A DNA stretch of 32,774 bases from a virus, in the IMG/VR virus record IMGVR_UViG_3300046820_000137, positions 1-32,774 of that record, one strand, 5' to 3'. The notes under the pieces were generated by a model. That model saw nothing but the letters and a program-made list of their open reading frames with translations, had not been told where the DNA came from and did not search any database. The position numbers were made by a program, and so were the translations under genes. Positions 1 through 32,774 of the stretch are shown piece by piece; positions within the stretch are counted from its first letter, which is position 1; each line of letters opens with the position of its first letter.

Positions 1-2
1 CA

Positions 3-245
3 ACTGCTTCTAGATCTTATGCCTTACAAGTTAACTCATCTGGTCAAGGTGTTATCAACGTCCCATGGACAGATACAACATATTCTGTAGCAACAAGCAC
101 TGTTGCTGGATTAGTAGAATTAGGTTCAGATACTGTACAAACAGTTGCAGCTAACGCTGTATCGTCTACAGCATCCCGTTCATATGCAGTTCAATTAAAT
201 GCATCTGGGCAGATGGTAACTAACGTACCATGGACAGATACAAAT
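3..245 (+). repeat. In-frame 165-base repeat in fibre gene
   Basis: Two copies of a segment of about 80 bases (3-80 and 168-245) lie 165 bases apart. They encode TASRSY-(A)-Q-N-SGQ-NVPWTDT with conserved spacing. Synonymous positions differ, so the repeat is held at the protein level. More copies probably lie upstream of the window. Confidence 0.8.
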
Positions 246-746
246 ACAACTTATGCTATTTCAGCTGAAACTACAACAGGTGGAGTTAATTTAAGATTAA
301 CTGGATCTGACTCATCTACAGATGATGTTAAGTTTGCAGCTGGTACAAATATAACATTAACAAGAACAGACGCTAGTACTATCACTATCGCTGCTTCTGG
401 CGGTGGTTCTTCTCCATGGACTTTTAAAACAGCAAACTATACTGCAGTAGATAAAGACAGAATTATCGCAACTACAACTGGCGGTTCTTTTACCGTCACA
501 CTTCCAGCCACACCATCGGCTGGCGCTGAAGTTATCATTGCTGATGGTGATAACTGGCAAACAAATAATTTAACAATTAATAGAAACGGCTCAACCATTA
601 AAGGACTAGCAGAAAACTTAGTTATGGATATCGCAGGAGTTAAAGCGGAATTCGTTTATAGCGGTTCTACATGGTTAGTGTTCGCATTCGCTTCTGGTGC
701 AGATGACACATTGGCAGTTTCTTTAGCAGTGGGAGATGAATTCTAA
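3..746 (+). CDS. Tail-fibre-like structural protein, 5' truncated
   Basis: The reading frame is open from base 3 to the TAA at 744-746, so the N-terminus lies outside the window; 247 residues are visible. It opens with a repeat: the segment TASRSY...SGQ...NVPWTDT occurs at bases 3-80 and again at 168-245, a 55-residue period. A Gly/Ser/Thr-rich beta region follows, then a linker (SGGGSSPW) and a C-terminal module of about 100 residues whose pattern (YTAVDKDRIIATTTGGSF, TVTLPATPS, WLVFAFAS) I recall from many virion-associated fibre proteins of T4-like aquatic phages. It probably belongs to a distal tail or host-recognition structure. The next ATG overlaps its stop (TAATG), so translation is probably coupled. 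An internal ATG at 213 is not the likely start because the repeat continues upstream of it. Fibre assignment is by composition and context; no receptor can be inferred. Confidence 0.75.
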   Translation, partial: TASRSYALQVNSSGQGVINVPWTDTTYSVATSTVAGLVELGSDTVQTVAANAVSSTASRSYAVQLNASGQMVTNVPWTDTNTTYAISAETTTGGVNLRLTGSDSSTDDVKFAAGTNITLTRTDASTITIAASGGGSSPWTFKTANYTAVDKDRIIATTTGGSFTVTLPATPSAGAEVIIADGDNWQTNNLTINRNGSTIKGLAENLVMDIAGVKAEFVYSGSTWLVFAFASGADDTLAVSLAVGDEF

Positions 747-1471
747 TGGCATTATTAAGTCAAATTTTAGCAGCGTCGACTGTTCGTGGTGAGAAGGGTC
801 CAACGGCTACTGTTGATGTTGGAACATTAACAACATTAAACCCAAATCAAACCCCATCAATAACAAACACAGGATCTACTGGTTCTGCTTTGTTTAGTTT
901 TGGTTTACCAAGAGCAGCTTCTGTTGCTATGCATGCTACACCGATGCTGGTTGGTAACCCAAACTCTAATCCATCTATAACTAATAGTGGAACTAACGGA
1001 GACGTAGTCTTACAAATGACTATGCCTAGAGCACCTGTTGTTTCGTTGGGTACTGTGGCTAATGCAACTAGCGGGCAAAGCGGTAACGTAACAGCAACGA
1101 CAAGTGGTGCTGGAGATGTTGCATTTAACTTTGTAGTTCCACAAGGATTGATCTGGCGTAGCACCTGGAACTCAGCAACAACATATTATCCAAGAGACGC
1201 TGTTCAATGGCTTGGTTCTGCATATGTTTGTGTATTACAAACAACAAACAATGTACCACCAAATGCTACTTACTGGTCGCTGTTTGCTACCTCTGGTGCT
1301 GTCGGCGCAACAGGTGGTGGTGCAGATCAAATCTTTTGGGAAAATGGTAAAACAGTAACAACTGCCTATACAGTTGGAGCTAACTCAAATATGACTAGTT
1401 CTGGTCCAATAACTATTTCAGATGGTATCACGATAACTATAGCCTCTGGTGGCGAGTGGAGTATTGTATGA
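746..1471 (+). CDS. Tail-fibre-like protein with carbohydrate-binding-like segment
   Basis: 241 residues, with its ATG overlapping the previous stop by one base (TAATG). Residues 1-135 contain loose repeats of the form VGT(x)TTLNPNQTPSITNTGS...FGLPRA, each ending near a PRA/VPQ motif. Residues about 136-181 (WRSTWNSATTYYPRDAVQW...YVCVL...WSLFA) have the aromatic spacing W...Y..D.V...G..Y......W typical of small chitin/carbohydrate-binding modules of the CBM5/12 type. A short glycine-rich GAVGATGGG linker follows, then a C-terminal beta module (QIFWENGKTVTT...SGGEWSIV) that recurs in marine-phage fibres. Likely role is host-surface binding in the adhesion apparatus. This rests on motif resemblance, not on a database match. 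Confidence 0.7.
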   Translation: MALLSQILAASTVRGEKGPTATVDVGTLTTLNPNQTPSITNTGSTGSALFSFGLPRAASVAMHATPMLVGNPNSNPSITNSGTNGDVVLQMTMPRAPVVSLGTVANATSGQSGNVTATTSGAGDVAFNFVVPQGLIWRSTWNSATTYYPRDAVQWLGSAYVCVLQTTNNVPPNATYWSLFATSGAVGATGGGADQIFWENGKTVTTAYTVGANSNMTSSGPITISDGITITIASGGEWSIV

Positions 1472-2043
1472 GTAAATTGGTAGTTTCGCAATTAGAATCA
1501 CCAGCAGTGTCTGGTATTATAACAGTTGTGCCTGGAGACATAGTGTATTCTCCAGGGTCAGTTGTACAAGTTATTCAAAACCACACATGGGATCAGTCAT
1601 CAATGTCTATCCCGAGCAGCTATACAGCATTCACAAACATACCATTAACTGCTTCTATTACACCAAAAAGTTCAGCGAGCAAAATTTTGGTTGAAGTTAG
1701 ATGGATGGGTGAATTCAGTAACGAAGCTGCTACTTGGAACTTAATGTGGAATTTAAGAAGAGGTACTACACTGATTGGTAGAAACCCATCGTGGCCAACA
1801 GATAGAAACACTGGTTTGATGATTTCTTATCTCAGCTACCGTGATGCTGACAGCAGCAGTACACCTGAGGGTGTATTCTATAACTATCTGGATTCTCCAG
1901 CTACAACTTCCACAATAACATACACAGCTTGTGTTCAAACTGACACAGCCATAACCTTGTGGACTAATCGTACTGTAGGTTATACATCTGGTGGTCACGA
2001 AGCTGGCACAAGTTCTATTACATTATGGGAGATTGCGCAGTGA
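1468..2043 (+). CDS. Small tail/fibre structural protein with C1q/TNF-like jelly-roll pattern
   Basis: About 191 residues. I take the ATG at 1468 (ATGA overlap with the previous TGA) rather than the in-frame GTG at 1456, because the N-terminus then reads MSKLVVSQLES, matching the starts of the four following genes (SRLQVDQL, MSVVRVSQL, SFLKVDTI, MSVLRVNTI). The middle contains YTAFTNIPLTASITPKSSASK followed by ILVEV, a pattern seen in phage proteins with a C1q/TNF-like beta-sandwich. It ends SSITLWEIAQ. It is probably a virion protein of the fibre or baseplate periphery, translated in a coupled string with its neighbours. Its exact place in the particle is unknown. Confidence 0.65.
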   Translation: MSKLVVSQLESPAVSGIITVVPGDIVYSPGSVVQVIQNHTWDQSSMSIPSSYTAFTNIPLTASITPKSSASKILVEVRWMGEFSNEAATWNLMWNLRRGTTLIGRNPSWPTDRNTGLMISYLSYRDADSSSTPEGVFYNYLDSPATTSTITYTACVQTDTAITLWTNRTVGYTSGGHEAGTSSITLWEIAQ

Positions 2044-2588
2044 GTAGACTACAAGTTGATCAACTGGCAGCAAGAACTGGTACTGGAACTATTACTATTC
2101 CAACTGGTAGTAGATTGGTTGGCACAGACGTTGGTGCGATAACAACTAACAGAGGCGTCGTACAGGTACAATATGCCACTGCGATGCCAACAAGTCATAT
2201 CACAGTAACATCAACTAGTAATACTACTCTTGGGTTAAACCTCACCATAACACCTATCTTTGCTAATAGCATTATTAAAGTTGAGTTCTTTAGCACTATG
2301 TTGCTAGGAAACGCTAATGCTTTGACACTAACACTACAACGTAGAATAGGTGCTGGCTCTTTTTCAGATTTAACTCCAGCGACTGGCACATCTTCTAGGT
2401 ATACATATGGTTGGAGCTATAATAGTTCTAGTTGGATGGCGCAGAACAATATATATTTTGATACTCCGAACACAACATCTGCAGTAACATATCAATTACT
2501 TTACAGAAACTGGAGTAGCACAGCAACTAATTATTTGGTGCACCAATACATGGAATATGGTTGGGTTGCTACGGAGATTAAACAATGA
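2040..2588 (+). CDS. Small tail/fibre structural protein, paralogue of the next gene
   Basis: I place the start at the GTG at 2040 (GTGA overlap with the TGA at 2041-2043), giving (M)SRLQVDQLAARTG in register with its paralogues; an in-frame ATG at 2025 would add MGDCA. About 182 residues. The C-terminal half (SRYTYGWSYNSSSW, then YLVHQYMEYGW and TEIKQ) closely matches the protein from 2585 (SSYRYAYGWNYNTNSW, YLVDQYMEYGW, TEIRG), so the two arose by duplication. A central NLTITPIFANSIIKVEFFS motif echoes the jelly-roll pattern of the preceding gene. Likely a virion protein of the adhesion apparatus. Function is inferred from context only. Confidence 0.65.
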   Translation: MSRLQVDQLAARTGTGTITIPTGSRLVGTDVGAITTNRGVVQVQYATAMPTSHITVTSTSNTTLGLNLTITPIFANSIIKVEFFSTMLLGNANALTLTLQRRIGAGSFSDLTPATGTSSRYTYGWSYNSSSWMAQNNIYFDTPNTTSAVTYQLLYRNWSSTATNYLVHQYMEYGWVATEIKQ

Positions 2589-3169
2589 GTGTTGTTAGAG
2601 TTTCACAACTAACATCAGAAATCGGCAGCGGTGATTTTTTCGTTAATACAGGAAATAGAATAATTTCTACAGATAACGAAATTTATAGCGGTCCAGGATC
2701 TATTGTTCAAGAAGTTAGAACTACTGCTATGACTGCTGGTGCATTAGCCACATCTGGTGGACCAGTAGAATTGGGATTGATTGGTACTATCAAACCAAGA
2801 TTTAAAAGTAGCACAATTTATGTTAGATTTTTTAGTACTATGCTTTACGGTGCTGCTGGATGGTTAGTTTGTACACTATACAGACAGGGTGGTACATACG
2901 CTAGCAATAACTGGTTCAACTACGATAGCAATACATTTAATGGATTTAACAACTTAACTGCAGATACTAGAAGTAGTTACAGATATGCATATGGATGGAA
3001 CTACAACACAAATTCATGGGCTCCTGCAGAATTTAAATACTTTGACTTTCCTGGTACTACCGAAGAGGTAAGTTATAAATTATATTACCAATCATCTGGC
3101 ACTAACTATCTTGTAGATCAGTATATGGAGTATGGTTGGATTTTAACAGAAATACGAGGTAGAGATTAA
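2585..3169 (+). CDS. Small tail/fibre structural protein, paralogue of the preceding gene
   Basis: 194 residues, starting with ATGA over the TGA of the previous gene. The N-terminal MSVVRVSQLTSEIGSG is the shared leader of this gene array. The pattern GTIKPRFKSSTIYVRFFSTM parallels LTITPIFANSIIKVEFFSTM in the preceding protein. The aromatic-rich C-terminus (RYAYGWNYNTNSW...DQYMEYGW) is shared with it as well. No enzymatic motif is visible. It is most likely a structural protein of the tail-fibre or receptor-binding complex, diversified after tandem duplication. Confidence 0.65.
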   Translation: MSVVRVSQLTSEIGSGDFFVNTGNRIISTDNEIYSGPGSIVQEVRTTAMTAGALATSGGPVELGLIGTIKPRFKSSTIYVRFFSTMLYGAAGWLVCTLYRQGGTYASNNWFNYDSNTFNGFNNLTADTRSSYRYAYGWNYNTNSWAPAEFKYFDFPGTTEEVSYKLYYQSSGTNYLVDQYMEYGWILTEIRGRD

Positions 3170-3759
3170 TGCCGTCATTCTTAAAAGTTGATACAATTAG
3201 AAATAATGCAAATGAGGATGTGCTGGTTAATGGCTATCCCAGAAGACCAGGACAAGTTATCGAGTATTTGAGTAGCCCGTGTGACGGATCATCTGTAACT
3301 GTTGGTTCTGGAACATATACATTCCAAAACGTAACTGCTGCTGTTGGACCAGTGTATACTTACACAGACGTACAAGGTTCTTCTATAAACTACACTCCAC
3401 CCGCTGGAACAACTCGTGTTATTTATGATTTTAACTATGCGATGTATTGGAACCATGACCACGCTATTTCTCACTTTAAGTTTTTTGTTGGTGCCAACGA
3501 AGTGACATTTGCTCGTTTTAGCAGATCTGGTCGTTATCCAGAAGACAGATATTCTTTTGTGTGGAACATAGCGATTGGCGGCGCAGGAAATGTGAATACT
3601 GGTAGACTAGCATCATGGACAACATCGCTAAATTTAAAAATGCAATGGCGTGCATATGGAACGAGTAATGCCAGAGGTTTACACGGAACTACATATTGGG
3701 ATGGTACTGGTAGTACACAGTTTAGTATGCCGATTTTAACAATTATAGCCATTGCATAA
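3169..3759 (+). CDS. Small tail/fibre structural protein, second paralogous pair (member 1)
   Basis: 196 residues with a TAATG overlap at the start. It begins MPSFLKVDTIRNNANEDVLVNG, the short leader shared across the array. The following protein (3759-4346) matches it along its length: RPGQVIEYL/RPGRVMEYL, GTTRVIYDF/GATRVIYKF, HDHAIS, ARFSRSGRYPED/ARHSRSGRYPED, NTGR, LTIIAIA/LSIIAIA. The conserved HDHAIS and SRSGRYPED blocks define this subfamily. I do not recognise an enzymatic fold. Placement among fibre genes suggests a virion surface role. Confidence 0.65.
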   Translation: MPSFLKVDTIRNNANEDVLVNGYPRRPGQVIEYLSSPCDGSSVTVGSGTYTFQNVTAAVGPVYTYTDVQGSSINYTPPAGTTRVIYDFNYAMYWNHDHAISHFKFFVGANEVTFARFSRSGRYPEDRYSFVWNIAIGGAGNVNTGRLASWTTSLNLKMQWRAYGTSNARGLHGTTYWDGTGSTQFSMPILTIIAIA

Positions 3760-4346
3760 TGAGTGTTTTAAGAGTAAATACAATACAGAACAGCAGTGGA
3801 CAAGATTTGCTTGTCAACGGAATACCAACACGCCCAGGAAGGGTGATGGAATATTTGGTTTGTAATGGTGATGGTTCATCTGATCTCGGAGCAGTTTCTG
3901 AAATATCTGCGGCACAGATTAACAATTACAGACAAGCGATTTACTCATATGAGATGATCCCTGGATCAGATGTCTCTTACTGTCCACCACTTGGCGCAAC
4001 TAGAGTTATCTACAAATTTAGATATGGTATGAGATGGGAACATGATCATGCTATTTCTAATATGAAGTTTTACATAGATTCAGATGAAATAGTTTTCGCT
4101 AGACACAGCAGATCTGGTCGCTATCCAGAAGATAACACCGAATTTATGTGGACTATGGCTATTGGTGGAACTACTAATTTTAACACAGGCAGAGTATCAG
4201 AGTGGACAGCGCCAAAAAGACTTTCTATGTGGTGGCGTGCGCATGGAAGCGGTAACGCTAGATCAATGCACGCTACTAACTACTATGACGGCACTGGTAT
4301 ATTACTTACTGTTGTGCCCACATTATCAATTATTGCAATAGCATAA
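3759..4346 (+). CDS. Small tail/fibre structural protein, second paralogous pair (member 2)
   Basis: 195 residues, TAATG overlap with the preceding gene. It starts MSVLRVNTIQNSSGQDLLVNG, an N-terminus I associate with small structural proteins of T4-like aquatic phages. It retains the HDHAIS, SRSGRYPED and NTGR blocks of its neighbour but diverges in the loops between them, as expected for duplicated receptor-facing proteins. It is the last member of a five-gene, fully coupled string; the next gene has its own Shine-Dalgarno sequence (AGAGGAA). Molecular role is inferred from context. Confidence 0.65.
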   Translation: MSVLRVNTIQNSSGQDLLVNGIPTRPGRVMEYLVCNGDGSSDLGAVSEISAAQINNYRQAIYSYEMIPGSDVSYCPPLGATRVIYKFRYGMRWEHDHAISNMKFYIDSDEIVFARHSRSGRYPEDNTEFMWTMAIGGTTNFNTGRVSEWTAPKRLSMWWRAHGSGNARSMHATNYYDGTGILLTVVPTLSIIAIA

Positions 4347-4358
4347 GAGGAACCTAAA

Positions 4359-4694
4359 ATGATTATTATCGAAAGAACTATCACACTATCTGAGGCAATG
4401 ACATCTCTAAGACCAGGATACCCATGGGTTATTCGTGGTGACGATATTTACGATAATCTAGAGTGGAATGGTAACCAAGAGGACAAACCAACTAGGGAAG
4501 AATGTGACCAAGAGATCGCTAGACTGCAAGCCAAGTGGGACTCTGAGATTTACAAAAAGCGTAGAAAGCTAGAGTACCCAGATATTCAAGAATACTTAGA
4601 TGGAGTTGTAAAAGGCGACCAAGCGCAGATCGATAAATATATTGCAGACTGCTTGGCAGTTAAAGCAAAGTACCCAAAACCAGAGGCAGAATAA
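4359..4694 (+). CDS. Small tail-assembly-like protein (hypothetical)
   Basis: 111 residues, preceded by AGAGGAAC about 7 bases before the ATG. It is hydrophilic and mostly helical. The C-terminal part reads KRRKLEYPDIQEYLDG...QIDKYIADCLAVKAKYP; the R-x-x-x-YP-x-I-x-x-x-LD pattern resembles the C-terminus of small phage tail proteins of the XkdW type and of fibre-assembly helpers. It sits between fibre genes and the neck gene 13. It could be a chaperone or a minor virion protein; the sequence does not decide which. Confidence 0.5.
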   Translation: MIIIERTITLSEAMTSLRPGYPWVIRGDDIYDNLEWNGNQEDKPTREECDQEIARLQAKWDSEIYKKRRKLEYPDIQEYLDGVVKGDQAQIDKYIADCLAVKAKYPKPEAE

Positions 4695-4695
4695 A

Positions 4696-5655
4696 ATGGC
4701 AGTTGCATCTAGAGACCAATTAAAACAATACGCACTCCGTGCTCTGGGTGCACCCGTAGTCGAAATTAACGTAGACGACGACCAACTGGAAGATCGTTTA
4801 GATGAAGCGCTGGAACACTGGAGACAGTATCACTACGATGGTGTAGAGCAAATCTACATGAAACAAAAGATCAGCGCAACTGAGATTGTGTTGACACAAT
4901 CTGTCGCTCAGAACTTTAACATCGGCGAACTTATCACTGGAGCAACTTCTGGTGCTACAGCTACGGTTTGTACAGAAACTCAAAGAGTTCCAAACGGAAC
5001 TATGTTGTTGGTTAAAAACGTAACTGGCACTTTCCAAGCTGGCGAAGCTATCAATGGCGCTGACTCCAATGTCACAGCTACTACAGTTTCTATCACTTTA
5101 GGCGAGTACGATAAAAGATACATTACAATACCAGACTTGGTTTATGGTGTTACAAAGGTGCTGTCTATGGGACAAGCATCTTCTTCTAAGAATATTTTCG
5201 ACTTGCAATATCAGTTGCGTCTAAACGACTTGTACGATTTAACTGCTACAAGTATCATTTATTACAAGACAGTAATGTCTCATTTGGCTCTGTTAGACTT
5301 AGAGTTGAATGGACACACATCGTTCCGTTTCAATCGCAGACAAGGGCGACTGCACCTTGACATCAATTGGCAAACTGATATTATGCTTGGCGACTATGTT
5401 ATCGTACAAGGATATCGTGCACTTGACCCAAACGAGTTCACAAAGGTGTGGAACGAATCGTGGTTAAAACACTACGTAACTGCATTGTTTAAGAGACAAT
5501 GGGCTACTAATATCAAGAAGTTTTCTGGCATCCAACTTCCAGGTGGAGTCACGCTCGATGGCGACAAACTTTATGATGAAGCAGTGACTGAATGTAAAGA
5601 GTTAGAAGATTCTTTAATGAACAAATCTGCTCCGTTAGACTTTTTCTTAGGATAA
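4696..5655 (+). CDS. 13: Neck protein gp13 (head completion)
   Basis: 319 residues from the ATG at 4696; an upstream in-frame start at 4642 lies inside the previous gene and is unlikely. The N-terminus (ASRDQLKQYALRALGAP, then VVEINVDDDQLEDRLDEALEHW) is the hallmark of T4-type gp13, which with gp14 forms the neck closing the filled head and receiving the tail. The C-terminal half (DLYDLTATSIIYYKTVM, then FRFNRRQGRLHLDINW and DP-NEFTKVWNE) also fits. Residues about 60-132 form a beta-rich insertion (GELITGATSGATATV...GTFQAGEAINGADS) that interrupts the core. It is followed directly by gene 14, as in the T4 order. Confidence 0.85.
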   Translation: MAVASRDQLKQYALRALGAPVVEINVDDDQLEDRLDEALEHWRQYHYDGVEQIYMKQKISATEIVLTQSVAQNFNIGELITGATSGATATVCTETQRVPNGTMLLVKNVTGTFQAGEAINGADSNVTATTVSITLGEYDKRYITIPDLVYGVTKVLSMGQASSSKNIFDLQYQLRLNDLYDLTATSIIYYKTVMSHLALLDLELNGHTSFRFNRRQGRLHLDINWQTDIMLGDYVIVQGYRALDPNEFTKVWNESWLKHYVTALFKRQWATNIKKFSGIQLPGGVTLDGDKLYDEAVTECKELEDSLMNKSAPLDFFLG

Positions 5656-5657
5656 TA

Positions 5658-6575
5658 ATGTCAACAGTAAATGTTTATTTTTCTCACGGTACGAGAAATG
5701 AACAGTATCTAGTCGAAGACTTGATCATCGAATCTTTAAAGATTTATGGTCAAGAGTTTTTCTACATCCCAAGAACTTTAGTTTCTAAAGACAACATTCT
5801 TGGAGAGGATAGATTATCTGAGTTTAAAACATCCTTTCCTATCGAGATGTACTTTGAAAACGTAGATTCTCTAGACGGACAAGGTGCATTCATTCAAAAG
5901 TTTGGTTTAATGATGGAGCAGTCTGCTACGCTAGTAGTTGCTCGTCGTCGATGGGAACAGTTAGTCGGTCGTTATGGTGCAACAACTCTACCGAATAGAC
6001 CAAACGAAGGGGACTTAATTTATTTCCCATTAACAAAAGGTTTGTTTGAGATTAAGTTTGTCAAACACCAAGATCCATTCTATCAACTTGGTAAACTATA
6101 TGTTTACAAACTACAAGTTGAGCTGTTTCAATATAGTTCTGAGCGCATTGATACAGGTATTAAAGAGATCGATGCGTTTGAATCTCTCAAGACTTTCACA
6201 ACGAATACAACAAGAACACCTTATGGGCAAGTTACTAAAATTAATGTGACTGCTCAAGGAAGTGGTTACACATCTGCTCCAACAGTTGTATTCACATCAA
6301 GCAGCGGACTAGGCGCAACAGCCACAGCGGTTCTTGGTTCAGGGTCTACTGCTGGTAAAGTTGTTTCTATCGAAGTAACAAATGGTGGTGAGAGATATCA
6401 AACTGCACCAGTCATCACTTTAACGGGTGGTGGCGGTAGCGGTGCTCAGGCAGCATCCGTCATCGAATCAGATATCGACAGAGTCGAGTCGTTTGGTGAC
6501 AACAATAAATTTAAAGAAGAAGCCACTGATATACTGTTTAGTGAGACTAACCCATTCGGCGAGGTAGGTGACTAA
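5658..6575 (+). CDS. 14: Neck protein gp14 (head completion)
   Basis: 305 residues, two bases after gene 13. It opens with VNVYFSHGTRNEQYLVEDLI and IESLKIYGQEFFYIPRTLV, characteristic of T4-type gp14, the second neck protein. The core runs to about residue 180 (KLYVYKLQVELFQYSSERI). It is followed by two copies of a beta repeat (residues 190-229 and 232-270; GSGYTSAPTVVF and GERYQTAPVITL), after which the gp14 C-terminal tail resumes (FGDNNKFKEEATDILFSE, NPFGE). The repeat is of the same kind as the one inserted in the sheath protein gp18. Gene 15 overlaps its stop (TAATG). Confidence 0.85.
   Translation: MSTVNVYFSHGTRNEQYLVEDLIIESLKIYGQEFFYIPRTLVSKDNILGEDRLSEFKTSFPIEMYFENVDSLDGQGAFIQKFGLMMEQSATLVVARRRWEQLVGRYGATTLPNRPNEGDLIYFPLTKGLFEIKFVKHQDPFYQLGKLYVYKLQVELFQYSSERIDTGIKEIDAFESLKTFTTNTTRTPYGQVTKINVTAQGSGYTSAPTVVFTSSSGLGATATAVLGSGSTAGKVVSIEVTNGGERYQTAPVITLTGGGGSGAQAASVIESDIDRVESFGDNNKFKEEATDILFSETNPFGEVGD
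6225..6467 (+). repeat. Two GSGY-type beta repeats inside gp14
   Basis: Residues 190-229 and 232-270 of gp14 follow the pattern (K)V..I.V...G..Y..AP.V..T followed by a Gly/Ala/Thr-rich spacer. The same pattern occurs four times in gp18 at 9262-9759. It is a protein-level repeat; the DNA copies are diverged. Confidence 0.75.
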
Positions 6576-7318
6576 TGCTTAACAATAATGTATTTTATCA
6601 TGGAATTATTCGCAAGAGCATTGTAGCTTTTGGTCGTTTGTTTAGCGACATCTACATTGATCGTAAACAAGGCGACTCTGTGAATGGAACTACGATCCAG
6701 AGATTACAAGTTCCACTGGCATATGCTCCAAAAGAAAAATGGTTAGTTCGTATCGAGCAAGATCCTAATCTTGAAAACAATACCTATGTTTCTTTACCAA
6801 GAATGTCTTTTGAGATCACTGGATACTCATATGATTCGATGAGAAAACTAAACCGCATGCAGAAAATCGAATGTGGTGACGGTACTTCATCAAAGACATT
6901 TATGTACAGTCCTGTTCCGTACAATATAGAAATATCTCTGTATGTATTGACCAAGACCCAAGAAGATGGTCTGCAAATCATAGAGCAGATATTACCAACA
7001 TTCACTCCAGAGTACACGCTGACAGTTAACACTGTCCCAGAGATGAACGTAAAACTAGACGTTCCAATCGTGTTAAATAGTGTGTCAGTTGTAGATGAGT
7101 ATGATGGTGATTTCCAGACTCGTCGTTTTGTGACCCACACATTAAACTTTACATTAAAGACTAGCTTGTTTGGACCAGTTTCTGGTAAAAATGTTATCGA
7201 TACTGTATACGCTAATGTTGGTTTAAAAGAAGATTATACAGCTACAAGAATTTACACTGCCGAAGGCGACACGACTACTGCTACAGTTAATACTGAAAAT
7301 TGGGAAGATAACTTTTAA
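6575..7318 (+). CDS. 15: Tail sheath terminator/stabiliser gp15
   Basis: 247 residues. It starts MLNNNVFYHGIIRKSIVAFG, with GRLFSDIYIDR just after, and contains IQRLQVPLAYAPKEKW and SLPRMSFEITGYSYDSMRKL, blocks that identify T4-type gp15, the proximal tail protein that caps sheath and tube and joins the tail to the neck. T4 gp15 is of similar size (about 270 residues). It overlaps gene 14 by one base and is followed after two bases by the terminase gene; no gene 16 intervenes. Expression is expected with the late structural block. Confidence 0.85.
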   Translation: MLNNNVFYHGIIRKSIVAFGRLFSDIYIDRKQGDSVNGTTIQRLQVPLAYAPKEKWLVRIEQDPNLENNTYVSLPRMSFEITGYSYDSMRKLNRMQKIECGDGTSSKTFMYSPVPYNIEISLYVLTKTQEDGLQIIEQILPTFTPEYTLTVNTVPEMNVKLDVPIVLNSVSVVDEYDGDFQTRRFVTHTLNFTLKTSLFGPVSGKNVIDTVYANVGLKEDYTATRIYTAEGDTTTATVNTENWEDNF

Positions 7319-7320
7319 TA

Positions 7321-8898
7321 ATGGCTGAAATTTATAATAGCAACTCCAACTTAAAAGCAGCTGGAGTTCAAGTACAATTCACTCAAGAGAACATTCAAGA
7401 GTTTATCAAATGTTCTCAAGATCCAATTTACTTTATTGAAAACTATTGCTACATCGTAACTTTGGACTTTGGTCTTAAGTTATTTAAACTATACGATTGC
7501 CAAAAGAAAAAAGTTGATATCATCCATAACAATCGTCGTGTGATTCTTATGGAAGGTCGTCAGCAAGGTAAGACTACTACATCTGCTGCTTACATTCTTT
7601 GGTATACTCTGTTCCAACCAAACAAAACTGTAGCTATTCTTGCCAACAAGAAAGACGCTGCACGTGAAGTTTTGGATCGTTACCAAACCATGTACGAAAT
7701 GCTTCCAAAGTGGATGCAACAAGGTGTTCTTACTTGGAACAAAGGTGACATCGAATTAGAGAATGGCTCTAAGGTATTCACAGCTGCGACTGGTAAATCT
7801 GGTATTCGTGGTAAGTCTGTAAACTTACTATACGTTGACGAAGCTGCGATCATCCCAAACAACGTGGCTGAAGAATTCTTCACTTCTGTTTACCCAACTA
7901 TTTCTGCTGGTCAGACCACTAAGATTCTACTGTCTTCAACTCCACTAGGTTACAACCACTTCTGGAAGTTTTGGACTGACGCTGAAAAGGGTCGTAACGG
8001 ATTCGTTCCACTGTTCATTCCTTACTGGGAGATTCCAGGTCGTGATGAAGCATGGGCAGCAGAACAGAAAGCAGCGCTGGGTGAATTGAAGTTCACACAG
8101 GAAGTTTTATGTAACTTCTTGGGTTCTTCTCTGACTCTAGTTCGTGCCGACTGTATTGCTAAGATGAGTCCAGAAGCTATCATTCACCAGAAAGAAGGTC
8201 TGGACATTTATGTCGAGCCGCAAGCTAATCATACTTACTGCTTAATTGCAGACATTGCAAAGGGTGTAGGTGGAGATTACTCTGCATTCCAAGTTATCGA
8301 CATAACGGAAATCCCCTACAGGATTGTAGCCAAATACAGAAATAACGAGATCAGTCCACTGTTGTATCCTAACATCATCTACAAGGTTGGAACTGATTAT
8401 AATAATGCGTGGGTTTTATTGGAAATAAATATATCTGAGCAAGTAGCCCACATTCTATATTCTGAGATGGAATATGAAAACATATTGTTCGTAACACGCC
8501 ATGCACTAGGACAAACAGTTTCTGGTGGTTTTGGTGGTGGTAAGACCCAATTGGGTGTGAACACTGATAAGAAAATTAAACGAATCGGTTGTCACAACTT
8601 TAAAGCACTTGTCGAAGAAAACAAGTTGCTAGTGCAAGACGCTGATACGATCTCTGAAATTTCTACATTTATTGAGAAAAAAGGATCGTACGAAGCGGAC
8701 GAAGGATATCATGACGATTTAGTTATGCCACTAGTTCTATTTGGATGGTTAACAACAAATTCTTACTTTAAAGACCTTAATAACATAAATCTAAGGAAGG
8801 TCATGTACGAAAAGCAGATGCTAGCTATTGAGGAAGAACTGACCCCATTCGGATTCTATGATGATGGCGGTCCAGAAAAACCTCCCTTAAACTTCTAG
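7321..8898 (+). CDS. 17: Large terminase subunit gp17
   Basis: 525 residues. This is the DNA-packaging motor ATPase and headful nuclease. Walker A is GRQQGKTT at residues 79-86, Walker B LLYVDEA at 169-175, and the coupling motif LLSSTP at 203-208. The C-terminal RNase H-like nuclease supplies acidic residues D311 (CLIADIAKG), E368 (VLLEIN) and D465/D466 (YHDDLV). Length is somewhat below T4 gp17 (610). The usual partner, small terminase gp16, is not encoded immediately upstream. A UAG stop is followed by a 75-base gap holding a late-promoter-like motif and a hairpin before gene 18. Confidence 0.93.
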   Translation: MAEIYNSNSNLKAAGVQVQFTQENIQEFIKCSQDPIYFIENYCYIVTLDFGLKLFKLYDCQKKKVDIIHNNRRVILMEGRQQGKTTTSAAYILWYTLFQPNKTVAILANKKDAAREVLDRYQTMYEMLPKWMQQGVLTWNKGDIELENGSKVFTAATGKSGIRGKSVNLLYVDEAAIIPNNVAEEFFTSVYPTISAGQTTKILLSSTPLGYNHFWKFWTDAEKGRNGFVPLFIPYWEIPGRDEAWAAEQKAALGELKFTQEVLCNFLGSSLTLVRADCIAKMSPEAIIHQKEGLDIYVEPQANHTYCLIADIAKGVGGDYSAFQVIDITEIPYRIVAKYRNNEISPLLYPNIIYKVGTDYNNAWVLLEINISEQVAHILYSEMEYENILFVTRHALGQTVSGGFGGGKTQLGVNTDKKIKRIGCHNFKALVEENKLLVQDADTISEISTFIEKKGSYEADEGYHDDLVMPLVLFGWLTTNSYFKDLNNINLRKVMYEKQMLAIEEELTPFGFYDDGGPEKPPLNF

Positions 8899-8911
8899 AA
8901 ATCGTGAAAAA

Positions 8912-8919
8912 ACTAAATA
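8912..8919 (+). promoter_or_regulatory. Late-promoter-like motif upstream of gene 18
   Basis: ACTAAATA matches six of eight positions of the T4-type late -10 element TATAAATA. It lies in the gap before the sheath gene, leaving a leader of roughly 50 bases. It would be recognised by host core polymerase with gp55. The match is imperfect. Confidence 0.5.
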
Positions 8920-8924
8920 AAATG

Positions 8925-8942
8925 TAGACATGAAATTGTCTA
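8925..8942 (+). other. Leader hairpin before gene 18
   Basis: TAGACA and TGTCTA form a 6-bp stem around a 6-base loop (TGAAAT). It lies between the putative late promoter and the strong Shine-Dalgarno AAGGAGAATTA. No T-run follows, so it is not an obvious terminator; it could stabilise the 5' end of an abundant mRNA. Confidence 0.45.
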
Positions 8943-8973
8943 AAGGTAAAACTTATTAACAAGGAGAATTACA

Positions 8974-11187
8974 ATGCCGTTTCAATTATCTCCAGGCGTT
9001 GCAGTCGTAGAAAAAGATTTCAGTTCTATCGTTCCAGCCGTTTCTAGTTCTGTTGGTGCTTTCGCTGGTGCATTCCAGTGGGGTCCAGTTATGGAACCAG
9101 TTACAGTTAGTTCTGAGAATGAATTAGTTCGTCGTTTTGGTAAACCAAATGACAGCAACTTTGACTCTTTCTTTACAGCAGCAAACTTCCTATCTTATAC
9201 AAATAACCTACTGTTGGTTCGTGCAGACGCTGGACACTTGAATGCGGTTGCTTCTACAACAGGTGGTGTGACCGCAGTTGCTGTAGGTACAGCAGGTTCT
9301 GGTTACGTTTCTACTGCTCTTGCCCCAGCAGTCACTTTCAGCGCTCCAGACGTTGATGGTGGCACTACTGCTACTGGTACTGCAGTTCTTTCTGGTGGCG
9401 CTGTTACAGCTATCGTTGTAGCTGGTAACATGACTGGTTACACTGAAGCCACAATCACTATCACTCCTGCATCTGGTGACACTGGCTCTGGCGCTACTGC
9501 TACTGCTTCGTTCACCAATGGTGCAATCAGTGGTGTTACTATCACTAATGGTGGCAGTGGTTACAAAGCAACTCCAACTGTTACTATTTCTGGTAACGGT
9601 AACGGTGCTGTTGTTAACTCTGTGACTTTAGGTACATCTACTATCACTGGTGTTAATATCGTTCAAGCTGGTTCTGGATACACTTCTGCTCCGTCAGTAA
9701 CTATCGCAGCACCTCCAACTGGTACAGTTGCTACTGCTACTGCAACTATTGCTACTGGTACTGGTATCAAGATCAAGAACGGTGAAGATTATCTGTTGCA
9801 ATACGCTAACGGTGCTGGTATCGTTGGTGAGTTTGCTGCTAAGTATCCAGGTAGACTAGGTAACTCTTTATTCGTTACTATGGCAGACTCTGCCAGATAT
9901 AGTAATTGGACAGTGACTATCAACGGTGCAGAAATTAACTGCGCTAAAGAATTTGACGCTGCTCCTGGTACATCAACATACGCTGCATCAAATTCTTCAA
10001 CTAACGACGAACTTCACATCATCGTTTTTGACCGTGATGGTGGTGTCACTGGTGTTGCTGGTTCTATCCTAGAAAAATTTGCTTTCGTTTCTAAGGCTGC
10101 TGATGCTAAGAAACCAGACGGCACAAACAATTACTACAAGGACGTTATCAACTCTCGTTCTGAGTGGATCTGGTGGATGGATCACACAACATCTGTCGGA
10201 CAGCAAGGCGTTGCATGGGGATCTCCAGCCGCAAACAATGCATTCAAGAGCATGAACGCTGCAGTAAACCGTAACTTTAGCGGTGGTGCTGACGATTATT
10301 CATTGACTGATGGCGAGAAAACCAGTGCGTTTAGCTTGTTCGAAAACTCAGAAGCATACGATATTAGCTTGATCCTTTTAGGTAAGGCTTCTACTACTGT
10401 TGCTAACTCTGTTATCAGCAATGTTGTAGAAAATCGTTTAGATTGCGTAGCTTTCATCTCTCCACAAAGCAGCGGTGGCGCTCCAATCGTTGGTGCTACA
10501 TCAACAGAGCAGAATGCTATTATTGCATACCGCAATGCGTTACCAAGCACTTCATACGCTGTGCTTGACTCTGGTTACAAATACCAATACGATCGCTACA
10601 ATGACAAGTACCGTTATGTTCCACTGAACGGCGACGTTGCTGGTCTGTGTGCTCGTACTGACTACACTAACGACCCATGGTTCTCTCCAGGTGGTCTGAA
10701 TCGTGGTCAAATCAAGAATGTTGTTCGTTTGGCATTCAACCCAACTAAAGCACAACGTGACGAACTTTACAAGAACGGTGTTAACCCAGTTGTTACTTTC
10801 CCAGGAGAAGGTACTGTTCTGTTCGGCGACAAGACTCTGATGGCTCGTCCTTCTGCGTTCGATCGTATCAACGTGCGTCGCTTGTTTATCGTTCTTGAGA
10901 AATCAATTGCTACTGCTGCTAAGTTTCAGTTGTTCGAATTCAACGACAGCTTCACTCGTGCACAGTTCAAGAACTTGGTAGAACCATTCTTGCGTGATGT
11001 ACAAGGTCGCCGTGGTATCACTGATTTCCGTGTTAAGTGCGATGAGTCTAACAACACTGGCGAAGTTATCGATCGCAATGAATTCATTGCTGATATCTTC
11101 ATCAAGCCAAATCGTTCTATCAACTTTATCACTCTTAACTTCGTTGCTGCTCGTTCTGCTATTAACTTCGCAGAAATCGGTGCGTAA
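8974..11187 (+). CDS. 18: Contractile tail sheath protein gp18
   Basis: 737 residues, with a strong Shine-Dalgarno (AAGGAGAATTA). The N-terminus (FQLSPGVAVVEKDFSSIVPA, then VGAFAGAFQWGPV and LVRRFGKP) is the phage sheath signature. The C-terminus (LMARPSAFDRINVRRLFIVL, then GRRGITDFRVKCDESNN and NFITLNFVAAR) is the conserved sheath core that mediates subunit linkage. Residues 97-262 are an insertion of four repeats of about 40 residues with GSGYVSTALAPAVTF, MTGYTEATITI, GSGYKATPTVTI and GSGYTSAPSVTI. Sheath insertions usually sit on the outer surface. T4 gp18 is 659 residues, so the extra length is about the size of part of this insertion. Gene 19 follows with its own late-promoter-like element. 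Confidence 0.93.
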   Translation: MPFQLSPGVAVVEKDFSSIVPAVSSSVGAFAGAFQWGPVMEPVTVSSENELVRRFGKPNDSNFDSFFTAANFLSYTNNLLLVRADAGHLNAVASTTGGVTAVAVGTAGSGYVSTALAPAVTFSAPDVDGGTTATGTAVLSGGAVTAIVVAGNMTGYTEATITITPASGDTGSGATATASFTNGAISGVTITNGGSGYKATPTVTISGNGNGAVVNSVTLGTSTITGVNIVQAGSGYTSAPSVTIAAPPTGTVATATATIATGTGIKIKNGEDYLLQYANGAGIVGEFAAKYPGRLGNSLFVTMADSARYSNWTVTINGAEINCAKEFDAAPGTSTYAASNSSTNDELHIIVFDRDGGVTGVAGSILEKFAFVSKAADAKKPDGTNNYYKDVINSRSEWIWWMDHTTSVGQQGVAWGSPAANNAFKSMNAAVNRNFSGGADDYSLTDGEKTSAFSLFENSEAYDISLILLGKASTTVANSVISNVVENRLDCVAFISPQSSGGAPIVGATSTEQNAIIAYRNALPSTSYAVLDSGYKYQYDRYNDKYRYVPLNGDVAGLCARTDYTNDPWFSPGGLNRGQIKNVVRLAFNPTKAQRDELYKNGVNPVVTFPGEGTVLFGDKTLMARPSAFDRINVRRLFIVLEKSIATAAKFQLFEFNDSFTRAQFKNLVEPFLRDVQGRRGITDFRVKCDESNNTGEVIDRNEFIADIFIKPNRSINFITLNFVAARSAINFAEIGA
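9262..9759 (+). repeat. Four GSGY-type beta repeats inside tail sheath
   Basis: Residues 97-140, 142-182, 183-223 and 224-262 of gp18 share the plan V..V.V...GSGY....P.VT(I/F) plus a Gly/Ala/Thr spacer. The second copy is the most degenerate (MTGY). The type is shared with gp14. Confidence 0.8.
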
Positions 11188-11193
11188 TTAGGG

Positions 11194-11201
11194 AATAAAT
11201 A
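11194..11201 (+). promoter_or_regulatory. Late promoter upstream of gene 19
   Basis: AATAAATA matches seven of eight bases of the T4-type late element TATAAATA. It lies 23 bases before the tube gene ATG, which also has a strong AAAGGAGAATTAA ribosome binding site. Confidence 0.6.
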
Positions 11202-11223
11202 AGAAAGAACAAAGGAGAATTAA

Positions 11224-11811
11224 ATGGCAAATATTGCTGATTTTAAAGCGCAAATGATTGGTGGCGGTGCACGCCCTAATCAATTCCGTGTTGAATTAAC
11301 ATTCCCGTCTTACGTTACATTGGGTGTTGTTGCTGGACAACGTGCACAGTTTCTGTGTAAAGCTGCTCAGTTACCAGCATCCACTGTAGAGAACATCCCA
11401 GTTCTCTATCGTGGTCGCCCTGTTAACTTTGCTGGTGAGCGCACATTCCAACCATGGACTATTTCAATCTATAACGATACTTCTTTTGGTATTCGTAATG
11501 CATTGGAACAGTGGCAATCTGGTGTACAGAATTACAACGCCACTACAGGTCGTACTAATCCACGTGATTACCAAGTTGACTTGAACGTGCACCAGTTAGA
11601 TCGTAACGGTGCTACAATCAAATCATACAAATTCGTGGATGCTTACCCAACTAGCATCTCTGCAGTTGGTTTAGATTTTGAATCCCAAAACGCTATTGAA
11701 ATGTTTGATGTTGAGTTTACTTTTAACTTCTTCACATCGAACACTGGGGCTGCTGCTGGTTTCGGAGTTAATGTTTCTGTTGACACTCCAATCGGTACAT
11801 TCCCTCTATAA
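11224..11811 (+). CDS. 19: Tail tube protein gp19
   Basis: 195 residues. The sequence MANIADFKAQMIGGGARPNQ, then FRVELTFP, followed by AAQLPASTVENIPVLYRGRP and ERTFQPWTISIYND, is typical of T4-type tail tube protein, which stacks as hexamers inside the sheath. T4 gp19 is 163 residues, so this one is slightly longer. Strong Shine-Dalgarno AAAGGAGAATTAA, nearly identical to that of gene 18, consistent with high late expression. Followed by the portal gene after 20 bases. Confidence 0.9.
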   Translation: MANIADFKAQMIGGGARPNQFRVELTFPSYVTLGVVAGQRAQFLCKAAQLPASTVENIPVLYRGRPVNFAGERTFQPWTISIYNDTSFGIRNALEQWQSGVQNYNATTGRTNPRDYQVDLNVHQLDRNGATIKSYKFVDAYPTSISAVGLDFESQNAIEMFDVEFTFNFFTSNTGAAAGFGVNVSVDTPIGTFPL

Positions 11812-11831
11812 TAAACTAGGGCTATTACATT

Positions 11832-13493
11832 ATGCAACTATTTGGCTTTGAAATAAAGCGTAAAAAAGAACAGGACTTGCCGAGCGTAATACCTCCAAGT
11901 CCTGTTGAGTCAGGCGCAACCGTAATAAACACTGGTGTTAATGCTGGTGGTTATTACGGTGCAGTCCTAGACATCGAAGGTACGATTAAGACTGAAAACG
12001 ATCTTATTCGTAGATATCGTGAAGTCTCTCAATACTCTGACTGCGATGGTGCAATCGAAGACATTGTCAACGAAGCAATCGTAGCAGACGAAGATAGACG
12101 TTGCATTGAAATCAAATTAGATGATGTCAAAGTTTCTTCTAATATTAAAAACAAAATAAAAGAAGAATTTGATAATATCCTACGCACTTTAAAATTTGAT
12201 GAAAGAGCACATGAAATCTTCCGTACATGGTACATCGATGGAAGATTGTATTATCAAATTCTTATTGACGAAAATAATGTTAAGGGTGGTATCGTAGAAC
12301 TACGTTACATTGACCCACGTAAGATTCGTCGTATTAAAAATATCAAAAAAGAAAAGACTCCACAAGGAGTTGAAGTTGTTAAAGAGATTGATGAGTACTA
12401 TCTTTATAACGACAAAGGAATCACTGAGCAATCTACAAATGGTGTTAAATTAGCACTTGATTCTATAGTGTATGCTCCTTCTGGTTATGTAGACCAGAAC
12501 ACTGGCATGATGATGTCTTATTTACATAAGGCTATCAAACCAGTCAACCAATTAAAGATGATCGAAGACGCATTGGTCATCTATCGCATTAGCCGTGCAC
12601 CAGAACGTCGTATTTTCTACGTTGATGTTGGTAACTTACCTAAGCTAAAAGCTGAGCAGTATGTTTCTGATATCATGAACAAGTTCCGTAACAAGATTGT
12701 TTACGATGCAACTACTGGTGAAACACGTGATGATCGTCGCCATCTTTCTATGATGGAAGACTTCTGGATGCCTCGTCGTGAAGGTGGTAAGGGTACTGAG
12801 ATTACTACACTTCCAGGTGGACAGAACCTTGGCGAGATTCAAGACATCGAATACTTCCAAGGAAAACTTTACCATGCCCTGAATGTGCCTGTTTCTCGTT
12901 TACAACCACAACAAGGATTCAGCATTGGTCGTTCACAAGAAATTTCTCGTGACGAAGTTAAGTTTAACAAGTTTATTGTTAGACTCCGTAAAAAGTTTAG
13001 CGTATTATTTTCTGAAGCACTAAGAGTTCAACTCATTGCTAAAAATATTATTTCTGCTGATGAGTGGGAAGATATTAGATATAGATTAAAGTATGACTAC
13101 TTAGAAGACAATCACTTCTCTGAGTTGAAAGATCAAGAGATTTTAATGCAAAGATTGAATTCGTTACAAACAGTTGATCCGTTCGTAGGAAAATATTATT
13201 CACAAGCATGGGTTAAGCGAAACATTCTCCGTCAGGATGATGAAGAACTTGAACAAATCGCTTCTGAGATTGAAGATGAACGTGAATTACAGATGGCGCA
13301 AGCAGAGCAACAAGGACAACTTCAAGTGGCTATGCAGCAACCAATGATGGACGCACAAGCTGCACAGCAGCAAGAGGCACCGCAAGATGAACCAGCACCT
13401 GATCAACAGGACGCTGGTGCTGATGAACAACAAGATGAAGAACAATCTAAAGGCAAAGTGACCAAGTTAAAAACTGGCACATGGCCAAATTAA
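11832..13493 (+). CDS. 20: Portal vertex protein gp20
   Basis: 553 residues. It contains TENDLIRRYREVSQYSDCDG, AIEDIVNEAIV, GRLYYQILIDE, VELRYIDPRKIRRIKNIKKE, YIYAPSGY-like VYAPSGYVD, and PGGQNLGEIQDIEYFQGKLY followed by LNVPVSRL, all conserved blocks of the T4-type portal. The dodecameric portal nucleates head assembly and forms the DNA channel engaged by gp17. The last 60 residues are very rich in Gln, Glu, Asp and Ala (QQ-rich tail), probably disordered. T4 gp20 is 524 residues. The Shine-Dalgarno is weak (CTAGGGC). Confidence 0.93.
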   Translation: MQLFGFEIKRKKEQDLPSVIPPSPVESGATVINTGVNAGGYYGAVLDIEGTIKTENDLIRRYREVSQYSDCDGAIEDIVNEAIVADEDRRCIEIKLDDVKVSSNIKNKIKEEFDNILRTLKFDERAHEIFRTWYIDGRLYYQILIDENNVKGGIVELRYIDPRKIRRIKNIKKEKTPQGVEVVKEIDEYYLYNDKGITEQSTNGVKLALDSIVYAPSGYVDQNTGMMMSYLHKAIKPVNQLKMIEDALVIYRISRAPERRIFYVDVGNLPKLKAEQYVSDIMNKFRNKIVYDATTGETRDDRRHLSMMEDFWMPRREGGKGTEITTLPGGQNLGEIQDIEYFQGKLYHALNVPVSRLQPQQGFSIGRSQEISRDEVKFNKFIVRLRKKFSVLFSEALRVQLIAKNIISADEWEDIRYRLKYDYLEDNHFSELKDQEILMQRLNSLQTVDPFVGKYYSQAWVKRNILRQDDEELEQIASEIEDERELQMAQAEQQGQLQVAMQQPMMDAQAAQQQEAPQDEPAPDQQDAGADEQQDEEQSKGKVTKLKTGTWPN

Positions 13494-13505
13494 TAGGAGA
13501 ATTAT

Positions 13506-13697
13506 ATGAGCCAAACTACGACCGAATTAATCTACGCTATTAGCCAAGGCGATGCCGTAGAAACAGAAAGAGCATTTTCAGCTGCTATGGCTGAGAAGCT
13601 AGCACCAATGATTGATGCAAGAAGAATCGAAGTTGCACAATCTATGTTCAATCAAGCTGAAGAACAATCCGTAGAAGAAACACCTTCTGAAGAGTGA
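13506..13697 (+). CDS. 67: Prohead core protein gp67
   Basis: 63 residues with an excellent Shine-Dalgarno (TAGGAGAATTAT). ELIYAISQGDAVETERAFSA, then AMAEKLAPMIDARRIEVA, matches the helical part of T4 gp67 (ELIxAI..xD...AR..F..AMA....LI...KI.IA), and the position directly after gene 20 is the same. The C-terminus is acidic (EEQSVEETPSEE), shorter than T4's long acidic tail. gp67 is a minor component of the prohead core, digested by gp21 during maturation. Confidence 0.75.
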   Translation: MSQTTTELIYAISQGDAVETERAFSAAMAEKLAPMIDARRIEVAQSMFNQAEEQSVEETPSEE

Positions 13698-13706
13698 TAT
13701 CAATTA

Positions 13707-14252
13707 ATGTTGTATACACAGTTTTTAAAATCTATCACTAAGTCTGGTGTCGTTGAGAGCACCAGATCTTTCAATCATCTTATCGAAAAGACACAGGATG
13801 ATAAGATTTTAATTGATGACGAAGAAACTAACTTTGCAACTATTGAAGAAGCAAGAAAATATATCAAACAAGAATATATTTCCAAACAGTTAGAAGAACA
13901 AGTATCAAAAGAATTATACGAAGAAATTTCTGAGCATAAGATTGCGAACATAATTAAAGAATATCACGACATCAAAGTAACAGATACTCTTATCGAATCA
14001 TACATCCAACTTGCTTCTTCACATATTTTTAGCGTAGATCCAGTTGTACAAGATATTAGAAAATTAAACAAATTAGATAACTTGGTAGATGGTAAGATTC
14101 ACTATGTGTTAGAAGATGAATCTATTGTAGCGATTAGTGAGCAGACTCAAAGTAAGCTAAATAATTTGTTGAGCGAGCAAACAGAAATTATCGAGTATAT
14201 GAGAGAAAGTAAACAAAACTTCTTTCATGTGCTTGAACGAATAGAGGAATAA
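13707..14252 (+). CDS. Probable prohead core protein at the gene 68 position
   Basis: 181 residues, highly charged, predicted mostly helical. It contains KILIDDEETNFATIEEARKY, SKELYEEISEHKIANIIKEY followed by HDIKVTDTLIESYIQLAS, and ends EIIEYMRESKQNF. I recall similar proteins between genes 67 and 21 in cyanophage-like T4 genomes, where T4 itself has gene 68 (141 residues, core protein). Direct similarity to T4 gp68 is not evident to me, so I leave the symbol blank. Role in the prohead core is inferred from position. Confidence 0.6.
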   Translation: MLYTQFLKSITKSGVVESTRSFNHLIEKTQDDKILIDDEETNFATIEEARKYIKQEYISKQLEEQVSKELYEEISEHKIANIIKEYHDIKVTDTLIESYIQLASSHIFSVDPVVQDIRKLNKLDNLVDGKIHYVLEDESIVAISEQTQSKLNNLLSEQTEIIEYMRESKQNFFHVLERIEE

Positions 14253-14254
14253 AG

Positions 14255-14929
14255 ATGGCTGTCACTACGACAATTCTTAAAAACACAAACAACGAAACAA
14301 TCGTTAAAATTGCTGGTACAGATGGCAGCGCAACTATTAATTTGGAAACAGATTTAGTTGCTGCTACACAAGCGTTCACTGGAGTGACTGCTGAAGAACT
14401 AGCAGATGCCCAAGATGATTATGATGGTGCTTATGGAGTGTTGGAAGAGGTGTTTTCACAAATGGAGGAACAGCAAGGTTATCCATGGGGTCTAACAGTG
14501 CCAGTGGGCTGGTACACCATTGACGAGATTCAAAGACTTGCTCCAGGTACAATTCCAAATCCAGGTGCACTGGTACCAGCATCACAGACTTTGAAAAATT
14601 CATGGCTTTATCTGCAAGAATGTTTGAGCACTGTATCGAAAGTTAACATTGCTGGCGTTCAGTGGGTTGGCTTGCAAGATGCTGCAATCACTATCACTAG
14701 AAACTCTGTTAATGTTTTAACACTTCCAGGTGGCGGTGCAGACTACTTAGAGTTTGCTGCTGGTAATGGTTTCGTTGACACAGTAGAGAACACCAGAGAT
14801 ATCGATGTTACCATTGCAGGTGCCGAAGCACAGTGTTATCTAATTTTACGTAAAGTTGGTGGATACTCTACTAAGGTTGAGACAGCAGTGTTTGGACCAT
14901 ACGACAATCAATCTGTAGTAGGGAGCTAA
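14255..14929 (+). CDS. Hypothetical virion-associated protein between core genes
   Basis: 224 residues. The beta-rich N-terminus (AVTTTILKNTNNETIVKIAG, then TDGSATINLETDL) and C-terminus (GVQWVGLQDAAITITRNSVN, then VLTLPGG and DIDVTIAGAEAQCYLILRKV with GGYSTKVE) recall a conserved protein found just before gene 21 in T4-like aquatic phages. Residues about 45-125 are a more acidic, aromatic segment (EELADAQDDYDGAYGVLEEV, then GWYTIDEIQRLAPG). No enzymatic motif is visible. It is probably a head-associated or structural protein; the function is not known to me. Confidence 0.6.
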   Translation: MAVTTTILKNTNNETIVKIAGTDGSATINLETDLVAATQAFTGVTAEELADAQDDYDGAYGVLEEVFSQMEEQQGYPWGLTVPVGWYTIDEIQRLAPGTIPNPGALVPASQTLKNSWLYLQECLSTVSKVNIAGVQWVGLQDAAITITRNSVNVLTLPGGGADYLEFAAGNGFVDTVENTRDIDVTIAGAEAQCYLILRKVGGYSTKVETAVFGPYDNQSVVGS

Positions 14930-14932
14930 ATA
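14925..14932 (+). promoter_or_regulatory. Weak late-promoter-like motif at the start of gene 21
   Basis: GCTAAATA carries the TAAATA core, but it overlaps the stop codon of the previous gene and ends two bases before the ATG of gene 21. A GGGAG Shine-Dalgarno also overlaps it. The coding overlap makes a chance match quite possible. Confidence 0.25.
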
Positions 14933-14933
14933 A

Positions 14934-15587
14934 ATGAAACTCATTAGAGAAGTAACAGAATCTGTTAAACTTGTAACCGAGAATAAACTCGGCAAGGGTA
15001 AAGATTATTTCATTGAAGGTATCTTCCTTCAATCAGAATTAAAAAATCGTAACGGACGTATGTATCCAGAATCAGTTATGGATAACGAAGTCAAGCGTTA
15101 CGTGAAAGAGTATGTTGAAAAGAATCGTGCTTATGGTGAACTCGGTCACCCAGATACACCAAGCATTAATCTTCATCTTGTTTCGCATATGATTACATCA
15201 TTGCGCAAAGAAGGAACTAACTATATCGGTAGAGCAAAGATTTTAGAAACTCCAAACGGTATGATCGCACGTGGTCTGCTTGATGGTGGTGCTAATCTTG
15301 GAGTATCTTCAAGAGCACTCGGTTCTCTTAAATCTAACAACGAAGGTGTTCAAATTGTTCAAGACGACTTTATGTTGTCTACGGCAGCTGACATCGTCGC
15401 CGATCCTTCTGCGCCAGATGCATTCGTTAGAGGTATTATGGAGAATAAAGAGTGGGTATTTGTTGATGGAAAGTTTGTGGAAAAACATATTGAGGAAGTC
15501 AAAGCTGTTATACAGAAAACTTCTTCCCGTAATTTAGAGGAAGCAAAGATGCGTGCTTTCCAGAATTTCCTGAGTAAAATCAGATAA
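14934..15587 (+). CDS. 21: Prohead core protease gp21
   Basis: 217 residues. This serine protease cleaves core and capsid proteins during head maturation. FIEGIFLQSELKNRNGRMYP, AYGELGHPDTPSINL with H72, and LGVSSRALGS with S125/S126 are the conserved blocks of the T4-type prohead protease family, supplying the catalytic His and Ser. The length matches T4 gp21 (212). It is followed by a perfect TATAAATA late promoter and the scaffold gene. Confidence 0.92.
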   Translation: MKLIREVTESVKLVTENKLGKGKDYFIEGIFLQSELKNRNGRMYPESVMDNEVKRYVKEYVEKNRAYGELGHPDTPSINLHLVSHMITSLRKEGTNYIGRAKILETPNGMIARGLLDGGANLGVSSRALGSLKSNNEGVQIVQDDFMLSTAADIVADPSAPDAFVRGIMENKEWVFVDGKFVEKHIEEVKAVIQKTSSRNLEEAKMRAFQNFLSKIR

Positions 15588-15589
15588 AT

Positions 15590-15597
15590 TATAAATA
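15590..15597 (+). promoter_or_regulatory. Late promoter (perfect TATAAATA) for genes 22-23
   Basis: An exact TATAAATA lies in the 42-base gap between genes 21 and 22, 32 bases before the ATG of gene 22. This is the T4 late consensus used by gp55-directed RNA polymerase. It probably drives scaffold and major capsid synthesis through to the terminator at 17948. Confidence 0.8.
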
Positions 15598-15629
15598 ATT
15601 TAATAGAACTATCCAGTTAGGAGAAGACG

Positions 15630-16610
15630 ATGTCAATCGAACAAAAAATTGCAGAACTGTTGGCAGAATCTAAAGCAGCTAAACTCGCTGAGCAAGCTAC
15701 TGAAGATAATGTTAACGAAATCGTAGAAGATCAAATTGATGAGGAAGCTGTTAAGCCAGCTCCAGAAAATCCAAATCCAGACAATGCACGTAACAATGTC
15801 CAGGACGAGAAGGAAGCCGAAGGTGGTACTTCTAAGAAAGCCAACCGTGCTACACAAGGCGCATCTGCTCCAGAAGCACGTGGTAGCGTTAAGGAAGACA
15901 TGGACGCATTGTTCAATGGTGAGGAATTAACTGAACAATTTAAAGAGAAAGCAACTACTATTTACGAAGCTGCTGTTATGGCACGTGTAAAAGAAGAAGT
16001 TGCTCGTATCGAAGAAGAATTTGCAGCAAAGCTAGAAGAAGCTACTGCACAACAAATTGAGGGTCTTGTTGAACAGGTTGATGGATATCTCGGCTATGTA
16101 GCTGAGCAGTGGATGACACAGAATGAAATTGCCCTTGAGCGTGGTATGAAGTCTGAAATTCTTGAAGGCTTCGTTGGTGGTCTTAAGTCTCTATTCGAAG
16201 AGCACTATATCGAAGTTCCAGAAGAACGATTCGATGTGCTAGGCGAAATGGAAACTAAAATCGAAGAATTAGAAGCAAAGCTGAATGAGCAAGTTGCAGC
16301 TAACATCGAAATGACAAAAACTATCGCTGAACAAAAGCGTGTTGAAATCGTTAAGACAGTTAGCGAAGGTTTGACTGATACTGAAACTGAAAAGTTTAAT
16401 GCATTGGTTGAAGAACTTTCTTATGAAGATGCTGAGTCTTTCGAAGGTAAAGTTAAGACTATCCGTGAAAACTATTTCACAACTAAGGCAGCTGCAGGTG
16501 TTAAGTCTGTAGTTACTGATGCTCCAGTAGAAACTCTGACAGAAGAAAAGAAACAAAAAATCGATCCTTCAATGTCAGCATATCTGTCTGTACTCAACAA
16601 AATTAAATAA
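15630..16610 (+). CDS. 22: Scaffolding core protein gp22
   Basis: 326 residues. It is an acidic, strongly helical protein with long coiled-coil stretches (residues about 115-150 and 215-260: VKEEVARIEEEFAAKLEEA, LGEMETKIEELEAKLNEQ). It lies between protease gene 21 and capsid gene 23, the exact place of the T4 scaffold. Ends KIDPSMSAYLSVLNKIK, a terminus typical of gp22 in this group. Residues 45-95 are a low-complexity, Pro/Asn/Glu-rich linker. gp22 builds the prohead core and is degraded by gp21. Good Shine-Dalgarno (TTAGGAGAAG). Confidence 0.87.
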   Translation: MSIEQKIAELLAESKAAKLAEQATEDNVNEIVEDQIDEEAVKPAPENPNPDNARNNVQDEKEAEGGTSKKANRATQGASAPEARGSVKEDMDALFNGEELTEQFKEKATTIYEAAVMARVKEEVARIEEEFAAKLEEATAQQIEGLVEQVDGYLGYVAEQWMTQNEIALERGMKSEILEGFVGGLKSLFEEHYIEVPEERFDVLGEMETKIEELEAKLNEQVAANIEMTKTIAEQKRVEIVKTVSEGLTDTETEKFNALVEELSYEDAESFEGKVKTIRENYFTTKAAAGVKSVVTDAPVETLTEEKKQKIDPSMSAYLSVLNKIK

Positions 16611-16621
16611 GGAAAACTAAC

Positions 16622-17917
16622 ATGACAACTCGTCAACAATTAATCGAAAAATGGGCTCCAGTCCTTAATCACGAAGGCGCAGCACCAATCAAAGACCAGT
16701 ATCGTAAAGAAGTTACTGCTGTTCTTTTAGAAAACCAAGAACGTGAAATGCAAAAGCAGCGTGAAGCACTTTTCGAAGCTGCTCCAACTAACGCTGTTGG
16801 TGCATACCCAGACGCTGGTGGTATGGCTAAGTTTGATCCAGTTTTGATCAGCTTGGTTCGTCGTTCTATGCCACAATTGATCGCATATGACATCGCTGGT
16901 GTTCAGCCAATGACTCAGCCAACTGGCTTGATCTTCGCAATGAAGTCACGCTATGGCAACATGGGTGGTACTGAAGCTCTGTTCAACGAAGCTGACACAG
17001 ACTTCTCTGGTACTGGCACTCACAGCGGTACTTACGACTTCGGTGGTTCTGAGACTACTGGTCGTGGTATCGAGACTTCTGACGCTGAGCGTCTGGGTCA
17101 AGGTGGTCAGGGCGATGGTTCTTTCAACCAAATGGCATTCAGCATCGAAAAGACTGCTGTTAGCGCTAAGACTCGTGCTTTGAAGGCTGAGTACTCTATC
17201 GAATTGGCACAAGACATGAAGTCTGTTCATGGTCTTGACGCTGAAGGCGAATTGAGCAACATCCTTTCTAGCGAAATTCTTGCTGAAATCAACCGTGAAG
17301 TTATCCGTACAGTGTACAAGACTGCTAAGCCAGGTGCACAAGTTGGTACTACTTCTGCTGGTACTTTCGACTTGGACACTGACTCTAATGGTCGTTGGTC
17401 TGTTGAAAAATTCAAAGGCTTGATGTTCCAAATCGAACGTGAAGCCAATGCTATCGGTCAGCAAACACGTCGTGGTCGTGGTAACTTCATCATCACTTCT
17501 GCAGACGTAGCTTCTGCATTAGCGATGGCTGGAGTTCTTGACTACACTCCTGCGTTACAAGGTAACAGCAGCTTGAACATCGATGACACTAGCACTACTT
17601 TCGCTGGTGTTCTGAATGGCAAGTACAAAGTGTATGTTGATCCATATACTGCTAACGTAAGCAACACTCAGTTCTTCGTTTGCGGTTACAAAGGTACTAG
17701 CGCATTTGACGCTGGTCTGTTCTACTGCCCATACGTTCCTCTGCAAATGGTTCGTGCAGTTGATCCTAACAGCTTCCAGCCAAAGATTGGCTTCAAGACT
17801 CGTTACGGTTTAGTTGCTAACCCATTCGTTCAGTTGGACAACGAAGACGACAACGGTGTATTGTCTGCTAACAGCAACTACTACTACCGTCGTGTTAAGG
17901 TTACTAACTTAATGTAA
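16622..17917 (+). CDS. 23: Major capsid protein gp23
   Basis: 431 residues. FDPVLISLVRRSMPQLIAYD, with IAGVQPMTQPTGLIFAMKSR, then FSIEKTAVSAKTRALKAEYS and GLDAEGELSNILSSEILAEI with NREVI are diagnostic of T4-type gp23 (HK97 fold). A probable gp21 cleavage site, ALFE^AAPTN after residue 52, fits the hydrophobic-x-Glu rule and would remove the N-terminal delta region. T4 gp23 is 521 residues; aquatic T4-like homologues are shorter, as here. Usage is shifted to frequent, 'fast' codons compared with the fibre genes, as expected for the most abundant virion protein. A strong terminator follows. Confidence 0.95.
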   Translation: MTTRQQLIEKWAPVLNHEGAAPIKDQYRKEVTAVLLENQEREMQKQREALFEAAPTNAVGAYPDAGGMAKFDPVLISLVRRSMPQLIAYDIAGVQPMTQPTGLIFAMKSRYGNMGGTEALFNEADTDFSGTGTHSGTYDFGGSETTGRGIETSDAERLGQGGQGDGSFNQMAFSIEKTAVSAKTRALKAEYSIELAQDMKSVHGLDAEGELSNILSSEILAEINREVIRTVYKTAKPGAQVGTTSAGTFDLDTDSNGRWSVEKFKGLMFQIEREANAIGQQTRRGRGNFIITSADVASALAMAGVLDYTPALQGNSSLNIDDTSTTFAGVLNGKYKVYVDPYTANVSNTQFFVCGYKGTSAFDAGLFYCPYVPLQMVRAVDPNSFQPKIGFKTRYGLVANPFVQLDNEDDNGVLSANSNYYYRRVKVTNLM

Positions 17918-17947
17918 TCTTTTAGAGCCTACGTAGATAGGACTTTT

Positions 17948-17975
17948 GGGGATCCTTCGGGATCCCCTTTTTATT
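17948..17975 (+). terminator. Intrinsic terminator after gene 23
   Basis: GGGGATCC-TTCG-GGATCCCC is a perfect 8-bp stem capped by a stable C(UUCG)G tetraloop, followed at once by TTTTTATTT. It is 30 bases after the capsid stop codon. Confidence 0.92.
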
Positions 17976-17976
17976 T

Positions 17977-17984
17977 CCTAAATA
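17977..17984 (+). promoter_or_regulatory. Possible late promoter directly before gene 3
   Basis: CCTAAATA contains the TAAATA core of the late element and follows the gene 23 terminator. The ATG of the next gene starts only five bases downstream and no Shine-Dalgarno is visible, so a transcript from here would begin at or next to the start codon. Confidence 0.4.
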
Positions 17985-17989
17985 ATAGT

Positions 17990-18520
17990 ATGACTACTCT
18001 ATCTTGCCCAGTACCATCTAATATCAATCCATTGTCTCCAAATGGGTTCATGTTCAGCATTCAAAAATTACCTGAGGTATCGTTTTTCTGCCAGCAGGTA
18101 AATCTTCCAGGTATCACTCTAGGTTCTCCTGAGTTTGGAAACCCATTTCAAACGCAACCTATTCCTGGCGAAACATTGACGTATGATCAACTGACAGTAC
18201 AGTTTTTGGTTGATGACCAGATGACAAACTACATGGCAATCTACAATTGGATTGTCGCTTTAGGTTTCCCAAATACATACGAGCAGTACACAACTTTCTT
18301 TAACAATGATCAACGTGCAAACATTTCAGAGTTGGCAACAAACTACTCTGATTCGACTTTGCAAATTTTGGGCGCAAACAACACTGCAATAAGAACAGTG
18401 CAATTTATTGATATGTTTCCAGTGACTTTAGATTCATTGATGTTCCAATCAACAAACCAAGATGTGAACTACCTAGTTGGAAATGCTACTTTCCGCTACG
18501 GATATTACAAATTCTTGTAA
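17990..18520 (+). CDS. 3: Tail completion/tube terminator protein gp3
   Basis: 176 residues, the same length as T4 gp3. Segments NPLSPNGFMFSIQKLPEVSF, IPGETLTYDQLTVQFLVDDQ, MAIYNWIVALGFP, and LATNYSDSTLQIL fit the gp3 family, which caps the tail tube and interacts with gp15. The position right after gene 23 and before uvsY is the usual one in cyanophage-like T4 genomes. It shares general folds with tube proteins such as gp19. No Shine-Dalgarno precedes the ATG. A small hairpin (TTACAA-ATTC-TTGTAA) overlaps the stop codon and is followed by the promoter for uvsY. Confidence 0.75.
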   Translation: MTTLSCPVPSNINPLSPNGFMFSIQKLPEVSFFCQQVNLPGITLGSPEFGNPFQTQPIPGETLTYDQLTVQFLVDDQMTNYMAIYNWIVALGFPNTYEQYTTFFNNDQRANISELATNYSDSTLQILGANNTAIRTVQFIDMFPVTLDSLMFQSTNQDVNYLVGNATFRYGYYKFL

Positions 18521-18537
18521 GGCAAATTTGTTTTTTT
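18505..18537 (+). terminator. Weak stem-loop plus T-run at end of gene 3
   Basis: TTACAA (18505-18510), loop ATTC, TTGTAA (18515-18520) forms a 6-bp stem that includes the gene 3 stop codon. Ten bases later a run of seven T (18531-18537) occurs inside the next promoter. It is A/T-rich and weak as a terminator, but it is placed like the stem-loop of a stem-loop/promoter cassette. Confidence 0.4.
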
Positions 18538-18556
18538 GTAATAGATGAGGTATAAT
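18528..18556 (+). promoter_or_regulatory. Sigma70-like promoter for uvsY-uvsW
   Basis: -35 TTGTTT (18528-18533), 17-base spacer, -10 TATAAT (18551-18556). The gene start is 27 bases downstream with a GTGAGGT ribosome binding site. It belongs to the five-member promoter family of this window. Confidence 0.85.
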
Positions 18557-18582
18557 GCCTCTATCTAATAAGTGAGGTAATT

Positions 18583-19020
18583 ATGAATATTGAACAGCTA
18601 CAAGAGATGTGGGAAAAAGATTGCGAGATTGATGACAATTATCTCGGTGAACAATCCACAGCAACCCCTAAACTCCACGCTAAGTATGTTAAGATCTTAG
18701 TGCAGGTCAAACTCAAACACACTAAGTTGATGGCAGAACACAATCTGCTTCGTAAAAATAAGTTTCGTTATTTCCGTGGCGAGATGTCACGTGAAGAACT
18801 AAAAGAAAATAATTGGGAGCAGTGGCAAGGTATCAAGCCACTCAAGAACGAGATGGATGAATTTTTGACTGGTGACAATGAGTTAAACAATTCTGAAGTC
18901 AAGATAAAATATCTCGAGACAATGATTTATCTTTTGGAATCTATCCTACAGCAAATCAAAGCAAGAGATTGGCAAATAAAAACCCACGTTGAGTGGAAAA
19001 AGTTTCTAGCAGGGATGTGA
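18583..19020 (+). CDS. uvsY: Recombination mediator UvsY
   Basis: 145 residues (T4 UvsY is 137). UvsY loads the UvsX recombinase on gp32-covered single-stranded DNA. The charged helical sequence with YVKILVQVKLKHTKLMAEHN, then LLRKNKFRYFRGEMSREEL, followed by VKIKYLETMIYLLESILQQI and KARDWQIKTHVEWKKFLAG, matches the UvsY plan including the C-terminal IK.R...IK....W..F..G. The gene is coupled to uvsW by a TGATG overlap, as in related phages. A dedicated early/middle promoter precedes it. Confidence 0.85.
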   Translation: MNIEQLQEMWEKDCEIDDNYLGEQSTATPKLHAKYVKILVQVKLKHTKLMAEHNLLRKNKFRYFRGEMSREELKENNWEQWQGIKPLKNEMDEFLTGDNELNNSEVKIKYLETMIYLLESILQQIKARDWQIKTHVEWKKFLAGM

Positions 19021-20510
19021 TGCAGAATGTAGTTACTATTGAAAAGTTAGATGAAGTTTATGTTAGAGTTTTTTCTGAGCCTAGCATTGAACAGGAATTG
19101 GCAGACTTCTTCACTTATGAGTATCCAGGAGCGAAATTTACTCCACAGTACAGAGCAAGGTTGTGGGATGGTAAAGTTCGTCTATATGACCAACTAAGAA
19201 AAACATTATACGTTGGTCTGGTTGAGTATGTAAAATCTTTTGCTGAAAGAAATAATTATGCACTACAAATATCAGATGACATCGCCGTACAAAATGATAT
19301 CGATGAGACTCAGCTACAACAATGGCTCCGAGATCTTAATCCACAATCAAGAAACGAACCAATCCAAATCAGAGACTACCAGTTCGATGCCATCCACAAA
19401 GCACTTTCTACTGAAAGAGTTTTATTGCTATCGCCAACAGCTTCAGGCAAATCGCTTATCATTTACTCTATTATCAGATGGCACTTGGAACGCAACCATA
19501 AGTGCATAATCATAGTCCCAACAACTTCGTTAGTTGAGCAGTTGTATGCAGACTTCGAAGACTATTCGAGCGCTAATGGTTGGGGTACATCAGTGTACTG
19601 TCAGAAACTTTATGCAGGGTTTCCAAAACAATTTTCTAAAGATGTTTTGATAACTACATGGCAGTCTATCTACTTGCAACCAAAAGCATGGTTCAAACAG
19701 TTTGATGTAATTCTTGGTGACGAAGCGCACCAGTTTAAAGCAAAGTCCTTAACAACAGTTATGGAAAAGATGGACAATGTTCGTTATCGTATTGGTACAA
19801 CAGGTACACTGGATAACAAAAAGATTCATCAGTTGGTTCTTGAGGGTGTGTTTGGTAAGGTACACAGGGTAACCACTACCAAGGCGCTGATGGATTCAGG
19901 AAGATTGTCTAGCCTAAATATAACGTGTGTGATTTTAAAATACTCTGAAGAAATTCGTAAAGAACGTAAAAATAACACGTACCAAGAAGAAATGGATTGG
20001 TTAGTTACGAATGAAAAGCGTAACAAATTTATCCGAAACTTGGCAGTAACTTCTAAAGGTAACACGCTGGTTCTTTTTCAATACGTTGAAAAGCACGGCA
20101 AAGTTCTCTACGAACTTATTAAGAATAAAGTACATGAAGATCGTAAAGTATTTTTCGTTTATGGTGGTACAGAAACCTCTGATCGAGAGGCTATCCGTCA
20201 TATATGCGAAGGAGAAACAGATGCAATTATCATTGCGTCGTTTGGAACATTTTCTACTGGTATCAACATACCTTCGATTGAGAATGTTATCTTTGCTTCT
20301 CCTTCTAAGAGTAAGATACGTAATCTACAAAGTATCGGGCGTGGTCTAAGATTGAAAGATGGCAAACAAAGTTGTAAACTGTTTGACATTGCTGATGATT
20401 TACATTGGAAGACGTGGAAGAACCATACTCTAAATCATGCTGCAGAAAGATACAAGACCTACGCTGAAGAAGAATTTAAAACAAAAATCGTAGAGGTGGT
20501 ATTATGTTAA
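19020..20510 (+). CDS. uvsW: DNA/RNA helicase UvsW
   Basis: 496 residues from the ATG at 19020 overlapping the uvsY stop; an upstream GTG at 18993 is in frame but inside uvsY. UvsW is the superfamily 2 helicase that unwinds R-loops and branched intermediates and helps switch T4-type replication from origin to recombination mode. Walker A is SPTASGKS (138-145), the DEAH box 234-237 (VILGDEAHQF), motif III GTTGT, motif VI QSIGRGLRLKDGK. The N-terminal domain (FFTYEYPGAKFTPQYRARLW, then DGKVRLYD) is the DNA-binding region typical of UvsW. The length is close to T4 UvsW (503). Confidence 0.95.
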   Translation: MQNVVTIEKLDEVYVRVFSEPSIEQELADFFTYEYPGAKFTPQYRARLWDGKVRLYDQLRKTLYVGLVEYVKSFAERNNYALQISDDIAVQNDIDETQLQQWLRDLNPQSRNEPIQIRDYQFDAIHKALSTERVLLLSPTASGKSLIIYSIIRWHLERNHKCIIIVPTTSLVEQLYADFEDYSSANGWGTSVYCQKLYAGFPKQFSKDVLITTWQSIYLQPKAWFKQFDVILGDEAHQFKAKSLTTVMEKMDNVRYRIGTTGTLDNKKIHQLVLEGVFGKVHRVTTTKALMDSGRLSSLNITCVILKYSEEIRKERKNNTYQEEMDWLVTNEKRNKFIRNLAVTSKGNTLVLFQYVEKHGKVLYELIKNKVHEDRKVFFVYGGTETSDREAIRHICEGETDAIIIASFGTFSTGINIPSIENVIFASPSKSKIRNLQSIGRGLRLKDGKQSCKLFDIADDLHWKTWKNHTLNHAAERYKTYAEEEFKTKIVEVVLC

Positions 20511-20956
20511 GTGGCGATGAAATGTTTATTGTTCTAAAGTTGACTTCAGGCGAACAAGTCATGGCAGTGTTGTCTGCTGAGGACGAAGAATATGTACAGT
20601 TGATTTCTCCAATGTGCATAAGAACTATCCCTGTATTACAAACTGGCAAAGAGCATATCACAGCTGCACCACTCTGCCCGTTCACGGATGACACAACTTA
20701 TATCTTAGCCAAGAAAGATATAATTTATCTGAAGAAGTTGCATCAAGCATTCGTATCTCATTATAAAAAGATTGTAACAGAGTACGAAGAAATGACAACC
20801 TTCCAACCTGCTGACGAAAGCCACAAGGATTGGGACGATGAAAGCATGAGCCCAGAAGAGGCAAAGAAGAGAATAGAAATGCTAAAAGATTTAGCTAGAG
20901 AAGAATCAGAAGAACGATACCAGATATTCGTTCAAGGTGACGATACAGTTCATTAA
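20504..20956 (+). CDS. Conserved small protein downstream of uvsW (unknown)
   Basis: 150 residues. The ATG overlaps the end of uvsW by seven bases and has a GAGGTGG ribosome binding site. The N-terminal 70 residues (MFIVLKLTSGEQVMAVLSAE, then YVQLISPMCIRT) have the pattern K-L-x-x-G-x-x-(V/I)-x-(G/A)-x-(L/V) followed by P-M, which resembles small Sm-like beta barrels in phage proteins I have seen at this locus. The rest is helical, acidic and charged (SPEEAKKRIEMLKDLAREES). No catalytic motif. Co-transcription with uvsY-uvsW suggests a link to recombination or RNA metabolism; this is inference. Confidence 0.55.
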   Translation: MLSGDEMFIVLKLTSGEQVMAVLSAEDEEYVQLISPMCIRTIPVLQTGKEHITAAPLCPFTDDTTYILAKKDIIYLKKLHQAFVSHYKKIVTEYEEMTTFQPADESHKDWDDESMSPEEAKKRIEMLKDLAREESEERYQIFVQGDDTVH

Positions 20957-20971
20957 TGTCATCATCATCCC

Positions 20972-20984
20972 TAGACACTGTCTA
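20972..20984 (+). other. Short inverted repeat TAGACA-C-TGTCTA
   Basis: A perfect 6-base inverted repeat around a single C, 16 bases after the stop of the gene ending at 20956. Its arms are identical to those of the gene 18 leader hairpin (8925-8942). As RNA the one-base loop would open at least one pair. No T-run follows. Confidence 0.35.
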
Positions 20985-21009
20985 TTATCCAGCAAGACAA
21001 ATATAAAAG

Positions 21010-21046
21010 CAAATTTATTTTGTAATGAAATAAGATTTGTCTTTTT
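21010..21046 (+). terminator. Stem-loop with T-run overlapping the gene 55 promoter
   Basis: CAAAT-TTATTT pairs with AAATAA-(G)-ATTTG across a 7-base loop, 11 pairs with one bulged G (21010-21039), followed by TCTTTTT. The A/T-rich stem is modest. Its 3' arm runs into the -35 box of the downstream promoter, so stem-loop and promoter form one unit. Confidence 0.5.
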
Positions 21047-21065
21047 ACCATACCTGATGTATACT
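21037..21065 (+). promoter_or_regulatory. Sigma70-like promoter for the 55-AAA-47-46 operon
   Basis: -35 TTGTCT (21037-21042), 17-base spacer, -10 TATACT (21060-21065). The start codon of gene 55 is 30 bases downstream with an AAGGAAA ribosome binding site. It belongs to the shared promoter family. Confidence 0.85.
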
Positions 21066-21094
21066 TATGAAATATTTGAAAGGAAATTGTATGT

Positions 21095-21652
21095 ATGGCT
21101 CACTACGTAAACAACGCTGACTTCTTAAAAGCATTAATTGAATATAGACAATTAAAGATTGATGCACAGCAAGAAGGTAAAGATAAACCCATTGTTAGCA
21201 ATTACATCGGCGAATGTATTCTTAAAATTGCTACACACCTTTCTTACAAACCAAACTTTATAAACTATTCTTATCGAGATGACATGATTCTCGATGGTGT
21301 GGAAAACTGTATTCAATACATTGACAACTTTGATCCAACTAAGTCAAGCAACCCTTTCGCTTACTTCACGCAGATTATCTACTATGCATTCCTGCGCCGT
21401 ATTGCCAAAGAAAAGAAACAAAGTTATATCAAAGGTAAACTGATTCAAGATTTACCATTTGAAGCCTTTGATGTGCAAGATGGTGATGATGACCGAGAGT
21501 TTCATAATGCGTACTTAGAGTTTATGCAACAAAATCATAACTTTGATGATTTTATAGAACGCAAAAAAGAAAAGAAGAAAAAGAAGCAGCCGAACTTAGA
21601 TGAATTCATAGGTGATGAAAATGGCGAATCCGATACGGGACTTGTTGAATAG
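21095..21652 (+). CDS. 55: Late-transcription sigma factor gp55
   Basis: 185 residues, matching T4 gp55 (185). gp55 binds host RNA polymerase and recognises the TATAAATA late element. The core region NYSYRDDMILDGVENCIQYI, then DNFDPTKSSNPFAYFTQIIY with YAFLRRIAKEKK, is the sigma region 2-like block of this family. The C-terminal NLDEFIGDENG region corresponds to the part that contacts the sliding clamp in T4. A lysine-rich run (KKEKKKKK) precedes it. The ATG at 21095 sets the frame; an ATG four bases earlier is in another frame. Late-promoter matches at 8912, 11194 and 15590 are likely targets. Confidence 0.93.
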   Translation: MAHYVNNADFLKALIEYRQLKIDAQQEGKDKPIVSNYIGECILKIATHLSYKPNFINYSYRDDMILDGVENCIQYIDNFDPTKSSNPFAYFTQIIYYAFLRRIAKEKKQSYIKGKLIQDLPFEAFDVQDGDDDREFHNAYLEFMQQNHNFDDFIERKKEKKKKKQPNLDEFIGDENGESDTGLVE

Positions 21653-22817
21653 TTTGTCTAAAACATACGCTACACCCAGAACAAGACCCAGAGCTATGAC
21701 ACGTTCCAGAGCAATAAGAAATCGTCGTGCCCGAAGTGAAAGATTCTTAAAAAGATACACTTGGGACGCTACTGATAATATGTTACATTTGAAAAAGATT
21801 ATGGAAAACAAAGACAATATTTTTCTTGGAGTTAGTGATATTGAAGATTTGATCTCTTCTGAGATCATGCAACGTCGTGTCGATGCCAATCAAACAACAG
21901 TTCAACGTGAAACTTCAATTCTTGCCAATCGTTCTACTTGGAAGGAATGGGCTGAGGTGAACTTTAGCGAATACTTGTTCGTACAAACAAGTTCTTCTTC
22001 TGGTGTCATCGTTGACGAAAAGACCAACAACTTTATTAAGTTTAGTGTTAACAGCAACTCAACAGAAGTTCGTGCATTCGGCGATGCCAAATTTGCTGAT
22101 GGTATCATCCAATTCGTTGAGGGTAACTTTGATATCGTCACATCTTACATCGAGTGGGTTTATGGTAGCGATGGCAACTCTGTCAACGTGCCACTGAATC
22201 GTTCTCGTCTACCAATCAAAGAGATGTACCCATTCCTTGGCGATGAATCTCTTGAAGATTATTACGATCGTTATATGAACAGCAACGCAAACATCTTGTT
22301 GCTGATTGGTCCACCTGGAACTGGCAAGACTACATTCATTCGTGGTCTGTTGGCACACCGCAATTCTTCTGCAATCGTAACATACGATTCTAACATTCTT
22401 GACAAAGATGGATTCTTCGCAAGATTTATCGAAGACGATGCAGATGTTATGGTTCTTGAAGACAGCGATGCATTCTTGAAATCTCGTAGCGATGGTAACA
22501 CAATGATGCATCGTTTCTTGAACGTGGGTGATGGACTAGTCACAACCAAAGGTAAGAAGATGGTTTTCTCTACTAATCTTCCAAGCATTCGTGACATTGA
22601 CTCTGCCTTGGTTCGTCCAGGTCGTTGCTTTGACATCGTTACATTTGAAGCACTAAAAGTTGATGAAGCACATAAACTTGCTGACAAACTTGGTGTTCAA
22701 CTGCCAGTGCGCCCACTCGGTAAAGAAACTGCTCCATACACTTTGGCTGAAGTTTTCAACCAACAATCAGAAAACGCTAAGGTTGCCACAACAAATAGAA
22801 AGGTAGGTTTTATTTGA
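21621..22817 (+). CDS. AAA-family ATPase (BCS1-like core), unknown role
   Basis: 398 residues from the ATG at 21621, which has AGGTGA five bases upstream; ATG 21615 and GTG 21612 are alternatives. It overlaps the end of gene 55 by 32 bases. The first 45 residues are strikingly arginine-rich (TPRTRPRAMTRSRAIRNRRA). Residues 50-215 form an unrecognised N-terminal domain. The AAA core has Walker A GPPGTGKT (230-237), Walker B VMVLED (276-281), sensor FSTNLPSI and RPGR (332-335). The single C-terminal AAA module and the arrangement resemble BCS1-type ATPases. Its place between the late sigma gene and the 47/46 recombination nuclease suggests a role in DNA metabolism or transcription, but nothing in the sequence fixes it. 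Confidence 0.8.
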   Translation: MANPIRDLLNSLSKTYATPRTRPRAMTRSRAIRNRRARSERFLKRYTWDATDNMLHLKKIMENKDNIFLGVSDIEDLISSEIMQRRVDANQTTVQRETSILANRSTWKEWAEVNFSEYLFVQTSSSSGVIVDEKTNNFIKFSVNSNSTEVRAFGDAKFADGIIQFVEGNFDIVTSYIEWVYGSDGNSVNVPLNRSRLPIKEMYPFLGDESLEDYYDRYMNSNANILLLIGPPGTGKTTFIRGLLAHRNSSAIVTYDSNILDKDGFFARFIEDDADVMVLEDSDAFLKSRSDGNTMMHRFLNVGDGLVTTKGKKMVFSTNLPSIRDIDSALVRPGRCFDIVTFEALKVDEAHKLADKLGVQLPVRPLGKETAPYTLAEVFNQQSENAKVATTNRKVGFI

Positions 22818-23866
22818 AGACAGCAATTATTACAGACCAGCATTTCGGGGCACGTAATGATAGTATTGCTTTCTTAGATTTCTTTCAAAAATTCTATGAC
22901 AATACTTTCTTTCCTACACTTGACGAACACAATATTAGTCACGTTCTTATCCTCGGTGATACTTTTGATCGTAGGAAGTATGTTAATTTCTACGCACTCC
23001 AGCGAGCGAAGGAAATGTTCTTTGATAAATTACATTCTAGAGGCATTTCTGTTTTTATGTTGGCTGGCAACCATGACACTTACTATAAAAATACTAATAA
23101 TGTAAACTCCCCAGACTTGCTGCTGAAGGAGTATTCCAACATTACAGTTATAGACTCGCCAAAAACAATCACAGTTGATGGTATTGATATCTGTATGATG
23201 CCATGGATCTGTCCTGACAACTATCAGGAAAGTATTGACCATATGAAAAATACCAAAGCTGATCTTTGTATGGGGCATTTCGAAATATCTGGCTTTGCAA
23301 TGTATAGAGGCGCTGAATCACATGAGGGACTTTCTAAAGAAACATTCGATAAATTTGATATGGTTTTTAGCGGGCATTACCATCACAAAAGCGATGATGG
23401 TCATATCTATTACCTTGGAAACCCATACGAACTCACGTGGCAAGACTTTAACGATCCCAGAGGATTTCACCTGTTTGATGTTAACACCAGAGAACTCGAA
23501 TTCGTCAGAAACCCTTATACTATGTTTTCAAGAATCGAGTACGATGACAAGGGAAAGGATCCCATTGACTTAGATGCTTACGATCTTAAAGATTGTTATG
23601 TCAAACTCATTGTTGTGAACAAAACCGACTATTACAAATTTGACAAATTTATACAGAAGCTGTATAGTAAGGCTGCGCATGACATCAAGGTTGTCGAAAA
23701 TCTATCAGAGTTTGAGGATGGTGAGGTTAGTGAGGAGATTAACCTTGAAGATACGCTATCTGTCCTTGCTAATTATGTTGACTCGATTGAGACGGAAGTC
23801 GATAAAGAACAAGTTAAAACTTACCTGCGAACACTCTACACGGAAGCAGTAAATATCGAAGTATGA
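22814..23866 (+). CDS. 47: Recombination endonuclease subunit gp47 (Mre11-like)
   Basis: 350 residues. It starts at a TTG (22814) overlapping the preceding TGA as TTGA, preceded by AAGGTAGG; no in-frame ATG fits the conserved N-terminus. Phosphodiesterase motifs are ITDQHFG (D8, H10), LGDTFD (D49), AGNHD (N86, H87), and SGHYHH near residue 195, as in Mre11/SbcD. The length matches T4 gp47 (339). With gp46 it forms the nuclease that resects ends, supports recombination-dependent replication and degrades host DNA. Confidence 0.93.
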   Translation: MKTAIITDQHFGARNDSIAFLDFFQKFYDNTFFPTLDEHNISHVLILGDTFDRRKYVNFYALQRAKEMFFDKLHSRGISVFMLAGNHDTYYKNTNNVNSPDLLLKEYSNITVIDSPKTITVDGIDICMMPWICPDNYQESIDHMKNTKADLCMGHFEISGFAMYRGAESHEGLSKETFDKFDMVFSGHYHHKSDDGHIYYLGNPYELTWQDFNDPRGFHLFDVNTRELEFVRNPYTMFSRIEYDDKGKDPIDLDAYDLKDCYVKLIVVNKTDYYKFDKFIQKLYSKAAHDIKVVENLSEFEDGEVSEEINLEDTLSVLANYVDSIETEVDKEQVKTYLRTLYTEAVNIEV

Positions 23867-25581
23867 TCACATTTAAATCTGTACAATGGCAGAACTTTCT
23901 GTCAACTGGTAATTCACCGAACAAAGTTTTACTAAACAAATCACCAACCACTCTTATCATCGGTAAGAACGGTGAAGGTAAAAGCACAATCTTAGATGCA
24001 TTGTGCTTTTCTCTATTTGGTAAACCATTCCGCAATATCAACAAAGGGCAGTTGGTAAATTCTATCAACCAGAAAAAGTGCGTTGTTGAGATTGAATTTG
24101 ATATTAATGGTAAAGAGTATAAAGTCATTCGTGGTATCAAACCAAACATCTTTGAGATCTATCAAGATGGCGAGTTGTTGAATCAAGATGCTGCCGCACG
24201 TGACTACCAAAAGATTCTAGAACAGCAGATTATTAAACTTAATTACAAGACATTCACGCAAGTTGTTATTCTTGGTAGTGCTTCATTTGTCCCATTCATG
24301 CAGCTATCACCCCTGCAGCGTAGGGAAGTGATTGAAGATATTTTGGACATCCGTATCTTTTCTATCATGAATCAGTTGTTGAAGGATAAAGCCAATGACA
24401 CAAAATCAGAAATTACACGGATTGAAACTGAGATTGCGAGTGCAAAGACTAAAGTCGAAGCACAAACTCAAATTATTAAAACTATATCGGAAGCGAAAGC
24501 AAATAATATTAGATCCATCCAAGAGAAAATCGCAGCAAGCACTGAAGAAATTGAGCGAACTCAATCGGAAGTTGATGTCCTCATCGGAGAGATCACAACT
24601 CTTAAAGCAACGATTAGCGACAAGGCAAAAGTACAAGAAGATCTCGAAAAAGCAAAAACCATCAGAAGTAAATTACACTCAAAGCTCGAAACATGTGAGC
24701 ATCATAAAGAATTTTTTACTTCGAATCATGTATGCCCCAGTTGTTCGCAGACTATCCCAGAAGAACACAAACACTCTATCCTCAGCGATCTTAACAACAA
24801 GGTCACAGACCAGAATGCTAAGGTTGCAGAACTCGAAAAAGTTCTTGGGTCTCTCAATGACAGACTATCGAACATTAACTTGGTCTTGGATCAGATTACA
24901 GAAAAGAACATTGAACTCTCTACAAAGAACTCAGCAATATCCGTCGTTAACAAACAGATCGCTGCCATGGAAAGAGAAGTTGAAACTCATAAAGAAGACA
25001 CGACAAATATTGACGATGAAAAGTCTAAGCTAAAAGGTTTAGCACAAGACGCACTTGATAAGATCAAAGCCAAAACTTCTCTACAAGAACATCGCAATCT
25101 TGAAGAAGTTGCTTCTGTGTTGTTGAAAGATACTGGTATTAAGACAGCTATCATTCGTGAGTATCTGCCAATCATGAACAAGTTGATCAACAAGTATCTG
25201 AATGCCATGGATGCTTATATCCACTTTGAGTTAGACGAAGCGTTCAACGAAGTTGTCAAGAGCCGTTTCCGTGATGAGTTTACTTATGCCAGTTTCTCTG
25301 AGGGTGAGAAGATGCGCATTGACTTGGCTATCCTGTTTACTTGGCGTCAGATCGCAAAGATGAAGAACAGCGTCAATACCAACTTGTTGCTGTTGGATGA
25401 GATCTTTGATTCATCTCTTGACACTGCTGGTACAGATTACTTCTTGAATCTGATGAATCAGTTTGGTGACAACTCTAACATCTTTGTTATCTCTCACAAA
25501 GGCGACCAGTTGTTTGACAAGTTCAGATCCGTCATTAAGTTTGAAAAACGAAACGACTTCTCTGTAATTATAAAAAACTAA
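23863..25581 (+). CDS. 46: Recombination endonuclease subunit gp46 (Rad50-like)
   Basis: 572 residues (T4 gp46 is 560), ATGA overlap with gene 47. This is an SMC-type ATPase: Walker A GKNGEGKST (34-42), a coiled-coil arm from about 170, the zinc hook CPSC (291-294) at the turn, a returning coiled coil, signature FSEGEKM (478-484), Walker B LLLLDE (508-513) and a terminal switch His (ISHKGD). It partners gp47 as Rad50 partners Mre11. It ends the 55-AAA-47-46 operon; a 190-base non-coding gap follows. Confidence 0.95.
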   Translation: MITFKSVQWQNFLSTGNSPNKVLLNKSPTTLIIGKNGEGKSTILDALCFSLFGKPFRNINKGQLVNSINQKKCVVEIEFDINGKEYKVIRGIKPNIFEIYQDGELLNQDAAARDYQKILEQQIIKLNYKTFTQVVILGSASFVPFMQLSPLQRREVIEDILDIRIFSIMNQLLKDKANDTKSEITRIETEIASAKTKVEAQTQIIKTISEAKANNIRSIQEKIAASTEEIERTQSEVDVLIGEITTLKATISDKAKVQEDLEKAKTIRSKLHSKLETCEHHKEFFTSNHVCPSCSQTIPEEHKHSILSDLNNKVTDQNAKVAELEKVLGSLNDRLSNINLVLDQITEKNIELSTKNSAISVVNKQIAAMEREVETHKEDTTNIDDEKSKLKGLAQDALDKIKAKTSLQEHRNLEEVASVLLKDTGIKTAIIREYLPIMNKLINKYLNAMDAYIHFELDEAFNEVVKSRFRDEFTYASFSEGEKMRIDLAILFTWRQIAKMKNSVNTNLLLLDEIFDSSLDTAGTDYFLNLMNQFGDNSNIFVISHKGDQLFDKFRSVIKFEKRNDFSVIIKN

Positions 25582-25676
25582 AACTAAAGTAAACTGTTGT
25601 CTTTAATCCCTGCAAGTGGCGATTCAGAATGCTACTATCGTGCAACTTACACTAAAGTCGCCTAACAGGTGAAAAC
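25582..25676 (+). other. Non-coding gap with an orphan -35-like box
   Basis: No open reading frame of note occurs between gene 46 and the terminator at 25677. TTGTCTTTAAT at 25597-25607 is an excellent copy of the -35 region of the local promoter family, but no acceptable -10 lies 16-18 bases downstream (CGATTC at the expected place). GGCGA (25618-25622) and TCGCC (25658-25662) could pair over a long loop. It may be a decayed promoter or an untranslated RNA segment. Confidence 0.35.
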
Positions 25677-25708
25677 AATAACCCTACTTTGCGTAGGGTT
25701 ATTTTTAT
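25677..25708 (+). terminator. Intrinsic terminator CCCTAC...GTAGGG (1)
   Basis: AATAACCCTAC - TTTGC - GTAGGGTTATT is a perfect 11-bp stem with a 5-base loop, and the 3' arm runs into ATTTTTATTT. It ends the operon of gene 46 and lies just before the next promoter. The same CCCTAC/GTAGGG core recurs at 27968 and 29263. Confidence 0.88.
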
Positions 25709-25715
25709 TTGCAAC

Positions 25716-25744
25716 TTGTCTTTTATTCAGAATTGAGGCATAAT
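25716..25744 (+). promoter_or_regulatory. Sigma70-like promoter for the CobT-like gene
   Basis: -35 TTGTCT (25716-25721), 17-base spacer, -10 CATAAT (25739-25744), 26 bases before the ATG. A TAGGAG ribosome binding site follows. Member of the shared promoter family, directly after terminator 25677. Confidence 0.82.
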
Positions 25745-25770
25745 TCAGTCTGACATCTAGGAGATATATA

Positions 25771-27954
25771 ATGGAAATGAAAGCAAGCGATCTCTCCGCT
25801 AAACTTTTGGCCACTGAAAACCTTTCAGTGGTTCGTGCCCGAGCACGTACTGCATCTTTCGACATCAAGAGTCGAATTTTGACCCTTCCAATGTGGAAGG
25901 AAATGACCCCTGAGATTGAGGACATGCTCATTGGTCACGAAGTGGCACATGCACTTTACACTTCTGAAGAATACCTGCAACCAATCAGAGAAAATACCAA
26001 ACTGATGGGCTACATGAACATCATCGAAGATGTTCGTATCGAAAAACTAATCAAACGCAAATATCCAGGTCTACGCAAGCGTATGAACGATGGATATAAA
26101 CAACTCAACGATCGTGACTTCTTTGGTGTGAAGACGATTCAAAATTTTGACGATCTGCTTTTGATTGACAAAATCAACCTATACTTCAAAGTCGGGTTCA
26201 ACTGTGGTGTCACATTCTCACCAGAAGAAAAAACATTTGTGAATCGTGCCGAACGATGCGAGACTATTGACGATGTTATTAGTCTTGCCAAGGACATCTT
26301 TGATTACTCAAAGCAAAAAGCTGAAGAACGCAAAGAGCGTATGGGTGCACAAGATGTGGAAGAAGACGAAGATCCAACAGAAGGTGATTTTGACATCGAT
26401 GATCAAGATGACTTTGATGACATGGAAGATGATGACGAAACTGATAACCCGAATGGTGGCAGTTCTCAACCAAAATCTGAATCTGCTGAAGAAGACGAAG
26501 ACGAAGACCTAGCACCTAAGACAGAACGTGTGTTCCAGAATCGTCTGGATGATTTGGCTGACGAATCGACTGAGTACAAGTATTGGAAATTTGATACCGA
26601 TTTTATTGAATCGCCTATTATCGGCTACAAGAAAATTCTTAGCGAAACCAAGTCACCTGAGCAGTGGACAGAGGAAGATTCGCTAGAAGGTAGTCGCATG
26701 TTGCGTTATATGTCTGACGAAGATCGTGTCACGTGGATGAAACAACAGTCCGCTGAATACGAAAACTTCAAAGTCGAGACAACTCGCACTGTGAATTATC
26801 TTGTCAAAGAATTCGAAATGAAAAAGTCTGCCCAGTTGCACAAGCGTGCACAGACTTCTAAAATTGGTTCTCTGGACATGCGTAAAGTTTATGCGTATAA
26901 ACTCAAAGATGATTTGTTTAAGCGTGTTACCACTTTACCGCAAGGTAAGAATCATGGCATGATTATGCTTGTTGACTGGTCTGGTTCCATGAACGAAGTG
27001 TTACACGACACTATTAAACAAGTTGTTAGTTTGGCTCAGTTCTGTAACAGAATCCAAATTCCATATCGTGTCTATGCATTCACATCCGCATATTCGGATA
27101 CCAGTGACTATGACAAGTACGTTCAAAACGATCGTAAGCGTCGTGAGTGGATGAAAGCAAAGCAATTGTCTACTGATGCCTTGTTGCATGTTGATAATGG
27201 ATTTAATTTGCTAGAATTGTTTTCTAGTAAAATGACTACCAGTGAATTTAATGCAATGGCGAAGCGAACAATCGACTATCGTTTCACCCTTAACAAAGGA
27301 TATTCAACTGGTGGTACTCCATTGAATGAAGCTATGGCATGGGTTTACTTGAACCTTGGCAACTTCATTAAGGACAACAACATTGAGAAAACCACATTCA
27401 TCACTTTGTCTGATGGAGAAGGTAGTTCTATGCATCCAGTTCCTAATAGTTATCATCACACTCTGGATTCAGAACGTAGTGAAGTTGTTAATGGGGTGTG
27501 GAAGCGAATCAAGACCAAACACTTTATCAAAGATGAAGTGACTCAAAAGACATACGAAATTGATCGTTATTCTACGAATCAAGCGAATGTTATTTTGAAG
27601 ATGATCAAAGACCGATACAATGTTTCTATTGTTGGTTTTTACATCTGTCCGAACAACAAAGGTAGTTTGCGCAATGCAATTGCTGCGAACATTCCAGATT
27701 ATCGTGGCGATGTTTATGGTTTGATTGATCAGTGGCGTCTTGACTTTAAGAAAGAAAACTTTGCTTCGATCAAAAACACTGGTCGAGATGAGTTGTTCAT
27801 CATCCCTCAGTCTTCTACTAAAATTGTAGATACTCAATTGGAAGTTGATTCCACTGCAAGAGCAGTCAACATTGCAAAACAATTCGGCAAGTACCTTAAC
27901 ATTAGGAAGACTAACCGAATCCTGTTGAATCGCTTTGTATCCCTTGTGGCGTAA
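25771..27954 (+). CDS. CobT-like protein: zincin motif plus VWA domain
   Basis: 727 residues. The N-terminal region contains HEVAH (56-60) and, 25 residues on, NIIEDVRIE, a gluzincin-like HExxH...E pair suggesting a metallopeptidase fold. Residues about 205-257 are a very acidic, low-complexity linker. The C-terminal half is a von Willebrand A domain with a complete MIDAS: DWSGS (D402, S404, S406), GGTP (T516), LSDG (D548). This layout matches CobT-like partners of CobS/MoxR AAA+ ATPases, and such an ATPase is the next gene. In T4-like aquatic phages these are annotated as cobalamin-related, but the large chelatase subunit CobN is not visible here, so a remodelling or peptidase role is as likely. 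It has its own promoter and terminator. Confidence 0.8.
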   Translation: MEMKASDLSAKLLATENLSVVRARARTASFDIKSRILTLPMWKEMTPEIEDMLIGHEVAHALYTSEEYLQPIRENTKLMGYMNIIEDVRIEKLIKRKYPGLRKRMNDGYKQLNDRDFFGVKTIQNFDDLLLIDKINLYFKVGFNCGVTFSPEEKTFVNRAERCETIDDVISLAKDIFDYSKQKAEERKERMGAQDVEEDEDPTEGDFDIDDQDDFDDMEDDDETDNPNGGSSQPKSESAEEDEDEDLAPKTERVFQNRLDDLADESTEYKYWKFDTDFIESPIIGYKKILSETKSPEQWTEEDSLEGSRMLRYMSDEDRVTWMKQQSAEYENFKVETTRTVNYLVKEFEMKKSAQLHKRAQTSKIGSLDMRKVYAYKLKDDLFKRVTTLPQGKNHGMIMLVDWSGSMNEVLHDTIKQVVSLAQFCNRIQIPYRVYAFTSAYSDTSDYDKYVQNDRKRREWMKAKQLSTDALLHVDNGFNLLELFSSKMTTSEFNAMAKRTIDYRFTLNKGYSTGGTPLNEAMAWVYLNLGNFIKDNNIEKTTFITLSDGEGSSMHPVPNSYHHTLDSERSEVVNGVWKRIKTKHFIKDEVTQKTYEIDRYSTNQANVILKMIKDRYNVSIVGFYICPNNKGSLRNAIAANIPDYRGDVYGLIDQWRLDFKKENFASIKNTGRDELFIIPQSSTKIVDTQLEVDSTARAVNIAKQFGKYLNIRKTNRILLNRFVSLVA

Positions 27955-27960
27955 GGCTTT

Positions 27961-27992
27961 GCAAAGACCCTACCACCAGTAGGGTTATTTGC
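27961..27992 (+). terminator. Stem-loop CCCTAC...GTAGGG (2)
   Basis: GCAAA-g-ACCCTAC - CACCA - GTAGGGT-ta-TTTGC gives a 7-bp core stem extended by a second 5-bp helix across a small internal loop. The following T content is modest (TTATTTGC), so termination may be partial. It has the same core as 25677 and 29262. Confidence 0.7.
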
Positions 27993-28001
27993 AGAAAATG
28001 C

Positions 28002-28030
28002 TTGCCTTTTATTGCTACTTGATGTAAACT
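28002..28030 (+). promoter_or_regulatory. Sigma70-like promoter for the MoxR/CobS-like gene
   Basis: -35 TTGCCT (28002-28007), 17-base spacer, -10 TAAACT (28025-28030). The start codon is 32 bases downstream with TATGGAGAT as ribosome binding site. Member of the shared promoter family. Confidence 0.8.
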
Positions 28031-28062
28031 TACGTTATTAACCTTGATTATGGAGATTTGTG

Positions 28063-29241
28063 ATGAGTAGAGTTGATGCTGTGTTTCGCCGTGAATTCGA
28101 ACTGAAACTCTTTGAGATGTACCCTGATGTGCAAACTCGTGGTACAGTCAGTCGTCCTGAATTGATGAGTGTCATGAAAACACTCAAGACTGAGAAATAT
28201 CCTCTGTGGCTTATGAAAGATAAACTTGGTCGTGGATTGTATGCCATCGATGGTGGTACTTATCGTGCTGCTGATGCGCAAGTTATTGGTAATAATGTTT
28301 TGAAAGAAAACCCTGTGAGACAAGAATCATTCGTAGTAGACTACACAGACACTAAATCACTCATCCCTGTTAAAGATTCCAACTTTGTTCCATTCGGCAA
28401 CTATGCTGACTTGGAGAACATTATCAAGTCTGGAATCTTTTATCCTGCATACATCTCTGGTCCAACTGGTAATGGTAAGTCTACCATGGTTGAACAGATT
28501 TGTGCCAAGCACAAGAAACCACTCATTCGTGTTAACCTTAACATGATGACTGACGAAGAACAACTCATTGGTTCTAAGACTCTTGTCGAAGGCAACGTGC
28601 ATGTTGTAGAAGGTCCAGTTCTTATCGCTATGCGCACTGGCACCACTTTGCTGCTTGACGAAATTGACGCTGGCTCTGCTAACACCTTGCTGTGTTTGCA
28701 ACCGATTCTTGAAGGTAAACCATACTACTTCAAGCTGAACAACGAAATGATTATCCCTGCTGCTGGTTTCAATGTCATTGCGACTGCGAACACTAAAGGT
28801 AAGGGTTCAGACGATGGTCGATACATCGGTACTAACATTCTTAACGAAGCATTCTTGGAGCGTTTCGCTGTAACCTTCGAACAGGAATATCCTGCTGCGA
28901 AAGTAGAGGTGAAGATCATCAAGAATCTGATGCATTCATATGGCTGTGTTGATGATGAGTTTGCCGAAACTCTTGTGAAGTGGGCTGATGCTATTCGCCG
29001 TACCTTTGCAGATGGTGGTGTTGACGAAACTATCACAACTCGTCGTATGATCCACATCGTTCGTGCGTTTGCCATCTTCAAAGATCGCACTAAGGCTGTG
29101 GAACTTTGCTGCAATCGTTTTGATGCAGCAACCAAGAGTGCATTTATCGACTTGTACGATAAAGTTGCAAACCCCCAACCCGAAGTTGTGCCATCGGAGA
29201 CTGCCATCAAGACTCCAGAAAGCGAAGAGATCCCATTCTAA
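28063..29241 (+). CDS. cobS-like: MoxR/CobS-like AAA+ ATPase
   Basis: 392 residues from the ATG at 28063; a GTG three bases earlier is in frame but less likely. Walker A is GPTGNGKST (133-141), Walker B TLLLDEID (195-202), then LQPILEGK, sensor ATANTKGKG and the CobS hallmark GRYIGTNILNEAFLERFAVT. CobS is the AAA+ subunit of the aerobic cobaltochelatase; MoxR relatives act with VWA proteins as chaperone-like remodelling machines. The gene directly follows the VWA/zincin protein, so the two probably form a MoxR-VWA complex. It ends with a short flexible tail (PSETAIKTPESEEIPF) and is followed by a palindrome, a CCCTAC stem-loop and a promoter. Confidence 0.85.
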   Translation: MSRVDAVFRREFELKLFEMYPDVQTRGTVSRPELMSVMKTLKTEKYPLWLMKDKLGRGLYAIDGGTYRAADAQVIGNNVLKENPVRQESFVVDYTDTKSLIPVKDSNFVPFGNYADLENIIKSGIFYPAYISGPTGNGKSTMVEQICAKHKKPLIRVNLNMMTDEEQLIGSKTLVEGNVHVVEGPVLIAMRTGTTLLLDEIDAGSANTLLCLQPILEGKPYYFKLNNEMIIPAAGFNVIATANTKGKGSDDGRYIGTNILNEAFLERFAVTFEQEYPAAKVEVKIIKNLMHSYGCVDDEFAETLVKWADAIRRTFADGGVDETITTRRMIHIVRAFAIFKDRTKAVELCCNRFDAATKSAFIDLYDKVANPQPEVVPSETAIKTPESEEIPF

Positions 29242-29246
29242 AAAGT

Positions 29247-29260
29247 AATACTTAAGTATT
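29247..29260 (+). other. Perfect 14-base palindrome AATACTTAAGTATT
   Basis: A perfect 14-base DNA palindrome just upstream of the stem-loop at 29262. It could be a protein-binding site or part of a longer hairpin. No function can be assigned. Confidence 0.4.
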
Positions 29261-29261
29261 A

Positions 29262-29284
29262 ACCCTACAACCCGTAGGGTCTTT
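29262..29284 (+). terminator. Stem-loop CCCTAC...GTAGGG (3)
   Basis: ACCCTAC - AACCC - GTAGGGT is a perfect 7-bp stem with a 5-base loop followed by CTTT. Third copy of the stem core seen at 25677 and 27961, again just ahead of a TTGCCT promoter. The short T-run suggests partial termination. Confidence 0.7.
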
Positions 29285-29295
29285 ACAAAAAGAAC

Positions 29296-29324
29296 TTGCC
29301 TTTAATGGTCTTTTATAGTAGAAT
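29296..29324 (+). promoter_or_regulatory. Sigma70-like promoter for the gene at 29370
   Basis: -35 TTGCCT (29296-29301), 17-base spacer, -10 TAGAAT (29319-29324), about 45 bases before the start codon. Member of the shared promoter family. Confidence 0.8.
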
Positions 29325-29369
29325 AATGTTTGTAGTGTTGGAAAACTTCTTTTGAAAAGGAAATATATC

Positions 29370-29855
29370 ATGTTGAAATTTGCAAACCTGTCCCTCGCCC
29401 AGAAACGATTCGTTGTGGCTGTCATTGAGTCTAACCCTCAGTACAAGAAAGATCCTCAGATCACACTGAAGGAATGTGCCTCAATCTATTACACTTTGCG
29501 TGACCAACGCACTGGTGCCAAGGGTGAGAAAATCGGTTATCCTAACTGGTTGTTTAACAAGAACAAGGTTGAGCGTGGTGTTTACCAGCTGCCTGTTCCT
29601 ACTGCTGCAGAACTTTCTGATTATCAGAAAGAACTGAACACCAAGCAGACACCTAAAGTCACTAAGGCTAAGGCTACAGTTGCCAAACTGCAGAAAGCCA
29701 AGACTGTGGCAGTTAAGAAAGAAAAACCTGCAGTGAAAGCTCAAGAAGCTCTTGAAACTTCTCGCCTGCAGAAAATCGTAGAAGACTCTTTTGAAGTTGA
29801 CGCTGATGTCGAAGACTTCAACCAGATCCTGCGAGAAAACGGTATTGAAGTCTAA
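29370..29855 (+). CDS. Lysine/alanine-rich small protein, unknown
   Basis: 161 residues from the ATG at 29370, preceded by AAAGGAAA; a TTG at 29352 in the same frame is less likely. The N-terminal domain (1-75; LSLAQKRFVVAVIESNPQYK, then ITLKECASIYYTLRDQ and GEKIGYPNWLFNKNKVERGV) looks like a compact helical fold with a possible helix-turn-helix. Residues 90-125 are rich in Lys, Ala and Val (TKAKATVAKLQKAKTVAVKK), resembling basic histone-like or nucleic-acid-binding tails. The acidic C-terminus ends VDADVEDFNQILRENGIEV. I do not recognise the family. A DNA-binding role is only suggested by composition. Confidence 0.65.
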   Translation: MLKFANLSLAQKRFVVAVIESNPQYKKDPQITLKECASIYYTLRDQRTGAKGEKIGYPNWLFNKNKVERGVYQLPVPTAAELSDYQKELNTKQTPKVTKAKATVAKLQKAKTVAVKKEKPAVKAQEALETSRLQKIVEDSFEVDADVEDFNQILRENGIEV

Positions 29856-29870
29856 TCAATAGGCTTTGTT

Positions 29871-29913
29871 AGTCGTCTGGGGTATTGCCATCGCCCCAGA
29901 CGATTCTTTTCAT
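29871..29913 (+). terminator. Strong hairpin terminator after 29855
   Basis: AGTCGTCTGGGG pairs with CCCCAGACGATT (12 pairs with one G-T) around an 11-base loop, followed by CTTTTCATTT. It lies 16 bases after the stop codon. Confidence 0.8.
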
Positions 29914-29944
29914 TTAGATGGTCTTATTATGGAGATATAATTAT

Positions 29945-30205
29945 ATGTCTAAGCAAGCAAAACTTCTCAACTATCTTCAAACTGGTGCTGAAGTAACTGC
30001 TCGTCAGATTCATGGATCCTTTGGTTTGAGCAACCCACACGATGCAATTTACCAATTGCGTAACCAAGGTCATTGCATCTACAGCAACAAGGCAACTCTG
30101 CACGATGGTACTGAGACTATCAAGTATCGTATCGGCAAGCCAAGCAAGCGCATGGTAGCAATCGCTAATCGTGTCGTTGGCGCTACTGTCTTCACCCGCA
30201 CATAA
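29945..30205 (+). CDS. Small winged-helix/HTH protein
   Basis: 86 residues from the ATG at 29945, which has TATGGAGATATAA upstream. KLLNYLQTGAEVTARQIHGS, then FGLSNPHDAIYQLRNQGHCI, gives a helix-turn-helix with the usual A-x-x-I...GL-S..DAIYQLR...G..I order. It is followed by a two-strand wing (HCIYSNKATL...TIKYRIGKPS). Such small phage proteins are annotated as helix-turn-helix DNA-binding proteins. It could be a transcriptional modulator. The terminator upstream and hairpin downstream bracket it, yet I see no clear promoter between. Confidence 0.7.
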   Translation: MSKQAKLLNYLQTGAEVTARQIHGSFGLSNPHDAIYQLRNQGHCIYSNKATLHDGTETIKYRIGKPSKRMVAIANRVVGATVFTRT

Positions 30206-30218
30206 TCAGTGTGTAATT

Positions 30219-30253
30219 AATGGACATTCTTCCGAGTGTCCATTGCTTATTTC
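30219..30253 (+). terminator. Hairpin between 30205 and 30266
   Basis: AATGGACATTC - TTCC - GAGTGTCCATT is an 11-pair stem with one T-G pair and a 4-base loop, followed by GCTTATTTC. It is a likely weak terminator or an mRNA-processing/stability element, placed 22 bases before the next start codon. Confidence 0.6.
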
Positions 30254-30265
30254 ATTGGAGATAAT

Positions 30266-30604
30266 ATGGCAAAGAAAGATGATGTTAAAGCTAGTCAGAC
30301 CGCAACGACTGGTGGTCGCAAGTTTGATGGTGGTAAACCCCAATATGGTTTGCTCCCTCCACTGGCGCTAAAGGCAACTGTCGATGTACTGACTTTTGGT
30401 GCACAGAAATATGAACCAGACAACTGGAAGTTTGTTCCTGATTCTAAACGACGATACTTTGATGCACTACAACGACATCTATGGCAGTGGAAAGAAGGCG
30501 AACAGATCGACCAAGAATCTGGTATGCATCATTTAGCCCATGCCATGTGCTGTTTGATGTTCTTATATGAACATGATGTGAAATACTCTAAGGAAGAAAA
30601 ATGA
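30266..30604 (+). CDS. MazG-like dNTP pyrophosphohydrolase-type protein (DUF5664-like)
   Basis: 112 residues from the ATG at 30266 with TTGGAGATAAT upstream; a longer frame from 30236 runs into the hairpin and is unlikely. The motif GGRKFDGGKPQYGLLPPLAL, then VDVLTFGAQKYEPDNWK, and DALQRHLWQWKEGE followed by ESGMHHLAHAMCCLMFLYEH, is the signature of the phage family annotated as dATP/dGTP diphosphohydrolase, N-terminal, or DUF5664. These are all-alpha MazG-like folds that hydrolyse (d)NTPs to monophosphates. Expected metal ligands are in the EGE and ESGMHH segments (about residues 78-90). It may shape the nucleotide pool during infection. No purZ- or datZ-like gene is visible, so a modified-base pathway cannot be claimed. 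Confidence 0.75.
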   Translation: MAKKDDVKASQTATTGGRKFDGGKPQYGLLPPLALKATVDVLTFGAQKYEPDNWKFVPDSKRRYFDALQRHLWQWKEGEQIDQESGMHHLAHAMCCLMFLYEHDVKYSKEEK

Positions 30605-30966
30605 TTCTGGGTTTTGCTGATAAAAACAAAATGACTGATTTAAAGATTCGTAATGAGATTCTTGAAAAAGAAAATTTACGTTTAGTTAGAGATAACAATG
30701 CTTTAAATCAAAGATTTATTGATGAAATGGAAAACGCATCATTTTCTATTGACTGGAATGCTATGAAGGCATTCTCTGTAGAGAGAAATTGGAATAATGG
30801 ATTTCCAGTGACTATTATAGGTTATATGTTATCTGAGCCAGCAGTACATACAGAAGATACAGTTACATACAAAGATGTCGTTCGTGAGTGGACTCTTCAT
30901 TGCTCTGCTGTAAAGCATGAAGAACTCGTTAAGGAATTTAATACATGGAAGGCTAAAAAGAAATGA
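30601..30966 (+). CDS. Small coiled-coil protein, unknown
   Basis: 121 residues, ATGA overlap with the preceding gene. Residues 10-45 (KMTDLKIRNEILEKENLRLV, then DNNALNQRF) have heptad spacing typical of a short coiled coil. The rest contains SIDWNAMKAFSVERNWNNGF, then PVTIIGYMLSEP, and a C-terminal amphipathic region WTLHCSAVKHEELVKEFNTW. I do not recognise the family. It is coupled on both sides (ATGA overlaps), so it is made together with the nucleotide hydrolase and the following membrane peptide. Confidence 0.6.
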   Translation: MILGFADKNKMTDLKIRNEILEKENLRLVRDNNALNQRFIDEMENASFSIDWNAMKAFSVERNWNNGFPVTIIGYMLSEPAVHTEDTVTYKDVVREWTLHCSAVKHEELVKEFNTWKAKKK

Positions 30967-31139
30967 TTAAAATGCTAATCACTTTTGTATGTTTGTTTAT
31001 CATCTTTTATACAGGTATTGAAATCCTGAATAAGATGAGTGGGAAAGAAAGATGGGAAGTTGCTAAAACATTTTCGTATAGCGTAGCCCTAGCCCTGACT
31101 GTGGTTGTTTGTATGGTTTTGATGGTTGTAATGTTTTAA
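30963..31139 (+). CDS. Two-TM membrane micropeptide (58 aa)
   Basis: A 58-residue reading frame starting at ATG 30963 (ATGA overlap with the stop at 30964-30966) and ending TAA 31137-31139. Residues 3-20 (KMLITFVCLFIIFYTGIE) and 40-58 (SVALALTVVVCMVLMVVMF) are hydrophobic enough to be membrane helices, joined by a charged loop (LNKMSGKERWEVAKTF). It fills the gap before the SPFH lipoprotein gene exactly, with 10 bases to the next start. It could be a partner of that membrane protein; the function is unknown. Confidence 0.6.
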   Translation: MIKMLITFVCLFIIFYTGIEILNKMSGKERWEVAKTFSYSVALALTVVVCMVLMVVMF

Positions 31140-31149
31140 AGGAAATAAT

Positions 31150-31947
31150 ATGAAAAGCGTTTTTAAAATCTCTGCTCTGGTTGCTGCTGCTGTTTTGGCT
31201 ACAGGCTGCACTCGAATCGAAACTGGTGAGGTTGGTGTTCGTGTTGGTTTCGACAAGCAGGTTCAAAGTGGCGAACTGCTCCCTGGATCCTTTAATCAGG
31301 TATTGATTGGCGATGTGCTGACATTCCCCATCAAGGATGTTAATGTCACCCTCAATGACATGACTCCAGTGGCAAAGGATAACTCAACTATGAAGGACTT
31401 GGATGCCGTAGTTGTTTATAACATCAACCCACAGCAAGTTGCTGAATTGTATTCAACCAAGAACAAGGCATTCCACGCTGAGTTTAAAGGTGATACTTAC
31501 GTGATGTATAACTACATTGTTCAGAATGCTCGTAATGCTATCTACAAAGCTGCTCGTAAGTATGAAGCACTGGACATGGCTGACAATCGTAGCGAGATGG
31601 AAAAGTTTATTCAAGAAGAGATTGTTCGTAATCTCGCTGAAGAAAAGTTGGATGGTACTATCGTAATCAATCAAGTATTGATTCGTAATGTTGTACCAGC
31701 AGACTCTGTTGTCGAAAGCGCCAATGCATTGGTTCGTGCTAAGAACGAACTCAAGCAGAAAGAAGTTGAAGTGAAGACTGCTGAAGCTGAAGCACGTCGA
31801 ATGGCTGCTCTGGCTAACAACAGTTCTAGCTCAATTGCTTTCATGAATGCTCAGGCTGCGCTCAATATCTCTGAAGGTATTAAGAACGGTAAAGTACAGA
31901 CTATTGTTGTACCAAGTAACATGACATCTTTGATGCTGCCAAAATAA
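31150..31947 (+). CDS. SPFH/Band-7-type lipoprotein
   Basis: 265 residues. The N-terminus is a lipoprotein signal (KSVFKISALVAAAVLATGC) with probable lipidated C20 after ATG, so the mature protein would be anchored outside the cytoplasm. The following domain (ETGEVGVRVGFDKQVQSGEL, FPIKDVNVTLNDMTPV, AVVVYNINPQQVAELY, NYIVQNARNAIYKAARKYEA, EEKLDGTIVINQVLIRNVVP) fits the SPFH/prohibitin/HflC family, and a helical segment ALVRAKNELKQKEVEVKTAE, then AEARRMA, is its usual coiled coil. Such proteins form membrane rings or caps that scaffold or protect other proteins. Good RBS AAAGGAAAT. It lies between the two-TM peptide and the ahpC-like gene and is probably co-transcribed with them. Confidence 0.8.
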   Translation: MKSVFKISALVAAAVLATGCTRIETGEVGVRVGFDKQVQSGELLPGSFNQVLIGDVLTFPIKDVNVTLNDMTPVAKDNSTMKDLDAVVVYNINPQQVAELYSTKNKAFHAEFKGDTYVMYNYIVQNARNAIYKAARKYEALDMADNRSEMEKFIQEEIVRNLAEEKLDGTIVINQVLIRNVVPADSVVESANALVRAKNELKQKEVEVKTAEAEARRMAALANNSSSSIAFMNAQAALNISEGIKNGKVQTIVVPSNMTSLMLPK

Positions 31948-31967
31948 TTTTATAAAAAGGAAAAACT

Positions 31968-32519
31968 ATGTTGACTGTTGGAAATAAACTCGATTCATTT
32001 GTTGTCACTGGTGTTAATCCAGGAAGCGACCAATTCTTCGATATCACTGAAAAGTCTTTTGAAGGCAAGTGGAAGATCATTGTATACTACCCCAAGGACT
32101 TCACTTTCGTATGTCCTACTGAGATCGTTGCTTACGATAAACTGTTCCAAGACTTTGCGGATCGTGATGCAGTTCTATTGACTGGTTCTACAGATAACGA
32201 ATTCTGTAAGCTGGCATGGCAGCGTTCACATGCTGACTTGGGTAAGATCAAACACATCCAGTTTGCTGACACACAGCGTTGGAATGATGAGACTGGATAC
32301 AATCTGAGTTTGATCGAGCAACTCGGTGTATTCTATGTACCTGCTGGTGCTGCACTCCGTGCTACTTTTATCGTTGATCCAGATAATGTTATCCAGCACG
32401 TTACTGTGAACAACCTTAATGTTGGTCGTTCTCCTGAAGAAACCTTGCGTATCCTTGATGCGTTGCAGACTGGTGAACTGTGCGCATGTAACCGCACAGT
32501 TGGTGGAGAAACTCTATAA
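31968..32519 (+). CDS. ahpC: AhpC-type peroxiredoxin
   Basis: 183 residues with an AAAAGGAAAAAC ribosome binding site. This is a thiol peroxidase that reduces H2O2, alkyl hydroperoxides and possibly peroxynitrite. The peroxidatic site is PKDFTFVCPTE (C49, with T46 and P42), with conserved R131 (ALRATFIVDP) and W84. The C-terminal resolving region is LDALQTGELCACN, two cysteines (C172, C174) followed by GGETL. This three-cysteine AhpC type, with LCxCN near the C-terminus, is the one paired with AhpD rather than AhpF (mycobacterial ahpC-ahpD is the model). The next gene is indeed AhpD-like and overlaps its stop. The full domain and active site are intact, so it is likely functional. Confidence 0.93.
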   Translation: MLTVGNKLDSFVVTGVNPGSDQFFDITEKSFEGKWKIIVYYPKDFTFVCPTEIVAYDKLFQDFADRDAVLLTGSTDNEFCKLAWQRSHADLGKIKHIQFADTQRWNDETGYNLSLIEQLGVFYVPAGAALRATFIVDPDNVIQHVTVNNLNVGRSPEETLRILDALQTGELCACNRTVGGETL

Positions 32520-32774
32520 TGGCATTCGTTGACGCTGTTAAAGAAGCGTTGCCAGAATACGCAAAGGACACCAAGCTAAACTTGGACTCTGTCCTTTTGC
32601 GTAGCACGCTAGATCCTAATGTAGCTATGGGTTGTGCCGTAGCTGCGCTGGCTGCAACTGGTAACGGTAAACTGCTATCAGTTTTGTTGGCAGACAACCC
32701 CACATTCGCTGAATCTGCTATGGCTGCAGCAAGCATTATGGCACAGAACAATGTATGGTATCCATATGTTGAGA
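32519..32774 (+). CDS. ahpD: AhpD-like alkylhydroperoxidase, 3' truncated by window end
   Basis: The ATG overlaps the ahpC stop (TAATG); 85 residues are visible. FVDAVKEALPEYAKDTKLNL, then DSVL, and the AMAAASIMAQNNVWYPYVE segment match the N-terminal half of AhpD (ALPEYAKD-KLNLSS..., A-A-IM-MNNV-Y). AhpD recycles oxidised AhpC using electrons passed through lipoylated dehydrogenase components (shown for Mycobacterium with SucB and Lpd). The catalytic CxxC and His lie beyond the window. Translational coupling with ahpC supports a stoichiometric pair. Confidence 0.85.
   Translation, partial: MAFVDAVKEALPEYAKDTKLNLDSVLLRSTLDPNVAMGCAVAALAATGNGKLLSVLLADNPTFAESAMAAASIMAQNNVWYPYVE

Follow-up and report, generated by a model that had tools for sequence, protein, structure and literature searches.

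Five sites in a DNA stretch of 32,774 nucleotides (the window) from a freshwater bacterial virus were found to contain an early-type promoter sequence, and they are probably composite junctions of a T4-type phage related to Kyanoviridae, at which one transcript would end and the next would start. The positions and spacing of these sites, their conservation and the covariation described below are properties of the sequence itself.

Promoter sequences and genes at the five junctions

The five promoters named in the preliminary description were present, each with a spacer of exactly 17 bases, and were followed by the genes listed here.

18528–18556, plus strand: predicted early promoter of uvsY, TTGTTT-17-TATAAT
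18583–19020, plus strand: uvsY (PF11056, phrog_231)
19020–20510, plus strand: uvsW helicase (PF21241 UvsW_N, phrog_16)
20504–20956, plus strand: Sm-like small protein (phrog_471; Pfam match below the cut-off)
21037–21065, plus strand: predicted early promoter of gp55, TTGTCT-17-TATACT
21095–21652, plus strand: gp55 late sigma factor (phrog_234)
21621–22817, plus strand: AAA ATPase, in an operon shared with gp55 (PF00004)
22814–23866, plus strand: gp47, SbcD-like (phrog_100)
23863–25581, plus strand: gp46, SbcC-like (phrog_77)
25716–25744, plus strand: predicted early promoter of the CobT-like gene, TTGTCT-17-CATAAT
25771–27954, plus strand: CobT-like protein (phrog_459, with a peptidase label; weak match to phrog_5298, cobalamin biosynthesis)
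28002–28030, plus strand: predicted early promoter of the CobS-like gene, TTGCCT-17-TAAACT
28063–29241, plus strand: CobS-like AAA ATPase (phrog_249, PF07728)
29296–29324, plus strand: predicted early promoter of the ORF at 29370, TTGCCT-17-TAGAAT

The junction targets were uvsY-uvsW-Sm-like, gp55-AAA-gp47-gp46, the CobT-like gene, the CobS-like gene and an ORF that matched no family. The sites had been said to separate accessory genes one by one, which does not hold in the window, where they head core genes or operons.

Taken singly, the window promoters are unremarkable, and the case for them rests on the relatives. A generic sigma-70 scan of positions 17000-32774 returned 50 sites against 39 ± 6.8 expected, and the promoters at 21037, 25716 and 29296 scored only 9 of 12 each. 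The -35 boxes depart from the sigma-70 consensus by the presence of Y or T in place of A, and the -10 boxes TAAACT, CATAAT and TAGAAT deviate from it as well. A sixth promoter from the scan (29913-29941) was discarded because its -10 box falls within the ribosome-binding region. An Rfam search of the window gave no match.

Among the relatives, which are non-independent samples in every count given in this text, a 17-spaced promoter was found in the uvsY slot in 78 of 98, between CobT and CobS in 64 of 68 and after CobS in all 66, and in the cassette-free gp23-gp3 gap, which served as the control, in 0 of 86. In the gp55 slot, 4 of 119 unique upstream regions contained no recognisable promoter and were left out; the split between spacing 17 (97) and spacing 18 (18) is not independent there, as ties favoured 17. 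Across the window and six relatives, seven records in all, with spacings of 13-22 scanned, the spacing was 17 in all 53 cases of the 12-base box TTKHCWWTWATT followed by a perfect TATAAT, and a -10-like hexamer was present at 17 for 66 of 71 sense-strand boxes versus 1 of 16 on the opposite strand. Relatives with records of about 160 kb contained many cassette copies. The cassettes are syntenic across distant phages, and dozens of relatives have the window's junctions at matching locations. A very strict search with a long exact cassette pattern gave zero matches in viral contigs.

The consensus of 245 promoters, several columns of which were set by the search pattern itself, contained C as the fifth -35 base in 238 of 245, with A-rich positions preceding the box. 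Both the TTKNC-type -35 and the A-rich stretch around positions -44 to -40 that mark T4-type early promoters were found. The published T4-type early promoter contains TTKNC, an A-rich stretch before the -35 and a TATAAT-like -10, with G at -33 preferred in RB49, RB43 and Aeh1 (PMC1524935). The TTKNC box, the A-rich stretch, the preferred G at -33 and the TATAAT-like -10 are shared by the present clade, whereas base 4 is often T or C in it, and it has a conserved TTTWATT extension and a G directly before the -10. In the T4 middle promoter, which goes with encoded MotA and AsiA, 12 ± 1 bases separate the MotA box from the -10 (PMC2988021); this class was rejected on the spacing of 17 and on the result for AsiA, which was found in 0 of 8 related records with both controls, T4 and Ac42, detected. 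MotCF was found in 0 of 8 related records in a search run without a positive control.

Stem-loops, PeSL elements and gene gain or loss

The stem-loops and the remnants of a second cassette were located as follows.

25597–25609, plus strand: remnant -35 box TTGTCTTTAATCC of a former second cassette promoter (alignment with the sister contig L072)
25612–25665, plus strand: remnant of a small ORF, comprising its stop and the 17 codons before it; the ORF of L072 is intact (61 aa)
25677–25703, plus strand: stem-loop of 11 bp, then TTTTATTTG, RNA fold -13.8 kcal/mol
27966–27986, plus strand: stem-loop CCCTAC-N5-GTAGGG, RNA fold -10.5 kcal/mol
29261–29281, plus strand: stem-loop CCCTAC-N5-GTAGGG, RNA fold -10.4 kcal/mol

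The identical CCCTAC-N5-GTAGGG hairpin described ahead of three promoters was confirmed and has exactly three occurrences in the window; when up to 2 mismatches were allowed, 0.33 matches were expected and three were reached in 0 of 100 shuffles. A terminator scan listed just 25677-25703 among the three. The A/T-rich stems proposed before the other two promoters were borne out at 21037 (21005-21045) but not at 18528, where the stem is weak and a clearer inverted repeat surrounds the -10 box (18544-18565). In the seven records, a stem of at least 6 bp with at least 3 G-C pairs, lying no more than 60 bases upstream, was found for 23 of 51 promoters (shuffles 7.3 ± 2.1, maximum 12) and was absent from 28.

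PeSL elements of T4-type phages were reportedly described by Arbiol in 2010 and by Comeau in 2014. A PeSL-like architecture, in which an early promoter is fused to a stem-loop, is supported by the sequence, the stem-loop being found directly upstream of an early-type promoter at 3 of 5 window sites. In a PeSL, a strong early promoter comes directly after a stem-loop, and a genome contains several copies (PMC4503421); the window junctions are alike in the stem-loop, the early-type promoter that follows it and the several copies, as are the cassettes of the relative G002, which lie between small ORFs. Unlike PeSL elements, the window junctions precede core genes at conserved places, the promoter boxes lie within the repeat at 2 of 5 sites, and a shuffling role is backed here by single cases. 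The further PeSL trait, a hyperplastic region of nonessential genes, was absent from the window sites and was found in G002 only, where seven cassettes are placed between small ORFs in 3.6 kb of another region.

Single cases speak for the earlier proposal of gene gain by recombination between cassettes, with ORF gain or loss at 2 of 5 junctions. In the clean case, L165, a 64-aa ORF lies between two promoter cassettes and the relatives have one cassette. In 70 of 83 relatives the CobT slot contained additional ORFs, accompanied by one or more promoters in 57 of them and by at least two in 11; the sister contig L072 keeps the whole second promoter and ORF, and the window retains the -35 box and 17 codons of the lost ORF (17 identical residues, 3 synonymous differences). 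These cases, together with the seven cassettes of G002, favour the reading that the junctions are present as mobile PeSL recombination sites for the entry and exit of accessory genes, which nevertheless appears doubtful. Three of the five cassette slots are nearly insertion-free (1/114, 0/117 and 1/79), additional ORFs occur in the cassette-free gp47-gp46 gap of 20 of 90 relatives, and of the 14 indels that distinguish the relatives G005 and G002, just 2 have a cassette promoter no more than 60 bases away. The deletion in the window ends within the promoter and the ORF and not at matching cassette positions, and the synteny of the cassettes across distant phages also argues against mobility.

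Inverted repeats at uvsY and gp55

Two of the junctions were found to contain promoter boxes within an inverted repeat.

18544–18565, plus strand: inverted repeat with the -10 in the loop, GATGAGG TATAAT GCCTCTATC, covariation in relatives
20984–21012, minus strand: candidate leftward antisense promoter, TTGCTT-17-GATAAT, conserved in relatives
21005–21045, no strand: A/T-rich inverted repeat, the arms of which hold both divergent -35 boxes

The arms of the uvsY repeat vary between phages and their complementarity is kept (own arms 6.20 versus swapped arms 4.16 ± 0.175; 0 of 20,000 permutations), and no comparable covariation signal was found at other promoters. The RNA fold of 18541-18575 was -10.9 kcal/mol. 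The hairpin contains no U-run and is therefore no plain terminator; it would form solely in RNA arriving from upstream and not in the promoter's own transcript, a role inferred from the sequence. The G-U to A-C mispairs were 26:4 (p 0.04 against the swapped-arm rate) and 22:4 after collapsing (p 0.09), an excess that is only suggestive of RNA-level pairing. In the T4 gene e, soc, 49 and I-TevI leaders, a late promoter lies within the sequence that encodes an RNA hairpin, and this hairpin masks the ribosome site (PMC3014915). The uvsY site is alike in that the promoter lies inside the hairpin-coding region and only read-through RNA would fold, and it differs in the early-type promoter in the loop and the ribosome site outside.

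Of 111 relatives, 95 have the leftward promoter with a spacing of 17, versus 6.5 expected from shuffles, and so do 7 of 8 named isolates, DSL-LC02 being the exception (AG-345-F15 was left out of the count, as gp55 is not within the sequence stretch used). Other spacings were found in 2 to 6 of 111 relatives, except for 18, the counts for which arise because the same box is shifted by one base. The candidate resembles CfrI of cyanophage S-PM2, a case of antisense transcription in a T4-like phage, although CfrI lies at psbA (PMC2984593) and the candidate lies between the Sm-like gene and gp55, facing uvsW. For cyanophage P-HM2 in Prochlorococcus MED4, sense as well as antisense reads were counted in strand-resolved RNA-seq (PMC5082946). 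A search of the open-access literature, with some papers available in part, found no printed account of the antisense promoter. The published Melnitz annotation kept promoters that were intergenic or at most 10 bp from an ORF end and, in its accessible part, mentions no antisense one. For the antisense RNA, a scan pointed to a minus-strand terminator where uvsY ends (18983-18997; about 30 of 102 relatives), which was rejected, the sequences being conserved codons; the synonymous test comprised only 8 distinct sequences.

Both repeats may be read otherwise. The gp55 repeat folds as RNA and its own arms pair better than swapped ones (8.44 versus 7.30 ± 0.20; 0 of 20,000), as would be the case if it were merely an A/T-rich terminator hairpin with the leftward promoter as a by-product. 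This is unlikely, since the repeat accounts for the leftward -35 but not for a -10 exactly 17 bases beyond it, and the spacing of 17 is retained in cyanophages and HTVC008M, the spacers of which are wholly different; the G-U to A-C mispairs (49:47) likewise give no sign favouring RNA. The uvsY repeat could work as DNA within an R-loop replication origin at the position that oriF has in T4, the T4 uvsY leader being annotated as oriF with an identical gene place, and a promoter transcript makes the R-loop there (PMC3016281, available part), which counts for this origin reading. Such a role is nonetheless very improbable: the hairpin persists, by eye, in 12 of 16 uvsY-slot sequences without a promoter match, the excess of G-U over A-C pairs is the expectation for RNA, the cumulative GC skew climbs nearly steadily, with no origin marked at uvsY, and the T4 geometry at uvsY differs (palindrome within the spacer).

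Proposed working of the junctions

In the preferred reading of composite junctions, for which promoter activity, terminator activity and timing are inferred, host RNA polymerase with its sigma-70-like factor would read each early-type promoter, consisting of the extended -35 box TTKNCTTTWATT, exactly 17 bases and TATAAT. The G-C stem-loops at three junctions would be likely terminators of the preceding genes. Early and separate transcription of uvsY-uvsW, gp55-gp47-gp46, the CobT-like gene and the CobS-like gene may thereby be allowed without MotA/AsiA middle promoters, and the leftward promoter before gp55 would yield RNA antisense to the uvsW operon. The timing of 'middle' genes in T4-type phages without MotA/AsiA is an open point in the available part of a review (PMC2984593).

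A more far-reaching and quite unlikely proposal is that the divergent pair flanked by the Sm-like and late sigma genes is ancient in Kyanoviridae-type phages, and that its early leftward transcript collides with uvsY-uvsW transcription or silences it, keeping UvsW low during R-loop origin use. In combination with the uvsY promoter, embedded in its hairpin at the place equivalent to oriF, it would form a cis-encoded timer to recombination-dependent replication and late transcription without MotA/AsiA.

At uvsY, a single stretch combines a predicted promoter with a covarying hairpin that could fold in read-through RNA alone. The conserved candidate antisense promoter opposite uvsW and beside the late sigma gene, which occurs in phages of Synechococcus, Pelagibacter and Methylophilales, would offer a concrete site for cultured systems.

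Cassette promoters and their conservation in relatives

The window, an IMG/VR fragment of 32.8 kb, was found to contain the T4-type genes gp23, a tail-tube family protein, uvsY, uvsW, an Sm-like small protein and gp55, together with an AAA ATPase, gp47, gp46, a CobT-like protein and a CobS-like protein. By gp23, the closest named phages were Methylophilales phage Melnitz, cyanophages and Pelagibacter phage HTVC008M, and most of those with a taxonomy shown are assigned to Kyanoviridae. The five promoters and the three identical-core stem-loops of the preliminary description were located at its positions, and the core shared by three junctions exceeds chance. The junctions had been thought to separate accessory genes; in the window they head core genes or operons instead, since its genes are the T4-type set.

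18528, promoter before uvsY
20984-21012, minus strand, leftward promoter upstream of gp55
21037, promoter before gp55
25716, promoter before the CobT-like gene
28002, promoter before the CobS-like gene
29296, promoter before the ORF at 29370

A generic sigma-70 scan did not single out the five promoters, unlike the relatives, which do. A promoter with 17 bases between -35 and -10 was present in 78/98 distinct regions of relatives at the uvsY junction, 64/68 between CobT and CobS and 66/66 after CobS, and in 113/115 at gp55, where the rows had been preselected for promoter presence. The cassette-free gaps contained it in 0/86 regions (gp23 to the next gene), 0/17 (gp47-gp46, gaps of 30-300 bases) and 9/62 (after the ORF at 29370).

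The 245 distinct promoters of relatives were picked with a pattern fixing some columns; in the free columns, position 12 of the extended -35 box was T in 207 and the base directly before the -10 was G in 224. The spacing of 17 was strict. The fourth box base (A 114, T 78, C 53) tracked lineage, A being found in 18/19 and 8/9 promoters of the related records G002 and G005, and in 0/6, 2/9, 1/5 and 1/4 of G001, G003, G004 and G008 and 0/3 of the window. These promoters match T4-type early promoters in the features described in PMC1524935. AsiA was found in none of eight related records, nor in Melnitz or HTVC008M, by a search that matched T4 and Ac42; a middle mode via MotA/AsiA is therefore unlikely.

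The hairpin after gp23 (17948-17967) was perfect and terminator-like, GGGGATCC-TTCG-GGATCCCC with a T-run, followed by CTAAATAA, which resembles a late promoter motif. A strong stem-loop after the ORF at 29370 (29872-29903, 13 bp, -21.6 kcal/mol) was terminator-like and was not followed by an early promoter of spacing 17. The CobT-like (25771-27954) and CobS-like (28063-29241) pair, labelled 'peptidase' and 'porphyrin biosynthesis' in PHROGs, recurred in relatives, the CobT-like gene also in cyanophages. A SPFH/band-7 lipoprotein-like gene (31150-31947) adjoined an AhpC/TSA peroxiredoxin gene (31968-32519).

Gene turnover at the junctions

Gene gain at the cassettes, as proposed in the preliminary description, held for some of them. 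In the sister contig L072 (98.0% over 7.5 kb), gp46 and the CobT-like gene are separated by a 61-aa ORF that has a promoter of its own; there the window has lost 173 bases, and what remains is the -35 box plus the final 17 codons, which show three differences, all synonymous. In contig L165 two promoters flanked a 64-aa ORF, in contrast to the single promoter at this place in relatives whose identity on the CobS side is 89-95%, and a 49-aa ORF distinguished L024 from L028. Extra ORFs were common at the CobT junction (70/83 relatives), rare between CobT and CobS (5/81) and nearly lacking at three cassette junctions (1/114, 0/117 and 1/79), and were common in the gp47-gp46 gap (20/90), where no promoter was found. 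Between G005 and G002 (86% identity) a strict cassette promoter lay within 60 bases of 2/14 indels, a count omitting a fifteenth gap at the G002 contig ends. Thus gene exchange occurs at some cassettes, yet it does not predict them. The gp47-gp46 gap of relatives (e.g. L090, L122, L160) held up to three added genes without a cassette promoter; in the window the two genes overlap.

G002 36898-40494 (L094/L095) is a dense PeSL-type array of seven similar cassettes of the AATAACCCTCA..TGAGGGGC-TTTACTTTAATT type within 3.6 kb, separating ORFs. Ten of its 17 listed ORFs were scanned; six matched PHROGs, mostly of unknown function, and four had no PHROGs match. The stop codon of a gene often fell within a cassette.

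Covarying arms at the uvsY junction

Upstream of uvsY, a -10-like hexamer was found in 82/98 unique regions of relatives, flanked on both sides by mutually complementary bases (CTCTAC..GTAGAG, GACTAC..GTAGTC, TTTCATAG..CTATGAAA, TTATGTAG..CTACATAA). The mean pairing score of own arms was 6.20 vs 4.16 +- 0.175 for swapped arms (58 arm types; 0/20,000 permutations), and 6.32 vs 4.18 in a second version; the same test gave z 1.7 at 166 other promoters, 0.4 at 79 gp55 -10 and 0.9 at 32 CobS -10 elements. G-U vs A-C pairs stood at 26:4, weakly in excess of the 71% obtained with swapped arms (p 0.04; 0.09 collapsed). Of the 16 regions without the hexamer, 12 showed by eye another hairpin at the same place, one of them containing TATAAT beyond the position range of the search pattern. 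Transcription is expected to start about 7 bases downstream of a -10, so RNA started at the uvsY promoter would lack the left arm and the hairpin would be foldable only in RNA arriving from upstream. T4 has its oriF in the uvsY leader (T4 annotation; PMC3016281); for the present junction this is no more than a lead.

The gp55 junction

The A/T-rich stem upstream of gp55 consisted of two -35 boxes facing apart, whose repeat arms covaried (TTTGTCTTTT with AAAAGACAAA, TTTGCCTTT with AAAGGCAAA, TTTACATTT with AAATGTAAA; own 8.44 vs swapped 7.30 +- 0.20, 0/20,000 permutations). On the opposite strand a -10 followed at exactly 17 bases in 95/111 distinct regions (shuffles 6.5), and at 14, 15, 16, 19, 20 and 21 bases in 5, 2, 5, 3, 5 and 6; the 69 regions at spacing 18 reflect this box again, with the reading begun a base earlier. 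This peak was not seen at the uvsY (1/98), CobS (0/68) and post-CobS (5/66) junctions. The leftward promoter comprised 75 distinct sequences with dissimilar spacers and was present in seven of eight named isolates tested: ACG-2014d, S-RIM8, S-RIM44, S-H38, ACG-2014f, HTVC008M (TTGACA-17-TATAAT) and Melnitz (TTGCTT-17-TATATT); in DSL-LC02 it was not found. Most simply, the site can be read as two divergent promoters that use the phage's own -35 dialect in common, which would also account for the covariation of the repeat.

Short hairpins were found immediately before gp55 in relatives (e.g. L192, L194, L202, L237, L195), the right arm entering the Shine-Dalgarno sequence (CTTTG..CAAAGGA, CTGGT..ACCAGGA, CCTC..GAGGA), and may control the late sigma factor at the level of translation.

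RNA from the leftward promoter would run antisense to both the Sm-like gene and uvsW. UvsW of T4 is described in PMC3016281 as a late product that unwinds origin R-loops. We infer that the leftward RNA may act as an antisense brake on uvsW.

Follow-up and report, generated by a model that had tools for sequence, protein, structure and literature searches.

The closest described system is the AhpC-AhpD pair of Burkholderia thailandensis, in which a three-cysteine peroxiredoxin (C57, C171, and C173) reduces H2O2, organic peroxides, and peroxynitrite and protects the cell; AhpD, which has a CxxC pair (C131 and C134), binds and reduces AhpC, and in vitro this reduction draws on NADH through Lpd and SucB and is more efficient than that by thioredoxin (PMC6626918). 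The same two proteins are represented structurally in Mycobacterium tuberculosis by AhpC (2bmx) and AhpD (1knc and 1gu9); the ring interface of M. tuberculosis AhpC includes F57, T58, F91, I114, and V130, and its N-terminal loop (residues 23 to 34) is required for ring formation and activity (PMC5505994). Phage peroxiredoxin genes are known from Synechococcus phage S-SCSM1 and Microcystis phage MaAM05 (prxU), and a virus-encoded ahpC, comparable at the level of that mention as another viral peroxiredoxin gene, is mentioned for a Lake Erie bloom (PMC12542629).

Both the bacterial AhpC-AhpD system and peroxiredoxins of phages have thus been described before, whereas the pair in phages apparently has not. 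No description of a phage AhpC-AhpD pair was found in the open-access papers searched; all AhpC matches in INPHARED were <50% identical, no INPHARED record had a matching AhpD or a pair of this type, PHROGs gave no AhpD match, and the BFVD viral structure library gave none with an E value of <0.001. By TerL and gp45, the nearest cultured relatives of the phage described here are Melnitz (Methylophilales host), marine cyanophages, and HTVC008M (~50% identity), none of which has such a pair in INPHARED.

The ahpC-ahpD locus of a T4-like phage

The window analyzed here is an entire IMG/VR virus record of 32,774 bases, classed as a fragment (Table 1). The phage is T4-like, in agreement with the initial annotation: the window and L082, an overlapping contig, together encode a Gp23 capsid protein (Pfam, E 2e-141) and PHROGs matches to TerL, sheath, gp45, and gp44, and a helicase and SbcCD are also part of this context.

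Table 1. Positions of features of the ahpC-ahpD locus within the window
Feature	Position	Strand	Basis
Band_7/SPFH lipoprotein gene, 20 bp upstream of ahpC	31150..31947	+	Pfam Band_7, E 1.2e-18; phrog_200; empty-site comparison
ahpC, three-cysteine peroxiredoxin, 183 aa	31968..32519	+	Intact ORF, Pfam, alignment, predicted structure
Peroxidatic Cys49 codon	32112..32114	+	FTFVCPTE aligned to M. tuberculosis C61; invariant in AhpC alignment A2
Cys80 codon	32205..32207	+	Cys in 123/123 phage rows; bacterial rows have V, C, S, or A or are unscored
Phage-clade loop of 11 aa	32274..32306	+	Adjoins M. tuberculosis AhpC ring interface (interface residues, PMC5505994)
Resolving Cys172 and Cys174 (C-A-C, in LCACN)	32481..32489	+	Invariant alignment columns
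TAATG, overlap of ahpC stop and ahpD start	32517..32521	+	Read from sequence
ahpD, first 85 codons, truncated by contig end	32519..32774	+	Completed in L082:1692-2198 (168 aa, CxxC)

The ahpD reading frame runs off the end of the window, so that the AhpD active site lies outside it. The 4,123-bp contig L082, which comes from a different metagenome, matches the last 1,947 bp of the window at 100% identity, with no mismatch, and contains the complete gene, whose product has E116, C128-H-F-C131, and H135; a broken or catalytically dead AhpD is thus rejected. The genes 3' of ahpD in L082 encode the sliding clamp gp45 (phrog_223, E 7e-73) and then the clamp loader gp44 (phrog_168, E 5e-123). The overlap and the continuation into these T4-type genes rule out both a chimera and an interrupted gene, either of which would have undermined the initial annotation, and the CxxC and histidine to which it had tied its proposal of a complete peroxidase-plus-adaptor set are present. 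Its reading of the TAATG overlap as coupling of the two genes was likewise borne out. A hairpin is located between ahpD and gp45 (L082:2208-2231); because the hairpin hits top the shuffled expectation only modestly, we infer rather than observe that the Band_7 gene, ahpC, and ahpD form one transcription unit.

Other regions of the window also contain genes of interest. Close to the replication module, a nucleotide-pool gene (30236-30604) matches the N-terminal family of dATP/dGTP diphosphohydrolase (PF18909, E 3.7e-35). Five consecutive ORFs of ~187 to 196 aa at 1456-4346 have similar starts (MSKLVVSQLES, MGDCAVSRLQVDQL, MSVVRVSQLTS, MPSFLKVDTIRN, and MSVLRVNTIQN) and are apparently, from their sequences, a paralogous array of tail/fiber proteins that diverged in tandem. 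A 727-aa von Willebrand-type-like protein (25771-27954) is encoded beside a MoxR/CobS-like AAA+ ATPase (28060-29241), a gene pair that presumably resembles the CobT/CobS-like pairs of some T4-like phages.

Both proteins retain the features of their families

AhpC has C49, C172, and C174, with a further cysteine at C80, and scores 67.6 bits against Pfam AhpC-TSA (cutoff, 26); its score of 107.7 bits against the NCBIfam AhpC equivalog TIGR03137 falls below the cutoff of 272, making it a relative rather than an equivalog member. In a sequence search of the PDB, M. tuberculosis AhpC ranked first (E 3e-36); its C61 corresponds to C49 and its C-terminal pair (C174/C176) to C172/C174, and VCPTE is retained in 150 of 150 intact phage AhpC rows. 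The AlphaFold2 model (pLDDT 80) has the predicted fold of a peroxiredoxin, aligning with Salmonella AhpC (Z 22.4, 159 residues, rmsd 2.1) and with 2bmx (Z 21.1, 164 residues, rmsd 3.0). With the VCPTE motif, two resolving cysteines, and this fold, AhpC is a typical 2-Cys peroxiredoxin of the three-Cys type, and the intact enzyme with peroxidatic and resolving cysteines recognized in the initial annotation is confirmed.

The downstream gene had been called AhpD-like, and both its sequence match to M. tuberculosis AhpD (E 1.7e-22) and its predicted structure (pLDDT 94.8), which aligns with 1knc at a TM score of 0.91 (rmsd 1.5, 36% identity), support that identification; in the model, the AhpD fold spans the whole chain. 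Full-length scoring gave 114.7 bits against the NCBIfam subfamily TIGR00777, below its cutoff of 191.95, whereas the core domain TIGR00778 (29.6 versus 27.8 bits) and Pfam CMD (41.1 versus 23 bits) were matched above theirs. M. tuberculosis E118, C130, C133, and H137 correspond to E116, C128, C131, and H135 and are invariant in AhpD alignment A1. At the position of His132, a proposed auxiliary residue of the M. tuberculosis enzyme, the phage protein has Phe, a residue shared by almost all of the Burkholderiales AhpDs read (CHFC form). The phage proteins thus share fold and catalytic residues with their M. tuberculosis counterparts and differ from them in overall sequence (36 to 41% identity), at this position, and in the loops near the AhpC ring interface.

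Phage AhpCs differ from bacterial AhpCs near the ring interface

Three features of the phage proteins emerged when 123 phage AhpCs were compared with 96 bacterial ones that could be scored. The segment after FADT comprises 5 to 24 residues in phages and 2 in every bacterial row scored (six distant bacterial rows, outside the search pattern, are by eye also without the insertion), and its length differs even between close phage relatives; the stretch following the N-terminal PG has 3 to 7 residues in phages and 11 in scored bacteria; and residue 80, mixed among bacteria, is always Cys in phages. In alignment with M. tuberculosis AhpC, phage T102, directly before the loop, corresponds to I114, C80 adjoins the equivalent of F91, and the shortened segment lies near residues 23 to 34, so that all three features map around the ring-assembly surface. 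These positions suggest that the changes may alter ring assembly. The FADTQR loop also provides a sequence signature for telling the cassette apart from host ahpC and for counting it in any metagenome.

The phage genes are related to Burkholderiales ahpC-ahpD pairs

The initial annotation had raised the question of a bacterial donor. Among bacterial genomes, the closest matches are ahpC-ahpD pairs of Burkholderiales (AhpC, 60 to 70% identity by tblastn and up to 76% by genome search), and 21 genomes in a sample of 300 Burkholderiales carry an AhpC at least 63% identical. In quick trees, with support given by SH-aLRT only, the 46 sampled phage AhpC rows group together as one clade next to Burkholderiales (SH-aLRT 95), and a single clade also unites 46 of the 48 phage AhpD rows (SH-aLRT 98), with L072 and L078 elsewhere; the phage rows were the best 80 per query of more than 570 to 600 stretches, and the single clade therefore describes relatives of this gene. 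Three Burkholderia-type loci (L179, L181, and L233) have AhpC C57/C171/C173 and AhpD C131/C134 exactly as published (PMC6626918), which places the B. thailandensis system in the bacterial group sister to the phage genes. These comparisons point to the Burkholderiales as the donor group, and probable descent from one of their ahpC-ahpD pairs is part of our best explanation. The phage genes share with the B. thailandensis group a three-Cys AhpC paired with a CxxC AhpD, and they are unlike it in the three AhpC features described above and in their overlap, as bacterial ahpC and ahpD are spaced.

L222, a contig of a Bacteroidota-labeled MAG, encodes an AhpC 79% identical to phage AhpC and an AhpD that groups with those of L072 and L078; it probably represents phage DNA that was binned with a bacterium.

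The pair is a widespread, mobile accessory cassette

The pair is an accessory cassette and no standard component of this phage lineage: AhpC is present in 4 and absent in 6 of 10 TerL-selected relatives of at least 80 kb (all records may be incomplete), and the pair is missing upstream of gp45 in 47 of 52 gp45 neighborhoods with at least 2.5 kb upstream. It is also far from rare: at least 600 AhpC stretches and at least 572 AhpD stretches match in IMG/VR, where carriers of the pair include T4-like phages and very different phages of 200 to 357 kb; uniqueness to this phage is thereby ruled out. The source samples give the impression, from contig names, of being largely freshwater.

In seven jumbo-size records of 233 to 357 kb (G019 and G021 to G026), TerL is only 32 to 36% identical to that of this phage, yet AhpC is 83 to 88% identical and, G026 excepted, AhpD is 85 to 89% identical, which indicates that the genes have moved between phages. 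The Band_7 gene marks the left edge of the insertion site: gp45 follows it after 75 to 87 bp in 12 close-relative loci without the pair, compared with 1,147 to 1,549 bp in three pair-bearing loci (L319, L320, and L389), and the order Band_7-AhpC-AhpD-gp45 recurs in these three and in L010 and L085, all from other metagenomes. Four further relatives (L359, L362, L373, and L395) have 0.6 to 1.35 kb of other DNA between Band_7 and gp45, so that the site resembles a cargo site. In G001 and G002, close by TerL, the pair is far from gp45. The pair behaves as a mobile accessory cassette, with close relatives having either an empty Band_7-gp45 site or the pair elsewhere.

Of 119 distinct phage loci, 59 show the TAATG overlap, a -1 overlap, whereas bacterial ahpC and ahpD are mostly spaced by tens to ~200 bp. 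In 49 of the 119 loci, other genes separate AhpC from AhpD, and AhpC and AhpD distances are weakly correlated (Mantel r 0.30); the two may therefore not always act as a unit, and partners may have been reshuffled between phages. The intervening gene is most often one with a weak match to GDSL hydrolases (25 loci) or a class II aldolase (15 loci); neither is a redox gene, and the idea of a redox gene between the separated partners was rejected. The aldolase (PF00596, E 2e-26; L042:5395-6053, L103, L109, and others) and the small GDSL-hydrolase-like gene, frequent between the two partners in other phages, hint at a larger metabolic gene cluster.

Discussion

Our results make it likely that ahpC and ahpD form, in this T4-like phage, a peroxide-reducing cassette of Burkholderiales descent, in which AhpC would reduce peroxide, AhpD would reduce AhpC, and host lipoyl enzymes would reduce AhpD. 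H2O2, an organic peroxide, or peroxynitrite would oxidize AhpC C49, with C172/C174 resolving; the AhpC disulfide would then be reduced by the AhpD CxxC (C128/C131, with E116 and H135), and AhpD would be rereduced from NADH by SucB or a similar E2 together with Lpd. The lipoyl-enzyme route, already proposed in the initial annotation, is supported by analogy, as Lpd-SucB-AhpD-AhpC transfer was measured for B. thailandensis (PMC6626918) and the nearest relatives of the phage genes are in Burkholderiales. Among 20 virus records searched, a flavoprotein reductase (Pyr_redox_2) was matched in one, just over the cutoff, thioredoxin in 4, and glutaredoxin in 11; host lipoyl enzymes are therefore the simplest reading, and a phage-encoded AhpF- or Lpd-like reductase was rejected, although the thioredoxin or glutaredoxin of some of these phages could reduce AhpC or AhpD instead. 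The benefit would most likely be that the infected cell and the replication enzymes are shielded from oxidative damage until lysis.

More tentatively, the virus-specific AhpC lineage, remodeled beside the ring-forming interface by its short N-terminal segment, the variable loop near the equivalents of M. tuberculosis I114/V130, and the fixed Cys80, might work unlike the host enzyme (for example, by assembling rings differently, resisting inactivation, or escaping host control) while circulating as a mobile cassette among unrelated phages; we regard this as possible but clearly short of probable.

As to the benefit, we place counterdefense second to protection of the infected cell: the pair might lower oxidants from a host defense system or the dying cell, so that the cell survives until lysis. 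Genes tied to host strain would be expected to form, as here, an accessory cassette that is mobile, patchily distributed, and diversifying and that occupies a cargo site, and the loop varies in length among close relatives; however, no defense gene or known redox-based defense is linked to the pair here, and patchiness suits any accessory metabolic gene, which makes this reading rather unlikely. We give still less credence to the proposal that the AhpD dithiol mainly serves another phage enzyme, such as ribonucleotide reductase or a repair enzyme, which AhpC would protect in place of the cell. The adjoining replication genes gp45 and gp44, the thioredoxin-like activity of AhpD named in the title of 1knc, and the loci in which AhpD stands apart from AhpC would fit it, but the position of the pair in G001 and G002 shows that the neighborhood is not fixed, and many of these phages carry glutaredoxin, the usual ribonucleotide reductase donor.

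Both genes are clearly bacterial in origin, as neutral passenger DNA from a host would be, but purifying selection acts on them strongly among diverged phages (median pairwise dN/dS, 0.097 for AhpC over 1,618 pairs and 0.072 for AhpD over 1,373 pairs). Ratios near 0.1 refute a neutral passenger, and active-site residues preserved in every intact copy read and a single clade spanning phages with such dissimilar TerL proteins leave that explanation very improbable. An assembly chimera of phage and bacterial DNA, conceivable for a pair at a contig end, is refuted by the exact L082 overlap running into gp45 and gp44 and by synteny repeated in other metagenomes, and we attach next to no weight to it.

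The AhpC-AhpD pair is a real, widespread, accessory phage gene set, and the spread of a virus-only version suggests that protecting the infected cell from oxidative damage benefits the phage. If the pair works like its bacterial relatives, many uncultured phages would supply a peroxidase and an adaptor tapping host central metabolism, and peroxide stress would genuinely limit infection rather than being a concern of the host alone. With a virus-only clade, spread over very different terminases, and a clean empty site, the cassette is a good test case for how phages take up and exchange redox genes.
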